Shown: one piece after another, positions 1-64,000 of the stretch
How the letters are laid out: every line of letters starts with the position of its first letter
Numbering within the stretch: position 1 is the first letter of the stretch
From: Rhodocytophaga aerolata
Lineage (GTDB): Bacteria > Bacteroidota > Bacteroidia > Cytophagales > 172606-1
Direction of reading: 5' to 3'
Assembly: GCF_030503435.1 (NCBI RefSeq)
Contig: NZ_JAUKPO010000034.1
Span: 1 to 64,000, forward strand
DNA length: 64,000 nucleotides
Notes under the pieces: generated by a model
The model's input: only the letters and a program-made list of their open reading frames with translations
Database searches by the model: none
Told to the model about the DNA's origin: nothing
Made by a program: the position numbers and the translations under genes

Positions 1-154
1 ACTTTGTTGTTTGGTCACACTAAGTTATTAGCTGATTCCCTTTTTTGTTCAATTAGCATTCTTGCAATTTCTGCCTCTCTACTTTTTAAACATGATCTTA
101 TTGGATGAAAATTTTTTTCAACCAATGTTTCCAAAGATAGAGAACGCAAAATAT

Positions 155-370
155 TTAGATTACGGTTATAGGTAAGCAAATGCCTTTGCGGGCCAGCTCT
201 CGGGTATCCATAGAGAACGCTTCTATCCGGCGTACAATGACATAACTCACTGCCGATACAATCATAAGTGGAATAATCAGATTATACCCCTGAGTAATTT
301 CAGCTATAAGAAAGACGGCTGTTAATGGCGCATACATTACTCCCGACAGAATACCTGCCATACCTAGGGC
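155..370 (-). pseudogene. Chloride channel (ClC family) C-terminal remnant
   Basis: An open frame of 68 codons from an internal ATG reads like the last membrane segments of a ClC chloride channel/transporter: an APLTA motif followed by FLIAEIT and a YNLIIPLM stretch, typical of the helix N to helix Q region. The similarity continues a few codons upstream of the ATG (ALGMAG), where the frame runs into the 3' end of the DUF2254 gene in another frame. Intact ClC proteins have over 400 residues before this point, so only the last membrane part is left. The frame stops soon after the DTRELARKG segment and I see no CBS domains. I read it as the leftover of a deletion that fused a ClC gene tail to the neighbouring gene. 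Confidence 0.7.
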
Positions 371-1641
371 GTTTTTAACCTGCTTATCTGATTTTTTAAC
401 ATAGCTACCTGTGAGGGAGAAGGAATATTCTCTTCAATACTTTCTACTACTTCTTCCACTACACTGTAAATGATCTGCTTCTCCTGAGGCTGAACCAAAG
501 GCAATAAGCGACCATAAAAATCCAGTAGCCTGGCCTGCACTTTTGCGTCTTTCTTGCCATAATTACCAATCGGATGAATGAAATGAAAAAGTAATTCCTG
601 CAAAGAATACTCCTGATGAATCACTAATTGGTGCATTTTAGTATGCTTGCTAGTTATTTTCTGCTCCGGTTGATATAAGCAGCAAAATACTTTACTTAAA
701 TGATCTAAGGCAATAAGAGCCGTACCAGGATCATTAATGCCAGGGCTCAAGGCCTTTACAGCTATCTCTGAAAGCTGATTTATCCCATGCAGATAATTGC
801 TTTCGCCATAAGGCTCATAGGTAAACTCAAAACAAGAAAGTAATTTGTCTTTTAATTCTTTGTCTTTGTGAATGTTAAGGCTTATTCTACAAAAAACTGT
901 ACCCTCTAGTAAATAGCTTCCAAGTGGATACAGCATTTTTACTTGTATCTGCTGATGCTTACAAATCTTTTCCAGCTTGTGTGAATGAAGACTACTGAAA
1001 TAACCAGCTTTGAAGCTTGCTAGTGGATACCAAAGTGTAGTGTCTATATCTTCAAGTTCCATGCTATTTCTCAGGTTATTTGCTTCAATTAATTTAATTG
1101 ATTTAGCTGTGACTAATGAGATGATATTATCTACCTGGATTTTCTGGGAGATGAGATGAATAAAATAGATAAACAAGGACAGGCACACTATTCCAAACAG
1201 CATTGCCAGTAATACACCAAACTTAGGAGAGTTATGGCTGGCTTCACCAGGGGTAATATTTAAAATAATGATGATACAATAGATAATGGTACCAATATAA
1301 AAGCCTAAGACAAACTGGTGCTTTTTATCTGTGAGTAAGCCGGGAATGATTCTGGGTGTAAAGCTGGAGGATGCCTGGTTGAGCAGCAGCATGACCATGG
1401 AAAAACTAAACACAGTTAATGAGATAATTCCCCCGATAAGGGCGCTTAATACATGCCTTGCATTGTCATTCCCCTTAACAAGTAACACATCCAAACTTTT
1501 GGCAAGGGAGAATTCTGAGAAGGGTATGTCGAAGTATACCATTCCAATAGAAAGCAAAAAGAAAAGTAAGCTAATAATCGCAGGCAAAAAAGCTATACTA
1601 GAGACAATATTCTGATAAATTAACTGAAACTGTCTATTCAT
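364..1641 (-). CDS. DUF2254 family membrane protein
   Basis: A 425-residue integral membrane protein of the DUF2254 family (predicted membrane protein, function unknown). Four hydrophobic segments lie in the N-terminal part (about residues 16-37, 65-88, 110-130 and 140-163). The segment after the second helix, SSSFTPR, matches the family's conserved Ser/Pro-Arg loop. The remaining 260 residues form a soluble cytoplasmic domain. Length agrees with the family. The last codons and the stop overlap the chloride-channel remnant in another frame, so the natural C-terminus may have been altered by the event that deleted that channel. The start is the ATG at 1641, just after an A/T-rich stretch. Transcription is leftward, away from the lipoprotein cluster, and a hairpin terminator at 1697-1733 separates them. 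Confidence 0.85.
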   Translation of the reverse strand: MNRQFQLIYQNIVSSIAFLPAIISLLFFLLSIGMVYFDIPFSEFSLAKSLDVLLVKGNDNARHVLSALIGGIISLTVFSFSMVMLLLNQASSSFTPRIIPGLLTDKKHQFVLGFYIGTIIYCIIIILNITPGEASHNSPKFGVLLAMLFGIVCLSLFIYFIHLISQKIQVDNIISLVTAKSIKLIEANNLRNSMELEDIDTTLWYPLASFKAGYFSSLHSHKLEKICKHQQIQVKMLYPLGSYLLEGTVFCRISLNIHKDKELKDKLLSCFEFTYEPYGESNYLHGINQLSEIAVKALSPGINDPGTALIALDHLSKVFCCLYQPEQKITSKHTKMHQLVIHQEYSLQELLFHFIHPIGNYGKKDAKVQARLLDFYGRLLPLVQPQEKQIIYSVVEEVVESIEENIPSPSQVAMLKNQISRLKTP

Positions 1642-1696
1642 TTTCTCTAGATTTAAAGCTTGTTTTCTTCATTTAGGCAATTTGTTAAAGTAAAAG

Positions 1697-1733
1697 AAAA
1701 TCAAGCTGTCTCTTCAGAATATAGCTTGATTTT
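1697..1733 (-). terminator. Rho-independent terminator after the lipoprotein cluster
   Basis: An 11-bp perfect inverted repeat (AAAATCAAGCT / AGCTTGATTTT) with a 15-nt loop. On the minus strand it is followed by a T-rich run, and on the plus strand it also ends in TTTT. It lies just downstream of the leftward 155-aa lipoprotein gene. Confidence 0.7.
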
Positions 1734-1854
1734 AATAGCATCTTACCAGTTGTAGTAGGCTGCACTGTGTGGTATAAATAATACGCGGGAAGCGAAAGAT
1801 ACTTTAAATCAGTAAGTATTTTCTTACTATTTTATTTCTTGTAGACTAGCATAA

Positions 1855-2322
1855 CTAAATGGCTCCAAATTCCACATTTTTGTCCAGGTTTTCTATATAG
1901 GTATTCAAAGAATCTGCTGCCCCTTCTACATCCTTTTTTAATTCAGCCCAATTTTGTTCATTGGCCTGCTTAAGTTTCTGCAATTTATTTTCGAGCACTA
2001 CCTGCCGGGTCTCCAGGCGATTTATATCCTCCCTGGCTATTGCTTGTCTTTCTACGCTCATCGAATCCATTTGCTCTTTCAATAGATCAATTCTATCATC
2101 TGCTTTGGCTAGTAAATACTGATACATTTTTGTATGTTCTTCCTGCTCCTTAGTCCATGCTTTATATCCTTCCAGTTCATCACCAGTCAGGTAGGTATTG
2201 GCGTGTTCTTGCCTAAGATCATTGTCACGCCTGGAATTGCACGCTGGTAAGCTTACCGTCCCTAAACAAATGATCAAGATAAAAAAGCCTAGGGCTTTAC
2301 TTTTGTAGTTGTTTATGCTCAT
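1855..2322 (-). CDS. Coiled-coil lipoprotein, copy A
   Basis: A 155-residue protein of unknown function. The N-terminus is a lipoprotein signal peptide with a likely lipidated Cys near residue 28 (LPAC). Residues 55-150 are charged and helical with heptad-like spacing, so a coiled coil is likely. It is paralogous along its full length to the gene at 54948-55415: both contain QEHANTYLT, DELEGY and EQNWAE and end in a similar short tail. In both loci it is the promoter-distal gene of a leftward set, below a 91-residue lipoprotein gene and a 290-residue membrane coiled-coil gene. By inference it works with those in the periplasm or outer membrane. I do not recognise a named family. Confidence 0.8.
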   Translation of the reverse strand: MSINNYKSKALGFFILIICLGTVSLPACNSRRDNDLRQEHANTYLTGDELEGYKAWTKEQEEHTKMYQYLLAKADDRIDLLKEQMDSMSVERQAIAREDINRLETRQVVLENKLQKLKQANEQNWAELKKDVEGAADSLNTYIENLDKNVEFGAI

Positions 2323-2388
2323 AAAATAGCTTTTTTTGATACACAGTTCTTACCTTACTCCATTGCAATTCGATTACTGCTTTTCGAG

Positions 2389-2661
2389 CTATTTCTCTTT
2401 AAACGTATTTTCAGGTTTTTCGCCCCGGTTTATATATTTTAATGTATCCAGGTCTGGTGATCCTTTCTCAATAACCTCACCTGATATGTCATAACTGATG
2501 GAGGAGGTGGTATCAATGTAGAGTTCATCCTGACCTGCCGTAGTATCCATGGCTACTTCCCCTTCTTGCTGTTTAGGATGATCGCTGCAAGAGGATACGC
2601 TTATGGCTAATCCCAGAATAAGAATTGTTGTTTGTTAATATATATGTTTTGTACTATACAT
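2389..2661 (-). pseudogene. 91-aa lipoprotein, copy A, broken by an in-frame stop
   Basis: Reading leftward from the ATG at 2661 there are 91 codons including the final stop, one codon fewer than the intact paralog at 55470-55745. The frame is interrupted at codon 9 by TAA (2635-2637), where the paralog has an AAA lysine codon. After the stop the similarity is strong: a lipobox ending in SSC, DHPKQQEGEVAMDTTAG, YIDTT and SPDLDTLKYIN. The only later ATG lies beyond the lipidation Cys, so a restart would give a protein without an export signal. I therefore call it a recent nonsense pseudogene. A sequencing error at this base is the main alternative. Confidence 0.75.
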
Positions 2662-2716
2662 GTTAAAATGGCTAGATGAGTATGTGAAATATGCTTTATA
2701 AAACTGATTAAGAATA

Positions 2717-3586
2717 TCAAAAAAACCAGAAGCTATCGCGGAATTGTACTTCTACAGAACCCAGGTATTTGTCTTCGGTATAAATAGCCGCTTTATACAT
2801 ACCTGGTTTAATAGTATCTGTATCATACACAGTAAGGGTAACAGACTCCTTCTGCCCGTTAAAATCAATACTCTTTACTGCATGAACTGGTATTTCTTCT
2901 TCAGAACTTAACAGGGTTATGGTGCGCAGTGAAGGTTTTAGCGGACTGCCTTGTGCATCAGTTAAGCTCAGATATACTTCTTTTCGGCCACTTAACCCCA
3001 ACCCTGCCGGCACCTCAAATGAAACAGTCAGAACTGCTACTTTTTTTGCTTTTGCTGTTTCTTTATTATTGCTTTTAAGGGCTATCATGCGAAAGCCGTC
3101 AGCAGTTAACTCACTCGTAATTTGCTGCAAACTGTCACGTAATACATCTACATTCTGGTTTAGCTGTGTATTTTGCCTGGCTAATGAAGTATTTTTGTCT
3201 GTCAGCAAGTCTGCCCGGCTGTTTAGATCTGATAATCTAGATTCACTGCTGCTACGCATTAACTCCAGATTCTTAGCGTCAGTTGCTTTCCTGGTGCGTA
3301 ACTCCCATAAGTCGTTGTTTACCTGCGTGAGCAAACCGTTCAGTTCTTTTGCTTTCAAAGTCAAGGCATTTTTCTCTTCACTGGATTTCTCCACTTGCTT
3401 TCTAAGCTCATTCAAATCACGGCTCTGCCCCTGCAGTAGTGCATTTGCTTTTTGCTCTACCCTTTCTTTTTCGCTTGAAAGATCGCGGCTTTTATCCCAG
3501 TAGTAAATGTTTCCAGCTATGGAAACCAGAAGCAATGCGGCGATTACTCCCGTCAATATTTTTAACTTTGCTTTAGTTACTTCCAT
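2717..3586 (-). CDS. Membrane-anchored coiled-coil protein, copy A
   Basis: A 289-residue protein with one membrane helix at residues 10-30, a long heptad-rich coiled coil from about 31 to 155, and a C-terminal domain of about 130 residues that looks all-beta (alternating hydrophobic strands, ending in VQFRDSFWFF). The topology suggests an inner-membrane anchor with the rod and C-terminal domain in the periplasm. It closely resembles the protein at 55800-56672, and a piece of the same C-terminal domain is found at 33098-33277. It heads the leftward set with the two small lipoproteins. No recognised family or enzyme motif is present. By analogy with other coiled-coil envelope proteins it may be a scaffold, which is only inference. 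Confidence 0.8.
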   Translation of the reverse strand: MEVTKAKLKILTGVIAALLLVSIAGNIYYWDKSRDLSSEKERVEQKANALLQGQSRDLNELRKQVEKSSEEKNALTLKAKELNGLLTQVNNDLWELRTRKATDAKNLELMRSSSESRLSDLNSRADLLTDKNTSLARQNTQLNQNVDVLRDSLQQITSELTADGFRMIALKSNNKETAKAKKVAVLTVSFEVPAGLGLSGRKEVYLSLTDAQGSPLKPSLRTITLLSSEEEIPVHAVKSIDFNGQKESVTLTVYDTDTIKPGMYKAAIYTEDKYLGSVEVQFRDSFWFF

Positions 3587-3949
3587 AATGTTAGGTAGTT
3601 AAATAATGGCTCTGTTCTATTTTATCTGGTTACAATTGAATCAATCAAGGGATAAGAAAGGCTTGCCCTTTTATTGATTTACCCAAAAACCTGCTTTCGA
3701 CAGGTGAAAAATTATCATTACCCTGATGCTTGTCGGCTGCTTTTATAGCCGTGCTTTTTATTTATACGAAATAATTCTGTAGCAAATCTGTATTTGATTG
3801 AGCCCAAGACGGCATGTACAGGGGCTCTGTAGACAAATTTCTTAATAGGTAAGCAGAGGCGTAACTGGGTGTAATTTAGTAGGGGTATATTATGCACCTT
3901 TAGACAAATAAGAGAACAAAGTAGACTTTGCAAGTACAGTTACTTTATA

Positions 3950-5221
3950 CTACTGCCCGGGAAAATAAATACTAATCTGGTGATAATTATCCTGGTAATG
4001 ATACTCTACGCTAAGTTGATTGGTTTCACAGATGGCTTTGACAATTGATAAGCCTAAACCAAGTGATCTGGAATTTGAATCTGATTTAACAAAACGGTTA
4101 AAAAAGGTGGAAGTAGGTTTGGTGGGGGCCTTTCCGTTATTTCGGATACGCAGCATAGTATTTGTTAATTCCAGCGTTAATTCTCCGCCAGGGATATTAT
4201 ATTTAATGGCATTGCTTATCAGATTGTCTACAAGTATTTCAGCTACTGGCAGATTTATTAACAATTTAGCCTGCTCATCGAGTTGTTTGCTTAGCCTGAT
4301 CTGTTTCATTTCCATCAACTCTTCAAAATAGGCAAGCCGGGAAGCTATAAGTTTGGCTACTTCCACAGGTTGAGCATCTATATACTGATTATTTTTTATG
4401 CGGACTAGTAGCAAAAGGGTTTCCTTTAGCCTAGCCAGGCGGCTTACGGCCAGGTTAGCTGCGTTTACCAGTTGTAGCTGTTCTATGGAAAGATCATGTT
4501 CTTGTAGCAGTTCCAGTTTGCTCTGAATAATAGCCAGTGGGGTTTGAATCTCATGCGTGGTGTTCTCTGAATACTCTTTTAAATTGAGATAATCTCTGCG
4601 TGTCCGTTCGATCAGCCGGGTTACTGCTTCAATGAGTTCATTAAACTCCCGGACATTTGTTTTTGGAAACTGAGGCTCGATCCGTTCATCCAGCTGATAA
4701 TCTTTTAATGTTGAAAGGGTAATATAGAAAGGTTGCCAGAGTTTTTTTGAAACGATGCGGTTAGAAAAATACAGGGCTAAGCCCAGCACCATCGCCAGTA
4801 CCAATAAGGAGGCTACAATACCCCGCAGGATTTCAAAATCATCGATCAGCGGACGGCGGACAGTAATCTGGAAAGGTTGACCACGCAGGTTATCCGTAAA
4901 GGTAAGTTGCCGGTAGAGAGAGGCTTCCTTGCGCAGCGGATCGAAAATAGCTGTGTCTGAGATTTGCTCCGTTACGGTAAATGGATACTCTTTTGGAAGA
5001 CGTTTGATAGAAAAAATATGGTAGGAAAAGTTCTGGAAAACATATAAACTATCAGAAAAGGCTAGTTTTTCCCGGGCAAAGTCTCTGCGCTCATAAAGGG
5101 TTGAACGGATGTTTCTATCGATAATGTAGTTAAACAGGACATAGAACAAGATTCCGCCCAGCAAGAGTATAAGCAAGTTTGTTAGCAGTATATAGCGACT
5201 ATGTTTATAAAGCAGCCTCAC
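3950..5221 (-). CDS. Sensor histidine kinase (OmpR-type partner)
   Basis: A 423-residue membrane histidine kinase. Helix 1 is at residues 9-33, a periplasmic sensor loop of about 100 residues follows, and helix 2 is at about 135-155. Then comes a HisKA domain whose phospho-accepting His is in NTTHEIQTPLA (about His223), followed by a HATPase_c domain with an N box (DNLISNAIKYN) and a G2 box (SLGLGLSIVKAI). The first G box reads RNNGKAP and lacks the usual Asp, a variant I know from Bacteroidota kinases of this type. The start codon overlaps the stop region of the response-regulator gene by 4 nt (ATGA), so the two are translationally coupled. The stimulus is unknown. Its position between the coiled-coil gene and the DUF4136/MscS genes suggests it senses envelope or osmotic stress. 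Confidence 0.9.
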   Translation of the reverse strand: MRLLYKHSRYILLTNLLILLLGGILFYVLFNYIIDRNIRSTLYERRDFAREKLAFSDSLYVFQNFSYHIFSIKRLPKEYPFTVTEQISDTAIFDPLRKEASLYRQLTFTDNLRGQPFQITVRRPLIDDFEILRGIVASLLVLAMVLGLALYFSNRIVSKKLWQPFYITLSTLKDYQLDERIEPQFPKTNVREFNELIEAVTRLIERTRRDYLNLKEYSENTTHEIQTPLAIIQSKLELLQEHDLSIEQLQLVNAANLAVSRLARLKETLLLLVRIKNNQYIDAQPVEVAKLIASRLAYFEELMEMKQIRLSKQLDEQAKLLINLPVAEILVDNLISNAIKYNIPGGELTLELTNTMLRIRNNGKAPTKPTSTFFNRFVKSDSNSRSLGLGLSIVKAICETNQLSVEYHYQDNYHQISIYFPGQ

Positions 5222-5895
5222 GCATTTGTAAATTTATACCCTACTCCATATATCGTTTTCAGATAGTCTTTTCCTCCACTTTCAAGTATCTTTTTGCGAA
5301 GGTTCTTAATATGAGTGTACACAAAATCTAAAGAACCCACTTCATCTATATAATCTCCCCATAAATGTTCGGCTAAATTTTGTTTGGGAATAACCCGGTT
5401 CCGGTTGTTGATCAGATAAAGCAAGAGATCAAATTCCTTTTTAGTTAGTTGTAGCAGCTTTTCATGTACATAGGCCTCAAAGGTATCGGGAACAAGTTTT
5501 ATTTCCTCAAAGCAAATTACCGAATTGCCTTGCTGCATTCTGCGCCTGAAAACAGATTTCAGGCGGGCATTGAGTTCCTGCAAGTGAAAAGGTTTTGTCA
5601 GGTAGTCGTCGGCGCCAATATCGAGGCCCTGTACTTTATCATCCAGCGAATGCCGGGCAGAGATAATGATACTCCCGGTATTGGGTTGATACTGCTTTAA
5701 CTTCTTTATCAGTTTTAACCCATTGCCATCGGGCAGACCGATATCTATCAGGCAGCAATCATACGAGAACATAATGATTTTTTGATTGGCTGTGGTATAG
5801 GTAGAAGCCCGTTCACAAAGATACCCTTCTTTGGTAAGGTAGGTGCTGATGGAATCTAGCAGCTCTTCTTCGTCTTCTACAACCAGTATTTTCAT
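5218..5895 (-). CDS. OmpR/PhoB-family response regulator
   Basis: A 225-residue two-domain regulator. The receiver domain covers residues 1-115, with the acidic pair in VVEDEE, the phosphorylation site Asp51 (CLIDIGLPDG) and the conserved Lys101 (LTKPF). A winged-helix DNA-binding domain covers residues 125-223, ending in the typical YGVGYKF segment. It is the first gene of the pair with the kinase at 3950-5221. It is divergently arranged with the DUF4136 gene at 6357, sharing a 460-bp intergenic region, so that region is a natural target. Locus B, the second copy of this module, has no equivalent regulator. Confidence 0.92.
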   Translation of the reverse strand: MKILVVEDEEELLDSISTYLTKEGYLCERASTYTTANQKIIMFSYDCCLIDIGLPDGNGLKLIKKLKQYQPNTGSIIISARHSLDDKVQGLDIGADDYLTKPFHLQELNARLKSVFRRRMQQGNSVICFEEIKLVPDTFEAYVHEKLLQLTKKEFDLLLYLINNRNRVIPKQNLAEHLWGDYIDEVGSLDFVYTHIKNLRKKILESGGKDYLKTIYGVGYKFTNA

Positions 5896-6329
5896 AAGTT
5901 AGCTTGATAAAAGTAAGTCATACTTGCAGGCGTTGGTTTTTCCTATTTAATCCTTCTGTTTTCAAATTACCAGTCGCATATAAGAAAGATATCCTACCTC
6001 TGTTCTACGGCCTTTCTCCTAATAAGTTTATCCTCTTCCATCTGCCTTGGCAGCTTGTAAACGAACGATAATTAATTTTTTTATAAAGTCTGAATAAATG
6101 GGTTTAAACTTCAGATTTACTACAGAATCGCTACGTTAGGGCTGTTAACTGATGCTTATTTCGGAAAATACGAATTACACTATGGAAGTATATGAGCTAT
6201 CATCAGGTATCTGAAAGCAGGAAAAAATTAAAACAGACTAGTTGCTTACTAAACTATCAAGATTCATATCATTTTTTTCCATAGGTATTAGTGCTCGCCG
6301 GGCACAGTTTCAATAAGAACGTTTAAAAT
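5896..6329. other. Divergent intergenic region between regulator and DUF4136 gene
   Basis: No gene is visible. The stretch is A/T-rich and must hold the promoters for the leftward two-component pair and the rightward DUF4136 gene. I could not find a convincing Bacteroidota -33/-7 pair. An ACTACAGAAT stretch near 6119 recurs upstream of the locus-B copy (near 58395). Confidence 0.5.
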
Positions 6330-6351
6330 GTTGAATTAATTAAACAGGAGG
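6330..6351 (+). promoter_or_regulatory. Conserved quasi-palindromic leader and strong ribosome-binding site, copy A
   Basis: GTTGAATTAATTAAAC (6330-6345) is a quasi-palindrome with a single mismatched pair. It is followed at once by AGGAGG (6346-6351), 5 nt before the ATG. The same block is identical at 58531-58552, although the flanking sequence has diverged. A full AGGAGG is unusual in Bacteroidota, where most genes lack a clear Shine-Dalgarno. The palindrome could be an operator or an mRNA element. Confidence 0.5.
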
Positions 6352-6356
6352 AAATT

Positions 6357-6917
6357 ATGAAAAAAGTAAATTTTATAGGATTGATGATGTTATTATTCTT
6401 TACGGCTTGTTCAACCAAGTCTTACAAAGTAGATGGAGCAGGAAATGCAGATGCTAATATGGAAGAGTACAATACCTATGCATTTGCCTCCCAGGTGGAT
6501 AACAAGCTGGATGCAGGATTTTTCTTTCTAAATGACCTTGTTTTAAAAGCTGATATACGGGACGCTGTCAAACATGAGATGGATTCAAGGGGATACAAAC
6601 ATGACCCATCTTCCGCTGATCTGGTGGTAAATTTCAGGGTATTTGATAAAGCCACCACGGTACAAGGCTTACAAGGGCTGGGTGATGGTTACTGGAGTTC
6701 TGGGGAAGCCGATCGGTTTACTACCACAGAAACGGTAAACTTAAAAGAAGGCAGTGTAATGATTCATCTGGTAGACAGAAAAACCGGCGAATTGGTGTGG
6801 CAGGGATATGCTTCCGGGTTAATGGATGGAAATGCGTTTAACAAAGACAAAAATAAAATTGCCGAAGCAGTATCTATGATCTTTGATAGCTATACTCATC
6901 GGGCAGATAACTTATAA
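6357..6917 (+). CDS. DUF4136 domain lipoprotein, copy A
   Basis: A 186-residue lipoprotein. The signal peptide ends in a lipobox with Cys18 (FTAC). The rest fits the DUF4136 family of periplasmic or outer-membrane lipoproteins of unknown function, with the typical SADLVVNFRV strand, a GYWSSG loop, and a late DRKTGELVWQGYASG strand. It is about 91% identical to the protein at 58558-59118 (17 differences by my count), far closer than the other duplicated genes. The start is fixed by a strong AGGAGG 5 nt upstream. A terminator follows at 6961-6993, before the MscS gene. Confidence 0.85.
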   Translation: MKKVNFIGLMMLLFFTACSTKSYKVDGAGNADANMEEYNTYAFASQVDNKLDAGFFFLNDLVLKADIRDAVKHEMDSRGYKHDPSSADLVVNFRVFDKATTVQGLQGLGDGYWSSGEADRFTTTETVNLKEGSVMIHLVDRKTGELVWQGYASGLMDGNAFNKDKNKIAEAVSMIFDSYTHRADNL

Positions 6918-6960
6918 GAGAACATGTAATTTATAACAATTGGTGTACTATTCTTTACTC

Positions 6961-6993
6961 AAAAAGGTTTAGGCAGTAGCTTAAACCTTTTTT
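6961..6993 (+). terminator. Terminator after DUF4136 gene, copy A
   Basis: AAAAAGGTTTA pairs with TAAACCTTTTT around a 10-nt loop and ends in a T run. The same structure follows the paralog at 59157-59189. A short 3' sequence (AACAATTGGTGTAC) before it is also shared by both copies. Confidence 0.75.
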
Positions 6994-7146
6994 AAAGCTA
7001 CAAAGCAAAAAAAATGCTTAAAGAGCCTCTCCTAAAAGTAAAAATCAGTGCTACCTCCTTGCCGGAACCAAGTTTATAGTTTATACACCTATGCTTCAGC
7101 CAACCTTATCGTAGAGCAACAAACCAGTTGTTGGCAACACATTCTT

Positions 7147-8070
7147 ATGCAAGAGCAAACAAATTTTCATCCTGGTGATTTTATAACAGACTTTACCAAA
7201 GTATTAACCGACTATTGGGAGCGCTTCCTGTTTCTATTGCCTAACCTGTTCTTTGCACTCATTATTTTAGTGGTCGCCTTTCTTCTATCCACTAAAATCA
7301 GGAGACTATTGAGTAGCAAATTTTCTGGAAAAGCTCATGACCAGATAACGGCTGAATACATTGCCATTGTGGCTAAATGGGCCATCGTTATTGTAGGTAT
7401 TTTACTGGCTTGCCAGGCTTTAGGATTAAGTGGAATAGCCGGTGGCTTACTGGCAGGTGCGGGTGTTTCTGCTGTCGTTGTGGGCTTTGCATTTAAGGAT
7501 ATTGCCCAGAATTTTCTGGCAGGCTTGATCCTGGCTTTCAATCGTCCGTTTAATGTACATGATACCGTACAAATTAATGATGTCATTGGTAAGGTGGCGG
7601 GTTTAGATCTACGGACCACGCATATCCGCACTTTTGACAGCAAAGATGTGTACATTCCCAATGGCATTATTATTACTACCCCCATTACTAATTATACCCG
7701 CAATGGCCTTATCCGCATAGATTTTATCGTTGGTATAGATTACAATGATGATATAGCAGAAGCCAGCCGGTTGATAGAAGACACCGCCATTCAGGTAGAG
7801 GGTGTGTTACAAAAAGATCCGCCGTATGTAGTGGTAGATGAACTGGCTACCAATACAGTAAACCTGAAAGTTTTCTTCTGGACAGAAACAGACGATTATA
7901 AAAAAGGGATTCTGCAGCTGAAAGGAAACATCATGATGCAAGTAAAGAAAGTACTGCTGGCAAACGGATATGGCTTACCGGCCAATATACAGGAGTTGAA
8001 GCTCTATGACCACGAGAAACACTTATCGGTTGAAGTGATTAATCAGTCGGTTAACAGCAGTGCGGGTTGA
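7147..8070 (+). CDS. MscS family mechanosensitive channel
   Basis: I choose the ATG at 7147 (307 residues). The same frame is open upstream from a GTG at 7048, but those residues look non-coding. The protein has three membrane helices (about 26-48, 71-90 and 100-131). The third is Gly/Ala-rich (GAGVSAVVVGFAFKDIAQNF) and matches the pore helix of small-conductance mechanosensitive channels. A beta domain (PFNVHDTVQI, DSKDVYIPNG) and an alpha/beta C-terminal domain follow. Such channels open when membrane tension rises on osmotic downshift. The C-terminal half has a broken copy at 59253-59611, which makes this the only intact MscS of the two duplicated loci. A DUF421 gene follows after 22 nt. 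Confidence 0.9.
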   Translation: MQEQTNFHPGDFITDFTKVLTDYWERFLFLLPNLFFALIILVVAFLLSTKIRRLLSSKFSGKAHDQITAEYIAIVAKWAIVIVGILLACQALGLSGIAGGLLAGAGVSAVVVGFAFKDIAQNFLAGLILAFNRPFNVHDTVQINDVIGKVAGLDLRTTHIRTFDSKDVYIPNGIIITTPITNYTRNGLIRIDFIVGIDYNDDIAEASRLIEDTAIQVEGVLQKDPPYVVVDELATNTVNLKVFFWTETDDYKKGILQLKGNIMMQVKKVLLANGYGLPANIQELKLYDHEKHLSVEVINQSVNSSAG

Positions 8071-8092
8071 AAGTATACAAACGTAATATCGT

Positions 8093-8620
8093 ATGGAAAG
8101 TATTTTTTATAATAACTGGCAAAGTTTAGTTCGCATCTTAATCATTGGTGTGTTAGCGTATGCCTCATTAGTTATTTTATTAAGGGTTTCAGGGAAACGC
8201 ACCCTTACCAAAATGAATGCATTCGATTTTGTGGTAACTGTTGCCCTAGGCTCTACCCTGGCTAGTGTGCTATTAAGCAAAGACGTTACACTTAGCGACG
8301 GCATTCTGGCTTTCAGTGTGCTTATATTTTTGCAATATATTGTTACCTGGCTATCTGTACGCTCTAAATCATTCAGTAATTTTATTAAGTCTGAGCCTAG
8401 GCTGCTATTTTTCCAGGGACAGTTCTTGCAGAAAGCCATGCGGAGTGAACGAATTACAGAAAATGAGTTAATAGCTGTTGCCCGTAAAAACGGAATAAGC
8501 AGCCTTGAAGAGGTGGATGCCATGATACTGGAAACGAATGGAAAAGTAAATGTAATCGAGAAATTAAAACCCTCTACCCCCTCTCTGCTTTCAAACGTAA
8601 ACAGCGATGGTAAGCTGTAA
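8093..8620 (+). CDS. DUF421 family membrane protein
   Basis: A 175-residue protein of the DUF421 (YetF/YcaP-like) family. Three N-terminal helices precede a cytoplasmic alpha/beta domain. The family signature is clear: LLRVSGKRTLTKMNAFDFVV after the first helix, ALGSTLAS in the second, then the RLLFFQGQFLQKAM strand and an EELDAxxxE-type end (SSLEEVDAMILETNG). The function of the family is not established. It starts 22 nt after the MscS stop and is probably co-transcribed with it. Confidence 0.88.
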   Translation: MESIFYNNWQSLVRILIIGVLAYASLVILLRVSGKRTLTKMNAFDFVVTVALGSTLASVLLSKDVTLSDGILAFSVLIFLQYIVTWLSVRSKSFSNFIKSEPRLLFFQGQFLQKAMRSERITENELIAVARKNGISSLEEVDAMILETNGKVNVIEKLKPSTPSLLSNVNSDGKL

Positions 8621-8725
8621 ACCTAACTCATATAGTGCTTGAAAATTTAACCTGCAACGGGTTTGCCTTTATGAATAGATACTTACTGATTGTAAAGGTG
8701 CAAAAGGAGTAGCTGTATTTAGTAT

Positions 8726-9469
8726 ATGAATCAAAACCTGCTTTATTCGATTGCTGCCGCACTAGGGTTAATTATAACACACATTTTTGCCGGTAAATTA
8801 CGGTTTTTGCAAGTGTTGCCTCGGAGCAGATGGCTGTCGGGGGCAGGTGGCGTTTCAGTAGCCTATGTGTTTATTCATATTTTTCCTGAGCTTAACGAAG
8901 GCCAGAAAACTTTTACCCAGAATACGCCGGCATCTTTATCTTTTATAGAACATCATGTTTATCTGCTTGCATTACTAGGGTTTACGTTCTTCTATATGTT
9001 AGAGCGCTTTGTAAAAAAATACGGCAGTCACAAACCTTCTGCTCAAAAGGAACCCCAACATCGGCTATCAGTTTTCTGGATACACATTGTATCGTTTTCA
9101 ATTTATAATTTTTTGATTGGCTATCTGCTCAATCATCGGGAGGAGCAGACAATACAAAGTTTGATTTTCTATTTCATTGCCCTGGCTCTTCATTTTACTG
9201 TCAATGATTTTGGGTTACGGCAACATCATCACCATCGCTATGATCATACCGGGCGCTGGGTATTAGCAAGCGCTATTGCATTCGGCTGGTTAGTGGGCAT
9301 GGTTGTAGATGTAGATATCCATGTTGTTACCACCTTGTTTGCCTTCCTGGCTGGCAGTATAGTGTTAAATAGTATGAAAGAGGAACTTCCCGAAGACAGG
9401 GAAAGTAGTCCAGGGGCCTTTTTGTGTGGGGTAACGCTCTATGCGTTGCTGTTGCTGGCATCTCAATAG
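8726..9469 (+). CDS. Polytopic membrane protein, ZIP-like
   Basis: A 247-residue protein with about eight hydrophobic segments. The stretch GGVSVAYVFIHIFPELNEGQ resembles helix 4 of ZIP metal transporters, and a His cluster (QHHHHRY) sits in the middle of the protein near residue 168. The second ZIP metal-binding helix is not clearly recognisable, so I leave the substrate open. The ATG at 8726 is the first in frame. AAAGGAG lies about 18 nt upstream, farther than usual. It could be an independent gene after the MscS-DUF421 pair. Confidence 0.6.
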   Translation: MNQNLLYSIAAALGLIITHIFAGKLRFLQVLPRSRWLSGAGGVSVAYVFIHIFPELNEGQKTFTQNTPASLSFIEHHVYLLALLGFTFFYMLERFVKKYGSHKPSAQKEPQHRLSVFWIHIVSFSIYNFLIGYLLNHREEQTIQSLIFYFIALALHFTVNDFGLRQHHHHRYDHTGRWVLASAIAFGWLVGMVVDVDIHVVTTLFAFLAGSIVLNSMKEELPEDRESSPGAFLCGVTLYALLLLASQ

Positions 9470-9499
9470 ACTGGACGCCAGATAAGCCAATGTTTTTTC

Positions 9500-9928
9500 C
9501 TACTCTACATACAAGGTGTCAATATAAGTAAACAGTTCCTCCGGGCTTAAAAATCCTTCTTTACGCAATTTTACTTCCCCGTCTTTTCCCACCAATACAT
9601 GTATAAATTGATCTTCTTTAACCTGATGCTTTCTTTACAGGCTGAGCACCTGGACTGAATTGAGCCTTTTATTTTCGGGGTTTAATCCACTCCTGAGAAA
9701 AAGCCTGTAAACCTGTACATCCCTTTCGGCAAGCCTTTCTACATTTTTTACTAACATCGCTTCTTCACGTTAATAGAGGGACAAATCCCGTTTGGGAGTA
9801 AATATAAGCAGTAACCTGTTCTGGTAGATAAGGTCATCGGGAAGTTGCACGCTTTGGGTACCTAGTTAGGCACACGCTACTCCAATCAGGAAAACTACTA
9901 TCTGTAGAAAACAGGCGACTTTTTTCAT
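9500..9928 (-). pseudogene. DUF4174 protein, dead copy
   Basis: Read leftward from the ATG at 9928, one frame of 143 codons matches the intact DUF4174 protein at 61361-61810 from end to end: a signal peptide ending in VACA, then LPDDLIYxNRLLLIFTP, DxQVYRLF, GLNPENxxLNS, EDQF, KDGExKLRKEG and a final IDTLYV. The frame holds three internal TAA stops (after the signal peptide, at the position of Gln in REE's upstream neighbour, and after VLSL), but no frameshift. Three stops rule out a sequencing slip, so this is a true pseudogene. Its orientation relative to the other module genes is opposite to that of the intact copy in locus B. Confidence 0.85.
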
Positions 9929-9987
9929 AAGCAGAAGTAAACAAAATGCTTTCAGACGTAAAGAAAGTCAATGGCAAGCTTTAAAGA

Positions 9988-10464
9988 TCAGGCTATTTGC
10001 CACTGAACCATTGATGCATGTGCACCACCGCCATTTATATCAGGAATAATGGTAAGTTCCATAGCGGTTATTCCTTGTAGTTGCACCCTATACTCCTCTA
10101 CCTGCAGGCACGTATCTGGCGGGCTGAAGGTATATTGCTGACGCAGAATTTCCTGGTAACTTATTCCGCCATCAGCCGAGTAACGCAGTAAAAATTCCTG
10201 GGTGCGGGCTTGAGTTTCTTCCCTGAAGAGCAGACGGATGCATTCACTATTTTGAGGATGATCAAACAACAGGCGAATGGTTTGCTTACCAGGATTTGCG
10301 GCTCGCCAGGTAGAATCTGTATCCGGCGAAAAAGCATTTTCAATGGGATTAGCGATCTGCTCAGAAGTAAACTCTACCTGTGTCAGGCTCTCCAGATCAA
10401 GCCATTGCTGATCTACAGAAACAGGATTTTGTACGGAAGCCTCTATTCGTTTTTTTCTCATCAC
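9988..10464 (-). CDS. Carbohydrate-binding (F5/8C-like) domain protein
   Basis: A 158-residue protein without signal peptide. It has the look of a single discoidin/F5-8C-like beta-sandwich: an N-terminal IEASVQNPV segment, a conserved ENAFSPDTDSTWRAANPGKQ stretch (the 'shift in composition on binding' loop of such domains), then RLLFDHPQ, a YSADGGISYQEILRQQY strand pair and a C-terminal ELTIIPDINGG strand. Proteins of this length are often annotated as carbohydrate-binding proteins in bacteria. The ligand is unknown and the cytoplasmic location is odd for a sugar binder. It stands alone between the DUF4174 pseudogene and a divergent lipoprotein gene. Confidence 0.65.
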   Translation of the reverse strand: MMRKKRIEASVQNPVSVDQQWLDLESLTQVEFTSEQIANPIENAFSPDTDSTWRAANPGKQTIRLLFDHPQNSECIRLLFREETQARTQEFLLRYSADGGISYQEILRQQYTFSPPDTCLQVEEYRVQLQGITAMELTIIPDINGGGAHASMVQWQIA

Positions 10465-10777
10465 AAAAGATTTAGCAGGAACAGAATTTCAACGGCTGAT
10501 TTAAATGCTGTAAAGCAAGCAATGAATACAGAAATGCATAAGTGTTTTCATTTTGATGAACGGCAAACAAGCCATAAGGTTTTATTTATACAGCTTTATT
10601 ACACAAGCTATATAATGGAAATTTACTATTTATCAGAGTAAGACCAAAGTAAGTAGGCAATCAATTATCAATTCAATACGTGATAAAAAGACGAATAATT
10701 TTTAAAATTTTAACCTAATTTTTGAATTTTTACGTAGGTAATAATAGGTGTATTATTTTTAACTAAACCACGGAAAA
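10465..10777. other. A/T-rich divergent intergenic region
   Basis: No gene is seen. The part from 10680 to 10770 is very A/T-rich and precedes the lipoprotein gene at 10778, so it most likely holds that gene's promoter. Confidence 0.5.
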
Positions 10778-11272
10778 ATGAAATACTTCAATAAACTAGT
10801 AAATGTAGGGATACATGCTATTATAATAGGTACTTTTTGCGTTGCTACAATTGGCTGTAGTACTAATAAAACGGTAACCAGAGAAGATGTAGACAAAAAC
10901 ATAGAAGAAGCCAGGGAAGCAACACAAGAGGCTAAAGAGCAAACCCAACAGGCTATTGAAACGAGAAAAGAGTTCACAGCCGATTCCAGAGAAAACAAAA
11001 TAACAGCATTAGAAAAACGCATCCAGGAAATAGAGAAGCGTGTAGATGAACTGAAGAAAATTGCAAAAGACTCTCCCAATCAAAGTGCAACGGAAAATGT
11101 GAATCAAGCCATCAACGATCTACAAGTTGAAAAAAATATCGTAACAAATAGAATAGAGCAGGTGAAATCTATAGAAGAAAAAGATTGGAGTACGGCTTAT
11201 ACTGAAATAGATGAGGCAGTTAAAAAAATTGAAAACACATTAACCAACCTGACGCAAAGCCTGAAAGAATAA
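10778..11272 (+). CDS. Coiled-coil lipoprotein
   Basis: A 164-residue exported protein. A hydrophobic signal of about 26 residues ends in IGC (Cys27), typical of a lipoprotein. Almost all the rest is charged and helical (repeated EAREATQEAKEQTQQAIE-type heptads, then ITALEKRIQEIEKRVDEL), so it should form a long coiled coil, possibly a trimer or antiparallel hairpin, like small Lpp-type periplasmic proteins. No named family is recognised. It is monocistronic in appearance, with A/T-rich DNA on both sides. Confidence 0.8.
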   Translation: MKYFNKLVNVGIHAIIIGTFCVATIGCSTNKTVTREDVDKNIEEAREATQEAKEQTQQAIETRKEFTADSRENKITALEKRIQEIEKRVDELKKIAKDSPNQSATENVNQAINDLQVEKNIVTNRIEQVKSIEEKDWSTAYTEIDEAVKKIENTLTNLTQSLKE

Positions 11273-11543
11273 ATCCTTCTGATTTTGAGCTTGGGAATTT
11301 GAAATGGAAATCATTTTCTACTATTATCTGGAGCAATAAGTTAGGGCTTATTGCACAGCTAATAACAACATATGTTATTCTCAATCGGATCCCTTCCGGC
11401 TGCTTTGTACGTATACCTTATTTATTGAATCTAAATAAGTTATCGGACTATCAGTGAGCTAACGCAAAATCAACTGAGCAATCAATAATTAGCGAATACC
11501 ATTATTAATTTTCATTCATTTTTTAACTTAAACAAGTACTACT

Positions 11544-11888
11544 ATGCAGAAACATAATCATCAGGAATTAATTCAGACCATACTAGATTGTGCCCTCGCT
11601 TGCGAAGCTTGTGCCACTGCCTGTTTGCAAGAAGACGATGTAAAAATGATGGCTGCCTGTATTGCCCTTGACCGCGACTGCGCAGATATCTGTACACAAG
11701 CTGCCCGGTTATTGCAACGGGACTCAAAGATTGCCCACCAATACCTGGTACTTTGCGAAGAAATTTGCAGGATGTGTGGAGACGAATGCGCCAAACACAA
11801 AGCTGACCATTGCCGTAAATGCGCTGAAGCCTGCCGTAAATGTGCAGAGGCTTGTCATGCACACCACGAACCAATTACTCAAAGTTAA
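11544..11888 (+). CDS. Four-helix-bundle copper-binding (Csp-like) Cys-rich protein
   Basis: A 114-residue protein with about 18 Cys residues in regular CxxxC spacing along four predicted helices (LDCALACEACATAC, CIALDRDCADIC, CEEICRMCGDEC, CRKCAEACRKCAEAC). This is the pattern of the DUF326 / copper storage protein (Csp) family, in which Cys thiols line the core of a four-helix bundle and bind many Cu(I) ions. There is no signal peptide, so it is a cytosolic Csp3-like type. A HxHH tail could also bind metal. It sits next to, but points toward, the RND efflux operon. That operon is of the multidrug (HAE1) type rather than CusA, so a copper link is only suggestive. Confidence 0.88.
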   Translation: MQKHNHQELIQTILDCALACEACATACLQEDDVKMMAACIALDRDCADICTQAARLLQRDSKIAHQYLVLCEEICRMCGDECAKHKADHCRKCAEACRKCAEACHAHHEPITQS

Positions 11889-11916
11889 TCCAATTAATCC
11901 TTCAAATAAATACTTT

Positions 11917-11950
11917 CTGGACGCCCTCTAACAAGGCATTCAGCGTCCAG
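11917..11950. repeat. Inverted repeat between convergent genes
   Basis: CTGGACGC and GCGTCCAG form a perfect 8-bp stem around an 18-nt loop. It lies between the convergent Csp-like gene and the efflux outer-membrane gene and may act as a terminator or processing hairpin, although no T run follows. A similar CTGGACGCCAG stretch occurs after the ZIP-like gene, near 9472. Confidence 0.45.
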
Positions 11951-12046
11951 AGAGCATTTATCTTATATAATTTACTAGATAAGCAACCTTGCTACAAGCC
12001 TTCTGTCTAGAATATGTAGTACAGCTTTAAATAAATACACGCAATC

Positions 12047-13495
12047 TCACTCCCATCCGCCACCCAGTGCCCGGTAAAGATCTATTATTGATAAAAATTG
12101 CTGTTTCTTAGTAGCTGTTAACTGAAGTTCTGCCTCTAGCACATTTCTTTGCGCTGTTACTACTTCCAGGTAAGTGGCAAATCCGGCCACAAACAGGTCG
12201 TTGGCCGTAGAGGCTGCCTGGCGTAGTACGTCTACTTGCTGCTCTTTCAGTTCGGTTACGCGTCTGTAATTTTCGATGCTTTCCAGGCTTGTTACTGTTT
12301 CGCTAAATCCTGCTAATATGGCTTTCTGATACTCGTAAAATGCTTCTTTGCTTACAGATACCCTTTGATTGTAAACAGACTTAACTCTTTTCCTATTAAG
12401 TAAAGGAGCTGTTAAGCCACCCAGCAAGCCATAAGCAATAGAGGCCGGGTTAAAAAGCATAGCTGCATTGAATGAATTAAATCCCAGATAAGGAGAAATA
12501 GTAAGGGAAGGAAAATAAGCTGCCTTGGCCGCATCTATATCTGCCTTACTGGCAGCAAGCGATAGTTCTGCCTGCCGGATGTCCGGCCTACGGCGAAGCA
12601 TACCCGATGGGATACCCGCTTGTATGGTCTGGGGTAGGGCCTGTTCCATTAAAGGGTTGCCTCTGGCAATGGTCTGTGGATATCTACCCATTAACAGATT
12701 TAATTTATTGGTAGTAGCTACAATTTTTTGTTGTACCTGTGCTTCCAGGCTTTTGGTATTGAGCAGTTGGGCACTGAATTGTTGTACAGCCAGCTGAGTT
12801 ACCCTACCTGCCATTTTTTGCACTTCTACCAACTCTACAGCTTTTTGCTGCAATTGGATGTTCTGCCGGATAATTTCCAACTCATAATCCAATCCCAGCA
12901 GTTCATAATAGGCACTTGCCACTTGTGCTACTAAGGCTGTTTTTACCAGATACCTGCCTTTTTCACTTGCCAGAAAATGCAAATAGGCAGCTTTTTTCTG
13001 GTTTCTCAATTTGCCCCATATGTCAATTTCCCAGGAGCTGCTTAGGCCTAAAAAATAATCAGGTGTAGGCGTAGGAATTCTGCGGTCTCCACTAATATTT
13101 TCAGATAAGTTGGTGTCATAATTACCTACTCCATTCATAGTGTAATCTCCAAACTTTTCTACACCGGCTTTGGCTACCACATCTAAGGAGGGAAGCAAAG
13201 CACCCTTTCTGGCCAGTATACCTGCCCTAGCCCTCTCTACCCGTTGAATGGCAATTAGTACATCCGGATTATTACTCAGGGCTGTATCTATTAGATTGGT
13301 CAAGTATTGATCTGCAAAAAATTCTTTCCATGACATATAGCCAATACTTACTGAATCGGCACCTGCTCTTTGAGAAAAAGAATCAGGCATTTTTGCAGCA
13401 ACCGGCTGGTGTACTGGTGCAGACACTTTACAACCGCCCAGGGTAAGTAAACAAATGAGAAATAAGTATAATATATTGGATTTATCTGAATGCAT
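12047..13495 (-). CDS. RND efflux outer-membrane factor (TolC/OprM family lipoprotein)
   Basis: I take the ATG at 13495 (482 residues). The frame is open further upstream but overlaps the pump gene. The N-terminus is a lipoprotein signal with Cys22 (LGGC). The body has the two repeated OEP domains of the NodT/OprM type, with long helical stretches (RVERARAGILARKG; GMLRRRPDIRQAELSLAASKADI) and the beta segment SSWEIDIWGKLRN. It should form the trimeric outer-membrane duct of the tripartite pump encoded just upstream. The gap to the pump stop is 11 nt, so they are one operon in the order adaptor, pump, duct. Confidence 0.93.
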   Translation of the reverse strand: MHSDKSNILYLFLICLLTLGGCKVSAPVHQPVAAKMPDSFSQRAGADSVSIGYMSWKEFFADQYLTNLIDTALSNNPDVLIAIQRVERARAGILARKGALLPSLDVVAKAGVEKFGDYTMNGVGNYDTNLSENISGDRRIPTPTPDYFLGLSSSWEIDIWGKLRNQKKAAYLHFLASEKGRYLVKTALVAQVASAYYELLGLDYELEIIRQNIQLQQKAVELVEVQKMAGRVTQLAVQQFSAQLLNTKSLEAQVQQKIVATTNKLNLLMGRYPQTIARGNPLMEQALPQTIQAGIPSGMLRRRPDIRQAELSLAASKADIDAAKAAYFPSLTISPYLGFNSFNAAMLFNPASIAYGLLGGLTAPLLNRKRVKSVYNQRVSVSKEAFYEYQKAILAGFSETVTSLESIENYRRVTELKEQQVDVLRQAASTANDLFVAGFATYLEVVTAQRNVLEAELQLTATKKQQFLSIIDLYRALGGGWE

Positions 13496-13506
13496 ATAAA
13501 ATCTGA

Positions 13507-16500
13507 TTAATGAGTGGAAATGGAAACTTCTTCTTCGGTTAATGGGGTAGCTGTTCTGGATTTGCGTTTGTCTGTTAAACCGGCAAATAGCACATATAAG
13601 CCAGGGATCAGTATTACGCCAAACAATGTACCTATCAGCATGCCTCCGGCGGCGGCTGTACCAATAGAGCGGTTGCCTAGGGCACCTGCCCCACTTGCCA
13701 TACATAGAGGAATCAATCCTGCGATAAAGGCAAAAGATGTCATTAATATAGGCCGTAGCCTGGCTCCTGCTCCTTCTACGGCTGCTTTCAGCAAAGAGTA
13801 TCCTTCCTGCCTGCGTTGCACGGCAAACTCAACAATGAGAATGGCATTTTTGCCAAGCAAACCAATGAGCATGACAAGTGCCACCTGGGCATAAATGTTA
13901 TTTTGCAGGCCAAACAGTTTTAATGCCAAAAAAGCGCCAAAAATACCAGTAGGCAACGATAAAATGACTGGTAGTGGCAGGAGGAAGCTTTCGTACTGAG
14001 CAGCGAGTAGCAAATAGACGAACACCAGGCAGATAATGAAAATATACATTGTTTGATTGCCGGATAAAATTTCCTCCCTGGTCATCCCTGACCATTCGTA
14101 ACTATATCCTCTGGGCAGGGTTTCTTTTGCTACCCTCTCCACTGCTTCTATGGCATCGCCACTACTGTAGCCAGGAGCAGGACTTCCATTAATCATGGCT
14201 GAGGTGTACATATTGTAGCGTGTGAGCTGTTCGGGGCCATATACTCTTTCCAGTTTGATGAAAGTAGAAAAAGGCACCATCTCTCCGTCTTTATTCTTGA
14301 CAAATAGGTTCAGTACATCTTCTGGCTTGGCCCGGTAATCAGGTGCTGCTTGCACCATTACTTTGTACATCTGGCCAAAGCGGATAAAGTTAGACGCATA
14401 ATAACTACCCAGCAAGGTTTGTAGGGTGTTCATGGCATTGTCAATAGTTACTCCTTTTTTTGCTGCCATCTCCTGGTCTACATGGATCATGTATTGTGGA
14501 AAGCTGGCATCAAAGCTGGTAAAGGCGCTACTAATTTCTGGTGCACTTTTGAGAGCTTCCGTGAATTTATCCGCCACTTCTGCCGTTGCCTGTAATTTTC
14601 CGCTTCTTCCGCGGTCTAGCAAACGGAGTTCAAACCCACTAGAATTACCAAAGCCGGGTACGGTTGGAGGTGGAAAAAACTCAATTTTTGCATCAGAGAT
14701 ATATCTGGTTTGTTCCTGCAGGCGGGCAATAATATCGTCTGCAGATACAGTACGCTCATCCCAGGCCTTCATGTTGATCATACCCATGCCATAAGATGCG
14801 CCTGCAGCCTCTGTCAGCAGACTATACCCGGCCAGAGTGGATACATTTTCTACAGCATCTATACGGCGGGCAGTCTGTTCAATTTTGCCTAGTACTTCTT
14901 CCGTGCGTTCTACCGTTGCACCAGAGGGCGTAGTTACGTTTACATAAATCATCCCCTGGTCTTCTGTAGGAATAAAACCAGTTGGCAGAATAGCATTTAC
15001 TCCCCAGGTGGCTGCAAAGAAGAGAAGCAACAACCCTACTGTAACCAGCCTTCTTCCAGCTAAATAATGAACTGTTCTGCGGTATTTGTTTTCTACAGCT
15101 TCATACCCTTTATTGAATTTACCGAATGCCCAGCCCAATACGCCTTTTCTTTGCTGGCCATGTTTGTTTTTTAGCAGCAATGCACACAAGGCCGGGGTAA
15201 GGGTTAGCGCATTTATCCCGGAAATCACAATGGCAATAGCCAGGGTAAGAGAGAACTGGCGGTAGAATATACCCACCGGCCCAGACATAAAAGCCACCGG
15301 CACAAAAACAGCCGACATCACAAGTGTAATGGCAACAATGGCTCCGCTAATCTCTTTCATGGCGGCAAACGTTGCTTCTCTGGGTGACAAGTGTTCCTCC
15401 TCCATTTTTGAATGCACGGCTTCTACCACCACGATGGCATTATCTACCACAATTCCTATAGCCAGCACCATGGCAAAGAGGGTAAGCAAGTTGATAGAGA
15501 AGCCGAGCATGTCCATGAAGAAAAATGTACCGATAAGGGCTACCGGAACAGCAAGCGCCGGAATCAGGGTAGACCGCCAATCTTGCAGGAAGATAAATAC
15601 CACCAGAGAAACCAAGACAAATGCCTCTATCAGGGTGCGTAGAACCTCATACATGGAAGCATCCAGGAAACGCGACACATCGTAGGCAATGTTATAGGTC
15701 ATACCCGGGGGAAATGAGCTTTTTTTGAGCTCTGCCATCCGTAGTTTTACATTTTCTATTACTTCACTGGCATTGGAACCTGGCCGCTGTTTAATCATAA
15801 TAGAAGCAGATGGCCGTCCGTCGGTTTTGGAGGACATGCTATAGTCCATAGAACCAAACTCAATGCCTGCTACATCTTTTAGCTTAAGAATAGAGCCATC
15901 TTTATTAGCCCGAATTACAATACTTTCGTACTGTGCGGGCTCAAAGAACTTTCCGGTATAGCGCAGCACATATTGCAGCATTTGAGGTGTTTTTTCAGAG
16001 CTTTCGCCTGCTTTACCTGGAGCTGCCTCTACATTCTGGCTGCGGATGGCTTCAATTACTTCATCGGTAGATACCTGGTAAGCTGCCATACGGTCTGGCT
16101 TAAGCCACACCCGCATAGAATATTCACGGGAGCCCATAATTTCACAAAAGCCCACACCATCTATCCGTTTTAACTCCTGCAACACATTAATGTCGGCAAA
16201 GTTGTAAACAAACTTCTCTCCCACCGACGGATCTTCGTTGATGATATTGAGGTAAAGCAACATACTGTTTACTTCTTTCTCAGTGGTTACCCCGGCCTTA
16301 ATCACCTCTTCCGGCAACTCGTCAATAATGGTTTGCACGCGGTTTTGTACATTCACTGCTGCCAGGTCAGGATCAATGCCTACATCAAAGAACACCTGTA
16401 TGAGTGTAGTCCCATTGTTACTGGAAACAGAGGTCATATAGGTCATGCCCGGTACGCCGTTGATGGCTCTTTCCAGGGGGGTTGCTACCGCTTTGGTACA

Positions 16501-16668
16501 TACTTCTGCATTGGCTCCAGTATATTTGGCAGTAACAGTAACGGAGGGTGGAACAATTTCCGGGAACTGGGTAACTGGCAGAGTAGACATGGACAGCAAC
16601 CCCATTAGGGTAATAAATAAGGATATAACTAAGGAGAGGACAGGTCTTTTTATAAATATATCAAACAT
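13507..16668 (-). CDS. RND multidrug efflux pump, AcrB/HAE1 type
   Basis: A 1053-residue inner-membrane transporter, the normal length for AcrB/MexB relatives. Twelve membrane helices and two large periplasmic loops are evident. The N-terminus FIKRPVLSLVISLFITLMG and the PTxFIPTEDQGMIYV segment are diagnostic of the HAE1 family. The proton-relay helix 4 reads AIGIVVDNAIVVVE: the first Asp of the AcrB pair is kept and the second is Asn, a common variant outside Proteobacteria. Helix 10 has the relay Lys in LLGKNAILIVEFA. It would export amphiphilic drugs, bile-type compounds or detergents by proton antiport. It lies between the adaptor and duct genes. No TetR-type repressor is nearby. Confidence 0.95.
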   Translation of the reverse strand: MFDIFIKRPVLSLVISLFITLMGLLSMSTLPVTQFPEIVPPSVTVTAKYTGANAEVCTKAVATPLERAINGVPGMTYMTSVSSNNGTTLIQVFFDVGIDPDLAAVNVQNRVQTIIDELPEEVIKAGVTTEKEVNSMLLYLNIINEDPSVGEKFVYNFADINVLQELKRIDGVGFCEIMGSREYSMRVWLKPDRMAAYQVSTDEVIEAIRSQNVEAAPGKAGESSEKTPQMLQYVLRYTGKFFEPAQYESIVIRANKDGSILKLKDVAGIEFGSMDYSMSSKTDGRPSASIMIKQRPGSNASEVIENVKLRMAELKKSSFPPGMTYNIAYDVSRFLDASMYEVLRTLIEAFVLVSLVVFIFLQDWRSTLIPALAVPVALIGTFFFMDMLGFSINLLTLFAMVLAIGIVVDNAIVVVEAVHSKMEEEHLSPREATFAAMKEISGAIVAITLVMSAVFVPVAFMSGPVGIFYRQFSLTLAIAIVISGINALTLTPALCALLLKNKHGQQRKGVLGWAFGKFNKGYEAVENKYRRTVHYLAGRRLVTVGLLLLFFAATWGVNAILPTGFIPTEDQGMIYVNVTTPSGATVERTEEVLGKIEQTARRIDAVENVSTLAGYSLLTEAAGASYGMGMINMKAWDERTVSADDIIARLQEQTRYISDAKIEFFPPPTVPGFGNSSGFELRLLDRGRSGKLQATAEVADKFTEALKSAPEISSAFTSFDASFPQYMIHVDQEMAAKKGVTIDNAMNTLQTLLGSYYASNFIRFGQMYKVMVQAAPDYRAKPEDVLNLFVKNKDGEMVPFSTFIKLERVYGPEQLTRYNMYTSAMINGSPAPGYSSGDAIEAVERVAKETLPRGYSYEWSGMTREEILSGNQTMYIFIICLVFVYLLLAAQYESFLLPLPVILSLPTGIFGAFLALKLFGLQNNIYAQVALVMLIGLLGKNAILIVEFAVQRRQEGYSLLKAAVEGAGARLRPILMTSFAFIAGLIPLCMASGAGALGNRSIGTAAAGGMLIGTLFGVILIPGLYVLFAGLTDKRKSRTATPLTEEEVSISTH

Positions 16669-16757
16669 GAATTTTGCGTTCTAAGCGGTTAATAGTTTTT
16701 ACATATAATTTAAGGTTAGATCAGCCAAAGCACAATGCTGTGCTGGCTATTGGATGT

Positions 16758-17888
16758 TTATGGAGCTCTGGCGATAAGGCTATCCATCGAAATATATTGG
16801 GGCTGTATCTGCATGCCTTCCCGTAAATTTTGTACGCCTTCATACACAATTCTCTCCCCAACCTCTAAACCGGAGCCACTAATGTAGAAATAAGAGATTC
16901 TGTTGCGGGGAGTAAAACTTTTCATTTTTACCTTATTATTCCTGTCTACTACAAATACATAATTCTTATCCTGAATCTCGAAGACTGCTTTCTGTGGTAC
17001 CATTAATGCACCGGTAATGTCACTGGTTAGGCGTATTCTGCCAGTGGAGCCGTGTTTTAATATTTTCTCCGGGTTAGCAAACCTGGCCCGGAAAGCAATA
17101 GATCCTGTACCGCTTTCAAACTCACCCTCCATCGTTTCTATTTTTCCCTGGTGGCTAAACCGGGTACCATCTGCCAGGGTAAGCTCTACCACATCATGAT
17201 TGGTATCTAGCTTTTTCTGCGCGGCTTTTATATAGGTAAGGTATTCGTTTTCAGATACATTAAAGTAGGCATATACCTCCCGATTATCAGAAAGGGTTGT
17301 CAGCAGGGTGCCTTCATCAATTAAACTTCCCACTTTTAAGGGGATACGGTCGATAATACCATCGAAAGGAGCCCGTATATAGGTATAAGACAACCTGATG
17401 GAGGCATTATCCTGGGCTGAGTGGGCTTCATCGATCTTTGCCTTTGCTGCACTCAGCTTTGCCTCTGCTACCCCTAGTTCTGTAGTTGAAATTACTTTTT
17501 TTTCTACCAGCATCCGCACCCTGTCTACTTCTAGCTGAGCCGCTTTGGCTCCGGCAATAGCACTTTTTAAATTCGCTTTTGCTTTTGCTAACGCGGCTTT
17601 ATATTCTTCATCGTTGATGCGGAAAAGGCGTTGGCCTTTTTTTACCTGCTGTCCTTCGTCCACATATCTTTTTTCCAGAAATCCCTCTACTCTTGCTCTG
17701 ATTTCTACATTCCGCACGGCATGAATATCGGTTACATATTCTTTATAAAGCAAGGTATCTTTGGTAATGAGACTGGTAACCGGTATCAGATGGTCAGTTG
17801 TTTTTGCATCGTCTACTTTCCTGTTTGCAGAACAGCTGGAAACTAACAGGGCAATACTGAAGATTGGTATATATAGTAATTTTTGCAT
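16758..17888 (-). CDS. RND efflux periplasmic adaptor (membrane fusion protein)
   Basis: I choose the ATG at 17888 (376 residues). An ATG 39 nt upstream is possible but gives an atypical signal. The signal peptide ends in the lipobox VSSC (Cys19), so this is an AcrA-like lipoprotein. Order of parts: beta-barrel start, biotinyl-lipoyl half (VRNVEIRARVEGFLEKRYVD), helical hairpin at about 85-150, second lipoyl half (SYTYIRAPFDGIIDRI), then beta-barrel and membrane-proximal domains. It couples the pump to the outer-membrane factor. It is the first gene of the operon and lies 89 bp before the pump gene. Confidence 0.93.
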   Translation of the reverse strand: MQKLLYIPIFSIALLVSSCSANRKVDDAKTTDHLIPVTSLITKDTLLYKEYVTDIHAVRNVEIRARVEGFLEKRYVDEGQQVKKGQRLFRINDEEYKAALAKAKANLKSAIAGAKAAQLEVDRVRMLVEKKVISTTELGVAEAKLSAAKAKIDEAHSAQDNASIRLSYTYIRAPFDGIIDRIPLKVGSLIDEGTLLTTLSDNREVYAYFNVSENEYLTYIKAAQKKLDTNHDVVELTLADGTRFSHQGKIETMEGEFESGTGSIAFRARFANPEKILKHGSTGRIRLTSDITGALMVPQKAVFEIQDKNYVFVVDRNNKVKMKSFTPRNRISYFYISGSGLEVGERIVYEGVQNLREGMQIQPQYISMDSLIARAP

Positions 17889-18183
17889 AAATGTTTTAAT
17901 TGATAAAATGTAAATGAATCCTGCCAATGCAGGTTTGCATGTGAAATAAAATGGTATCTGTGGTTGGCTTATGTCCCTGGAAACTATGCTTTGCCCCGAT
18001 GCCTTCTGTACACTTGCATAAATTTCCAGATCAGCTTTCGGCTTCTGCAGCAGTTGATATCCCTAAAACAGAGATAGTCATGCATACTGCTGCTCTCCAT
18101 GTAGCGATGGCTAATTCATTTCAGCAGCAAAACTGAACAAGTAAAATTTTGCAACAAGCAACAAAGATTGCAAAGCAATCAAG

Positions 18184-18651
18184 TTACACTCTGGGAGGAG
18201 GTGTATACCTTTCAAGAAAGGGGTTGATGAAAAAAGGTTGCGCCAACGGAATGGCTGGTAAGCGTATCAGGTGTATAATAGGGAACAGGCATACATTTTT
18301 TTGAGCAATGTATTCTACCTTGTATACTTGCTCTTGTATCCCTTCTTTACTCTTTGATGTATTTTCAGTGGTAGCAGAAAGCTTTTCTATTGCAAACCGC
18401 AGCAATGATTTCGCCATTTTTCTTTTTACCATTTTCTGCCTGGGGCTATCCTTATATGCTGCTTTTGAAATATGTGCCTGGGCTTTGCCCGGGGCTTGAA
18501 TGGTGTCCTTAGCTCCTTGATTGATGGAAAAAAACAGGGTATTTAGCAGGCAAATGATGCTTGTATAGAGTATAGCCTGGATAAAAACACCATTCACTCT
18601 TTGAGAATGCATACTCTGAACTGCCCGTCGTATATCTCTGAAAATCATCAT
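18184..18651 (-). CDS. Small membrane protein of unknown function
   Basis: A 155-residue protein with one clear membrane helix at about residues 24-43 (VFIQAILYTSIICLLNTLFF) and a basic, Pro-ending C-terminal part containing a second moderately hydrophobic stretch (FPIIHLIRLPAIPLAQPFF). I recognise no family. It lies 300 bp upstream of the efflux adaptor gene on the same strand. It may be a leader gene of that operon or an independent small gene. Codon use looks coding, but confidence is moderate. Confidence 0.5.
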   Translation of the reverse strand: MMIFRDIRRAVQSMHSQRVNGVFIQAILYTSIICLLNTLFFSINQGAKDTIQAPGKAQAHISKAAYKDSPRQKMVKRKMAKSLLRFAIEKLSATTENTSKSKEGIQEQVYKVEYIAQKNVCLFPIIHLIRLPAIPLAQPFFINPFLERYTPPPRV

Positions 18652-19042
18652 CCTAAACTTAATTTTACTTTAACCCAGATAAAGCACGCTTATAAACTGA
18701 ACAATTGAGCAAGCTCGTAAAATCATTGTAAATGCTTCTTAAAAACTTATGGGTTTGTACCTGTTCATACTTGATTGAACGTTATGATTCTGTTTTTTTT
18801 CTGTAGTTTCTTTGATCAGGTCAGTTTACTAAAACATAATTTTTGACTTAACCCTACTGCTTCTCCTGTTTGAGGTAAGCATAATTTTTAGAGCAAGTAT
18901 GTGCTTCTATCGACTCTGAAATATACTTTAGATAACTGAAGCAAACATCATAATACAGCAGGTAAGTAGTTATTCATTAGCCAGGGCATGTACTTGCTAG
19001 CTGATTCTTTCTAGCTGCCAATTTGTGTAGCAAAAGAATGTA
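18652..19042. other. Intergenic stretch with no visible gene
   Basis: A/T-rich DNA between two leftward genes. I see no coding frame, clear promoter or hairpin. Confidence 0.5.
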
Positions 19043-20053
19043 TCAACTTCCAGCAGGAGCCCAGTTAATAAGGTCCTTGGAGCGGTAAACCTCAATTTTA
19101 CTGCTCCCTCTATCCTGGGTTGTTTCACTGGCGGATTGGATGACATAGAATAGGTAAAAATAGCCTCCAAACCTTTTCATATTTACCAGGACAGCACTTT
19201 TCGGTGCAGGAACGGAAGCAACTTCCCGCCTGAAAACTTTCAGCGGATATCCTCCTTCCCATGTTAGCCAGCCTAATCCGGAAGTGCCTTGTGTGGGTAG
19301 CATATACAAATACGGTTCAAAATCATTTCCGGAAGCTAGTAAGCCCCATTTATTTCCAAAACGTATAAACTGATACTTCGTATGTATCACTACTGTGTCA
19401 GTACGGCTATAAAAAGCAGGGGTACCAATACCTAATCTTTCAAACGGCGTACGCAGAGCTTTAGCCATGGCTATATGAGGTTGTTTATCAGCAGTGTATA
19501 GCAAAAAAATTTTACCTCTATCGAAAGCCAGAGAGGGCTGGGCAACCTGTTCATTGGCTGTTAAATTCTGTGCTAAAGGTGTTTTAGTAGTCCATGTTTT
19601 CAGATCTCTGGAGGTCATGTAAAATAACTGATTGGACTTCCCGGATTTGTTCCCTAAGGAATTAAATGTAAGATAAAATATATTACGGTGCCTAGTAATA
19701 TCGGGATTGGCCATGCCAAGCCAGCCATCTTCCTGCCCAGTAAAGGAAAGGATGGGCTCAGAGAAATTTTTAAAATCTGTAGTGCTTATTTCTACAATTT
19801 GTGAATACTTACCGGACGTATCCTCATAGGCCACAGAGTAAAATAAATACCATACTCCCCGGTCATAGATAGCATCTATATCTGTAATTCGTGCATCGCT
19901 GAGTTCAACAATGGGATTTACTATCTCCTGCCAGGTGCTTATGTGTTGAATAGTCTTTGTGCTTGTAGGGGCAGTACAACCCGAGAGCCATACTAAGAAG
20001 CTACCTATACTAACAAAAAATAGAAAAGCATACCGAGGCCTATCTTGTGTCAT
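19043..20053 (-). CDS. GH43-like five-bladed beta-propeller lipoprotein
   Basis: A 336-residue exported protein with a lipobox at LSGC (Cys26). The repeating strand pattern and the motifs DIDAIYDRGVWYLFYS, WLGMANPDITRHRNIFYLTF, QPSLAFDRGKIFLLYTAD and SKIEVYRSKDLINW are those of glycoside hydrolase family 43/68-type propellers. Asp residues at the start of blades could serve as the general base, but I cannot confirm a full catalytic triad. The substrate is unknown; arabinan-, xylan- or fructan-type activities exist in the fold family. Upstream, transcribed in the same direction, is a TonB-dependent receptor gene 190 bp away, though it is not a SusCD pair. Confidence 0.65.
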   Translation of the reverse strand: MTQDRPRYAFLFFVSIGSFLVWLSGCTAPTSTKTIQHISTWQEIVNPIVELSDARITDIDAIYDRGVWYLFYSVAYEDTSGKYSQIVEISTTDFKNFSEPILSFTGQEDGWLGMANPDITRHRNIFYLTFNSLGNKSGKSNQLFYMTSRDLKTWTTKTPLAQNLTANEQVAQPSLAFDRGKIFLLYTADKQPHIAMAKALRTPFERLGIGTPAFYSRTDTVVIHTKYQFIRFGNKWGLLASGNDFEPYLYMLPTQGTSGLGWLTWEGGYPLKVFRREVASVPAPKSAVLVNMKRFGGYFYLFYVIQSASETTQDRGSSKIEVYRSKDLINWAPAGS

Positions 20054-20244
20054 AAGTATACTTACGGAAAAAGCTATATACAGTATTAAAACCTTATTAC
20101 TTTTATATGGATAGTATCCTTGCTTATCAGTAATTTAAATTCATTGCGAAATAATTAATTAAGGGTAGTTTAAATCTTTGATGCAGAGTTTATGAAGTGT
20201 TTGGGGCAGAAAGTGAAAGCTTACTTGTTTTAAAGAAAGGGCAC

Positions 20245-22584
20245 TTAAAAAGCATACCCTAGGCTCAGTAAGAAAATACGGCTTTCTCTTTTAGCGTTGA
20301 ACCGCTGACTAAAATCAGGGCCAAAGCTTTCTCCTGCAAAGCGGCGTGTGTTAAATATATCCTGAAGGGTAAGGCTAAGGCTCCCTTTTTCTTTCATGAA
20401 TGTCCTTCTAAGGCTCACATCCAGGTAATACCTAGCCAAATCCCGGCCTTGTGCCTCAATTTCGGGTGCAGTATAGTTACCTGTTACTTGCAGGTCTATA
20501 TCTAGCGGCAATTGAAAATCACTGGTAAGTTTAGCATTCCAGGATAGGCCGCTGTTGGTGAAATTACTGTTCAGGTTAGTGCCATCTACCCGGATCTGAA
20601 AGATCGCATAACTGGCATTGAAACTCCACCAGGGAAAAACCTCTGTTGTATTGATCAGTTCCAATCCATAGGTCATGCTGCTGTTCAGATTCGCTGGCTG
20701 TCCATAAGAAATGCCCTCTTCTACCCGTACAATGTAATCAACCTGGCCATTTACATGACGGAAGAACACATTGGAGGTAAGGTCTACCTTACCTATTTTC
20801 ATAGTATGGCCTAGCTCTAAGGAGTTAATCAATTCAGGTTGAAGATCCGGATTTCCCTGCCGGATATTCAAGGAATCTGAAATGTCTGGAAAAGGATTTA
20901 ATTGCCTGCCACCGGGTCTATCTATTCTCCGGCTGTAGGTGAACTTGATACTCTGCTTGTCAGTTGGATGGTAGACTGCCTGCAAACTGGGAAACAGATT
21001 TAGATACGATTGCTTGTTAGTTTCATTAGTATTATAGAGCTGTGTATTGACAAAGGTTTGTTCGGCACGGGTACCCACTGAGAGATCAACCTTATTAAAG
21101 CTGCGAGAGTAGATCATATAGGCTGCATATACCTGATCACTATAGCGGAAGCGGTTGCTTACCCCTGTCTGATTGACCCAGGTACCTGTGCCAGAATTAA
21201 GTATCTCATATAGATAATCATTGTCAAACGTACGAAAAATAGATTTAATCCCTGTTTCTAGGTTGCCATTAATCAAGGGGTGTACATAATCTGCCTGAGC
21301 AATAGCTGTCTGGCGCAGATCATCACTCAGGGAACGTTGCAGGCCTGAAGGTTCTGTGGAACCAGGTAGGGTGTTTTGAGAAAAAACATCGATGTTCTGA
21401 TTTTCTACCTGGTCACGGTAAGAGTGGCTCACCAGGGCTCTCAGTTCTCTGAGCGGATTATCAAACAAGTGTTCATACACCAGGGCATTATCTAAGGTAT
21501 AGTTATCTTCTGTTTCTCTATTAAAGCGGGAGTAATTCAGTAGAAGCTCACTTGAATTGCGGTCAAAAATCTGACTGGCATTGCTCTCTGTGTCTGCTTC
21601 TTTTTCCAGGTTCAGGGCTCCTTCATAACTTATTCTGTTCTTGCCGAATGTGTATCCTGCACCCAAGTTGATCGTATGTTCCAGGTCATTGCGTTCAGCA
21701 TTCTGAAGCTGTTCCAGGCGTTGGTTATTCGTGAAGGTTTCACGAATAGTGGTAGCCTTACTAATACTGGGCCATCTGCGGAAGCTGTATCCTCCATAGA
21801 TATTAAAATGATCTGTTGTATGGGTAAGCCGGAGTGAACTGTTCAGCCGGTAACGGGTGCCAGCTGTAATTTCGGCTTTGCCATTAGTGCCTAGTTGTTC
21901 TCCATCTTTAAGTTCAATATTAATCACTCCACCCGCTCCCTGGGCATCATATTTAGCATTGGGATTGGTAACAACTTTGATACTTTTTATGGCACTGGCC
22001 GGAATCTGTTCCAGGTCCGTAGCCAGTGCTGAATTACGGCCATTGATCAAAATATTGGTGGCATTACTACCTCGCAACGAAATGCTTCCATCCTGACTTA
22101 CATTCACGGATGGGGTATTGCGTAATATATCTAACAAGTTACCTCCTACATTGGTAAGGGTTAAATCCGGCCGAATAGTGAGCCCCTCCACATCTGTCGA
22201 AAGGGCCTTTTGTGTAGCTTCTGCCTGTACCACTACTTCTTCTAACTGTTGAGTGGTAGGTGTAAGGACAATATTCCCTATGTTTTTATCGCCATTGCTT
22301 AAAACCACACCTTTCATTTTCTTCTTCTGATATCCTACAAAAACTACCGCTATGTCGTAGCTGCCTGGTTGTAGTTCAATCGAAAATTCTCCATTCTCTC
22401 CTGTTACACCTCCTGTCAGGGGTTTCTTCTTGGTGGACTGATAAACAGCTACTTGTGCAAAGGAAACAGGTTCACTGGAGCTTTTATCGATGACTTTTCC
22501 GCTTAGCTGAAAAGTGGATTGGCTGAAGGCTGGAGTAGCTATACAAATGGCAGCAAATAGATAAATAAGTAGTTCCTTCCGCAT
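20245..22584 (-). CDS. TonB-dependent receptor / OMP_b-brl_3 outer membrane protein
   Basis: A 779-residue outer-membrane protein. A signal peptide covers residues 1-22. A carboxypeptidase-regulatory-like (CarboxypepD_reg) domain follows at about 25-110 (VIDKSSSEPVSFAQVAVY, GENGEFSIELQPGSYDI). Then comes a plug domain at about 120-235 (VQAEATQKALST, VNVSQDGSISLRGSNA, NPNAKYDAQGAGGVINI) and a beta-barrel closing in a C-terminal Phe. It belongs to the TonB receptor/outer-membrane-beta-barrel family common in Bacteroidota. No SusD partner is adjacent, so the ligand is more likely a peptide, metal chelate or signal than a glycan. A 3' fragment of a relative lies at 25801-26130. Confidence 0.88.
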   Translation of the reverse strand: MRKELLIYLFAAICIATPAFSQSTFQLSGKVIDKSSSEPVSFAQVAVYQSTKKKPLTGGVTGENGEFSIELQPGSYDIAVVFVGYQKKKMKGVVLSNGDKNIGNIVLTPTTQQLEEVVVQAEATQKALSTDVEGLTIRPDLTLTNVGGNLLDILRNTPSVNVSQDGSISLRGSNATNILINGRNSALATDLEQIPASAIKSIKVVTNPNAKYDAQGAGGVINIELKDGEQLGTNGKAEITAGTRYRLNSSLRLTHTTDHFNIYGGYSFRRWPSISKATTIRETFTNNQRLEQLQNAERNDLEHTINLGAGYTFGKNRISYEGALNLEKEADTESNASQIFDRNSSELLLNYSRFNRETEDNYTLDNALVYEHLFDNPLRELRALVSHSYRDQVENQNIDVFSQNTLPGSTEPSGLQRSLSDDLRQTAIAQADYVHPLINGNLETGIKSIFRTFDNDYLYEILNSGTGTWVNQTGVSNRFRYSDQVYAAYMIYSRSFNKVDLSVGTRAEQTFVNTQLYNTNETNKQSYLNLFPSLQAVYHPTDKQSIKFTYSRRIDRPGGRQLNPFPDISDSLNIRQGNPDLQPELINSLELGHTMKIGKVDLTSNVFFRHVNGQVDYIVRVEEGISYGQPANLNSSMTYGLELINTTEVFPWWSFNASYAIFQIRVDGTNLNSNFTNSGLSWNAKLTSDFQLPLDIDLQVTGNYTAPEIEAQGRDLARYYLDVSLRRTFMKEKGSLSLTLQDIFNTRRFAGESFGPDFSQRFNAKRESRIFLLSLGYAF

Positions 22585-23116
22585 GATCTCTCTTCTTTAT
22601 GAGGTGTGTCCTTAAATAAGGGGATATTAAGGGTTACGCAAAAGGGAAACAGAATGTTAGTAGATTTTATATATTGAGTGATTAGATCACCCCCTTTGCA
22701 AACTAAAAAAAATCTAGCTATTAAATTTCGCCTTCTTTTTATACCCCATTATTTAGGGCAGGTCATGAGCACCACTCACCTGATATTTTGACACAAGGAA
22801 GAGAGGTTTGGTTACGTCCAGAGATTTTTAGCTGGTTATTTTTGTTTGCCAGTTTTTAACGGATAAATTCCTATGCCCCACGAAGTAAATAACTTTGTGG
22901 GCAGCCTTAAGCACAATCCTCCGCGGAGAAGTGCGAAAACTGCCGTTTTTAGGAGGAATCAAAAGAAGCAAAACAGACACTAGTAAACACCTGAACTTTG
23001 GATAGCTTCTGTATACAAATATATTTTTTAACCTGCCACTTTTGTCATAGCTTTATGATCAGATAGCATAATTGTTATGAGTGCTATCCTGTCTACAAGC
23101 GATTAGTTGAATTTAC
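22585..23116. other. Intergenic region with a hairpin
   Basis: No gene is seen in 530 bp. It holds an inverted repeat at 22877-22901 (CCCACGAAGT / ACTTTGTGGG), a 10-bp stem with one G-U pair and a 5-nt loop. A TATATTTG box on the minus strand at 23016-23023 matches the Bacteroidota -7 consensus, but I find no TTG at the right distance, so I do not call a promoter. Confidence 0.5.
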
Positions 23117-24070
23117 TCAAACTCCTTTCAATACCTCCTCCCTGCTACTTTCCTTATCTGTAGAAAGCGCTCTGGCTTCAATAAAAATACGCTTGATGTC
23201 AGGGTGCTTAGCACGGATCATCTTTTCAATACGCTCTACTCCCTGCTCTACTTCTATGGCCGATATTCCCTTGCGGAAATTGACATCTAAGGCCAGAAAC
23301 ACTTCATTGGGGCCAAAATGCATAGTAAGTGGAGGCCGGGCAGCCTGGATAGCAGCATCGGCATTCACAAGCCTTTCAATGCTTTCAAGCACCTTGGGAT
23401 CTGCTCCTTCTCCAATAAGCAGGCCTTTACTTTCGTAGGCTAAAAATATAGCGATGCCTGAAAGGATCACGCCAATCAAAAGGGAGGCGACTCCATCCAG
23501 ATAAGGGTTATTCAGTTGATGGCCTAAGAAAACACCTAACCCGGCTATCATAAGTCCAAGCAAGGCTGCTGTATCTTCAAAGATAACAGCAAAATTAGCC
23601 GGGTCTTTACTCCCTCTGATATCTTTCCAAAAGCTCCTTCCTGCCCTGGTTGCATTGAAATTTTTGAGGGCTAAATATAGCGCGATGCTTTCAAACACCA
23701 TCGCTAAGCCAAGTACTACATAGTTCCAGGTCGGATCTGTGAGGGGATTAGGATTTCGGATATGAGCAATACCTTCATAAAACGACATACCTCCTCCAAT
23801 AGAAAAGATCAGAATAGCCACAATCAGCGACCAGAAATAAAGTTCTTTGCCATGGCCAAATGGATGATTGGCATCAGGCAGCTTTTTGCTTTTACGAATC
23901 CCTAAGAGCAGCAACAGTCCATTTCCTGTATCTACCAGAGAGTGAATGCCTTCTGAGATCATCGCAGAACTTCCGGTAAAAGCGGCTGCTACAAATTTAG
24001 CGATCGCAATTAAAAGATTAGCTCCGATAGCAGCGTAAATAGCTACCTTGGAAGAATTAGCATTGGCCAT
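23117..24070 (-). CDS. Cation diffusion facilitator (CDF) family transporter
   Basis: A 317-residue membrane protein of the CDF family, which exports divalent metals (Zn, Co, Cd, Fe or Mn) by proton antiport. The family signature is present: SSAMISEGIHSLVDTGNGLL in helix 2 (His and Asp metal ligands) and HPFGHGKELYFWSL before helix 3. A second site (FEDTAALLGLMIAGLGVFLG) follows in helix 5. The C-terminal cytoplasmic domain (about 220-300) resembles the ferredoxin-like CDF dimer domain. It starts 35 nt after the AI-2E family gene on the same strand, so the two probably form an operon. The metal is not predictable from this alone. Confidence 0.92.
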   Translation of the reverse strand: MANANSSKVAIYAAIGANLLIAIAKFVAAAFTGSSAMISEGIHSLVDTGNGLLLLLGIRKSKKLPDANHPFGHGKELYFWSLIVAILIFSIGGGMSFYEGIAHIRNPNPLTDPTWNYVVLGLAMVFESIALYLALKNFNATRAGRSFWKDIRGSKDPANFAVIFEDTAALLGLMIAGLGVFLGHQLNNPYLDGVASLLIGVILSGIAIFLAYESKGLLIGEGADPKVLESIERLVNADAAIQAARPPLTMHFGPNEVFLALDVNFRKGISAIEVEQGVERIEKMIRAKHPDIKRIFIEARALSTDKESSREEVLKGV

Positions 24071-24105
24071 AGGAGTTTTATTTATTTAGTTGACAGAAAA
24101 TTATT

Positions 24106-25188
24106 TTAATCATTTACCTCTACGCTCTCATCCCCTAACACATCTTGTATATAGACCATTTTAATGAGAACCAGTAAAACTACCATAATAGGTGTCGCTA
24201 ATATGAGTCCCATAACCCCGGTGAATACCCCCATCAATACCTGTGAGATAATAACTAGGGCCGGAGGAATTTCTACCATCTTCTTTTCCACAAACGGGGT
24301 AAGCACATTACTTTCTACTGCCTGAATGCCCATATATAAAGCTACTACATAGAAAGCTTGACTTGGGCCTTCCACGAGTGCTATAAGGGCAGCCGGAATC
24401 AGGGCGATGATAGGTCCAAAATTGGGAATAAAAGATAAAAGACCGGCAAGCACTCCTAAAGCAAGGGCCATCGGAATACCAAGCAAAGATAGACCAATAG
24501 CTGTCAGAATACCCACCATTACCATTGAAAATAATTTCCCTAGTATCCACTTAAATAACGTGGCTCCTGTTTTATGGATCACCTCTCCGGCCCTTGCTCT
24601 TTTGTCTTGTGGAAAGAGCTTTACTATTCCTTGTGTGTAAAGAGCAGGTTGAGCTGTAAAGAAAATGCCGATAAATAGGATTACATATATATCTGCCAGA
24701 ACACCAAAAGTAGAAGAGAATACACCAAAGCCTTTTTTCAGCAGGCTGCCTTGGTTCTCCTGTAAAGTCTGCCGGTCAGGAATCTGATCTGTGAGCCTGT
24801 TACCCCAGGGAGTATCTTCTAGTTGTCCTTTGAATTTATCATACGCTTTTGGTAATTCTTCACTTAAGGTAGTTGCTTGCTCGGACACTTGTGGAGCGAG
24901 CAGAAAATAAGCCAGCACAAAAAAGCCAATAAAACCGGCCAGAACGATAGCCAAAGACCAGCCTTGAGGTATAGGAATCCAGCTGCTTAGTGCAGAAGAT
25001 GCACCCCTGAACAAAACGGCTATCAGGCTTCCTGCCAGTATCAAGAGCACTACATGGAAAGCATAGCCGATCAGCAGAATTATTAAAATAAAAATCAAGG
25101 CAATGCCAACGCCAATCATCACACGCTTAGGAAAGCTATAGGAGGAGTGAGAAGAAGGTTTATAGCGGAAATCATTCATAAGCAGCAC
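24106..25188 (-). CDS. AI-2E family transporter-like membrane protein
   Basis: A 360-residue protein of the AI-2E (TqsA/PerM) family. A hydrophobic N-terminal region with paired helices (residues 24-110) is followed by a helical periplasmic or cytoplasmic part (115-160), then further helices with the signature GILAGLLSFIPNFGPIIALIP (split here as VLAGLLSFIPNFGP), and a C-terminal pair (LILATPIMVVLLVLIKM). Some members export autoinducer-2; others act as Na+/H+ antiporters, so the substrate is open. Two ATG codons lie near the start (25188 and 9 nt later). Confidence 0.88.
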   Translation of the reverse strand: MLLMNDFRYKPSSHSSYSFPKRVMIGVGIALIFILIILLIGYAFHVVLLILAGSLIAVLFRGASSALSSWIPIPQGWSLAIVLAGFIGFFVLAYFLLAPQVSEQATTLSEELPKAYDKFKGQLEDTPWGNRLTDQIPDRQTLQENQGSLLKKGFGVFSSTFGVLADIYVILFIGIFFTAQPALYTQGIVKLFPQDKRARAGEVIHKTGATLFKWILGKLFSMVMVGILTAIGLSLLGIPMALALGVLAGLLSFIPNFGPIIALIPAALIALVEGPSQAFYVVALYMGIQAVESNVLTPFVEKKMVEIPPALVIISQVLMGVFTGVMGLILATPIMVVLLVLIKMVYIQDVLGDESVEVND

Positions 25189-25478
25189 AACAGATTGGTA
25201 GATAAGGATGAAAGAAGATAGTTCTAAGAAAAAGGCCTTATCTAGGATGAGAAAATCGTATCCTATTGATCTACTCCATTTACTACGAATAGGTTACAAA
25301 TTACTTGCTCGCTGCTATTTGAGTGGCTGCTTATATATGGCCAACAGTAAACTCAACATCTGCAAGTATATATATCCAGCAAGTATATTAGTGTATTTGT
25401 AACACTAAAGAGTACATAGCCGTACAGGAAAATGTAGCGTATACTTTTAGAAACTTATTTTACTAAATTAACGGAGCC

Positions 25479-25646
25479 ATGAAAAATTTATCATTCTTTA
25501 GTTTAATCCTTATTTTACTCCTTTCGCTTAGCCTAAGTAGTTGTGCTGTGGTAGGAGATATATTTGAAGCCGGTATGTGGGTGGGAATCATCGGTGTGGT
25601 CATTGTGATCGCTTTGGTCATCTGGCTATTAAAGAAACTGTTCTAG
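25479..25646 (+). CDS. Tiny lipoprotein with one membrane helix (55 aa)
   Basis: A 55-residue frame starting at ATG 25479. The signal sequence ends in a clear lipobox (LSSC, Cys18), followed by the short segment GDIFEAGMWVG and a second hydrophobic helix ending in WLLKKLF. Very similar tiny proteins, often left unannotated or misnamed as phosphatidate cytidylyltransferase, occur in many Bacteroidota next to stress genes. ACGGAG precedes the ATG by a few bases. The function is unknown. By inference it is an envelope stress peptide. Confidence 0.75.
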   Translation: MKNLSFFSLILILLLSLSLSSCAVVGDIFEAGMWVGIIGVVIVIALVIWLLKKLF

Positions 25647-25800
25647 CATCTTTTATCGATTGCTAATTTTATGTCAACCTTTATGCTCAAGTATAGAGTT
25701 TAGAATGCTGAGTAAAGAATACACAGCCATTTGCCCTAGCTTATTCTTCCTTTACAATAGAAAAGATAATGAGAAGGTTTGAATATTTTACTCCATCAAA

Positions 25801-26130
25801 TTACTCTTCAACTAGATAACCAAACCTGACCATGATAATGCGGTTTTCCCGCTTGTTTGTCCATGTTTGCCTGAAGCTCTCACCTATCGTTGTGCCACTC
25901 CACTTTAGGGTATTGAACATATTGCAGATATTCAAGATAACTGTCCTTTTTCTCCTAGTATTTTCCTGCAATCTTAGATCTACATAATAGCGTTCCGGGG
26001 AATTGCCTTGTGCATTGGCACTAGGTGCGGTATAATTAGCAATAGGCTTTAGAGTAAAATAATAGAGCAAAGTAAAATCCGAAACTACAGCACCTCCTAC
26101 CGGTGCCTATTGAAGCCTACTAATAATGTT
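25801..26130 (-). pseudogene. TonB-dependent receptor 3' fragment
   Basis: The 89-codon frame, plus about 20 codons upstream of its ATG, matches the last barrel strands of the receptor at 20245-22584: a NYTAP segment, AQG followed by RYYVDLRL, a FNTLKWSG segment, ESFRQTW and a terminal GYL. It lacks plug and most of the barrel, and ends in VEE rather than a terminal Phe. It is the tail of a second receptor gene whose 5' part was deleted, perhaps together with the region upstream. Confidence 0.75.
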
Positions 26131-26207
26131 TGTCCTAATAGAAATGTTTATCGTAATAGGATAGGAAACATCATGTAGGTTTTACCACCTTAAGAAAAGG
26201 TTCATCT

Positions 26208-27251
26208 ATGCGTATTTTTACATATTGCCTGAGTGTATTTTGCATCTTTGCTACAGGATTACCTTTAATCCATTCAGGTTATTGGTGGATCCGGATTTTT
26301 GACTATCCCAGGGCTCAGATAGCAATAGTTTGCCTTATTACTCTCACCCTTTATTACTTTTATGTTGGCATAAGAAAAAAATGGCAAAGCCTATGGTTTG
26401 TATTGCTGCTGGTAGCCCTTGCTTATCAACTCCTTCTTATCAGCAAGTATACGCCTCTTTTCCCAGTGCAGGCCAAAAAGGGGAAAGGGGCAAGTGAGCA
26501 ACAAATTTTCACGATTATGGAGGCTAACATTCGCATGCAGAACGAGCAAACTGGCAAATTCTTACAGCTAGTCTATGCTTATAAACCCGACATCTTGGTG
26601 ATCAATGAGCCCAATGCCTGGTGGGCAGAAGAATTAGCACCTTTAAATAAGATGTACGCTTATTCACTTAAAAAACCTCTTGAAAACACGTATGGTATGA
26701 TGCTGTATTCTAACTTACCCTTGAAAGATACAGAGATCAATTTTCTGGTGGAGAAGGGCATTCCTTCCATGTATGCCAGGGTGCTGCTGCCCACAGGTGA
26801 GGATTTTGATTTACATTGCCTGCACCCTAAACCTCCAAAGCCAGGGTCCCCTACGTATGAGCGGGATACAGAAATATTGTTAGTGGGTAAAAGGATAAAG
26901 CAGTCAGACAGGCCTGCTATTGTGGTGGGTGATTTAAATGATGTAGCCTGGTCGTATACTTCAGAACTCTTCCAGCGCTACAGCGGCCTGGTAGATCCCA
27001 GAGAAGGTAGAGGATTGTATAATACATACAGTGTCTTTGTTCCGCTTTTCCGCTATCCGCTGGATCATTTCTTTTATTCTGCTCATTTTGGCCTGCTTAC
27101 CCTGCACAGGCTGGAAAGTATTGGCTCTGATCATTTTCCTATGCTAATTAGTCTAAGTTATGAACCCACTCAGGATCATGCTAAAGACTTACCAGAGGTA
27201 GACATGGAGGATAAAAAAAGCGTGGAAAAAAAGATTAAAAAAGGTATGTAG
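26208..27251 (+). CDS. Endonuclease/exonuclease/phosphatase family membrane protein
   Basis: A 347-residue protein. Three membrane helices (about residues 3-24, 32-50 and 62-80) precede a metal-dependent EEP-fold domain: IMEANIRMQNEQ (Asn/Glu of the active site), LVINEPNAWW (catalytic Glu), VVGDLNDVAW (Asp-x-Asn) and GSDHFPMLISL (final Asp-His). All the expected active-site residues are present. The domain would face the outside or the periplasm, as in related Bacteroidota proteins, and could hydrolyse phosphodiesters. The last few codons, after DKKSVEKK, run to the edge of an IS3 remnant. The natural C-terminus may therefore have been changed. Confidence 0.85.
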   Translation: MRIFTYCLSVFCIFATGLPLIHSGYWWIRIFDYPRAQIAIVCLITLTLYYFYVGIRKKWQSLWFVLLLVALAYQLLLISKYTPLFPVQAKKGKGASEQQIFTIMEANIRMQNEQTGKFLQLVYAYKPDILVINEPNAWWAEELAPLNKMYAYSLKKPLENTYGMMLYSNLPLKDTEINFLVEKGIPSMYARVLLPTGEDFDLHCLHPKPPKPGSPTYERDTEILLVGKRIKQSDRPAIVVGDLNDVAWSYTSELFQRYSGLVDPREGRGLYNTYSVFVPLFRYPLDHFFYSAHFGLLTLHRLESIGSDHFPMLISLSYEPTQDHAKDLPEVDMEDKKSVEKKIKKGM

Positions 27252-27537
27252 CGGCAATTTGTTTCAATGGATATGCAGCCATTTCTTCGTCTTTGGGATT
27301 GCCTTTGCCGGGAAATGCTTTTTCACCTGATTGTTCAGCTTCTTGTTCCCAGCGGCGGAGCATACTTAGGTTAATGCCCAGATCCCTAGCTACTCCACTC
27401 TTGTTTTTACTCTCTGCAGCTAGTCTTACAGCTTCTTCTTTAAATTCTTTGGAATACTGCTTTCTTTGGTCCATTGTTGACATCTGTTTAAAGTAATTTA
27501 CTCTTTTTTAGATGTCCTTTTCAATGAGGCAAGTCCA
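27235..27537 (-). mobile_element. IS3-family remnant (orfA 5' part with left end)
   Basis: An 82-codon frame (27235-27483) begins like an IS3-family OrfA: KQYSKEFKEEAVRLA, then a helix-turn-helix (SGVARDLGINLSMLRRWEQE) and FPGKGNPKDEEMA. After that (near 27285) the similarity ends abruptly and the frame closes within 14 codons. The coiled-coil part of OrfA and all of OrfB are missing. Upstream, the sequence beginning TGGACTTGCC at 27537 looks like an IS3-type terminal inverted repeat, so I place the left end there. This is a dead remnant. Confidence 0.72.
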
Positions 27538-27640
27538 ATTTATATTTGCTGCAGTTGCCACAACGATAAAGATTTAGATCCATAAAAGGTAGCGTTCGTT
27601 AGCAAACGAAATACAACCATTATTGTAATTTTTTAACATT

Positions 27641-27942
27641 TTAATGTATACCCTTGTTGCTGTCGTTAGTATTTATTCCTTCTTTGAGATTATTGTGCAA
27701 TGTCTGCCTGGCTTTACATTTTTCTATATAATGAACTACTTCTCCTATTTTTTAAAGTTCACACCGTCCTCAACCGAAATAGAAATATTGAACTCTGTTT
27801 CCAGTTCCAGTACCCATTCCATGGTATCCAAAGAATCTAAACCTAAATCTTCTTTCAGACGGGATTCTACATGAATCTCCTCTTCTTTGATTCCAAAAAC
27901 ATGATTTGTAATATATTTTATTTCTTGTTCTACATTTCTCAT
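27641..27942 (-). pseudogene. Acyl carrier protein, frameshifted near the C-terminus
   Basis: The frame starting at 27942 gives a 65-residue acyl carrier protein with the phosphopantetheine site in GLDSLDTMEW (Ser of DSLD), preceded by SRLKEDLG. It ends at a TAG (27745) straight after NFKK, inside helix 3. If one base is added to the A6 run (27748-27753) the frame continues as IGEVVHYIEKC, exactly the expected fourth helix of an ACP, and stays open to a TAA at 27641. A one-base deletion in a homopolymer (mutation or sequencing error) or, less likely, slippage explains this. The 65-residue form lacks the last helix. No fatty-acid or polyketide synthesis genes are near. Confidence 0.7.
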
Positions 27943-28171
27943 AACTTTCTAATTGACATATCTGATTTTAAGTCATTGAACTTCTTCAGCAATTTCCCTC
28001 TCACAGAATTAGTTATAACAATAGTATTTCTTTTAAGACCTACAAAGCAAATATTGCATGGCTATGGATTAGTAGAGCAGTACTCTACTTTTTGTGAGTT
28101 GATTTTTTGCTATCTGTTTACTTTTGCCTCAGGACTCTGGTTAAGCACAGGTTTTTTCACTTAATAAATTT

Positions 28172-28699
28172 TTACTTTGGCTCTTCGCTGTTTATTCCGT
28201 AAGAATGCTTCTGCTTATAAATCCACCTTACAGCTGGTAGTATATTATCAAAAGCCATCATCTGCCAGTGTATATCTTTGTGCAAACAAACATTATCCTC
28301 TGCATACAAGTAGTCATCAAGACAAACTCTTGGAATAATCAATGCTGCATAGTGCAGATAACGATTTGCTGAACTGCTAATCAAGCTCTGATCTATCAAG
28401 CTTAAGGTATGGAGCATATCATGATCCTGATAGTTACAGAATGAAAAGTTCAGAATCAGATCAGAGTATCTGCTCCATTCAAGTTCAGACAATACCATTT
28501 CAATGTACATTTGTACCTGCGCTTCCTGTTTTATGTCCAATGGTAAACTGCAATATAGCCATTGGTTAATTTGATCAGTATAGATATTGTGCGCATATTT
28601 CGAGTAAGAGATCGATAGGTTATTCATAAATTGTACAATTACACTGGCCGATAATTTATTACACTTTTGTACTTGGTTCAAGAGTATAACACCAATCAC
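28172..28699 (-). CDS. Hypothetical protein (175 aa)
   Basis: A predicted soluble protein of 175 residues, or 150 if translation starts at the internal ATG for MNNLSIS. It has no signal peptide or membrane helix, is rich in Tyr, Leu, Asp and Asn, and has a mostly helical pattern. I recognise no family. It stands alone, 230 bp upstream of the ACP gene on the same strand, so a functional link with the ACP is possible but unsupported. Confidence 0.5.
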   Translation of the reverse strand: MIGVILLNQVQKCNKLSASVIVQFMNNLSISYSKYAHNIYTDQINQWLYCSLPLDIKQEAQVQMYIEMVLSELEWSRYSDLILNFSFCNYQDHDMLHTLSLIDQSLISSSANRYLHYAALIIPRVCLDDYLYAEDNVCLHKDIHWQMMAFDNILPAVRWIYKQKHSYGINSEEPK

Positions 28700-29106
28700 T
28701 TATTGGTGCCTTCCCAACCAACAAGTAGCTTTGCCTTAAATGCTATGGAACAATCACAGGATGAAATCAGATATATGATATAAAAAAGGGTTGACTTTGC
28801 CAGATAGTTGATTGAAAGTATAACTTTGTTAGAAGTTTTGTATTTATTTCAGTCTCCCTATTTATCTATTGAATACGATTCAATTTACCAAAGAATGTAT
28901 ATGTGGGAAAGGTGGATAATACGTTTTTTTGAAATTCAGTATTTTCCACGGTTTATGTTTGCCTAGGCATGAGTTTATTCTGTGTAACAGTGCCGACTGA
29001 ATCTGAAAGCAAGCTGTAGAGCCAAGAGTGTAATCAGCCCACTGCATGAAACCAGGTATCTGATTAGATTTATCTACTTTCTTTAGTTTTAGGAATACGG
29101 ATTTGT
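28700..29106. other. Intergenic stretch with no visible gene
   Basis: A/T-rich DNA between two leftward genes, with no coding frame or strong hairpin that I can see. Confidence 0.5.
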
Positions 29107-29796
29107 CTATTTTATTAATCCTTGATGTATCGCATACCGAACGAGAGTGGCTGAGTTAGTTGATCCCGTTTTCTCTAGCAGCTTCTGCCGGTAGCCTTCT
29201 ATGGTGCGACGGCCAACGAAGAGTATATCGCTCATCTGCTTATTGGTATAACCCTGGGCTATCAACTGCAGCACCTTTAACTCCCTAGGAGTGATTTCAT
29301 CTGGCAGATGTTCGGCTGGAATGATCGGAAAAGAAGCTTGAGGATTCGTATTTGACCTTCGTCTTGTAAGCGAGGAAGTAGATTGCAGGAAGCTGATAAG
29401 CATTTTGGTTACATCTGTACTGAAGTATTCCTCTCCTTGATAAAGTACGTGTATGGCATGCAAAATTTCTTTATAACCCGCCGTTTTGAGCACATAGCCA
29501 TGTGCATCTGCTTCCACAGCCTCCAGCAGAACCTGCTCCTTATCTAACATGGTGAGCAGAAGTATTTTTACACTTGGAAAGTTCACCCTGATGTAGCGGG
29601 TAGCTTCCAATCCGTTCATTTCCGGCATATTAATATCCATCAGCACTACATCTACTTCCCGGCCTTCCAGAAAAGCTATGGCTTCTTTGCCTGTGGCCGC
29701 CTGCCCTTCTATTGTTAGATTTTTATCGGGAGATAAAACAGATATTAATCCATCGCGTACTATCTGATGGTCATCGACTAGAAGTATTTTAATCAT
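29107..29796 (-). CDS. NarL/FixJ-family response regulator
   Basis: A 229-residue regulator. The receiver domain (1-120) has DD at 8-9, the phosphorylation site Asp54 (VVLMDINMPE) and Lys in VLKTAGYKE. A LuxR-type helix-turn-helix follows at about 165-229 (ITPRELKVLQLIAQGYTNKQ), after a linker of about 40 residues. Its natural partner is the HisKA_3-type kinase encoded upstream at 30339-32954, since this kinase class pairs with NarL-type regulators. However, 540 bp separate the genes. Targets are unknown. Confidence 0.92.
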   Translation of the reverse strand: MIKILLVDDHQIVRDGLISVLSPDKNLTIEGQAATGKEAIAFLEGREVDVVLMDINMPEMNGLEATRYIRVNFPSVKILLLTMLDKEQVLLEAVEADAHGYVLKTAGYKEILHAIHVLYQGEEYFSTDVTKMLISFLQSTSSLTRRRSNTNPQASFPIIPAEHLPDEITPRELKVLQLIAQGYTNKQMSDILFVGRRTIEGYRQKLLEKTGSTNSATLVRYAIHQGLIK

Positions 29797-30338
29797 TTTT
29801 ATGTAGGTTTGTTTAGGTCAATAAAATCATAAATCTGCTAGGGGTATTTTTAAAAAATAGTGTTTAACTTAGGCTACCACTTTGCTTGTAACATCCCTAT
29901 TATCAAAATAGCAGACAACATTTTGATAATGGTATAGGTTAAGGTGAACAGGCTTTCTATAGAGCTAATCAAATTAAGCAGCTACTCGAATCATTGCATG
30001 TTTTTTTGAAGGGTAAAGCAAAAAATAGCATAATCGATGTACCATTTATATGCTGTTAACTTGCAACTAACTTTTTTGATTAATTTCCTAAAGCAACTGG
30101 AAACACTGCTATAAATCCATAAGATTAATCATTAAGTCATTTGATTCTTCTCATGATGGAAGCTTAGCTATTACTGAAATTGTGTCTGATTAACTGTGCA
30201 AAGGCTAGGTTGAGGAAAAATTTCTTAGACACTCTACTACTGATTGCTTTACCTGTGCCAACAAGCAGTATCTATTTTAGCTGCTTTAGCTACTATGCCA
30301 GTACAAACTAGCATAGAAAAAGTAGATGGCAGGATGAA
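29797..30338. other. Intergenic stretch between kinase and regulator genes
   Basis: About 540 bp of A/T-rich sequence with no coding frame. It presumably carries a promoter for the leftward NarL-type regulator, but no clear consensus box is found. Confidence 0.5.
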
Positions 30339-32954
30339 TCATTCAAGTTGAACAGGCACCATAATACGAACCAACGTACCTATTCCAGTTGAAGGCCGGG
30401 TAATAAAAAAACTACCGTTTAAAAGTTCAACCCGGTCTTTAATAACGGCAAGTCCCATCCCATCTTTTTTCTCCCCGGTATTGGTAATACCTTTGCCATT
30501 ATCTTCAACCTCCAATAAGAGTTGATTGTCTTTTTTTTGGAGCAGTATCCTAGCCTGGGTAGCTTGCGAATGTTTTACCAAATTATTAATCAGTTCTTGA
30601 CATATGCGGTAAAAGCCTAATTCCAAGTAAGGAACCAGCCTCCCAAACAATCCCTCTACCTGACAGTGGATATGTAGAGAAACCCCTTCATATTTCCGGC
30701 ACAAATCATCAAGAGCTGCCACTAGGCCAAAGTCCTTGAGTAAAACCGGAACCAGTTCATGAGATACCTTGCGGGTCTGCTCGATTGCTTCGATGAGCAG
30801 TTTTTCAGTGGTTTGAAGCGCTTGTTGCGCTGCTTCATTTTGCTGGGGCACTAACTGGGCTACCCGCTCCAGATTCAGCTTTGTGGCATAGAGAATTTGC
30901 CCTACTCCGTTGTGCAACGATTCTGAAATTCGTCTGCGTTCTTCTTCCTGGGCAACCAGAATGGCGTGTAAGAGTTGCTGCTGGCCTTTGAGCCGAAATT
31001 GGATGTATTCTTCTTCCAGGTGTTTACGCCTGGTAATATCCTGGCTGGTGATAATCAGCCCGTCATAGAGTTTAACAGCCGACACGGAAAACCACTTATC
31101 CTGCCCGGCAAAGAAATAGCGAATTTCCCTGTTAAGGGGTTTTCCGATTTCCACCACATTAATGTAGTCATCAAATAATCCATCCGTTTTCAGGTTGGGA
31201 TACTGCTGCAAAAACTGTTTTTCCACAATATTCTCTTGATTTCCCTGGTGGTGAGCCTGTTGGTTTACCAATAAGAACTCAAAATCTACGATCTGCTGGT
31301 TTTGGTTGCGTACCGCCCTACCTACAAGAATACCTATTGGAGAGACATCAAAGACTGCCTGCAACAATTCCTGGCTTTCCCGGACTTGCACTTCCGCTTC
31401 TCTAATAGCAGTAATATCCAAGTCCACCCCCAGCATCGTATTTGATTTGCCCGGTCCGTTTTTAACCGGGCCTGCCTTGATCTTGAGGGCAAGTATTTTA
31501 TCTTTCACTTTGATTCGCAGGTATTCCTCAAAGGGCTTGGGCTTTCCCCGTAAGATTTTAACCAGTTTTTCGGCAATAGGCAAGTCGTCCTCAACAACAT
31601 AATCCAGATAGGTTTCAGGGCTTACCTCAAGGCCGGATTGCATTCCAAACAGGCGGTACATCCCTTCTGACCAGCGTAACTGGCCAGTGGTACTGTCAGA
31701 TTCCCAACTGCCCATTCGGGCGACTTCTTCCGCCTGGCGGAGAATCTGATAATTGATTATTTTTTCTTCCTCTGCTTTTTTTCGTCTAGTAATATCTTCC
31801 ATACTTACCACGAGTCCATCACCTAGTTTAACAGCCTGTATGCAGAACCATCCTCGTATACCTTCCCCTTCATAAAATTGCTCAAAGTCCACAGAGTGGC
31901 CAGTTTCAACCACTTTCTTCAATTTATCCAGTATACCCGAAGTTCTTGCTCCAGGGTAAAGTTCACCATAGCGTGAGCCTACCAAGTTTCTTGCGGCAAA
32001 CTTTTCCAAACCCGGATTGGCCAGCCGGTAAGTAAAATCAATAATTTCTCCTGTCTCATTGCGAACGCTGCTAAAAACTGCAATATGGGTGATCAACGCA
32101 TCAAAAACAGCTTGCAGCAAATCTCTACTTTCTTTGAGGGCTTGCTCGGCTTGCCTCAAATGGGTAATGTCCTGCACCATTCCGTTGCTGATGGAAGGAT
32201 GCCCTTTAAGATCTTTTTGAAAGTAACCGGTATTTAATATATGGTGAACTTCACCACTATCGTGCACCACCCGGTATTCCATTCGGAAGTCTTTTGCTTC
32301 CGTTATACAGTGCTGTGCGTGGGCAATTACCTTCTCCCGGTCCGCTGGGTGGATCCTCTCTAGCCATCCTTGAGCAGTCCGGGCCTCTGCTTCTCTGGCA
32401 AAACCGATAATGGCTTTGCCTTTTTCATCCCAATGAGCAGTACCCGTTTGCAGATTCCAACGTCCCATCCCGGCATTGGAACTTTCCAGGATCAGCTGTA
32501 TGGTTTGATGGGATCGTATAATTTCCTCTATACCCTTTTGTTGATCAATAGAATCTTCTACTTTATGAATAATATAAAGGATTTCGCTCTGCTCATCTAA
32601 TACAGGCGTGTTGATCAATTGCCAGTATTTATCTTCCTTATCACTATCAGCCTGTTGCACCATGGATAGTTGGTAGTGCTGCTGAACCATCCTATGTGGC
32701 TTTTTGGTAGAAAGCACCTGCTGGAAGGAAGCTTTCAAATAAAGAAAGGCTTTAGTTTTGCTTTGGGTAAAATTATCAGCAATAAGCTCCAGGAAGTTGC
32801 GGCCCACAATCTTTTCCCTGTCAGTGGAGATAGCGGCCAGATACAGATCTGAGGCAGTGAGGATAATAAGATCCGGGGAAAGAATGAGGTACAAATCGGG
32901 CACTTTTTCAAAGATTTTCCTTATTTCCCCCGGCAGACTGGTAGGTCTCTTCAT
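30339..32954 (-). CDS. Multi-PAS sensor histidine kinase (HisKA_3 type)
   Basis: An 871-residue cytoplasmic kinase without membrane helices. Five PAS/PAC-like units can be followed (starting near residues 15, 145, 275, 400 and 525), each joined by short coiled linkers such as ITHLRQAEQALKESRDLLQ and DITRRKKAEEEK. The kinase part begins near residue 655: a HisKA_3 dimerisation domain with EEERRRISESLHNGVGQ (phospho-accepting His), then HATPase_c with NNLVKHS, DNGKGI and KDGMGLAVIKDRV. It should sense small molecules, redox state or light through PAS ligands and phosphorylate the NarL-type regulator at 29107-29796. No cofactor-binding Cys or His motif is obvious. Confidence 0.9.
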   Translation of the reverse strand: MKRPTSLPGEIRKIFEKVPDLYLILSPDLIILTASDLYLAAISTDREKIVGRNFLELIADNFTQSKTKAFLYLKASFQQVLSTKKPHRMVQQHYQLSMVQQADSDKEDKYWQLINTPVLDEQSEILYIIHKVEDSIDQQKGIEEIIRSHQTIQLILESSNAGMGRWNLQTGTAHWDEKGKAIIGFAREAEARTAQGWLERIHPADREKVIAHAQHCITEAKDFRMEYRVVHDSGEVHHILNTGYFQKDLKGHPSISNGMVQDITHLRQAEQALKESRDLLQAVFDALITHIAVFSSVRNETGEIIDFTYRLANPGLEKFAARNLVGSRYGELYPGARTSGILDKLKKVVETGHSVDFEQFYEGEGIRGWFCIQAVKLGDGLVVSMEDITRRKKAEEEKIINYQILRQAEEVARMGSWESDSTTGQLRWSEGMYRLFGMQSGLEVSPETYLDYVVEDDLPIAEKLVKILRGKPKPFEEYLRIKVKDKILALKIKAGPVKNGPGKSNTMLGVDLDITAIREAEVQVRESQELLQAVFDVSPIGILVGRAVRNQNQQIVDFEFLLVNQQAHHQGNQENIVEKQFLQQYPNLKTDGLFDDYINVVEIGKPLNREIRYFFAGQDKWFSVSAVKLYDGLIITSQDITRRKHLEEEYIQFRLKGQQQLLHAILVAQEEERRRISESLHNGVGQILYATKLNLERVAQLVPQQNEAAQQALQTTEKLLIEAIEQTRKVSHELVPVLLKDFGLVAALDDLCRKYEGVSLHIHCQVEGLFGRLVPYLELGFYRICQELINNLVKHSQATQARILLQKKDNQLLLEVEDNGKGITNTGEKKDGMGLAVIKDRVELLNGSFFITRPSTGIGTLVRIMVPVQLE

Positions 32955-33040
32955 AGGCTGAAAATAGGTTTTACCGTGGAACGTGTCTTTTTGTATACGA
33001 ATAGAAAGCGTTATAAGACGAAAAATAGCCTGCTAAATAT

Positions 33041-33487
33041 TTAAAAATTAGTGGATATTAAATATTTATAATTCTCCACCTGAAAGGCTATCACGGCATC
33101 TACAGTAGTCAAGGCGTTGCCTTGCAGATCTGTCAGGCTCAGATACACTTCTTGTGTACCACTTATGCCTATCTCTGATGGAATAGTAAGAGAAACAATC
33201 AGCATATGTAGCTTCTTAGCTATGGCTGTTTCCTTATCATTTCCTTTGATTGCTACTACCTGAAAACTGTCCCCTGTCAACCTGTTTCTGGGAACCATTG
33301 TCTGCAAATGCTCATATTTAGCATCCCATAACCATGGCAAGAGTGCCTCCGTAGGATGAAAAGAGCAAATAATTTGCAAGTTAGTTATATGTTTCAAAGA
33401 TTCTTTAGTAGTTAGCCGGCTCATGACACCGGGAGAATAAATCCATACAAATTTTTTAAACCTGCCTACTCCTTTTGAGAAAATCAA
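33041..33487 (-). pseudogene. Fragment of the membrane coiled-coil family (third copy)
   Basis: A 148-codon frame. Its middle (33098-33277) matches the start of the C-terminal domain of the proteins at 2717-3586 and 55800-56672: a TGDSFQVVAIKGNDKETAIAKK segment (given here in part), VSLTIPSEIGISG and EVYLSLTDLQGNA. The N-terminal 65 residues do not resemble the membrane helix or coiled coil, and the end of the domain (the RDSFWFF tail) is missing. I interpret it as a decayed third paralog, with its coiled coil scrambled by frameshifts. It is not part of either module. Confidence 0.65.
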
Positions 33488-33682
33488 TTTTCACCGATCC
33501 ATGGGGTTACATCTTCATCTTTAAAACTGTTTCAAAAACTGGGAGACTTACAGGTTAGTTTACAATCAGATACTTTTCCAAATACATGAGGTATCTGCAT
33601 ATTGACTAGGGCCACTGAAAATGATGGTATTGTGAAAAGAGAAAAATACAGCTAAAGCCTGCATTAAAGGCAGTGGTGAACA

Positions 33683-34642
33683 CTAACGACTTTGGGCTTG
33701 GTCACCTGCTTTAGCAAAATCCCTTTTTCCTTTATCTACCTGTACGGCAAATTCTTTCGGCCTAATCTGCTTTCCCAACTTACGGGCATACACTTGGGTG
33801 AATTCTGCACCCAAGAAAAAAATCAGGCTGCTATAGGTAAACCAGATGAGAATAAGAATAATGCTGCCTGCCGCTCCGTAGGTAGCACCAGGGTTGCTTT
33901 GCCCCAACAACAAACCGATAAAGAACTTACCCAATCCAAACAGCAAAGCACTTATAAAAGAACCCACCAGCACATCTTTCCAGCGGATAATAATGTCTGG
34001 CAGGAATTTAAAAATAGCGGCAAACAATGCCGTGGTAATACATAAGCTGATGAGTTCATTTGTTAGTTGAAAAACATACACACTGCTTACACCAAATAAG
34101 TTACTGATGGTACCGCTAAATGCAGCAATCAATGAGGTAAGCACTAGAGAAAGCAGCAATAAAAAGCTGATGGCCAGCATCAGTCCATAAGAAAAGGCAC
34201 GGTCTTTAATTAGTTTCAGCCAGGCTCTTTGTGGCTGGGCTTCTACACCCCAGATGCTATTCAAACTAATTTTGAGATGAAAGAAAAGATTGCTGGCAGA
34301 AAAGAGAATGATCGCAAGGCCAGCTATGGTAGCTATGGTAGATGATTTGCTTTCGTAAGCATTTTGTATCATGGTTTGTAATTGATTTGCCCCTTGTTCG
34401 CCTATCAACTCATTGGCTTGCTTATAGATTTCTCCTTTTACCAGCTCTTCTCCGACCAGATATCCTGTGACTGTAACCACAATTAGCAATAATCCTGGTA
34501 GAGAAAAAACAGCATAGTAAGCTACTACTGCACTCAGGCGGAAAGGGTCAGACTTATTCCAGTTAACAAACGTTTCTTTGATGATTGCCCAAATCAGCTT
34601 TATCTTCTGGAAAACTTTCATACTATCCCTTACGGGAGGCAT
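33683..34642 (-). CDS. YihY/BrkB family membrane protein
   Basis: A 319-residue integral membrane protein of the YihY (BrkB, 'virulence factor') family. The signature appears in order: DPFRLSAVVAYYAVFSLPGL after the first amphipathic helix, the LFSASNLFFHLKISLNSIWG segment, then four more helices with KFLPDIIIRWKDVLVG, FSALLFGLGKF-type helix and GAAGSIILILIWFTYSSLIF. The C-terminal 35 residues are charged and cytoplasmic. The family was once called ribonuclease BN by mistake; its real function is not settled. No neighbour gives a clue beyond the general envelope theme. Confidence 0.9.
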   Translation of the reverse strand: MPPVRDSMKVFQKIKLIWAIIKETFVNWNKSDPFRLSAVVAYYAVFSLPGLLLIVVTVTGYLVGEELVKGEIYKQANELIGEQGANQLQTMIQNAYESKSSTIATIAGLAIILFSASNLFFHLKISLNSIWGVEAQPQRAWLKLIKDRAFSYGLMLAISFLLLLSLVLTSLIAAFSGTISNLFGVSSVYVFQLTNELISLCITTALFAAIFKFLPDIIIRWKDVLVGSFISALLFGLGKFFIGLLLGQSNPGATYGAAGSIILILIWFTYSSLIFFLGAEFTQVYARKLGKQIRPKEFAVQVDKGKRDFAKAGDQAQSR

Positions 34643-35086
34643 GGCGTAGGGTTCATAAATTTGAGATAAAGGATGGAGTATTCTATTTCCGTCAGTTTAC
34701 AAATCATACAATTGCCGCTATAGTTGTATGGAAGGCAAAAACATTGGTATGGGAGTAAAACTATTTTAAATGCATATTTTACGGAGGTTCATAAAAAGGC
34801 AATCATATTAACTGATCCTTTTTTGGTTTCAAATATTCCCCCCTTTCTTGTAACCAAAAAGTGATATAGTTCATAACAAATAGATTTTCTTCTCTGCCGC
34901 TGTCCGAAAATAAAGAGGCCAGACAAAAAACTCTGAATTAACGGTTGTACACCCATTTTATCCCTAAACCATATTTATTGCTTGGCGGCTTTATAGACTT
35001 ATGCCTTGACAGAAATAAAGCAAACTTTTTGAAGACTCCTTGTATTCGCTTTTAACCCTTCCTCAGAGGAGAGCGACTTTGAGAGC
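34643..35086. other. Intergenic stretch with no visible gene
   Basis: About 440 bp between two leftward genes. I see no coding frame and no clear terminator. Confidence 0.5.
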
Positions 35087-38000
35087 TTATTGCTTAAAAT
35101 ACAATTTAAATGTTGTGCCTTTACCCACGTTGCTTTCTACCTCAATATGGCCTCCTGCCTCATGGATAATTCTTTGAGTCAGATACAGCCCTATGCCCTG
35201 GCCTTCTACCTGCTCATTCAGGCGTTTGTAGAGCGTAAAAATAGAGGCGATTTTGTTCTCCTCCATACCCATTCCATTATCCTCAACACATAAGAGAATA
35301 AATCCTGAGAGCATTTTGGTGCGGATTACAATCCGGGGCGCCCGCTCCAAAGATTTGTATTTGATAGCATTGGTAATTAAGTTGTAGAGAATACTGCGCA
35401 AGTTCTTTTTAGCGAAGTGGATATGGAGCACCTCAAACTCTGATTCTATTTTCGTTTGGGTGTCCGATAGCTGCGTTCCGATACTAAGTTTAATTTCTTC
35501 TACTAACTCTTCAAAGTTGATTTCTTCTCCTTCCTGTAACCCCTCATGATCTATTTTCCCAATCACCGATAATTCCCTGATCAGTGCTCTGAATTTAGCA
35601 ATGGCCTTATCAATCATCCTATAGAACTCTTCTGCCTCCGGGTTGAGTTGATCATTTTTTATATGTATAAGCTCAATTAAGCCTTGAATATGGGCTATGG
35701 GGCCTAACAGGTCATGAGAGGCAGAGTAAACAAAGGTATCTAACTCCTCATTGATGCGCAGTAAATGCTTGTTGCGCTCCTCGAGTTCTTTTTGCAAACG
35801 CTTAAGCTCTGTGATCTCATAAAAGGTAAGGATGGCTCCATCAATTTTAGTATCCCGTTGCCGAATATAGGGCATGGTCATCACCTGGTAGCATTTATGG
35901 CCTGATTGCACTTCCTTGACAATAATGCCTCCCTCAGCTATGACCTTTGTCATATCTTCCCGAAAAGTTTCAAATTTAATATTGGTGGTGATATCATCGA
36001 GTGGCCTTCCAATATCCCTTTCCTGTAAGTTGATCAAATCGACCATGGAAGGAGAGAACTTTTTTACCTTTAACTCCCTATCTACAAATAATTGTCCGTT
36101 TACGTTGCTTCGAAAGTAATTATTCAAATCATCATTTAACTCAGTGAGTTCCTTAATTTTTCCCTGAAATTCACTATTCACGTTTTGCAATTCTTCATTC
36201 ACCGATTGCAGTTCCTCATTGGAACTTTGCATTTCCTCGTTGGTACTCTGCATTTCTTCATTAGCGGACAAGAGTTCTTCATTAAAAGAAAGCATATTCT
36301 CCTCCATGGCTTCAAGTTTTTCCTGGGTAGCTTGCAGTTGCTCCTTGGTAGTTTTAAGTTCTTCTTCCAGGCTCTCCACATATTCACGTGTCTGCAAAGA
36401 GGCATCCACCCCCTTCTCTCCAGGTTGGCTGTTAGGCTCGTTTACCTGACTGTTTTCACGAAACAGCACCAGCAGAAGCCTCTTTCCATTATGGCGATCG
36501 CTAAAGGGTTTTACCAGCACATCTATTGTTTTCCCTTCCTGGGAAGCTTTCTTATGCTTAGTTTTAATGGGCTTACTTCTAATGCCTACGTTTTGCCCGG
36601 ATTTTACTGCCCGTTGAAGGGCTGCCCGCACTGGCAGGGCAAGCGTTTGGGGCAGGAGCTCTAAGAGATTGAAATTAAATACTTTGGGTAACAGATATTG
36701 GGTTAATTCTCCAAAGGAATCCACCACTTGCAGATTTTCATCCACGCATACACCGGCCCCTCCATATTCACTTATCAATATTTCACTCAAGACCTCCCCA
36801 AGAGCAGGTTTGCCGACGGGCACCTCTACTCCTTTTGCTGAAGGTAAGGATAAGAGTTTTCCTTGTTCAAGACTAGGGAGAGAAAAAGTATCAAAGCGAA
36901 TGGGACGCACATGCTCTTTTTTTTTATATATTTTCCACTTGCGGCTGATTTCTTCCATATGCGCGTGGAGCAGCGTAGTGTTTTCGCTTGCTCCTAAAAA
37001 TAAGAAACCTCCTTTTTTGAGGCCAAAATGCAACATGGAAAATATTTTTTCCTGTAAATCCTTGTTCATATAAATAAGCAGATTCCGGCAAGAGATCAGA
37101 TCCATATTGGCATAAGGCGGATTTTTTCCTAAGTTATGGGGGGCAAAAATGAGCATTTTGCGAAGCTCTGGTTTTATGCGGTAAGTTTGATCCTGGTGGA
37201 TGAAATACCTATCCAGTCTTTTTTTAAGCACTTCACCGGCAATACTTTCCGGATAGACTCCTTTGGAAGCTACGGCCAGGGCGGTTTTATCAAGATCAGT
37301 AGCAAAAATTTTAACTTCTTTTTTCTTTTTTGTTTGATCCAGGTGTTCCTGTACCAGTATGGCTATAGAATAGGCCTCTTCACCAGTTGCACAGCCGGCA
37401 ACCCATATTTTTACTTCCTCCTCTCCATTCATTATGGCTGGAATTACATCCCGTTCAAGGAGCTCAAAGGCTTCCCGGTCCCTAAAGAAGGAAGTCACAC
37501 TAATTAAAAAATCCTGTGCCAGGGCTTCTAACTCGATCGGATTGTTTGAAAGCATTTGCAGGTACGCCTTGGAATCACTCACCCCATGATGGGCCATTCG
37601 TTTTCGAATTCTTCGAAAGATGGTCGCCCGTTTGTAGTCTGAAAAATCAAGCGGCAATTTGCTCTTGAGCAGATCTAAAACAGCAATCAGGGTAGACTCA
37701 TCTTTTTTGTCTGGCCGGGTGGGAGAAACAGCAGGATTCAATGGGGTATGCTGATGCAGTTGGTGCACATAGGCCTGTATGCGCATGGGCATCTCTTCAG
37801 GCGATAGAACCCAATCTGCCATGCCTGTGGCAAGGGCTTGTGTAGGCATAGAGTCATAACTAGCCCTCTTCGGATCTTGTACAATGACTAGCCCGCCGGC
37901 ATTTTTAATGGCTTTCACGCCTTCGCTGCCATCACTGCCCATACCCGAAAGAATGATCCCAATCGCTTTATCAGCCTGATCGTTTGCTAAAGCATTAAAA

Positions 38001-38332
38001 AAAGTATTGATCGTTTGGTGTGGTCCTTTTTTTCCTGCTTTACTTGTTAGATACAAGGTTCCATTCTGAAGGGTCATAAATTGCTTGTTGGGGATCACAT
38101 AGATTTTATTAGGTTCTACCACCATTCCGTTTTCTGCAAGCGCAATATCGAGCTTACTATGCTTCTCAAGTAATTGCGTTAGCCTGCTCTGATGATGGGG
38201 AGACAAATGCTGTATAATAATATAAGAAGCCTTATCAAGGGGAGTATGGTCAAAAAAAGTATAGATGGCTTCAATACCACCTGCCGATGCACCTATGGCG
38301 ATAATATGTTGGGGAGAAGAATGGGTAACCAT
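35087..38332 (-). CDS. CheB-CheR-PAS-histidine kinase fusion protein
   Basis: A 1081-residue cytoplasmic fusion. Residues 8-190 are a CheB methylesterase domain (GASAGGIEAI with catalytic Ser16, IIQHLSPHH, and SGMGSDGSEG with the Asp). Residues about 210-470 form a CheR methyltransferase (FFRDREAFELL, WVAGCATGEEAYSIAIL for SAM binding, and the NLLIYM loop). A coiled coil full of EEMQSTNEE-type repeats follows at about 640-730, then a PAS domain (about 730-850). The kinase has a HisKA His in VYSASHDLLGPI and HATPase_c motifs NLITNAIKYKS, EDNGMGM and GQGIGLYLTQ. The CheB receiver domain is absent. No chemoreceptor, CheA or CheW gene is near, so it is an orphan signalling protein. Confidence 0.92.
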   Translation of the reverse strand: MVTHSSPQHIIAIGASAGGIEAIYTFFDHTPLDKASYIIIQHLSPHHQSRLTQLLEKHSKLDIALAENGMVVEPNKIYVIPNKQFMTLQNGTLYLTSKAGKKGPHQTINTFFNALANDQADKAIGIILSGMGSDGSEGVKAIKNAGGLVIVQDPKRASYDSMPTQALATGMADWVLSPEEMPMRIQAYVHQLHQHTPLNPAVSPTRPDKKDESTLIAVLDLLKSKLPLDFSDYKRATIFRRIRKRMAHHGVSDSKAYLQMLSNNPIELEALAQDFLISVTSFFRDREAFELLERDVIPAIMNGEEEVKIWVAGCATGEEAYSIAILVQEHLDQTKKKKEVKIFATDLDKTALAVASKGVYPESIAGEVLKKRLDRYFIHQDQTYRIKPELRKMLIFAPHNLGKNPPYANMDLISCRNLLIYMNKDLQEKIFSMLHFGLKKGGFLFLGASENTTLLHAHMEEISRKWKIYKKKEHVRPIRFDTFSLPSLEQGKLLSLPSAKGVEVPVGKPALGEVLSEILISEYGGAGVCVDENLQVVDSFGELTQYLLPKVFNFNLLELLPQTLALPVRAALQRAVKSGQNVGIRSKPIKTKHKKASQEGKTIDVLVKPFSDRHNGKRLLLVLFRENSQVNEPNSQPGEKGVDASLQTREYVESLEEELKTTKEQLQATQEKLEAMEENMLSFNEELLSANEEMQSTNEEMQSSNEELQSVNEELQNVNSEFQGKIKELTELNDDLNNYFRSNVNGQLFVDRELKVKKFSPSMVDLINLQERDIGRPLDDITTNIKFETFREDMTKVIAEGGIIVKEVQSGHKCYQVMTMPYIRQRDTKIDGAILTFYEITELKRLQKELEERNKHLLRINEELDTFVYSASHDLLGPIAHIQGLIELIHIKNDQLNPEAEEFYRMIDKAIAKFRALIRELSVIGKIDHEGLQEGEEINFEELVEEIKLSIGTQLSDTQTKIESEFEVLHIHFAKKNLRSILYNLITNAIKYKSLERAPRIVIRTKMLSGFILLCVEDNGMGMEENKIASIFTLYKRLNEQVEGQGIGLYLTQRIIHEAGGHIEVESNVGKGTTFKLYFKQ

Positions 38333-38804
38333 ACCAGGATAGCTTGTTAAAAGTATAGGTAAATAAGTGCAATAGGATTAGAAAAATTAGCCTTCAGTCA
38401 CATGGTCTTGGAAAGTAGCCGCCCCTTCTACTAGTTTATACTCTAGCTACACAGCAGGTTACTCACAACAAGCTACCAGATATGAAAGCGTATACTTCTC
38501 ATCTTTCTGCTTTTAATAAAAGTATAAAGAAGCAATGAAAGATGGCTACTTTTTAATCAGCTAAATTAATCAGCTAAACTAACAAAATATACAATTAAGC
38601 GCGAATAGTAAAGCGTAAGCCAGCTTAGGGAGGATACCTCTAAATAAAACTCTTCTTTTACAACTATCCGGTAGACAAATTACGTAAAAGAGAATAATAC
38701 AGTCTACGTATAAATACCTATTTAGTTTTAATCAGTATTTATACTGTTTAAAACTAATAGCTGACTTTTCTTGTATCTTTGAGATGATCCTTATTAGACC
38801 ACCT
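38333..38804 (+). promoter_or_regulatory. Intergenic region with a Bacteroidota-type -7 box
   Basis: No gene is seen in this A/T-rich region. TATCTTTG at 38774-38781 fits the Bacteroidota -7 consensus TAnnTTTG and lies 23 nt before the ATG at 38805. That placing favours 38805 over the upstream ATG at 38784 as the start of the next gene. I did not find a clear -33 TTG. Confidence 0.4.
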
Positions 38805-39065
38805 ATGAACTATTATTCTAAAGTTAACAATTTACTTTACAGGCACTTAACAGATAAGTGCTCAACTGATGAACAGCAAATTCATCTGCAGCAATGCATT
38901 TGCTTAGTTGCCGGATTCAGAGAGAGAATTAAGGGTTATTCTAAAGAGGATTTAATGCTGTTAAAAAAATCTATACGAGCCTATCTGACCATTGAACAAG
39001 ATGCGCTGATTCATAAAGATTATCTTCATCAGATTGAAAGCCAATTGAAAAGCATGTCAAGCTAA
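38805..39065 (+). CDS. Hypothetical small helical protein (86 aa)
   Basis: An 86-residue protein from the ATG at 38805; an ATG 21 nt upstream would overlap the promoter box. It is charged and probably all-helical (KEDLMLLKKSIRAYL, YLHQIESQLKSMSS), soluble and without export signal. No family is recognised. The general composition resembles the 89-residue protein at 57384-57653, but I cannot show homology by eye. Confidence 0.5.
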   Translation: MNYYSKVNNLLYRHLTDKCSTDEQQIHLQQCICLVAGFRERIKGYSKEDLMLLKKSIRAYLTIEQDALIHKDYLHQIESQLKSMSS

Positions 39066-39276
39066 AAGGGGGCGGTGCAGAAAAAGATTTTTAAGTACCT
39101 AGCAATTTACCTGTAAGGGTGTAGAAAAGAAGGTCAAAGGGAAAAATAACAGAAAGCAATTCAACTTATTTGCGCATCTATTGCTTGGTAGGTAAAGTTT
39201 TCTTCATTCCCTGATGCATCAAGCTTTTCTGCTGTTTTCGCTTTTATAAAGGAACCGGGTTTAAACAAGAAAACGA

Positions 39277-39573
39277 ATGATTCACGCTTGTACCCTGCCC
39301 CAAAGTAGCATAGCCGAGCAAAAAATGATTTCTTTATTAATAAAGAAAGAGAAAGAGGGTTTCGACTTACTCTACGATACATACAGTGCCAGCCTATATC
39401 TTATCAGTTTAACCATAACAGGCGATGAGACAATGGCATCGCAGGTGTTGGAAAACACATTTATTTTTATCTGGAATAACATAGACGCTTACGACTCTTC
39501 TAAAGGCAGATTTGGTATATGGCTGGTCTGGATTGTAAAACAAGAAGCTTTTAAAAGGACGAATTTGCCATAA
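39277..39573 (+). pseudogene. ECF-type sigma factor, region 2 only
   Basis: A 98-codon frame resembling the first half of an ECF sigma-70 factor. It has EKEGFDLLYDTYSASLYLIS (region 2.1-2.2), an ATQVLENTFIFIWNNIDAY-like core-binding/-10 region (here MASQVLENTFIFIW) and FGIWLVWIVKQEAFKR (region 2.4). Normal ECF factors have a region 4 helix-turn-helix about 50 residues later. Here a stop follows at 39571, and I find no region 4 in any frame downstream. I call it a truncated gene. A functional region-2-only protein, acting as a sigma decoy, is the alternative. Confidence 0.65.
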
Positions 39574-39879
39574 GCTGATCATGTGTAAGCTAGCCTTAAA
39601 CGGTTTGGATGATTCCAACATTGGCTAATACAGGTAAGGCAAGTCTTATAAACCTTCCTTTCCCCTTGCATGCATTATTTTCACATAGAAGAGAAAGGAA
39701 AAAGCTAGCACGCAGCAGGGTTAGAACCATACTTGCTACACAAGCAGAAAGATATAATTAATAGCAACAATTTTTTATGCTTTAGATCGGAAAAAAATAT
39801 CTCTTGTTCCTTTCTTCAGCAAACACCGCAGAACTATTCGGAAACATGTAACCTATACCTCATGCCCTTCTGTTGAAAG
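39574..39879. other. Intergenic stretch after the truncated sigma factor
   Basis: About 300 bp. I searched it for the missing sigma region 4 in the plus-strand frames and found nothing convincing. No other feature is seen. Confidence 0.45.
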
Positions 39880-40677
39880 ATGCATTTTCAAAGCACTAAG
39901 AGGTATAACGTTTTATTTACATATTATATGGCAATAGTTTTTTTATTAATCATTCACTGGTACAGTTCCCTTTTTTTTCAATCTGTTTTTCACCATCGCT
40001 ATGCAGCTCATGGGATGTTTACGATGTCCAGAGCTTGGGAAAAGGCTTTTTACATCGGCTGCTATCTCACGCAGGGTTCCTCTTACATAAGTGCCTATGC
40101 CTATGGTATCATGCACCGATTGCATCATGCGCATACAGATACAAGCGAGGATCCTCACTCTCCGGGCAACTCAAGCAATGTATTTACTATGATGTGGCAA
40201 ACCCGTAACAACTATTTTGATATCTTCACCGGGAAAACCAACGTAGAACAAAAATATACCGTTGGACTACCTAAGTGGGAGGCTTTTGATAAAATTGCCC
40301 ATAGTCCCCTTTCCAGACTTGCCTGGTGCGGCTTCTATATCTTTTTATATTATCTATTGGCTACCCAATGGTGGATGTTCCTGTTATTGCCGCTTCATTT
40401 TGGGATGGGTGCTATTCAGGGAGCGGTAGTTAACTGGTTAGCGCATGTGGTTGGCTATGTCAACTTTCAGGTTAATAACACATCTAAAAACCTTATCCCG
40501 GTAGATTTTATATTTTGGGGAGAAGCCTATCATAATAACCATCATAAACATCCTTCCAGGCCTAATAACTCTGTTAAGTGGTTTGAAGTGGATACCGGAT
40601 ACTTGGCGATGAAAATACTACATCAACTCAAGATCATTAAATTAAGGACACAGAAAAGCCACAGGCTTAAAGTCTAG
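39880..40677 (+). CDS. Membrane fatty acid desaturase
   Basis: A 265-residue acyl-lipid or acyl-CoA desaturase-like protein. All three His boxes are present: HHRYAAH (about 38-44), HRLHHAH (79-85) and HNNHHKHP (near 221), which bind the di-iron centre. Four membrane helices alternate with these motifs. The length is short for the delta-9 group, but similar proteins of 240-270 residues are common in Bacteroidota. It would introduce a cis double bond into membrane fatty acids, which adjusts fluidity in the cold. The stop overlaps the end of the broken acyltransferase gene on the other strand. Confidence 0.9.
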   Translation: MHFQSTKRYNVLFTYYMAIVFLLIIHWYSSLFFQSVFHHRYAAHGMFTMSRAWEKAFYIGCYLTQGSSYISAYAYGIMHRLHHAHTDTSEDPHSPGNSSNVFTMMWQTRNNYFDIFTGKTNVEQKYTVGLPKWEAFDKIAHSPLSRLAWCGFYIFLYYLLATQWWMFLLLPLHFGMGAIQGAVVNWLAHVVGYVNFQVNNTSKNLIPVDFIFWGEAYHNNHHKHPSRPNNSVKWFEVDTGYLAMKILHQLKIIKLRTQKSHRLKV

Positions 40678-41310
40678 ATAGGTAGGCCATAGAGGAACAA
40701 AAGGCATAAGCCAGTAACGTAAACAGATGAGCATCTATACTTTTTGATAGAGTAACAGGCACAATTAGATGCGTAATACTCACCATGAGTTCATACACAA
40801 GGTAGCCTGTGAAAAGAATTTTTAAATAGGTGGATACTTCATCTGGCTCTCTGATGCTTTGAGGCGTAGCGCAAAAGGAGTAAGAAGGGCTAAAAATATA
40901 TGCACTCTCAAAATCCATAAATTATCAATACCTCCTCCCCTATACATATAGGATTTTAGAATAGTCCTCAAACTATAAGGATAGGCTGCCCCATTACCCA
41001 ACACAGAGTAGCCTACATACAAAAAGGAAAAGTAGAAGGTTAAAAAGATCCAGGAGGGAACCGTTAGTTTTACTAAGCGTTTTTGATAGAATTCTTTTAT
41101 ATTCAAAGGGCGTTTTTTATAGATTTTGGATATAGATAGTGCCGAAGCTACGATTAACAAGGGTGTTCCAAACTTTCTAAGCTGAAAAAGCCAATCCGGT
41201 GGTTGGGCATGCGCCAGCATGATGATCAACAAGCCTATGAACCGCATCAGGTCAAGACTGCTGTCCAGGTGTTTTAGCCTAGTTTTATTTAGGCAGAGGG
41301 GTGAGTAAGT
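40667..41310 (-). pseudogene. Acyltransferase 3 family protein, frameshifted and truncated
   Basis: Two overlapping frames together resemble an acyltransferase-3 (OafA/NodX-type) membrane protein. The first frame (from about 41280 to 40822) has the family start, DLMRFIGLLIIMLAHAQPP, then FGTPLLIVASALSI, a KRLVKLTVPSWIFLTF helix and the IDNLWILRVHIFLALLTP segment. Near 40830 the coding similarity passes to the second frame (FTGYLVYELMVS; 40667-40822). The last helices are missing where the gene abuts the desaturase stop. Intact members have about 330 residues. No good start codon precedes the family N-terminus, so the ATG-started form lacks the first few residues. Confidence 0.7.
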
Positions 41311-41974
41311 ACAGAAGACATGAACAATCTGAAAAATAAAGATAAGAAATTAGAGAATTCTGTTAGTAACTTGAACTATATAAACGCTTAGTGAGTGTTG
41401 TCATTATAGATTGATCAATAAAAGATTGAACAATGGATCTTCTTTCCTAAGGAAAAGCTATGGAAGGCAGTAAAGTTTGACAGGCGGAATGAGCCTGAAA
41501 GTAAATCGCATTCTCAAGCCTACATTCTTTTAAGATAGTCCATTCACTGTAGAATTTTGTTACTACAAAAAGGTATTGCTAGGTTAATTGCATCTTGGAA
41601 AAATATCTCCTGACACAGTATAGTTTTCAGTCTCTTCTATTAGAATCAAATCCGATTTCTGCTTATTTATAGATGTAGATTTCCCTAGCCTGAATATTTG
41701 AAAAATTAGGCTTTTTTCAAGACCAATCGATACGCCATTCATCAACCCTTGACACCAATCTGACGTTTTACAAAGTGACTCTCTTTTTGTAAATCAATTG
41801 GGTAGATTTTCTTATCTGTTTTTTTAATGTTTTTCGGTTCTTCCGCCTGAAGACCTCTATACTGCTTATACTCTAACAACAGCTGCACAGTCTTTACCTA
41901 CATTAAAATTTTGAAAGCAGGTGGGCTAATTCAAAGGCGGTATAATGCCTTTAACTAACATTTGGAGAAAATAT
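41311..41974. other. Intergenic region with no visible gene
   Basis: About 660 bp of A/T-rich DNA upstream of the SLC13 permease gene. No frame with coding character is seen. Confidence 0.5.
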
Positions 41975-43744
41975 ATGGAGCAACTACTTGTTTTTCTTAT
42001 TCTAGGTATAGCACTGGTACTCTTTGCCTGGGAGAAAATACGTTATGATCTGGTTGCTTTTATTGCCCTAGGTGCGCTGGTTTTGTTTGGGTTAGTGCCA
42101 ACTGAGCAGGCGTTTGTAGGCTTTGCTCATCCTGCCGTAATTACGGTGGCTGCCGTTCTTATTATCAGTAGAGCACTGCAGTACTCAGGACTGGTGGACG
42201 AGATAGGAAGGGTAGTATCTAAAGTCAGCACCAATTCGTTAGTCCAGATAATTATACTTTCGCTCATCGTTGCCATAGCTTCCGCGTTTATCAACAACAT
42301 TGGCGCTTTAGCCATTATTATGCCGGTTGCCATTCAACTGGCTCGCAAAAGCCGCACCCCCCCTTCTTCTATTTTAATGCCCATCGCTTTTGCCTCTATA
42401 CTTGGAGGGATGATGACCCTTATCGGAACACCCCCCAATATTATCATTGCCACCTTCAGACAGGACATGAGCGGGGAGGCTTTTGGTATGTTTGACTTTG
42501 CCCCTGTTGGAACGATACTTACTTTCATAGGTCTGCTTTTCATTACACTTATTGGATGGAGGCTACTTCCTAAAAGGCAAACGGCAGGATCGGCTAACAG
42601 GCTGTTTCAAATTGATAACTATATTACTGAGCTAAAGCTTACTGCCAGCAGCAAGCTGAATGGAAAGAGAATTAACCAAATGAATCAGATAGCCCACTCA
42701 GAAGTGCTGGCTTTGGGTATCATTAGGCACGGAGTTAGACTACATGCTCCTTCTCCCTTTGTAGAGCTGATGGAAAACGATATTTTAATTTTGGAAGCCG
42801 ATACAGATAGCTTAAAAGCCTTTATTGACAATACAGCTACAGTACTTGTAGGCGGTAAAGAAATGCACCAGCAAGCAGCAGGATCAAAAGATATTCATAT
42901 GATGGAGGCTATTGTAATGGGGGACTCTCCCATAATTGGTAAAACAGCCGTGGATATCCATTTACGTTCTCAATACAATATCAATCTTCTGGCGATAGCC
43001 AGACGTGAACAACAGATCTGGCAAAGAATCGGAAGGATTAGTTTTAAAACAGGTGATGTACTTTTGTTGCAAGGAAGAAGCAGCAACTTAACAGGTGCCA
43101 TCAATGATTTACATTGCCTTCCTCTGGCTCAAAGAGACTTATCTATGGGTAAGCCAAGAAAAGTTTTTCTTTCGTTAAGTATTTTCATGCTGGCCATTAT
43201 CGCTGTTGTAACGGGACTGCTACCGGTGCAAATAGCCTTTAGTATAGCAGCACTCTTATTCATACTATTAAATATACTTCCTCTGCGTGAAATGTATACA
43301 AGCGTAGACTGGCCGATGATAGCCTTACTCGCTGCTATGATTCCAGTAGGTGAGGCCTTTGAGACATCCGGTGCAGCTCAGGTGCTCACAGACCGGATTC
43401 TCCATATAGGCACAGATGGTCCTGTTTGGATGGTCCTGGCCATGGTGATGATGGTTACAATAGGATTATCCAATATTATCAACAATGCAGCAACGGTTGT
43501 ACTCATGGCTCCAATTGGTATACGTATCTCCGGTCAATTACAGGTTTCGCCAGACCCTTTTCTGATGGCTATTGCTGTTGGTGCCTCCTGCGCATTTCTT
43601 ACTCCAATCGGGCATCAGTCTAATACGCTGGTTATGGGGCCGGGCGGGTATAAGTTCAGCGATTACTGGCGAATGGGCTTACCCCTAACACTCCTTATGA
43701 TCCTGCTGGGAATCCCGCTTATACTCTTCTTCTGGCCCTTCTGA
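41975..43744 (+). CDS. SLC13 family permease with TrkA-C-type domains
   Basis: I choose the ATG at 41975 (589 residues), preceded by GGAG; an in-frame ATG 30 nt upstream is weaker. The protein has about ten membrane helices in two halves. The first half has NNIGALAIIMPVAIQ and GTPPNIIIATFR (the paired SNT-type motif of the CitT/SLC13 fold). The second has NIINNAATVVLMAP and GHQSNTLVMGPGGY. Between them, at about 205-390, lie two TrkA-C-like (RCK_C) domains. This arrangement is that of the YfbS/SLC13-TrkA_C permeases, which move anions such as sulfate or carboxylates. The substrate is not predictable here. Confidence 0.88.
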   Translation: MEQLLVFLILGIALVLFAWEKIRYDLVAFIALGALVLFGLVPTEQAFVGFAHPAVITVAAVLIISRALQYSGLVDEIGRVVSKVSTNSLVQIIILSLIVAIASAFINNIGALAIIMPVAIQLARKSRTPPSSILMPIAFASILGGMMTLIGTPPNIIIATFRQDMSGEAFGMFDFAPVGTILTFIGLLFITLIGWRLLPKRQTAGSANRLFQIDNYITELKLTASSKLNGKRINQMNQIAHSEVLALGIIRHGVRLHAPSPFVELMENDILILEADTDSLKAFIDNTATVLVGGKEMHQQAAGSKDIHMMEAIVMGDSPIIGKTAVDIHLRSQYNINLLAIARREQQIWQRIGRISFKTGDVLLLQGRSSNLTGAINDLHCLPLAQRDLSMGKPRKVFLSLSIFMLAIIAVVTGLLPVQIAFSIAALLFILLNILPLREMYTSVDWPMIALLAAMIPVGEAFETSGAAQVLTDRILHIGTDGPVWMVLAMVMMVTIGLSNIINNAATVVLMAPIGIRISGQLQVSPDPFLMAIAVGASCAFLTPIGHQSNTLVMGPGGYKFSDYWRMGLPLTLLMILLGIPLILFFWPF

Positions 43745-43901
43745 GTGAAACTTGTAGTATTCTCTGTAACTTAAAAAAGGAAAGGCTGGCTCAAATTTTT
43801 ACGGTATGCTCATATTTATTAAAGAAAGCTATCCGAAGGCTATATGAGCTATTGGTATACATTAGATAAAAACTATCAAATCTTTGGTAAGTAAGCTGCC
43901 T

Positions 43902-45689
43902 TTACCGGATAGCTTCTATCTGCAGGGAGTCGTGGCCGTAAATATCTTTTCTGAAATTGATCCTTCCTTGCTCATCCACAAAAGCGGTCAGGTACATAAA
44001 CTGTATGGGCATGGGCTGTGGCAATCTTACTCTTTTAGGGCTATCTGAGTGCATATACTCATAAATGTTCTGCTCGTTCACTTCTGGCTCATCTTCCAGC
44101 AAGAGCAAAGCGAAATCTACAGGTTTCTCTACCCGCACACATCCGTGGCTATAGGCCCGTGTTTTTTTATCAAAAAGATGTTCGGAAGGCGTATCGTGCA
44201 GGTAAATAGCCAGGTCATTGGGAAACATAAACTTTACTTGCCCCATCGGATTTCCAGGCCCAGGCTGCTGTTCCAAACGGTAATGAAAATCCCTGCTACT
44301 TATTGTGCTCCAATCAATCTCATAAGGATCTATAGGGGTATCTTCCTCTCTCCATGTCTCATGTAGCAAAAAGTTATTCTGAGTCAGGTAAACAGAATCT
44401 TTTTGAAGAATGGGTAAAATTTCTTCTCTTGCAATACTCAAGGGTACAGTCCAGGTAGGGCTAAATTCTATATATTGGATCTGATCTCTGAAAACAGGTG
44501 TCGACGTATATTCTTTCCCTACTACTACCTTCATCTCTAACACCTGATGCCCACTTTCTATAACTGTGGCTCGATACGCTGGAATGTTTACCATTACGTA
44601 TTTTTCGCCTAAGGTATCTGGCAACCAGCGGAGCCGCTCCAGGTTAATACGGATTTTTTCTATTCTTTTTTCAACCGGTGTGTTCAATAAAGCAAGGGTA
44701 CTCTTTCCAACCAGGCCATCTGCTAGTAGCCCGTTTCTTTGCTGGAAACGCTTTACGGCTTCTTCTATCCCTTCATTAAAAACAGGTAGCGAATCTTTTA
44801 TAGCAATGGAAAGATCATTGGTGAGTGCCAGCCTTTTCTTGAGTAATACCACCCTTTCACCTTCATCACCCCTCTTAAGTATATGACCGGAAGGTATAAC
44901 AGGCCATCCGCCTTTACCGGCTATATCCTGAAAGCGGGCAAGCCAGTCTTTGAGTTGTGCATATTGTGGATAGGTAGGTACTACCTTTTGTAAAGCTTCA
45001 GACAGGTTGTTTTCCGCTAAGGCTTCTTCCAGGATAGGCGCCAGGTTACGCTTTCGCGGTTCTGCCCGCCAGGTAATATCAAACTGGTCGGGATCTACTT
45101 TTCCTGATAGTAAATGAGATGCATAGGTGAAGAAACTGGCCGACATCTGCAGATCGAATTTTGCCAGTTCAGACAGCTCTGTGGAATCCGGATTACTTCT
45201 ATGGGAAAGTATGCCAGAAATTTTATCTTTTGCCTTCCGCAGTTGCTCCAGATGATAGTCATAGATTAATCCTTCTTTAGGTGCAGCCTTTAAAGCTGAA
45301 AGCAGTGAATCAGCCTGCGGTAGTAAGCCCTTTTGATCTATCCATGCCGGCTGGCAATTATGTTTCTTGTAATAATCGGCAAAGGATACTTTGACATAGT
45401 TACGCACATTCCCGCTAAGTAAGTACTGCTCCACATTTGATGTATCGAGTGCTGAGCAGATTAACTCTTGTAGCTCTGGTAGCTCTGTTATATAAGCTCT
45501 CTTGCCATCAGGGTGTTCATCTGTATAACGCAGGTCCGCTTCATCTGTAGAGGCATCATCCCGATTGAGGTTATCTTTACTGCTTGCTTGCTTACTACCT
45601 ATTAGCCAAAAGGTAAGGGCTACAATCATTACTAAGCTTACAGATAGTATGGTAATAAGTGTTTGTTTGGGTAGTTTTTGTAAATTCAT
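43902..45689 (-). CDS. Murein L,D-transpeptidase (YcbB-like)
   Basis: A 595-residue exported protein with an N-terminal membrane anchor (residues 10-30). A scaffold domain (about 80-260) and a peptidoglycan-binding domain (LKRGDEGERVVLLKKRL ... VKRFQQRNGLLADGLVG, about 270-335) precede the YkuD transpeptidase domain. The catalytic site is intact: a HDTP motif (YLHDTPSEHLFDK) and SHGCVRVEKP with the nucleophilic Cys near residue 517. Such enzymes make 3-3 cross-links in peptidoglycan, which strengthens the wall during envelope stress, and replace PBP activity under beta-lactams. It is monocistronic. Confidence 0.93.
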   Translation of the reverse strand: MNLQKLPKQTLITILSVSLVMIVALTFWLIGSKQASSKDNLNRDDASTDEADLRYTDEHPDGKRAYITELPELQELICSALDTSNVEQYLLSGNVRNYVKVSFADYYKKHNCQPAWIDQKGLLPQADSLLSALKAAPKEGLIYDYHLEQLRKAKDKISGILSHRSNPDSTELSELAKFDLQMSASFFTYASHLLSGKVDPDQFDITWRAEPRKRNLAPILEEALAENNLSEALQKVVPTYPQYAQLKDWLARFQDIAGKGGWPVIPSGHILKRGDEGERVVLLKKRLALTNDLSIAIKDSLPVFNEGIEEAVKRFQQRNGLLADGLVGKSTLALLNTPVEKRIEKIRINLERLRWLPDTLGEKYVMVNIPAYRATVIESGHQVLEMKVVVGKEYTSTPVFRDQIQYIEFSPTWTVPLSIAREEILPILQKDSVYLTQNNFLLHETWREEDTPIDPYEIDWSTISSRDFHYRLEQQPGPGNPMGQVKFMFPNDLAIYLHDTPSEHLFDKKTRAYSHGCVRVEKPVDFALLLLEDEPEVNEQNIYEYMHSDSPKRVRLPQPMPIQFMYLTAFVDEQGRINFRKDIYGHDSLQIEAIR

Positions 45690-45929
45690 CCTTTCTCCTC
45701 CACCTAACCCTGAAATAGGCTTTTATAAACAGTGCATTTCTATTGATAGCTTACGTCTTTCTATTAGGACAAGTTATCTATGCGTTTTTTTAACAGGGAT
45801 CAGAATGTTTTTTCATGTATGGATAGGCTCTTATCGAAAAGCCATCAAGAAGCTTAAAACTTGGAAGAGCAAAGGTAACATAGAATAGAATAGAGCTTTG
45901 GCAGCACGTTATCAACCCAAGGACTACTG

Positions 45930-46124
45930 ATGTATACTAGTCACCTGGAAGATATTTTTGTTTCATACTTTTATCTAAACCGCGAAGTTGAAAAGCAGGT
46001 AGATAGCCGCAAGCTACAGAATTATTTTTTGGCCACTGCTAACTTACCTCCTACAGAGTTTATTCTGTATACGTGTATTGACCTATTTCACGCCATTGAA
46101 CATTACTTCATAATGGATGAGTAG
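45930..46124 (+). CDS. Hypothetical small protein (64 aa)
   Basis: A 64-residue frame starting at 45930, with AAGGA about 10 nt upstream. It is acidic and partly aromatic (EDIFVSYFYLNREVEKQVDS, DLFHAIEHYFIMDE), has no export signal and no known family. Codon composition looks plausible, but the frame could be spurious. Confidence 0.35.
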   Translation: MYTSHLEDIFVSYFYLNREVEKQVDSRKLQNYFLATANLPPTEFILYTCIDLFHAIEHYFIMDE

Positions 46125-46341
46125 TTTACGAATTGAACATTCTTTTATGAGATTTTTTTATAGGATATATTACCTTTCTGCAAGTAAGTGTATCCGGACG
46201 TTGAAACTGTAATTAGCTAATAGCTGGTAGGCGGTGAGATCTCTAAAAGCCTCTATTCCTGGCGGAGCTGCTCCCCTTTCTTAAATCTATAAAATGGTAT
46301 ATGTTCCCTTTACTCAATCTTAATTAGGAAAGGGTATTTCG

Positions 46342-46479
46342 ATGTTAGGTGGCCTACCCTACAAGGCACCGTTCTGGCAGAACAATCCTTATCTATTGCA
46401 GACTCCCCTAGAAAAACAGGTTATTGAATCTTTCGAGCAAAGTGGATCGGTTGGCAATTTGTTCGCTGAGCAAGAGTAA
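46342..46479 (+). CDS. Possible small protein (45 aa)
   Basis: An ATG-started frame of 45 codons (beginning MLGGLPYKAPFWQNN) with a purine-rich AGGAAAGGG stretch 10-17 nt upstream. The composition (LEKQVIESFEQSG) looks like the start of a helical protein, so it may be a short gene or the 5' end of a decayed one. It is in a region otherwise empty of genes. Confidence is low. Confidence 0.25.
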   Translation: MLGGLPYKAPFWQNNPYLLQTPLEKQVIESFEQSGSVGNLFAEQE

Positions 46480-46693
46480 ATCTCTAAAATGTTTAGACTA
46501 GGTATGATGCTTAGATAAATTATCTGGGTTTAACATACCTTATCTAGAAATGCCGTTATTTCGAGAATGACTTAATCGCTATTTATCCATCAAGCTTATT
46601 AAATTAATATCCCGCCTTTGGTTAAACTCATTATTTAGAAGAAAGTCATTCTTACTGCTGCCAGGTAGGGCAGTCTATTAGAAAATCGCAGGT

Positions 46694-46750
46694 AAAAAAA
46701 CAGGTTTCTTTCGCTTGGTTAGTTGGTTAAGCAAAGGAAACCTGTTTTAC
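46694..46750 (-). terminator. Terminator after the OMP barrel gene
   Basis: AAAACAGGTTTC and GAAACCTGTTTT pair, extended by GCTT/AAGC with a small interruption, around a loop near 46717-46730. On the minus strand it ends in a long T run, downstream of the leftward barrel gene ending at 46791. Confidence 0.75.
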
Positions 46751-46790
46751 TAACTTCTATAGTGTATATATTCCTGTCTATTAGTGAGCA

Positions 46791-47471
46791 CTAAAAACCA
46801 AAGCCAATATAGACTTGGGCAACAGAATTTCTAGAATCATTGGTTAGCGTACCGGCAATACCGCTGGCACCAACTTTACGTAGGCCATAGTTGTAGCGGG
46901 CCCCTATCATAAATTTATTGATATCCACCCCTATGCCCCCCATCAGGCCATAATCCATGCGGTTGAAGTTATCTGCATTTAAGTCAGTAATGTCATTCGA
47001 GTTTAGATCAGCTGATTTAAGATCTTTTACATTGGCACCTACCAGGTACGAAACATAGGGCCCTGCATGAATCTTAAATGCGCCAAGATTGCCTACTAAC
47101 GCTATCGGTACTTGAATATAATTTAGATTAAACCGCACCTCTCCCTCTTCGATGCCCAGTAAATTAGCTAAATCTGAACCTCCATAGGTGACCTTTGCAC
47201 CTGTGTTAGTGTAGAGAAGTTCTGGCTGAATTGCTAGAAAATCAGTTACAGGTATCTTGCCAAATAAGCCAAAATGGTAGCCTACTTTCATGTTTTCATC
47301 TTCTACGTTGGGCTGATTGATATAAAGTTGAGAAAGGTTGGCTCCCCCCTTGATACCGAATTTAGGGCCAGGATTGTCCTCCTGCGCATGTATGGGAGCA
47401 GCTATAAAGAGTAGCAGAGCAAGAAGGCTCAGGAAGGCAAGTTTTTGCCATTGGTTGTGTTTCTTTTGCAT
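46791..47471 (-). CDS. Outer-membrane beta-barrel (porin-like) protein
   Basis: I take the ATG at 47471 (226 residues); an upstream ATG at 47516 would add 15 residues before the signal peptide. The signal peptide ends in IHAQ (about residue 29). The rest is an eight-strand-type barrel of the OMP_b-brl_2 family, with alternating hydrophobic strands (GPKFGIKGGANLSQL, AIQPELLYTNTGAKV, NLNYIQVPIALVG, FMIGARYNYGL) and a terminal Phe in VYIGFGF. This family is very common in Bacteroidota; its members are putative small porins or adhesion proteins. It is monocistronic, with a strong terminator. Confidence 0.88.
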   Translation of the reverse strand: MQKKHNQWQKLAFLSLLALLLFIAAPIHAQEDNPGPKFGIKGGANLSQLYINQPNVEDENMKVGYHFGLFGKIPVTDFLAIQPELLYTNTGAKVTYGGSDLANLLGIEEGEVRFNLNYIQVPIALVGNLGAFKIHAGPYVSYLVGANVKDLKSADLNSNDITDLNADNFNRMDYGLMGGIGVDINKFMIGARYNYGLRKVGASGIAGTLTNDSRNSVAQVYIGFGF

Positions 47472-48587
47472 AATAGGTAGTTGATTAGATGTAGTAAATA
47501 GTAGAATGTATTGCATTTTATTCTATGGCTTTGCTAGAATAAAGCATATTGATGCTAACAATGCCATAACCAACGCTAGAAGGATATCAAAAGATACATA
47601 CTTAATTATAAGATATTCCTCTGAACTATTCTTAATATTGACTTACGCAATAATTCCTAAATAGGTTTTCATATATTTATTCTTATTTAGTAACGCTGTA
47701 ATTTTCTCTCTGACAGAATTAGATATTGAAAGTTCTTAGTTAACTCTATAAAAAATAAAACAAGAGCAAGGAAAAGCTTAATCAGCTCTCTTGCCTGTTA
47801 GTGATCTTTAAAGAAAGCTTCTATAATCCTATGATAGGTTTTATGGCCATTAACTATCATTATTTTAGCGTTGCCCAATAGGCTTGAGCGGCAAGGGTAA
47901 GTATGGCCAAATAGGGAGTAATATACTTGATGCCATCTGGGAAGGTGAAAATAAAGCGGCATTTATAGGGCTTATTACCCGCCCGACCTGCGAAAGCTAA
48001 TCTTTCTCAGAAAGGTTTGCTACTATAAACAGCAGATCGAGTTACTGCGAAGGGAATCTGTCTTTTTTTGCTCGCTGGAGGAAATTGACAAAAAAAGCCT
48101 CTTTTGTAAGGTTTTCTTTGTAAATAGCCAATGTGGCTTCCCAGCAGTATAAGCTGAACACGGCCACTAAAGCACGGCTGTTACAATAACTTCATATCCT
48201 CCATGACTTGTTTGAAAACTAATTCTTACTTTCTTTGCTAGAATAGCCTTGTTTATCCATTTTCATGAACTTGCCTTTTTGAAACAAGTAAGGGTCTTAG
48301 CCTATATGTGACGTGCAAGAGGGTTACGCAATCACTTCCAAAGGCTGGCTCGGTAACTAAAACCAGATAACCTCAGTAGACCGGGTTCTTATGTTCCTCT
48401 ATTCTATCCACCTAAAGCATTAATGAGACCACACCCCAAAGTAAACAGCAGTACCCTTCTTTGAGTAAAACATACTTTTCAGACCAGACACTTGGGTTAT
48501 ATTCATCCACAAGTACTGGCTTGATCATAGTTTTATTTGTAGGTTTATCGGCTAAATACATGCGGTTGGCATCTATCATATATCTTC
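47472..48587. other. Gene-free region of about 1.1 kb
   Basis: No intact gene is seen on either strand. The stretch from 47870 to 48200 has somewhat higher GC and short open pieces, but no frame that I can tie to a known protein. It may be decayed coding DNA. No repeats or hairpins stand out. Confidence 0.4.
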
Positions 48588-50384
48588 ATGACGATAGCGA
48601 GTAAAACCATATGGAGTCAGTTCATTCAACGAAAACTCCTGTTAATCATCTTTTTAGCTACCCTGTTAACAGGCAGTTTTCTGCTCATCGATTACCTGGG
48701 TACACAAATCCTGTCGACTCTAAGAGCCTATGTGCATGGAGAAAGTGCCTATTCCAAAGGGCAGAAAAATGCCCTTATCCACCTGATGAGGTATATAAAT
48801 TCACACAATCCTGCCCGTTATGAGAAGTACCGACAGCAAATAGCTATCCCAATAGCCGACAAACATGCCCGTCTTGAGCTCGAGAAGCAAAATCCGGATC
48901 TGTTCTTAGCTCAACAATGGTATATACGTGGCGGCAATCATCCGCACGATGTAGAGCAAATGGCTCGTTTGTTTACCTATTTGAAATACTTCCAGGCTAC
49001 CAGGCAAGTGCTTGAACTATGGCGAGAGGCGGATGGGCATATAGAAAAGCTTGATGAGCATGCATCTATTATACATACCCTAATTGAAACCAAGCAAGCT
49101 GACAATGAGCAGTTGAATGGGCAGGTAGCACAGATTCTTGGGATCAATGAGCAACTCACCCTGCTAGAAGAGCAGTTTTCCGCTTCCCTTGGCCAGATTG
49201 CCCGTCAAACAGAAAGAGCTTTATTCTCGGCTACCTGCCTTGTTTCCTTTGGTCTGTTGCTGTTGTTTAGCTTTGTAGTTACCCGTACCTTCCGGCATAT
49301 TAAAGGAACGAAAGAAAAATACAGAACCTTATTTGAAGAGTCTTTAAATGGTATTCTGCTCAGCTCTGCAGAAGGAAAACTCACGGAGATTAATCCCATG
49401 GGTGGATGGTTGTTGGATTTAGAGGATAGCCGCCAGGTGTCCTCTTATAGTTTAGCAGAGGTATTTGCCAAATTCAGAAATGGCGAGGCCCTTTATGAGC
49501 GATTCTTAGCGGCAAAACAACTAGAAAATGTAGAAATAGAAATACTTCAACAAGAAACCACAAAAGCCTTTGCTTTACTTAATGTCATCGCCCAGTATGA
49601 GAGCAACGGGAGAATCCATTCCTACCGAACCATTCTTCGCAATATTACCGACCAAAAACTAGCTGAACAGGTGCTGGCTACCCATTGTCAGGAATTAAAG
49701 AAGATCAATACCGAGCTGGATAGCTTTGTGTACCGGGCCTCCCATGACTTAAGAGCCCCGCTTGCTTCCATCTTAGGCTTGATAGAGATCAGTAAGCCTG
49801 AAGTTGACCTGCAGCAGCGAACAGCGTATCTGCAGTTGATGAGTAAAAGTGTGCACAAGCTGGATAACTTTATCAAAAACATTATTTCCTATTCCAAAAA
49901 TACACGCTTGGAACCCACTGCTGAGCCCATCGACTTTTCAAAACTGATTTCAGAGGTGCTAGATGATTTGCACTATATGGAAGGGGTGGATAAAATAGCC
50001 ATCCAAATAAAAATAGAAGCTGCTTCTCTCTTCTATAGCGATCCTTTCCGCTTACAGATCCTTTTCTCAAATTTCATCTCCAATGCTATCAAATATAGAA
50101 AGCCAATAGCAGAACCCTATCTGCAGATAAAGATAGAAACAAGCGAACAAAAAGCGATCATTGAATTTATCGATAATGGCATAGGTATAGAAAAAGAAGC
50201 AATAGATAAAATATTTAACATGTTCTACCGTGCCACCGAGCAGAATGCCGGGTCAGGGCTAGGCTTATATATTGCCAAAGAAGCCTTAAATTTTTTAAAA
50301 GGCAGTATCAAGGTCGACTCACAGGTAGGCAAGGGTACCCATTTTACCCTTGAGCTCCCTTCGATGGTCGCTCCGGCCAACTAA
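48588..50384 (+). CDS. Membrane sensor histidine kinase with PAS domain
   Basis: A 598-residue kinase. Helix 1 (about 13-33) and helix 2 (about 211-232) enclose a helical periplasmic sensor of about 180 residues. A PAS domain follows (LFEESLNGILLSSAEGKLTE, about 245-360), then HisKA with YRASHDLRAPLASIL (phospho-accepting His) and HATPase_c with NFISNAIKYRK, DNGIGI and GSGLGLYIAKEAL. No response-regulator gene is adjacent, so it is an orphan kinase. The kinase domain is similar in style to that of the CheB-CheR fusion at 35087-38332. Confidence 0.9.
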   Translation: MTIASKTIWSQFIQRKLLLIIFLATLLTGSFLLIDYLGTQILSTLRAYVHGESAYSKGQKNALIHLMRYINSHNPARYEKYRQQIAIPIADKHARLELEKQNPDLFLAQQWYIRGGNHPHDVEQMARLFTYLKYFQATRQVLELWREADGHIEKLDEHASIIHTLIETKQADNEQLNGQVAQILGINEQLTLLEEQFSASLGQIARQTERALFSATCLVSFGLLLLFSFVVTRTFRHIKGTKEKYRTLFEESLNGILLSSAEGKLTEINPMGGWLLDLEDSRQVSSYSLAEVFAKFRNGEALYERFLAAKQLENVEIEILQQETTKAFALLNVIAQYESNGRIHSYRTILRNITDQKLAEQVLATHCQELKKINTELDSFVYRASHDLRAPLASILGLIEISKPEVDLQQRTAYLQLMSKSVHKLDNFIKNIISYSKNTRLEPTAEPIDFSKLISEVLDDLHYMEGVDKIAIQIKIEAASLFYSDPFRLQILFSNFISNAIKYRKPIAEPYLQIKIETSEQKAIIEFIDNGIGIEKEAIDKIFNMFYRATEQNAGSGLGLYIAKEALNFLKGSIKVDSQVGKGTHFTLELPSMVAPAN

Positions 50385-51778
50385 GCTTCCAGGGCTATAG
50401 TAATAAACAAAACAGCCCCTTTATTATTCCAGCTTTTGCTATAAACCATGGGCAAGGGGAATCAAATCATCTCTGCTTTTGCCTATATATGCAATTTCAG
50501 TATTTGGGTATATTCTATTCCTATTGCTCTCTTATCTGTTTGTCCGCTATACTCTGACTAGATACTAAGCAGGCCAGTATTGAGCTAGGTTTTGTTTTAT
50601 CAATCCTATAGAAATCTAATGCCAGCCCATGAACATCTATAGGTTCTCCTTCAAGTACCTTAATAAGGATAAGCAGGTAGGGTAATTTTCACAAGTAGAT
50701 AAGCCGTAAAACCTACTAAGCGAATTGATTTTGGCTTTACTTTTACATTTCTCATAAAGTGTTTTCTATCTGAAAAGAATGTATACTATACCTGGCCATA
50801 CAACTATGAGGAAGCTAGTTAGTAAACTCCTATAAGCAAAAAAGATAAACTAAGCCTTATCCTTGTTCGTAGGTTAAGGTTACACAAATTACTACAAATG
50901 TGACCAACAACAAGCCAGAACAAGATTTTTCGGCCATGGGCACCCCTTCCAACCTTCCATCAATTTTGGCAGCAACCGCTATGATTATACAATTAATGAA
51001 TTAAAGCAGATCCCTAACTGGCAAAACTTATCGCTGGGAGAAATCCCGATGCATTTACTCTAAATTAGGAGCTCAAGAGCAAGAACCCTTAAGCGATCCA
51101 TTAGATACCTCCTCCCAAAATGAAATAGACCTGAGCAGAGAGAATCTGGATCCAAGCAGCTAAAAATGCTTTGATTTTACCATACTACAAGCAAAAAAGC
51201 AGCCTATATAAGAGCTACATAGACTGCTTTTGACTTCATAAATATTTTTGATAAAAACGCATACATGTGTTTAACAAATATGTAGATTTTCACCAGTTAT
51301 GAAGCGATTCATAATGCAATTAAGTGTATATCTATAAAGGCCTTCATAGATAATGACGGCTTTTATCATTTATATAAACGCTGTTTTTAGTTGCGTCTTC
51401 CTGTAATAGAATTACAGGCCAGATATAGAAAAGCTCTTAAGATATCTGTTTATATATAAAAGTGAAAACTTATTTGAAATATCTTGAAAGAATACCAAAA
51501 AATACAGAAATTGTGTTTTTTTTGTAACATACTGATAATCAGAGTCTTATTACTATGGATTAGTTGAGGTAGGCTTATTCTCTCGCCTAATACACATCAT
51601 AAATTAAATTCTATTCAGTTAAACGGAAATAAGGGACTATCAAAGTATAATTGCTATAACACCGCTTCAATATAATACTAGTTTTTCTATTATTCTTAAT
51701 ATATTGTAGATGCTGTAGAAATCTTCCTGTAATAAAAATTCTATCATGGATGAGTAATTTTAAAAGGGGAACTAAACG
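50385..51778. other. Gene-free region with a decayed gene end and a terminator
   Basis: About 1.4 kb without an intact gene. From about 51075 to 51164 a plus-strand frame reads AQEQEPLSDPLDTSSQNE and closes in LDPSS plus a stop, which looks like the acidic tail of a lost protein. It is followed by a hairpin at 51195-51231 (AAAAGCAG / CTGCTTTT plus CTAT/ATAG) with a T run, like a normal terminator. The rest is A/T-rich and blank. Confidence 0.35.
51195..51231 (+). terminator. Terminator after decayed gene
   Basis: AAAAGCAG pairs with CTGCTTTT, with CTAT/ATAG extending the stem after one mismatch. It stands about 30 bp after a possible gene remnant, with no intact gene upstream. Confidence 0.5.
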
Positions 51779-52374
51779 ACTATGCACTAAAAGTGCATAG
51801 GTTTTGAAAGCAAATAAAATTCGCAGTTTCGGCTCAAGCCGATTGAAAAAGATAAACTAAAGTTCATTAAAAATTATTCTAAGATGAAATTGTCTGTGTT
51901 GTCGTTAGGGTGTTGTTTGTGATGCTCCAAGTACTCTTGGAGCATTTCATCGGTAATATTTCCCACACTCCAGGCTCCATATCCAACAGCCCACAGGTGA
52001 GAACCCCAGTAGCGCTTCTTTAACTCGGCAAATTCATCTAATAATATTCTTGAACTTCTGCCTTTTAGTCGCTTAACTATATCACTGACTGATAACTTAG
52101 GTGGATAACTAATGTGTAAGTGGATGTGGTCTTTACTGACTACCCCTTTTAAGATTTGTATATCTAATGAGTCGCAAATCTGCCGCAGCAGGTCCCGGCA
52201 TCGAACTTGCACATCCCCTTTTAATACTTGGTATCTGTATTTAGTTATCCATACTAAATGTACTTGTAAATGATGTACACTATGGCTACTATATCTATTT
52301 CGGCTCATAGTTTACAATTTACTACTAAACGTTAATAGAATTGGGTAGCAACTAAAGTCTTGCAATAAATTGCA
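51779..52374 (-). mobile_element. IS200-type insertion sequence with terminal hairpins
   Basis: A single transposase gene flanked by small hairpins, the architecture of IS200/IS605 elements, which have no inverted repeats. Downstream of the gene are two hairpins: 51780-51800 (CTATGCAC / GTGCATAG) and 51829-51842 (TCGGCT / AGCCGA). Upstream is a palindrome at 52361-52374 (TGCAATAAATTGCA). The true left and right cleavage sites cannot be fixed without a second copy, so the limits are approximate. There is no tnpB gene. Confidence 0.65.
51874..52308 (-). CDS. tnpA: IS200/IS605 family TnpA transposase (Y1 HUH)
   Basis: A 144-residue Y1-type transposase. The HUH motif is in VVSKDHIHLHISYPP (His61, His63), which binds the divalent metal, and the catalytic Tyr is probably Tyr110 in AVGYGAWSVGNIT. 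The start motif HHLQVHLVWITKYRY is typical of the family. Full length is normal (130-155), so the enzyme may be active. It would cut and join single-stranded DNA at the hairpins noted on both sides. Confidence 0.92.
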   Translation of the reverse strand: MSRNRYSSHSVHHLQVHLVWITKYRYQVLKGDVQVRCRDLLRQICDSLDIQILKGVVSKDHIHLHISYPPKLSVSDIVKRLKGRSSRILLDEFAELKKRYWGSHLWAVGYGAWSVGNITDEMLQEYLEHHKQHPNDNTDNFILE

Positions 52375-52455
52375 TGGTTTTACACCAACGTACTTTTAAA
52401 ATAAATTAACTCTCTTTTCAGGTAATCACTTAAGGAATCGTTCTCTAAGATGAAT

Positions 52456-52861
52456 TCAAATGTTTTTCTTTAGTCTATCTGACGACCTACACCGCTGAAG
52501 TACCAGGTAAAACTCTCCATCTACAATCACACCCCCATCATTGGCATTTACCCGCAGGTTCTTCCCCCGCTGTTCAATCCCTTGTTTTCTGAACCAATAA
52601 ACGGGTAAGATGATGCATTTGCATCTTCTACACTTGAATACTTAGGATCAATCGTTCACCAAAAGCCTACAATTCTCCGCTAAAGACTTTATAATAAGTT
52701 TGCTCTATCATTTTAAATGACGTCTGCGTAAGCCATTCATTGATTTCATTTCTCGAGTATACTTGTTGATCCTTGCTCAGTTTGCCCAAACAACGTTGTA
52801 GCAAAAAATGTTGTAAGGTACCAAGTTGCTGTCCATATTTAATGGGCTGGTTGCACGACAC
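52456..52861 (-). pseudogene. Decayed coding DNA
   Basis: Two short minus-strand frames look like pieces of genes. One (52667-52861, 64 codons) starts with ATG and reads QQLGTLQHFLLQRCLGKLS... and NEINEWLTQTSFKMIE. The other (about 52456-52640) has no start codon but carries a long plausible stretch (ILPVYWFRKQGIEQRGKN, then LRVNANDGGVIVDGEFYLV). I do not recognise a family for either, and cannot say whether they belong together. Confidence 0.3.
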
Positions 52862-53070
52862 TACTAATACTAAAAAGTTATTAATGTTAAATCAATGAGA
52901 GCTTAATAAGATAATAACTTTAGACAGATAAGTTGTTCGATAATGCATTTGGAGAAAAAATAACCATTTCTTAAAGTTAATAGCGAAAAGAGCAAAAACA
53001 CTCATTTTCGATTGAAAAAAAATTCTTAAAAAAATGTATGCATTTTGGCTACTGCAAAATTTCAAAACAC

Positions 53071-53104
53071 AAAACCGCCTAATTTGCGAAATTAGGCGGT
53101 TTTT
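53071..53104 (-). terminator. Strong 15-bp terminator
   Basis: AAAACCGCCTAATTT pairs perfectly with AAATTAGGCGGTTTT around a 3-nt loop. On the minus strand it directly follows the tRNA-like 3' fragment, as is usual for tRNA operons. Confidence 0.8.
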
Positions 53105-53106
53105 GA

Positions 53107-53141
53107 GAGTGATTCCGTTTGGATTCGAACCAAAGACCTAC
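53107..53141 (-). pseudogene. tRNA 3'-end fragment (T-arm and acceptor strand)
   Basis: On the minus strand the sequence TTTGGTTCGAATCCAAA is a perfect T-arm (5-bp stem and TTCGAAT loop), followed by CGGAATCA, the layout of a 3' acceptor strand with discriminator base. The required 5' partner GATTCCG is missing from the 100 bases upstream, and I find no D-arm. Only the 3' end of a tRNA gene remains, next to a strong terminator. Such fragments are typical attachment-site relics of elements that integrate into tRNA genes. Confidence 0.55.
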
Positions 53142-53607
53142 GGCGAAGAAGAGAGTCGCCTGTACACTGTCAGTCAGGGAGTTATATATAGTAGGTCTGA
53201 AATTGGTCCGACAACTAATTTTTAAATGACACTTTTGACCCTGTTTCGCTAGGAAAAATCAGTCAGTCAAGAAAGGCTAAAGAAGCGTTTTGCACGAGCA
53301 ATGCCCCTTGAAAGATAGCTCCCTCTCCCCTGCTCGTTTTTTCTCGAGTAAAAGGGAGCAAGTTCATATTTACTGGATAGAAATGACTATAAAGTTGATC
53401 TTGTGAATAAATGGCTGCCTTTTCAGTAACTCCACCATCTTTTGATCAATATGCACCTTTCACAAAATCAGCCATATTGGCAGGAGTTACAAAAAGTGGT
53501 TGAATAAATCAACGTTCACTTAGCTAAATTTCATGAGTTTTTTTACCATCCCTTAGCTTCTACAAATTCCAAAAACGTTATGAAGCCACCACCTTAAAAA
53601 TAGATTC
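53142..53607. other. Intergenic stretch with no visible gene
   Basis: Between the tRNA fragment and the DUF1206 gene. A small GGCGA/TCGCC inverted repeat lies just upstream of the T-arm on the minus strand (53143-53161), with a 9-nt loop, too large for an anticodon loop. Otherwise nothing is seen. Confidence 0.4.
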
Positions 53608-54426
53608 TTATCTGCTGATCTGGAATTTTGCCTGCATAAAGACAAATAGGCTGTAGCAGATTAAGCCTACGGCTACTCCCCCAAGAAGGTAAGATCCGTA
53701 GAAAGAACTCTCCAGGAATTGAAATGCGTTCTGGATACCACCCCTCCTGACATTAAGGGCTGCTCTAAGCGTTAAATAACCAACTATAATCCATACAATG
53801 CCACGGGCAGCATATCCTGCTTTACCGGCTTTTATCATTATTCTTTCGGCATTATCTTTTAAGAATACCTCTTTTATTTTCTGCTGGTAACTCCCAGTTA
53901 GCCCTTGATAAACATAATAAGCTCCACCCAAGGCAATGGTTATTGCTGCCAAAATCACTAGCCAGTAACCCCAAGGATTTTGCAGCATTGCTGTAGTTAT
54001 AGTCTTCCTGAGGCTGCTGCTGCCATTATCGCGATCAGTTTCGAAGACCAGTTGGGCAGCAAAAAGTGTCAACATTCCATAGGAGGCCCCGTTGGTGGCA
54101 TAACGCAGCCGATTAATGATGCCTTTGATATTTGTTCCTTTCAACTCTGTATCTTTGATTGCCTGGATCAATTTCCAGATACAATAGCACGCCAAGCCAA
54201 TCACCTCAAGCCCAAGCAGGACTCTGCCTATAATCATTTCCTCTAGGAAGAGAAATACTTTCTTCCTGCCAATATTATTGATAGAACTGCCGAGTTCAAA
54301 AGCCGCCATGAACATCAGTATCCCGAACAGACAGTACAGAATGCCTTTCGCTGTTAATCCGATTTGAGCAAGGTACTTTACCCATTTACCTGGGATAGAA
54401 GGAAAGTATGATGATATATCGGCCAT
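53608..54426 (-). CDS. DUF1206 family membrane protein
   Basis: A 272-residue protein with six membrane helices arranged as three two-helix repeats. Each repeat opens with a G-x-x-A-x-G-type segment: AQIGLTAKGILYCLFGILMF, YATNGASYGMLTLFAAQLVF and GKAGYAARGIVWIIVGYLTL. This is the signature of DUF1206, a family of unknown function that often travels with stress genes in Bacteroidota and Actinobacteria. The gene stands alone between the tRNA fragment and locus B. Confidence 0.9.
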   Translation of the reverse strand: MADISSYFPSIPGKWVKYLAQIGLTAKGILYCLFGILMFMAAFELGSSINNIGRKKVFLFLEEMIIGRVLLGLEVIGLACYCIWKLIQAIKDTELKGTNIKGIINRLRYATNGASYGMLTLFAAQLVFETDRDNGSSSLRKTITTAMLQNPWGYWLVILAAITIALGGAYYVYQGLTGSYQQKIKEVFLKDNAERIMIKAGKAGYAARGIVWIIVGYLTLRAALNVRRGGIQNAFQFLESSFYGSYLLGGVAVGLICYSLFVFMQAKFQISR

Positions 54427-54947
54427 TCTGATTTCTGCAAAAGGCTTTTCCCGTTGAGCTGGTGAAAACCAATCCTGCCTGTTGCTTTTTGTGTATTGCT
54501 TATACGTTTGCAGGTCTGCCCTTGTTCGCCTGTGTTAGTGTGTCAATTTTATCTGCGCTCACTGCAAAAGGTATTTTAACATGCACCATTCATATAGGTA
54601 ACAAGAGGAACAATTAGCTAAAAATGGCAGGTAACAAAGCAATTCTGGAGACAACATCCGGATAAAAGATCCTAAGCTGTCTGTTCATTGCTTTTGTGTT
54701 GAATTACTGCTTAAAATGTCCTGATAGAGAATTAACAGCACTTATAATTATCTTATAATTATAAAGAATTATCCTACAGCTTGATTACTATAGCTAAACT
54801 ATGGCATGCTCGAAGCACTGTTTATGATAAACAGATTTAGAAATCTAATAAATGTAAATACTTTTCATATTTAAAGAAATCAATTAGAAAGAACCCTTAT
54901 AGAAAGAACCCTTAGCTATACCCAATTATCGAAGGAATGAAGCCGAG
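54427..54947. repeat. Intergenic region with two short perfect tandem duplications
   Basis: No gene is seen. CTTATAATTAT (11 bp) occurs twice in tandem at 54741-54762. TAGAAAGAACCCTTA (15 bp) occurs twice in tandem at 54885-54914, just beyond the 3' end of the locus-B lipoprotein gene. Confidence 0.7.
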
Positions 54948-55415
54948 TTATATGCCACCCCATTCTATATTCTTATCCAGCTCTTCCATACTAAACTTCA
55001 GCGAATCAGCCGCCTGGTCTACTTCTTGTTTTGCCTCTGCCCAGTTTTGCTCATCAGCTAAGCTAAGTTCATTTAACTCACTTTGTAATGCAACTTTTTG
55101 CAGCTCTAAATGCTTGATATCTTCTCTGGCTTTGGCTTGGTTTACAGGACTTAGATTACTCATCTTCTCTTCTAACCGCTCCATTCTATTTTCAACTTGA
55201 TGAATCAACTCTTGATGGCTTTGTGTATAGCTTTCCTGCTCTTTTGCCCACTGTTCATACCCTTCTAGTTCGTCCTCGGTTAAATAGGTATTGGCATGTT
55301 CTTGTTGTAACTCACTTTCACCACGGGGATTACAGGAAGAAAAGCTTAATATACATATAGCCAATATCACAGGAAAAAGATATAGCAATTTAATTGTTGT
55401 TCTACGTATTGTCAT
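54948..55415 (-). CDS. Coiled-coil lipoprotein, copy B
   Basis: A 155-residue lipoprotein with Cys near residue 28 (SFSSC), paralogous to the gene at 1855-2322 and of the same length. Shared motifs include QEHANTYLT, DELEGY, AREDI and EQNWAE. The helical part (60-150) is heptad-rich. Identity is visibly lower than for the DUF4136 pair, so the duplication is old or the gene evolves fast. It follows the intact 91-aa lipoprotein and 290-aa coiled-coil genes, so here the three-gene set is complete. Function is unknown. Confidence 0.8.
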   Translation of the reverse strand: MTIRRTTIKLLYLFPVILAICILSFSSCNPRGESELQQEHANTYLTEDELEGYEQWAKEQESYTQSHQELIHQVENRMERLEEKMSNLSPVNQAKAREDIKHLELQKVALQSELNELSLADEQNWAEAKQEVDQAADSLKFSMEELDKNIEWGGI

Positions 55416-55469
55416 AACATGTTAAAAATTTTAGTGTCCAAAATATGATTAGGATAAAGCTTCATAGAC

Positions 55470-55745
55470 CTATTTCTCCTCAAAGGCGTCTTCTGGCTTT
55501 ACCCCTTTATTAATGTATTTCAATGTATCCAGGTCGGGAGATCCTGTGGTATCTACTTCGCCAGCAATACCATAGCTTATATCAGATGTCGTGTCTATAT
55601 ATAAATTATCTTGTCCAGCAGTAGTATCCATCGCTACTTCACCCTCTTGCTGTTTAGGATGGTCAGTACAGGCTGATAGACTTATGATGATTACCCAAAA
55701 CAGGATGTTTATTACTTGTTTAGAATTATGTATTGCCATTTTCAT
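55470..55745 (-). CDS. 91-aa lipoprotein, copy B (intact)
   Basis: A 91-residue lipoprotein. The signal ends in LSAC (Cys26), and the mature part is short and acidic (QQEGEVAMDTTAG, YIDTT, SPDLDTLKYIN, EDAFEEK), probably unstructured or a single strand pair. It is the intact counterpart of the nonsense pseudogene at 2389-2661. It lies 54 bp before the 155-aa gene and 54 bp after the coiled-coil gene, so the three form an operon. No family is recognised. Confidence 0.78.
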   Translation of the reverse strand: MKMAIHNSKQVINILFWVIIISLSACTDHPKQQEGEVAMDTTAGQDNLYIDTTSDISYGIAGEVDTTGSPDLDTLKYINKGVKPEDAFEEK

Positions 55746-55799
55746 AATATTTTTTTATAATGTTATACTACTTGTAAATTTCTTAGCCCTTTGATCAAC

Positions 55800-56672
55800 T
55801 CAAAAAAACCAGAAGCTATCGCGGAATTGTACTTCAACTGAGCCAAGATATTTGTCTTTTGTATAAGCAGAGGCTATATACATTCCTGGTCTAATTGCCT
55901 TTGTATCATCAAATGTGAATTCGACGGACTCTTTACGCTCGTAAAAATTCACACTTTTTACAGCATGTACCGGGATTACCCTTTTGTCTTCAGCGTTTGA
56001 TAGGGTAAATGTGCGTAGCACCGGGTTCACGGCAGTGCCTTGTGAATTAGTCAAGCTCAGATATACTTCTTTTCTACCTCTTAAACCAAATTCTGCAGGC
56101 ACAGTAAAAGATACAGTAAGCACCGCTACTTTTTTCGCTTTTGCGGTTTCCTTATAATTACTTTTAAGGGCTACTATGCGAAAACCGTCTGCTGTAAGGG
56201 CGTTTGCTACCCTCTGCAAACTGTCATTTAATACATCTGCCTGCTGGTTCAATTGATTATTTTTTCTCGTTAAGGTGCTGTTATTCTCCATCAGTTGATC
56301 AGCCTTATTGTTTAGATCTGATAATTTTGCTTGGCCTTCATTACGGAGTGAATCCAGGCTACCTCTGTTATTTGCTCCTTTTGTACGCAATTCCCAAATA
56401 TCTGTATTTACCGCACTGATTGAATTAGTCAGCTCATTTACTTGATTAGTATATGATCTATTCTCTCGTTGGGTGTTGTTGAGTTGTTTCTTTAGTTGCT
56501 TAATATCCCTACTCTGACCAAGTAACAAGACATCCGATTTTTGCGCTATACGATCTTTTTCTGAGGCCAGATCCTGGCTTTTGGTCCAATAATATATATT
56601 CCCTGCTATTGAAAATAGAAGCAAAGCACCCATGGCTCCAGATAGTATTTTAATTTTCTTTCCCCTTTCCAT
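55800..56672 (-). CDS. Membrane-anchored coiled-coil protein, copy B
   Basis: A 290-residue protein with a membrane helix at 10-30, a coiled coil from about 31 to 155 (long runs of heptads with Asn/Gln at the core) and a C-terminal beta domain that is the most conserved part: ADGFRxxALKSN, KETAKAKKVAVLTVSF, GRKEVYLSLT, IPVHAVKS and the tail VQFRDSFWFF, all shared with copy A at 2717-3586. The coiled coil itself has diverged more. It is the first gene of the locus-B operon. Its partner kinase and regulator in locus A have no counterpart here. Confidence 0.82.
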   Translation of the reverse strand: MERGKKIKILSGAMGALLLFSIAGNIYYWTKSQDLASEKDRIAQKSDVLLLGQSRDIKQLKKQLNNTQRENRSYTNQVNELTNSISAVNTDIWELRTKGANNRGSLDSLRNEGQAKLSDLNNKADQLMENNSTLTRKNNQLNQQADVLNDSLQRVANALTADGFRIVALKSNYKETAKAKKVAVLTVSFTVPAEFGLRGRKEVYLSLTNSQGTAVNPVLRTFTLSNAEDKRVIPVHAVKSVNFYERKESVEFTFDDTKAIRPGMYIASAYTKDKYLGSVEVQFRDSFWFF

Positions 56673-57383
56673 ACTTACTATTGTTTAGGTAGCTGCCTGA
56701 TGTGTAATTTTTATTGCTTTCACTACAGATAAGCGTTGTTCCAGGTCTACTTTGATAAATTTTACAACTCTGATTTTAAACTAGTGAAAGAGAGTTCTTA
56801 ATTTCTGCTTTTAGAAGTAACCCGTATAAAGCCTCATTTTTACTACTAAAGCCTCATTTTTACTACTATTTGCTACTACGAATCAATTCTGAAGAAAATC
56901 TGTATTTCTAAACCTAACTAAAGGAACAGACTTAAGAATTGTTTTTAATATTGAAATAAAGGAATGGCACCTTCATTTGATTCTACTCTTAGAATATGAG
57001 CTGTTAGGTTGGTAAAACTTTCCTGGATGGAAGAGATTATTCATTTTGTATTTTACAGGGATAGAATACTACAATTTTTTGTTTTTTATCTACTCATTTA
57101 ACCTCTTATCCCCTGATTGCTCCTTTTATTAAATAAATAAAATTTTCAAGCCTTTCGTCTAATTATTGATTGGAATACATACTATGAATGGGTTTGGTAC
57201 TCGGATAAAAAGAGCTGATACTTACTTTTTATACTTGCCAAACCTAACCTAGTAGGTAGAATAAATTTTTAATCATATAAGAATATAGCCCTCTACCTTA
57301 CTAAAGTATACTTACTTGAGCATCTGATAGAGTGACTCAGTTAAAGTATTAGTTGTTTTTAACCCTTTTAACATGATAAAGCT
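56673..57383. repeat. Intergenic region with a 20-bp tandem duplication
   Basis: No gene is seen in about 710 bp, where locus A has its two-component pair. AAAGCCTCATTTTTACTACT occurs twice in tandem at 56828-56867. The region must contain the promoter for the leftward coiled-coil operon. Confidence 0.6.
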
Positions 57384-57653
57384 ATGGACACTCCATTTGT
57401 TGTAAATAAACTGTTATCGAAAGCCTTGGCTTTAATAGCTAAAAATTCTGAAGAAACAATAAATTTCAATAACACCTGTATCCAATCATTGAAAGAGGCC
57501 ATTATGAGCTCTAACAGGAAAAACTTACTGGCTATAAAGGCCAGTTTAAAAGGGTTTACCATGCTGGAGAATGAACGTGAGTTCAAAAACATACTGATAG
57601 AACTTTACCTACAATTGATAGAACAGCAATTGAGAAAAAATTCTATACCCTAA
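57384..57653 (+). CDS. Hypothetical helical protein (89 aa)
   Basis: An 89-residue soluble protein, predicted all-helical (VNKLLSKALALIAKNSEE, FKNILIELYLQLIEQQL), without export signal. It has an ordinary start at ATG 57384 and no family that I recognise. It lies in the part of locus B that in locus A is occupied by the kinase and regulator, and is not related to them. Confidence 0.5.
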   Translation: MDTPFVVNKLLSKALALIAKNSEETINFNNTCIQSLKEAIMSSNRKNLLAIKASLKGFTMLENEREFKNILIELYLQLIEQQLRKNSIP

Positions 57654-58530
57654 TCTGATGCTAATCCTAGTACCTTGTCTCATTATCCGATAGTTGGAGC
57701 AATGATTGATTTACTTCACTGCTGCTATACTACATAGCCATTGAGGAAACTACTATTTTTCCATCTACTGCTATCTTGAAAGTAGTGGCGTTTATTTTTA
57801 AAGGATGCGTTTTCTATGAACTCTTTAGCAGTAAGAGCCGTGTTTGTGGGAATTTACTCCATAGGTATGTGTCCAGCATTTGGAAACATAATGAGATGAG
57901 TGTGCTGTTAGGGAAATCTTTATCAAAACAATGCGCATATTTCACAGGTGGTGGTCTTGCTTACCTCACAAAATTAAAGTGGATGTATGAATAGCAGGCA
58001 GCCGCTTCCATGGGCTTGGCTGAGCAATACTTTCCATTCGTTCAGATAAAGCTTGCCTGTTACCCTCCCAGCAAGGCATATGTGAATATAATTCTACCAG
58101 CTTGTTGTCAACCTTTTGTGGATGAGCATACTAATTTTCCAGGCATTGACTGAATACGCCATCCGGGGTCTCACTTACAATCAAATTGCTACTACGGCAA
58201 ACGCAATAAAATATAAGGCAAAGGAATCTAATCAGCCCCTGTGGGATATCCTGCCGCTTCAATAAGGATTAATTTCTTCACCTTTAGGATAGTTTAAAGT
58301 ATACCGCCATACTATTTCACCCGGGTAAGGTATTAACTATGGGATAAAGATTAATACCAAAGAATTATGTTAAAAACTCAGAATCTGCTACTTAACTACA
58401 GAATATCTACAGAATCAGTACGTAAGAGCTAGCATTCGAAGTTTGGTAAAAAAATATTGACAGCATATATAAGTTTCAAGCAAGAGTGCTTACCCTTTAC
58501 CAAACTCAGTGTAACAATATTAGTTAGTAT
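57654..58530. other. Gene-poor region with possible small frame
   Basis: About 880 bp upstream of the locus-B DUF4136 gene. One 47-codon frame (58122-58265, starting MSILIFQALTEYAIRG) has a coding look but no ribosome-binding site or known relatives. Near 58385-58430 the sequence TACAGAATC-AGTACG resembles the upstream region of the locus-A copy (6119-6140), suggesting a shared control region. Confidence 0.35.
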
Positions 58531-58552
58531 GTTGAATTAATTAAACAGGAGG
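58531..58552 (+). promoter_or_regulatory. Conserved quasi-palindromic leader and ribosome-binding site, copy B
   Basis: Identical to 6330-6351: GTTGAATTAATTAAAC followed directly by AGGAGG, with the ATG 5 nt later. Identity of a non-coding block in otherwise diverged flanks points to selection or to gene conversion that included the leader. Confidence 0.5.
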
Positions 58553-58557
58553 AAATT

Positions 58558-59118
58558 ATGAAAAAAATAAATTTTATAGGATTGATGATGTTATTAGTGT
58601 TTTCGGCTTGCTCAACCAAATCTTACAAAGTAGATGGAGCAGGCAATACAGATGCTAATATGGAAGAGTACAACACCTATGCCTTTGCCTCGCAAGTGGA
58701 CAGTAAAATCGATGAAGGATTTTTCTTTTTGAATGATCTTATTTTAAAGGCAAACATAAGAGAGGCAGTGAAACATGAAATGGACTCACGAGGCTACAGA
58801 CATGACCCAAACTCAGCTGATTTAGTGGTGAATTTCAGGGTTTTTGATAAAGCCACCACGGTACAAGGCTTACAAGGCTTGGGAGATGGCTATTGGAGTT
58901 CAGGGGAAGCGGACAGGTTCAATACTAGAGAAACAGTAAACTTGAAAGAAGGGAGTGTGATGATTCACCTGGTAGATAGAAAGACCGGAGAACTGGTATG
59001 GCAAGGATATGCTTCGGGTTTGATGGATGGCAATGTATTCAATAAAGATAAAAACAAAATAACTGAAGCAGTTTCCATGATCTTTGATAGCTATACGCAT
59101 CGGGCTGATAAATTATAA
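58558..59118 (+). CDS. DUF4136 domain lipoprotein, copy B
   Basis: A 186-residue lipoprotein (lipobox FSAC, Cys18) with the same DUF4136 domain as the gene at 6357-6917. The 17 differences are mostly conservative and fall in the N-terminal third and at 117-119, while the GYWSSGEADRF and DRKTGELVWQGYASG blocks are identical. It is far more conserved than the rest of the duplicated module, so it is under strong constraint or was homogenised by gene conversion. A terminator follows at 59157-59189. Confidence 0.85.
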   Translation: MKKINFIGLMMLLVFSACSTKSYKVDGAGNTDANMEEYNTYAFASQVDSKIDEGFFFLNDLILKANIREAVKHEMDSRGYRHDPNSADLVVNFRVFDKATTVQGLQGLGDGYWSSGEADRFNTRETVNLKEGSVMIHLVDRKTGELVWQGYASGLMDGNVFNKDKNKITEAVSMIFDSYTHRADKL

Positions 59119-59156
59119 GTAATATGTTTCATAACAATTGGTGTACTTTCTCTACC

Positions 59157-59189
59157 AAAAAGGTTTAAGCCATGGCTTAAACCTTTTTT
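59157..59189 (+). terminator. Terminator after DUF4136 gene, copy B
   Basis: AAAAAGGTTTAAGCC and GGCTTAAACCTTTTT form a longer stem than in copy A, followed by a T. It keeps the same core and position. Confidence 0.78.
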
Positions 59190-59252
59190 AAACTCATCCT
59201 CATGAAAAACTCTACCTCTTCAAGTTTTTTGGCTGTTCTTCTTTTGGTAGGT

Positions 59253-59611
59253 TATAGATTATAATGATGATATCATAAACGCTTCCAGACTGATAGAAGA
59301 AACAGCTTTGAAAGTAGAAGGTGTACTATTAGAAGATCCTCCATTTGTAGTAGTAGAGGAACTGGCCACTAATACCGTAAACTTGAAAGTTTTTTTCTGG
59401 ACAGAGACTGACGATTACAAAAAAAGGAGTTTTGCAGTTGAAAGGAAGAATTATGCAGCGAATAAAACAAGCATTAGTAGCCAATGGCTTTGGAATGCCT
59501 GCTAACATACAGGAGTTGAAGCTCTATAGCCATGAAAAACACTTATCTATCGAACTGTTCAATCACAGCGACAACCAGAATGTAAAAGCAAACACTCAAT
59601 ATAAGGGATAA
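59253..59611 (+). pseudogene. MscS family channel, decayed copy B
   Basis: The sequence matches the last third of the MscS protein at 7147-8070: IDYNDDI, ASRLIEETA, VEGVL, VVVEELATNTVNLKVFFW and so on. It is in frame up to TETDDYKK. There a run of seven A bases (59419-59425) shifts the frame by one; after removing one A it continues (GVLQLKGRIM, ANIQELKLYSHEKHLSIE) to a stop at 59611. All three membrane helices and the pore are missing, replaced by about 60 bp of unrelated DNA, so no channel can be made. The deletion precedes or accompanies the frameshift. Confidence 0.85.
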
Positions 59612-59736
59612 TAGGGAAATGGGAAATTAAGGTAAAACTTAGCAAGCCGTGTCTATTGTGTTTAAGTAAGTATGCGCATAAATACTAACCAGAGATAAGT
59701 TATAGAACACTTTTTCATCCTAAATAAATTGCTGTC

Positions 59737-60096
59737 ATGCATAGCCATATGATTCAAGTGAGACTAGAATCCTTTCGTTCAGAGTTAAAACAAAAAACCG
59801 CTGATACGCTCTTTACGGTAAATGAGACACGGTTTATTTGTGAAAGAGCCATTCTGCTGATAAACGATTATTACCGGCCTGGCGTTTGCCAACTTTTGAA
59901 AGAGCAAACCATAGCCAAGCTGGAAGCTGCAATAGATCAAGCTGCTTTGTATTATTGGAGCTATGATGTAAAAACAGGCAAGAGTAACACTTCTTTCAAC
60001 TGTGTAGTTTGGCCCGCTTTTGAGGCTATAGATTTTTTTCTGCTACAGATACCTATAAGCACATCCAGTTTGCCTAAGAAACCTGCCTGCGAATAA
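59737..60096 (+). CDS. Hypothetical protein (119 aa)
   Basis: A 119-residue soluble protein, probably helical in its first 75 residues (RLESFRSELKQKTADTLF, LLKEQTIAKLEAAIDQAALYY) with an aromatic middle (YYWSYDVKTG). No signal or known family. It is in the plus-strand gene run of locus B between the dead MscS and the DUF4142 gene. Confidence 0.5.
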   Translation: MHSHMIQVRLESFRSELKQKTADTLFTVNETRFICERAILLINDYYRPGVCQLLKEQTIAKLEAAIDQAALYYWSYDVKTGKSNTSFNCVVWPAFEAIDFFLLQIPISTSSLPKKPACE

Positions 60097-60323
60097 TCTA
60101 ATTTTATTTCTCTTTACTGTTTCTACCCCACTAAGCGATCTTTTAGGAGATTAACTCAAGTCCTGCCTCAAAGTACATATGCTATTTCCATACAACATTC
60201 CCATAAGCCAAGGAGCCTAACTTCAGAAAAAACACAGAATTACTTCGTTCAATAATTTATAGCCTCTACTAATGCAGTAGTCAATAATTAAAATTTTATT
60301 CTATAATTCTTAACACAACCAAT

Positions 60324-61184
60324 ATGAAAACATATTCCTCACATAAATTATTTGCACCCTTTCTGTTACTAAGTATAATAGCCATTTTGAAAACAGTTCC
60401 TTTATTTGCAGAGGAGTACGTTGAATACAGCCAGCTAACAGAAAATAGTACGCCTCAAAGGACTATATCACAAGTATATATTCACAAGGATACAATAAAC
60501 CAGGTATTTGTAGAAACTGTATCTCAAAGTAATCTTTTCCAGATCGAACTAGGGAAACTAGCTCTCCAAAAAGCTTTGTCAGAAGAAATAAAAGAGTATG
60601 CCCAGGTCATGATTGAACATCACACGATGATGCAAACAGACTTAGCATCCATAATCATTCATCATCCTTCGGCAGTTGCCAACGTGGACCCAATAAATGA
60701 TGCTGATAAACTCAGTACGCTAGGAGGAACAGGAGGCACTACCGGTAATGCTACAGCCGAAGGAATGACAAATGGAAAGTATAACAGCAATCTGCCTGCA
60801 GAAGAAGCGTCTGTTTCATCTAAAAATCGTCCGGAGCCAAGCGTAAGGGAAAACATGCCTGTAAATTCCACTAAGGAAGAAGCTACTCCTTCCGCCCCAC
60901 TCACAAGTAGCCAGATGTCTTATCACTTGCCAACCGAGCTATCAGCAGCACAAGGGGCTTTGAGAATTGAACTAGCAAAGTTATCAGGTGCCCAGTTCGA
61001 AAAACAATATATCCAGTTAATGAGCAAAGAGCATGTAAAAGCCATAGAGTTGTATGAGAAACTAGCTATAGATACGGATAAAAAAGATGATCAATTGGTT
61101 AAGTTTGCTTCCAAAAACCTTCCCCTGATAAAAAAGCATTATGAGATGGCTAAAGAGTTAAGCAGTGGGTTGAAGAGAAGATAA
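60324..61184 (+). CDS. DUF4142 domain exported protein
   Basis: A 286-residue protein with a signal peptide (1-30, ending LFAE). A DUF4142 (ferritin-like helical) domain is split in two: the first helices at about 60-115 (SNLFQIELGKLALQKALSEE, EYAQVMIEHHTMMQTDL) and the last at about 210-286 (QYIQLMSKEHVKAIELYEKL, VKFASKNLPLIKKHYEMAKE). A low-complexity Ser/Thr/Pro-rich insert of about 90 residues lies between them. The HHxMM motif is typical. The family's function is unknown; members are exported and often stress-induced. Confidence 0.88.
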   Translation: MKTYSSHKLFAPFLLLSIIAILKTVPLFAEEYVEYSQLTENSTPQRTISQVYIHKDTINQVFVETVSQSNLFQIELGKLALQKALSEEIKEYAQVMIEHHTMMQTDLASIIIHHPSAVANVDPINDADKLSTLGGTGGTTGNATAEGMTNGKYNSNLPAEEASVSSKNRPEPSVRENMPVNSTKEEATPSAPLTSSQMSYHLPTELSAAQGALRIELAKLSGAQFEKQYIQLMSKEHVKAIELYEKLAIDTDKKDDQLVKFASKNLPLIKKHYEMAKELSSGLKRR

Positions 61185-61360
61185 CGGATAGAAAGACGGA
61201 CTACTTATAAAGCCTCATGATTAGGTCCTTCTAAAGCATGTTTTATGGAAATCCTTTTAGTTTCCTTGAGCAACATATATAGAAATTTATGCTCATTCGG
61301 GAAGGAAAACATCCTAATACTAGCCTCACTTTTAAATCTCCATTGTAAGAAAATCTATTC

Positions 61361-61810
61361 ATGAAAGTGTTAAGATATATTTGTTTGATGTTGATTTTTA
61401 TCTTAACAGGGGCCGCCTGTGCAAGCCTGAATACAAACAAGGTTTTGCTTCCCGATGATCTTATTTACCGGAACCGGTTGCTGCTCATATTTACACCAAG
61501 ACAAGGTCTGCCAATTTATCAGCGGGAGGAGGAAAAGTTAGTAAACAATGTAGAAGGGCTTGCATCCAGAGATATTCAGGTATACAGACTTTTTCCAAGA
61601 AAGGGGTTAAATCCTGAGAACAGAAAATTAAACTCTGCACAAGTGTTTAGCCTGAGAAACAAATATGAGGTGGGGGAAGATCAATTTTTAAATATAGTGG
61701 TTGACAAGGATGGAGAAGCAAAATTACGCAAAGAAGGGTACTTATCTCCGCAAAGCCTGTTTCAATTTATTGATTCCTTATATGTCAACGATTCGATCTT
61801 TGTAAAATAA
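61361..61810 (+). CDS. DUF4174 domain protein, intact copy
   Basis: A 149-residue exported protein with a signal or lipobox (TGAAC, Cys20) and a thioredoxin-like DUF4174 domain: RNRLLLIFTPRQ, RDIQVYRLFPRKG, DQFLNIVVDKDGEAKLRK and LFQFIDSLYV. It has no CxxC pair, so it is not a redox thioredoxin. It is the working relative of the triply stopped pseudogene at 9500-9928. It follows the DUF4142 gene after 176 bp. Confidence 0.82.
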   Translation: MKVLRYICLMLIFILTGAACASLNTNKVLLPDDLIYRNRLLLIFTPRQGLPIYQREEEKLVNNVEGLASRDIQVYRLFPRKGLNPENRKLNSAQVFSLRNKYEVGEDQFLNIVVDKDGEAKLRKEGYLSPQSLFQFIDSLYVNDSIFVK

Positions 61811-62159
61811 AGAGGAATCTAAAGTAGTGAGATGCGATGGGTTGTCTTCTGACATGCTTAGCAACAAAAAGAGGTGAGCAAATCCTATTTTTTATGTTAT
61901 TTTTGTAATTTTCTCAATCAAATTATGCGATGCACCTATTTTTAGATACATCCTGCAATACTTCAATAAGCAGTGCTATACTTTTGAATACACAGGTATT
62001 ACCTCTACTCATATCTATTCTACAATAGCATACCCCTATCCATAAACAAACCTGTATGAGTAATTTGGCGAATAAAGAATTTTCCCATAATAGAGAAGCT
62101 CTTTAACGTCAACCATAATAACTAAATTATCTATCATAACTCATGGCTGTTATTATAGC
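61811..62159. other. Intergenic stretch between convergent genes
   Basis: A/T-rich DNA between the DUF4174 gene and the convergent STAS gene. No gene or convincing terminator is seen. Confidence 0.45.
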
Positions 62160-62522
62160 TTAGTATGATGATAAATTTAACTTATGACAAAATAAATGAG
62201 CTTCCTCTTCAGAGGCTACAATGGTAACATAATTATCAAGGCCTAACAATAAAAAAATATCTCTTACCGGAAGTTGCATTTCATAAAAGACAAATGCAAT
62301 ATGAAATGCTTTGATTTGGGAATGATGATCTATAATTACGCCTAATCCTGCTGAAGAAATATAGTTTAGGTCTTTACAATTTATATACAACTTCCTTAAG
62401 TAAAGGCCTTCTTGTAAGGTTTTTTTAATCGCCTCATCTAGTAGAGGTGCTGAGTTGCAATCCAATTCTCCCTTGAGCTGGAGAATACACAAATCATGTT
62501 CTGTACGAGAAGTTAAAACCAT
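62160..62522 (-). CDS. STAS-domain anti-sigma factor antagonist-like protein
   Basis: A 120-residue single STAS domain, as in SpoIIAA/RsbV anti-anti-sigma factors: the first strands (CILQLKGELDCNSAPLLDE), the KLYINCKDLNYISSAGLGVI core with the phosphorylatable Ser (probably Ser57) and a final helix (SEEEAHLFCHKL). No anti-sigma kinase (RsbW/SpoIIAB type) or phosphatase gene is near, so its partner is unknown. Stress-response or polysaccharide-control circuits are the usual context. Confidence 0.9.
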   Translation of the reverse strand: MVLTSRTEHDLCILQLKGELDCNSAPLLDEAIKKTLQEGLYLRKLYINCKDLNYISSAGLGVIIDHHSQIKAFHIAFVFYEMQLPVRDIFLLLGLDNYVTIVASEEEAHLFCHKLNLSSY

Positions 62523-62894
62523 AGTTTGTCATTTGAAATAGTGTAAGAAAAGCTTTTCAAAACCATATGCTATTTCACCCATCAAGCAACTACATTTTCA
62601 CTCTTCTGCATTAATACGGACACATTCTGAGGAAAATCTGTAGTTAAAAGTGTTAATTACTTGTTGAAAACAGTAACTATAAAAGACCTAGCAGACAGTT
62701 TGCGTATAGCAATCCAATAAAAAAAAGCAATGTTTGTAAAAATGATGTCAGCACAGAAAAGGGGAAAATAACGGTAATGCCTATGAAAAGTACAGAGCGT
62801 TCATATAGAGGTTATAGCCGGCCGGTGAGTATGGATCATAGACATTAGCCATTTATCTAGACTTCAAATTTTTCCTGTAGAAACTCAAAAATTT
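62523..62894. other. Intergenic stretch with no visible gene
   Basis: About 370 bp between two leftward genes. No coding frame or strong hairpin is seen. Confidence 0.45.
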
Positions 62895-64000
62895 TCATAA
62901 AAAGGGAAGCCACTTTTTTGCTTTTTTATACCCAATACTGCCGTAAATACCTGACCGGAAGGTAGACCAGAAATAGTTGATGGTGCTTTTTTTCTGGGGT
63001 CGGTCCATATTAATAATTCCCGGATTAAAGGTATAGGCTTTTCTGCGGTTAGCATTACCTAACACAAATTTGTTGGCCATAAAAGTAGCTACATCTTTCC
63101 AGGTGTCGTCCACCTCACTCTGCTCCGGACTTAGTAATTCTACTTCAAAGTTCTTATAAAAAGCACACATAATGCCTTTGGCTACGTCATGATTTGCCTC
63201 TACGCTGGCCGTCAATTCATCCAATTTGCCACTTCTGATGCGGATAAAAGCGATATTTTCCAGCACAGGATTCAGTGCCTTAAGATCCATTTGCCCAATA
63301 GAAGCGGTATACTGAAATGTACGGGTATCATGAAAGAGAGGAACCCTGAGGGTAATATTGGTTTTACCTTCGCCCATCAACTGTGCTTGCGCTTTTATAA
63401 ATACCGGATTTTCTAGTGTTAAAAGGGTAGAATCATTGGTAAGGTTACGGATACTTGCCGTGATATTTTCAAAAAACATGCTACCGGGCTTGTCGCCTCT
63501 ACTCGGTATTTCTGTGTAAGCGACATAACTATTATTTAAAGAAATGCTATCCAGCCGCACATAGGTATCCATTTGCCGGAAGGCATCCAGAAGTAATGTA
63601 TTAGGGCTTGTCTTTGGCGGGACCCTTCGGTCGCGGAAGATCTTGAACACAATACTATCGGATACCACAGCACCGGCTATAATATCTTGCTGATGGATAA
63701 GTTGATCAAAGTTGATCTCACCTGCATTGAGCCTGCGCACTTCCAGGCGCAATATGTCTTGTTGCCCGCCCGCTTTGCAGAAAAACTCTTTTACTGCATA
63801 ACGTGGCGTAAACACCAGGCTGTCTAGTTGCAATGTTTGAGCGGCAGTAGAGCCACTGAATTTTTTTACAGCTAAGGTATATAAGCTATCTTTCATCACC
63901 CGCTTGTAATCGCTTACACGGAACTGAACATCTTCTGAGTACAAAACCTTGTTGCTGGTATCTGCCAAGGAATCTATGCGAACTTTGATGAAGGTGAGAA
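62895..64000 (-). CDS. AsmA/DUF748-like large envelope protein (C-terminal part, runs off window)
   Basis: The frame is open from the window edge to a stop at 62895, about 368 residues. The first possible start (a TTG at 63968) is inside the coding region, since the reading continues with TFIKVRIDSLAD upstream. The sequence is rich in repeated beta strands typical of AsmA-like / DUF748 proteins that bridge the periplasm: DSISLNNSYVAYTE, FENITASIRNL, LKALNPVLENIAFI, SGKLDELTASVEAN. A basic, aromatic end follows (GYKKAKKWLPFL). It would be anchored in the inner membrane by an N-terminus outside the window. Family assignment is tentative. Confidence 0.55.
   Translation of the reverse strand, partial: LTFIKVRIDSLADTSNKVLYSEDVQFRVSDYKRVMKDSLYTLAVKKFSGSTAAQTLQLDSLVFTPRYAVKEFFCKAGGQQDILRLEVRRLNAGEINFDQLIHQQDIIAGAVVSDSIVFKIFRDRRVPPKTSPNTLLLDAFRQMDTYVRLDSISLNNSYVAYTEIPSRGDKPGSMFFENITASIRNLTNDSTLLTLENPVFIKAQAQLMGEGKTNITLRVPLFHDTRTFQYTASIGQMDLKALNPVLENIAFIRIRSGKLDELTASVEANHDVAKGIMCAFYKNFEVELLSPEQSEVDDTWKDVATFMANKFVLGNANRRKAYTFNPGIINMDRPQKKSTINYFWSTFRSGIYGSIGYKKAKKWLPFL

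Follow-up and report, generated by a model that had tools for sequence, protein, structure and literature searches.

The window, by which we mean the whole 64,000-nucleotide stretch of Rhodocytophaga aerolata DNA analysed here, carries two paralogous genes, X1 and X2, and the remains of another copy. It belongs to a 70.9-kb contig of a 9.07-Mb genome assembled in 202 contigs. The X features are as follows.

2717..3586, minus strand: X1, 289 aa, with membrane helix, helical stalk, Ig-like domain and RDSFWFF tail
3497..3565, minus strand: X1 transmembrane segment, about residues 8-30 (hydropathy maximum at residues 8-24)
3107..3496, minus strand: X1 stalk, residues 31-160, a single unbroken helix in the model
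2720..3118, minus strand: X1 C-terminal Ig/FnIII-like beta-sandwich domain plus tail, from the domain-alone model
2720..2740, minus strand: X1 tail RDSFWFF, from the sequence
55800..56672, minus strand: X2, 290 aa, paralogue of X1
55803..55823, minus strand: X2 tail RDSFWFF, from the sequence
33098..33304, minus strand: tail-less X remnant, about residues 158-217, from a profile match

The preliminary description of this DNA had proposed that X1, X2 and the 33-kb fragment share a C-terminal domain ending in RDSFWFF, and that the coiled coil varies while this domain is kept. Both full genes are present, and their products align over 285 columns with 60% identity (E 9e-127). The shared domain is indeed the better conserved part, with 71% identity against 49% in the stalk; variation of the coil therefore holds for its sequence but not for its length, as the stalk comprises 140 residues in both proteins under our own partition. 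As applied to the fragment, the claim of a domain ending in RDSFWFF is wrong. The fragment's match to X1 (33107-33286, E 5e-14, 53% identity) covers X1 residues 158-217, about 60 residues of the domain, and lies within a 148-aa open reading frame (33041-33487), but the second half of the domain is absent, a recognisable coil is absent as well, and RDSFWFF was not found in the three minus frames of 32901-34000. Judged by its sequence, the piece is a truncated X remnant. The rest of the genome holds a third full paralogue on contig C99 (44% identity) and distant paralogues on C111 (24%) and C125.

X1 lies downstream of a two-component gene pair, and both X genes are accompanied by small lipoprotein genes; DUF4136, MscS, YetF and STAS-domain genes are found on the same contig.

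3950..5221, minus strand: histidine kinase (HisKA, HATPase_c; Pfam, above cut-off), co-directional with and upstream of X1
5218..5895, minus strand: OmpR-type response regulator (Response_reg, Trans_reg_C; Pfam, above cut-off)
6357..6917, plus strand: DUF4136a, opening a same-strand gene run that includes MscS, YetF and ZIP-like genes
7048..8070, plus strand: MscS-type channel (Pfam)
8093..8620, plus strand: YetF (DUF421; Pfam)
58558..59118, plus strand: DUF4136b, paralogue of DUF4136a by sequence
62160..62522, minus strand: STAS-domain protein, from a domain search
1855..2322, minus strand: 155-aa lipoprotein a, downstream of X1
2389..2634, minus strand: remnant of a 91-aa lipoprotein gene beside X1, with its frame kept and no ATG, GTG or TTG start left
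55470..55745, minus strand: intact 91-aa lipoprotein, downstream of X2
54948..55415, minus strand: 155-aa lipoprotein b, downstream of X2

The pair has the domains of an OmpR/PhoB-type system, namely a receiver and winged-helix regulator and a HisKA plus HATPase_c kinase, all four above the Pfam cut-offs; the ZIP match in the DUF4136a run falls below its cut-off. The two DUF4136 genes lie in a duplicated block (6328-6996 and 58529-59192, 85% identical), and a third copy is found at C130:67765-68328, each of the three with a regulatory site of the kind described below. A 144-aa protein at 51874-52308 (minus strand) is presumably, from its appearance, an IS200/IS605-type transposase, and because of this resemblance the island possibly has mobile parts.

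The shared domain was also described as not assignable to a known family, and profile searches of Pfam and NCBIfam with 21 members bear this out, as they returned no convincing match. With the domain alone, Pfam reached at best E 1.5e-4, for two members, and NCBIfam E 2.4e-4, for one, and any single family in either collection matched at most 3 of the 21; for X1, the one member with printed cut-offs, all domain matches fell under them. Whole-protein matches in the two collections were to coiled-coil models, and those with a printed cut-off were below it. Sequence searches of the PDB gave coiled coils or weak single matches, such as a biofilm-associated protein at E 0.008, and were set aside. 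Searched against 395 genomes of the phylum, a 21-row profile of the domain matched in 86, all within the class: the genome itself, 14 others of its order and 71 others of the class. Among the genomes listed as lacking a match, 12 were from the class and none from the order, from which we take rates of 14/14 for the order, 71/83 for the rest of the class and 0/297 beyond, on the assumption that the list is sorted by kinship, so that the 289 further misses, which come after same-phylum rows, lie outside the class.

A tree of 87 domain sequences, computed by a quick method from few columns and rooted at the midpoint, separates a core group of 43 rows from an accessory group of 44 (support 98). 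Family matches of up to 200 aa (the 33-kb fragment), domain scores of up to 20 and ten likely duplicate loci were excluded from these counts. All 35 rows scored as tail-bearing fall in the accessory group, where the tail positions read R in 34, D in 31, S in 34, F in 34, W in 24 or L in 10, F in 35 and F in 33; the count takes locus L130, which ends in RDSFL, out of register. Among named organisms, the tail clade is represented by Spirosoma, Fibrisoma, Runella, uncultured Cytophagales and one record labelled Flavobacterium. Scanning named genomes with an alignment as query yielded 16 loci, one of them tail-less; the same scan with a single protein as query gave no match. A plasmid search returned a single distant match, on an Emticicia plasmid. 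A description of the X family or of its regulon was not found among the listed results of a literature search.

Structure prediction supports the beta character attributed to the domain. With the 21-row alignment, AlphaFold2 modelled X1 as a helix over residues 5-160 followed by nine strands (pLDDT 85, pTM 0.46), and the domain alone as a beta sandwich (pLDDT 90, pTM 0.81) with low confidence for the last residues. The models thus predict an Ig/FnIII-like sandwich without a specific solved relative: in a comparison with solved structures, the best match (Z 9.7, rmsd 2.6, 103 aligned residues) was tied with many unrelated rows, and the best 50 matches of Foldseek and VIA-align were generic sandwich folds, none standing out. 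As a straight helix, X1 residues 31-160 would measure about 19 nm, and across the family the stalk comprises approximately 130-150 helical residues, or some 19-22 nm if straight. The distance from the end of the transmembrane segment to a fixed domain residue is 171 +/- 8 residues (CV 4.5%, n=87), and the stalk diverges faster than the domain in 200/200 sampled pairs of the tail clade. These distances cluster near 156, 167 and 178, in steps of about 11 residues, as if insertions and deletions preserved the coiled-coil register.

Cysteine content was used to assign the cellular side. Among the 87 members, cysteine accounts for 12 of 10,888 domain residues and 1 of 13,298 stalk residues, compared with 0.66% for 48 regulators and 0.64% for 52 kinase cores, both taken from these loci, and 0.81% for 199 open reading frames of random stretches; six exported proteins of the window have zero cysteine beyond residue 30. 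Coiled coils are low in cysteine anyway. Because cysteine is depleted in both parts, the sequences suggest that stalk and domain are periplasmic. Lysine plus arginine counts flanking the transmembrane segment (1.8 before, 2.0 after) do not discriminate between topologies; we infer an N-in orientation and dimerisation. X1 and X2 are members of an unnamed, class-wide family of predicted membrane-anchored periplasmic rods with an Ig-like tip. A protein common in the sampled class (71/83 genomes outside the order) and so far without a name thereby gains an architecture and a likely cellular side.

The strongest linkage of X is to two-component systems. A kinase lies within 5 kb of 22 of 30 tail-bearing members, 14 of which have both kinase and regulator, while 8 have no kinase; the corresponding figures are 6 and 5 for the eight members ending in FRLMK, FRLR or FRVI, and 6 and 1 for the 23 core-type members, 17 of which have no kinase. 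As a control, 116 random genes were taken from twenty 20-kb stretches of genomes in which tail-bearing members are likewise present; a kinase was within 5 kb of 6 of them, and both genes within 5 kb of 0. In 17 such genomes, 20 further, non-tail paralogues were found: eight follow a kinase of the same orientation at a distance of 35-157 bp and have a regulator no more than 1.6 kb away; of the other 12, eleven lack a kinase in their stretch, and the last has its kinase at 4.1 kb. These counts are not independent, as many loci are orthologous, and the kinases were called with a home-made profile of five X-neighbour kinases, a possible bias towards X loci. On the 87-row tree there are 14 changes of the two-component label, which indicate that the linkage was gained or lost repeatedly. 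Kinases neighbouring X carry several kinds of N-terminal sensor sequence; those at L128-L131 and L133 look, to our eye, CHASE3-like at the N-terminus and differ from the sensor of the window kinase. X2 has no adjacent two-component pair. A regulator-kinase-X order is seen in a tail-less subclade of the core group (L041, L147, L151, L153, L157, L159, L160, L163 and L166), which forms one clade with support 100.

The regions upstream of X1, X2 and several neighbouring genes share a tandem 11-bp repeat with the layout TACAGATTTNC TACAGAATNNN TNCGTA. An initial comparison of upstream regions had counted 12 pentamer pairs, spread over four of the seven regions compared, which is weaker than it appears since two of the seven overlap at the same divergent site. 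An apparent second element, AAAGCAG, was dropped because it is common across the window. Allowing up to three mismatches, TACAGATTTNCTACAGAATNNNTNCGTA has 5 matches in the window against 0.00 expected, with repeat units 11 bp apart and 93-220 bp 5' of called start codons.

3765..3792, minus strand: predicted response-regulator site, 179 bp before X1
6110..6137, plus strand: predicted site where the regulator/kinase operon and DUF4136a diverge
56877..56904, minus strand: predicted site, 205 bp before X2
58397..58424, plus strand: predicted site, 134 bp before DUF4136b
62615..62642, minus strand: predicted site, 93 bp before the STAS gene

The whole 9.07-Mb genome has 7 strict matches, all on this contig, and the reversed pattern has 0; the pattern was derived from this genome, so these own-genome counts are not independent. 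The two strict matches beyond the window precede the third DUF4136 gene and an EF-hand-like lipoprotein gene, whose EF-hand matches are weak and below cut-off. No site was found upstream of the C99 paralogue. A weaker site at 60222-60249 (plus strand, score 19.2) precedes the DUF4142 gene at 60324 by about 75 bp.

Further evidence comes from related genomes. A weight matrix of the seven own sites, for which 0 of 798,920 random-stretch positions reach 14, gives 34.9 for the site preceding X in G006 and 38.0 for the one at MscS there, which overlaps the called MscS start; in G004, the score is 24.2 ahead of X and reaches up to 30.7 on the remainder of that contig. Scores of 16.7 and 14.0 were also reached by unrelated stretches within loci L122 and L132. 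Among the 87 family members, only X1, X2 and the X genes of G006 and G004 have an upstream score above 14 (the next is 13.2), and in sequence terms the site is restricted to this bacterial family. A relaxed pattern was run over 59 genomes; it had been drawn up with the G006 and G004 sites already known, so that only G002 is a wholly independent case. It gave 8 matches in the own genome G000 (the eighth off the contig, on C66), 7 in G002, 14 in G004 and 8 in G006, against 0-6 in the other 55 (6 in G055 and 5 in G017, both without a close kinase); reversed, it gave at most 1 per genome across the 59.

The kinase follows the same distribution. A profile of its sensor matched in 15/59 genomes, reaching E<1e-70 only in G000, G002, G004 and G006, and the next-best match was a partial second copy in G002 (E 1.6e-35); close orthologues of the window kinase are thus present in 3 relatives. 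At least 7 sites were found in 4/4 genomes with the close kinase and in 0/55 without it (Fisher p 2e-6, relatedness ignored). Sites in the relatives precede DUF4136 genes (G002, and G004 twice), YetF (G002), and, in G002 and G004 each, an outer-membrane barrel like that at 46791-47516 and EF-hand-like lipoproteins; in G004, they also precede a DUF326-type four-helix protein and a protein weakly like the 155-aa lipoprotein. Of the 29 sites in relatives, 26 were examined, and 7 of these, including all four on G006:C503, have no same-strand called open reading frame within 450 bp; a few precede genes without a counterpart in the window. Targets that recur as homologues are X, DUF4136, the EF-hand-like lipoprotein, the outer-membrane barrel, and MscS or YetF. 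G002, at 98% completeness, retains the close kinase orthologue, the regulator and the sites, and a tail-bearing X was not detected there beyond a single weak match (E 2.7e-4).

Given the family, architecture, site, genomic restriction of the site and its co-occurrence with the kinase, all obtained by computation, we consider it probable, though well short of certain, that X1 and X2 are output genes of the OmpR-type system at 3950-5895 and that X is a rod anchored in the inner membrane. The site of the TACAGATTTNCTACAGAATNNNTNCGTA type is likely the binding site of the regulator at 5218-5895, because it is a tandem 11-bp repeat, occupies an autoregulatory position and co-occurs with the kinase; tandem direct repeats spaced by about 11 bp are typical of OmpR/PhoB-type regulons. 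X1 and X2 are predicted members of the regulon since sites lie upstream of them and co-occur with the kinase. The regulator would bind the tandem repeat and, once bound, switch on X1, X2, its own operon, the DUF4136 genes, the STAS gene and the EF-hand-like lipoprotein gene. The content of this set (lipoproteins, MscS, YetF, DUF4136) points to a role in envelope stress. The X rod, held in the inner membrane, would span much of the periplasm, and its Ig domain and aromatic tail would hold, or report on, a partner on the outer membrane or cell wall. For one clade of X, the analysis thus adds a candidate regulator and a binding-site prediction, and the regulon offers a direct route to function, with one kinase, one site and a short target list recurring in four genomes.

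The linkage data could also mean that X is a direct third component of histidine kinases, its periplasmic domain binding the sensor and setting kinase activity in the manner of QseG or YycH/YycI. The excess of kinases beside tail-bearing members (22/30, and 14/30 with a regulator, against 6/116 and 0/116 for random genes), the 8/20 non-tail paralogues placed 35-157 bp behind a co-directional kinase with a regulator nearby, and the repeated appearance or disappearance of the linkage (14 label changes) would all fit. However, X2 lacks an adjacent two-component pair, 17/23 core-type members have no kinase within 5 kb, the neighbouring kinases carry several sensor kinds, and the linkage counts may be biased towards X loci by a profile built from five X neighbours. 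Moreover, the kinase and the sites persist in G002, where a tail-bearing X was not detected, and the kinase therefore probably does not need X as an obligate subunit. We therefore regard a direct third component as rather unlikely; a modulating effect of X on the kinase, like that of QseG on QseE, may still exist, and the regulator-kinase-X operons of Spirosomataceae are compatible with it.

The preliminary description had suggested instead that the domain binds a partner, perhaps one of the small lipoproteins, which would make X an inner-membrane rod holding an outer-membrane lipoprotein. The cassette of X, 91-aa and 155-aa lipoprotein genes does occur twice in the window, with the 155-aa gene 3' of both X genes on the same strand, and in G004 a site of its own accompanies a 180-aa protein that resembles the 155-aa lipoprotein weakly (25%, E 6e-6), on a contig other than that of X. 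Yet the 91-aa gene beside X1 is broken, with its start lost, and the X family is class-wide, whereas these lipoproteins have no known class-wide spread. In a comparison pool of the window and 115 stretches, 20 of them random controls and some loci duplicated, the only 155-aa-like X neighbour elsewhere was a 159-aa lipoprotein at L122, whose similarity (E 0.003 to 0.0004) is of the coiled-coil kind. When the two 155-aa proteins were combined into a profile, it matched in 15/59 genomes, weakly outside the own genome (best E 3.8e-11), and none of the matches listed adjoins an X. Lipoprotein binding thus seems very unlikely to be the role of the domain. Even less credence is due to the idea that X is a passenger of the stress island with an unrelated housekeeping role common to the core clade: core members are class-wide and mostly without a nearby kinase, as this would predict, but sites lie directly 5' of X in three genomes, including before the kinase-unlinked X2.

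Beyond the role as an output of the two-component system, the family could serve as a periplasmic gauge, in which a rod of near-fixed length has its Ig-like tip touching the outer membrane or wall, and the copies wired to two-component systems couple envelope spacing or integrity to expression. We think this quite unlikely to hold as stated; if rod length matters, X would offer a handle on membrane spacing or envelope-damage sensing in these bacteria.

A membrane-anchored periplasmic protein within a two-component regulon is an already known kind of arrangement. MreC and GldM/PorM resemble X in having an inner-membrane helix followed by periplasmic helical and beta domains; they were not among the listed sequence or structure matches of X, with which a shared fold remains compatible. 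YycH and YycI have one transmembrane segment and an outside domain, and are not known to have a coiled-coil rod or aromatic tail. Neither name appears among the Pfam and NCBIfam matches of X1 at E up to 1, or among those of X2 (best 25 of 40 and of 33). As far as the source describes them, YycH and YycI (WalH/WalI) of WalRK are membrane proteins that control a kinase (PMC8534201). QseG is presented as an outer-membrane accessory lipoprotein of QseE/QseF that acts in the periplasm (PMC12691602, PMC6075780). Like X, it is an envelope protein encoded with a kinase and a regulator; X differs in its N-terminal membrane helix, long stalk and Ig-like domain, and in the G002 kinase occurring without a detected X. 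Unlike QseG, X1 and X2 have no lipobox cysteine, as they contain zero cysteine. The BiofilmReg operon of Burkholderia, described in the order regulator, LysM/FecR protein, kinase and DUF4136 (PMC5192318), likewise combines a two-component operon with a DUF4136 protein. It is a four-gene operon, in contrast to the arrangement here, and an X-like protein is not seen in the operon as outlined in that source.

At twelve loci (L031, L107-L109, L116-L119, L121, L123, L125 and L127), a 563-582 aa protein with a signal-peptide-like start is encoded 3' of X in the same orientation, either adjacent or with a small open reading frame between them. From the sequences of some of these loci we take it to be TPR-like, and it could be a partner of X.
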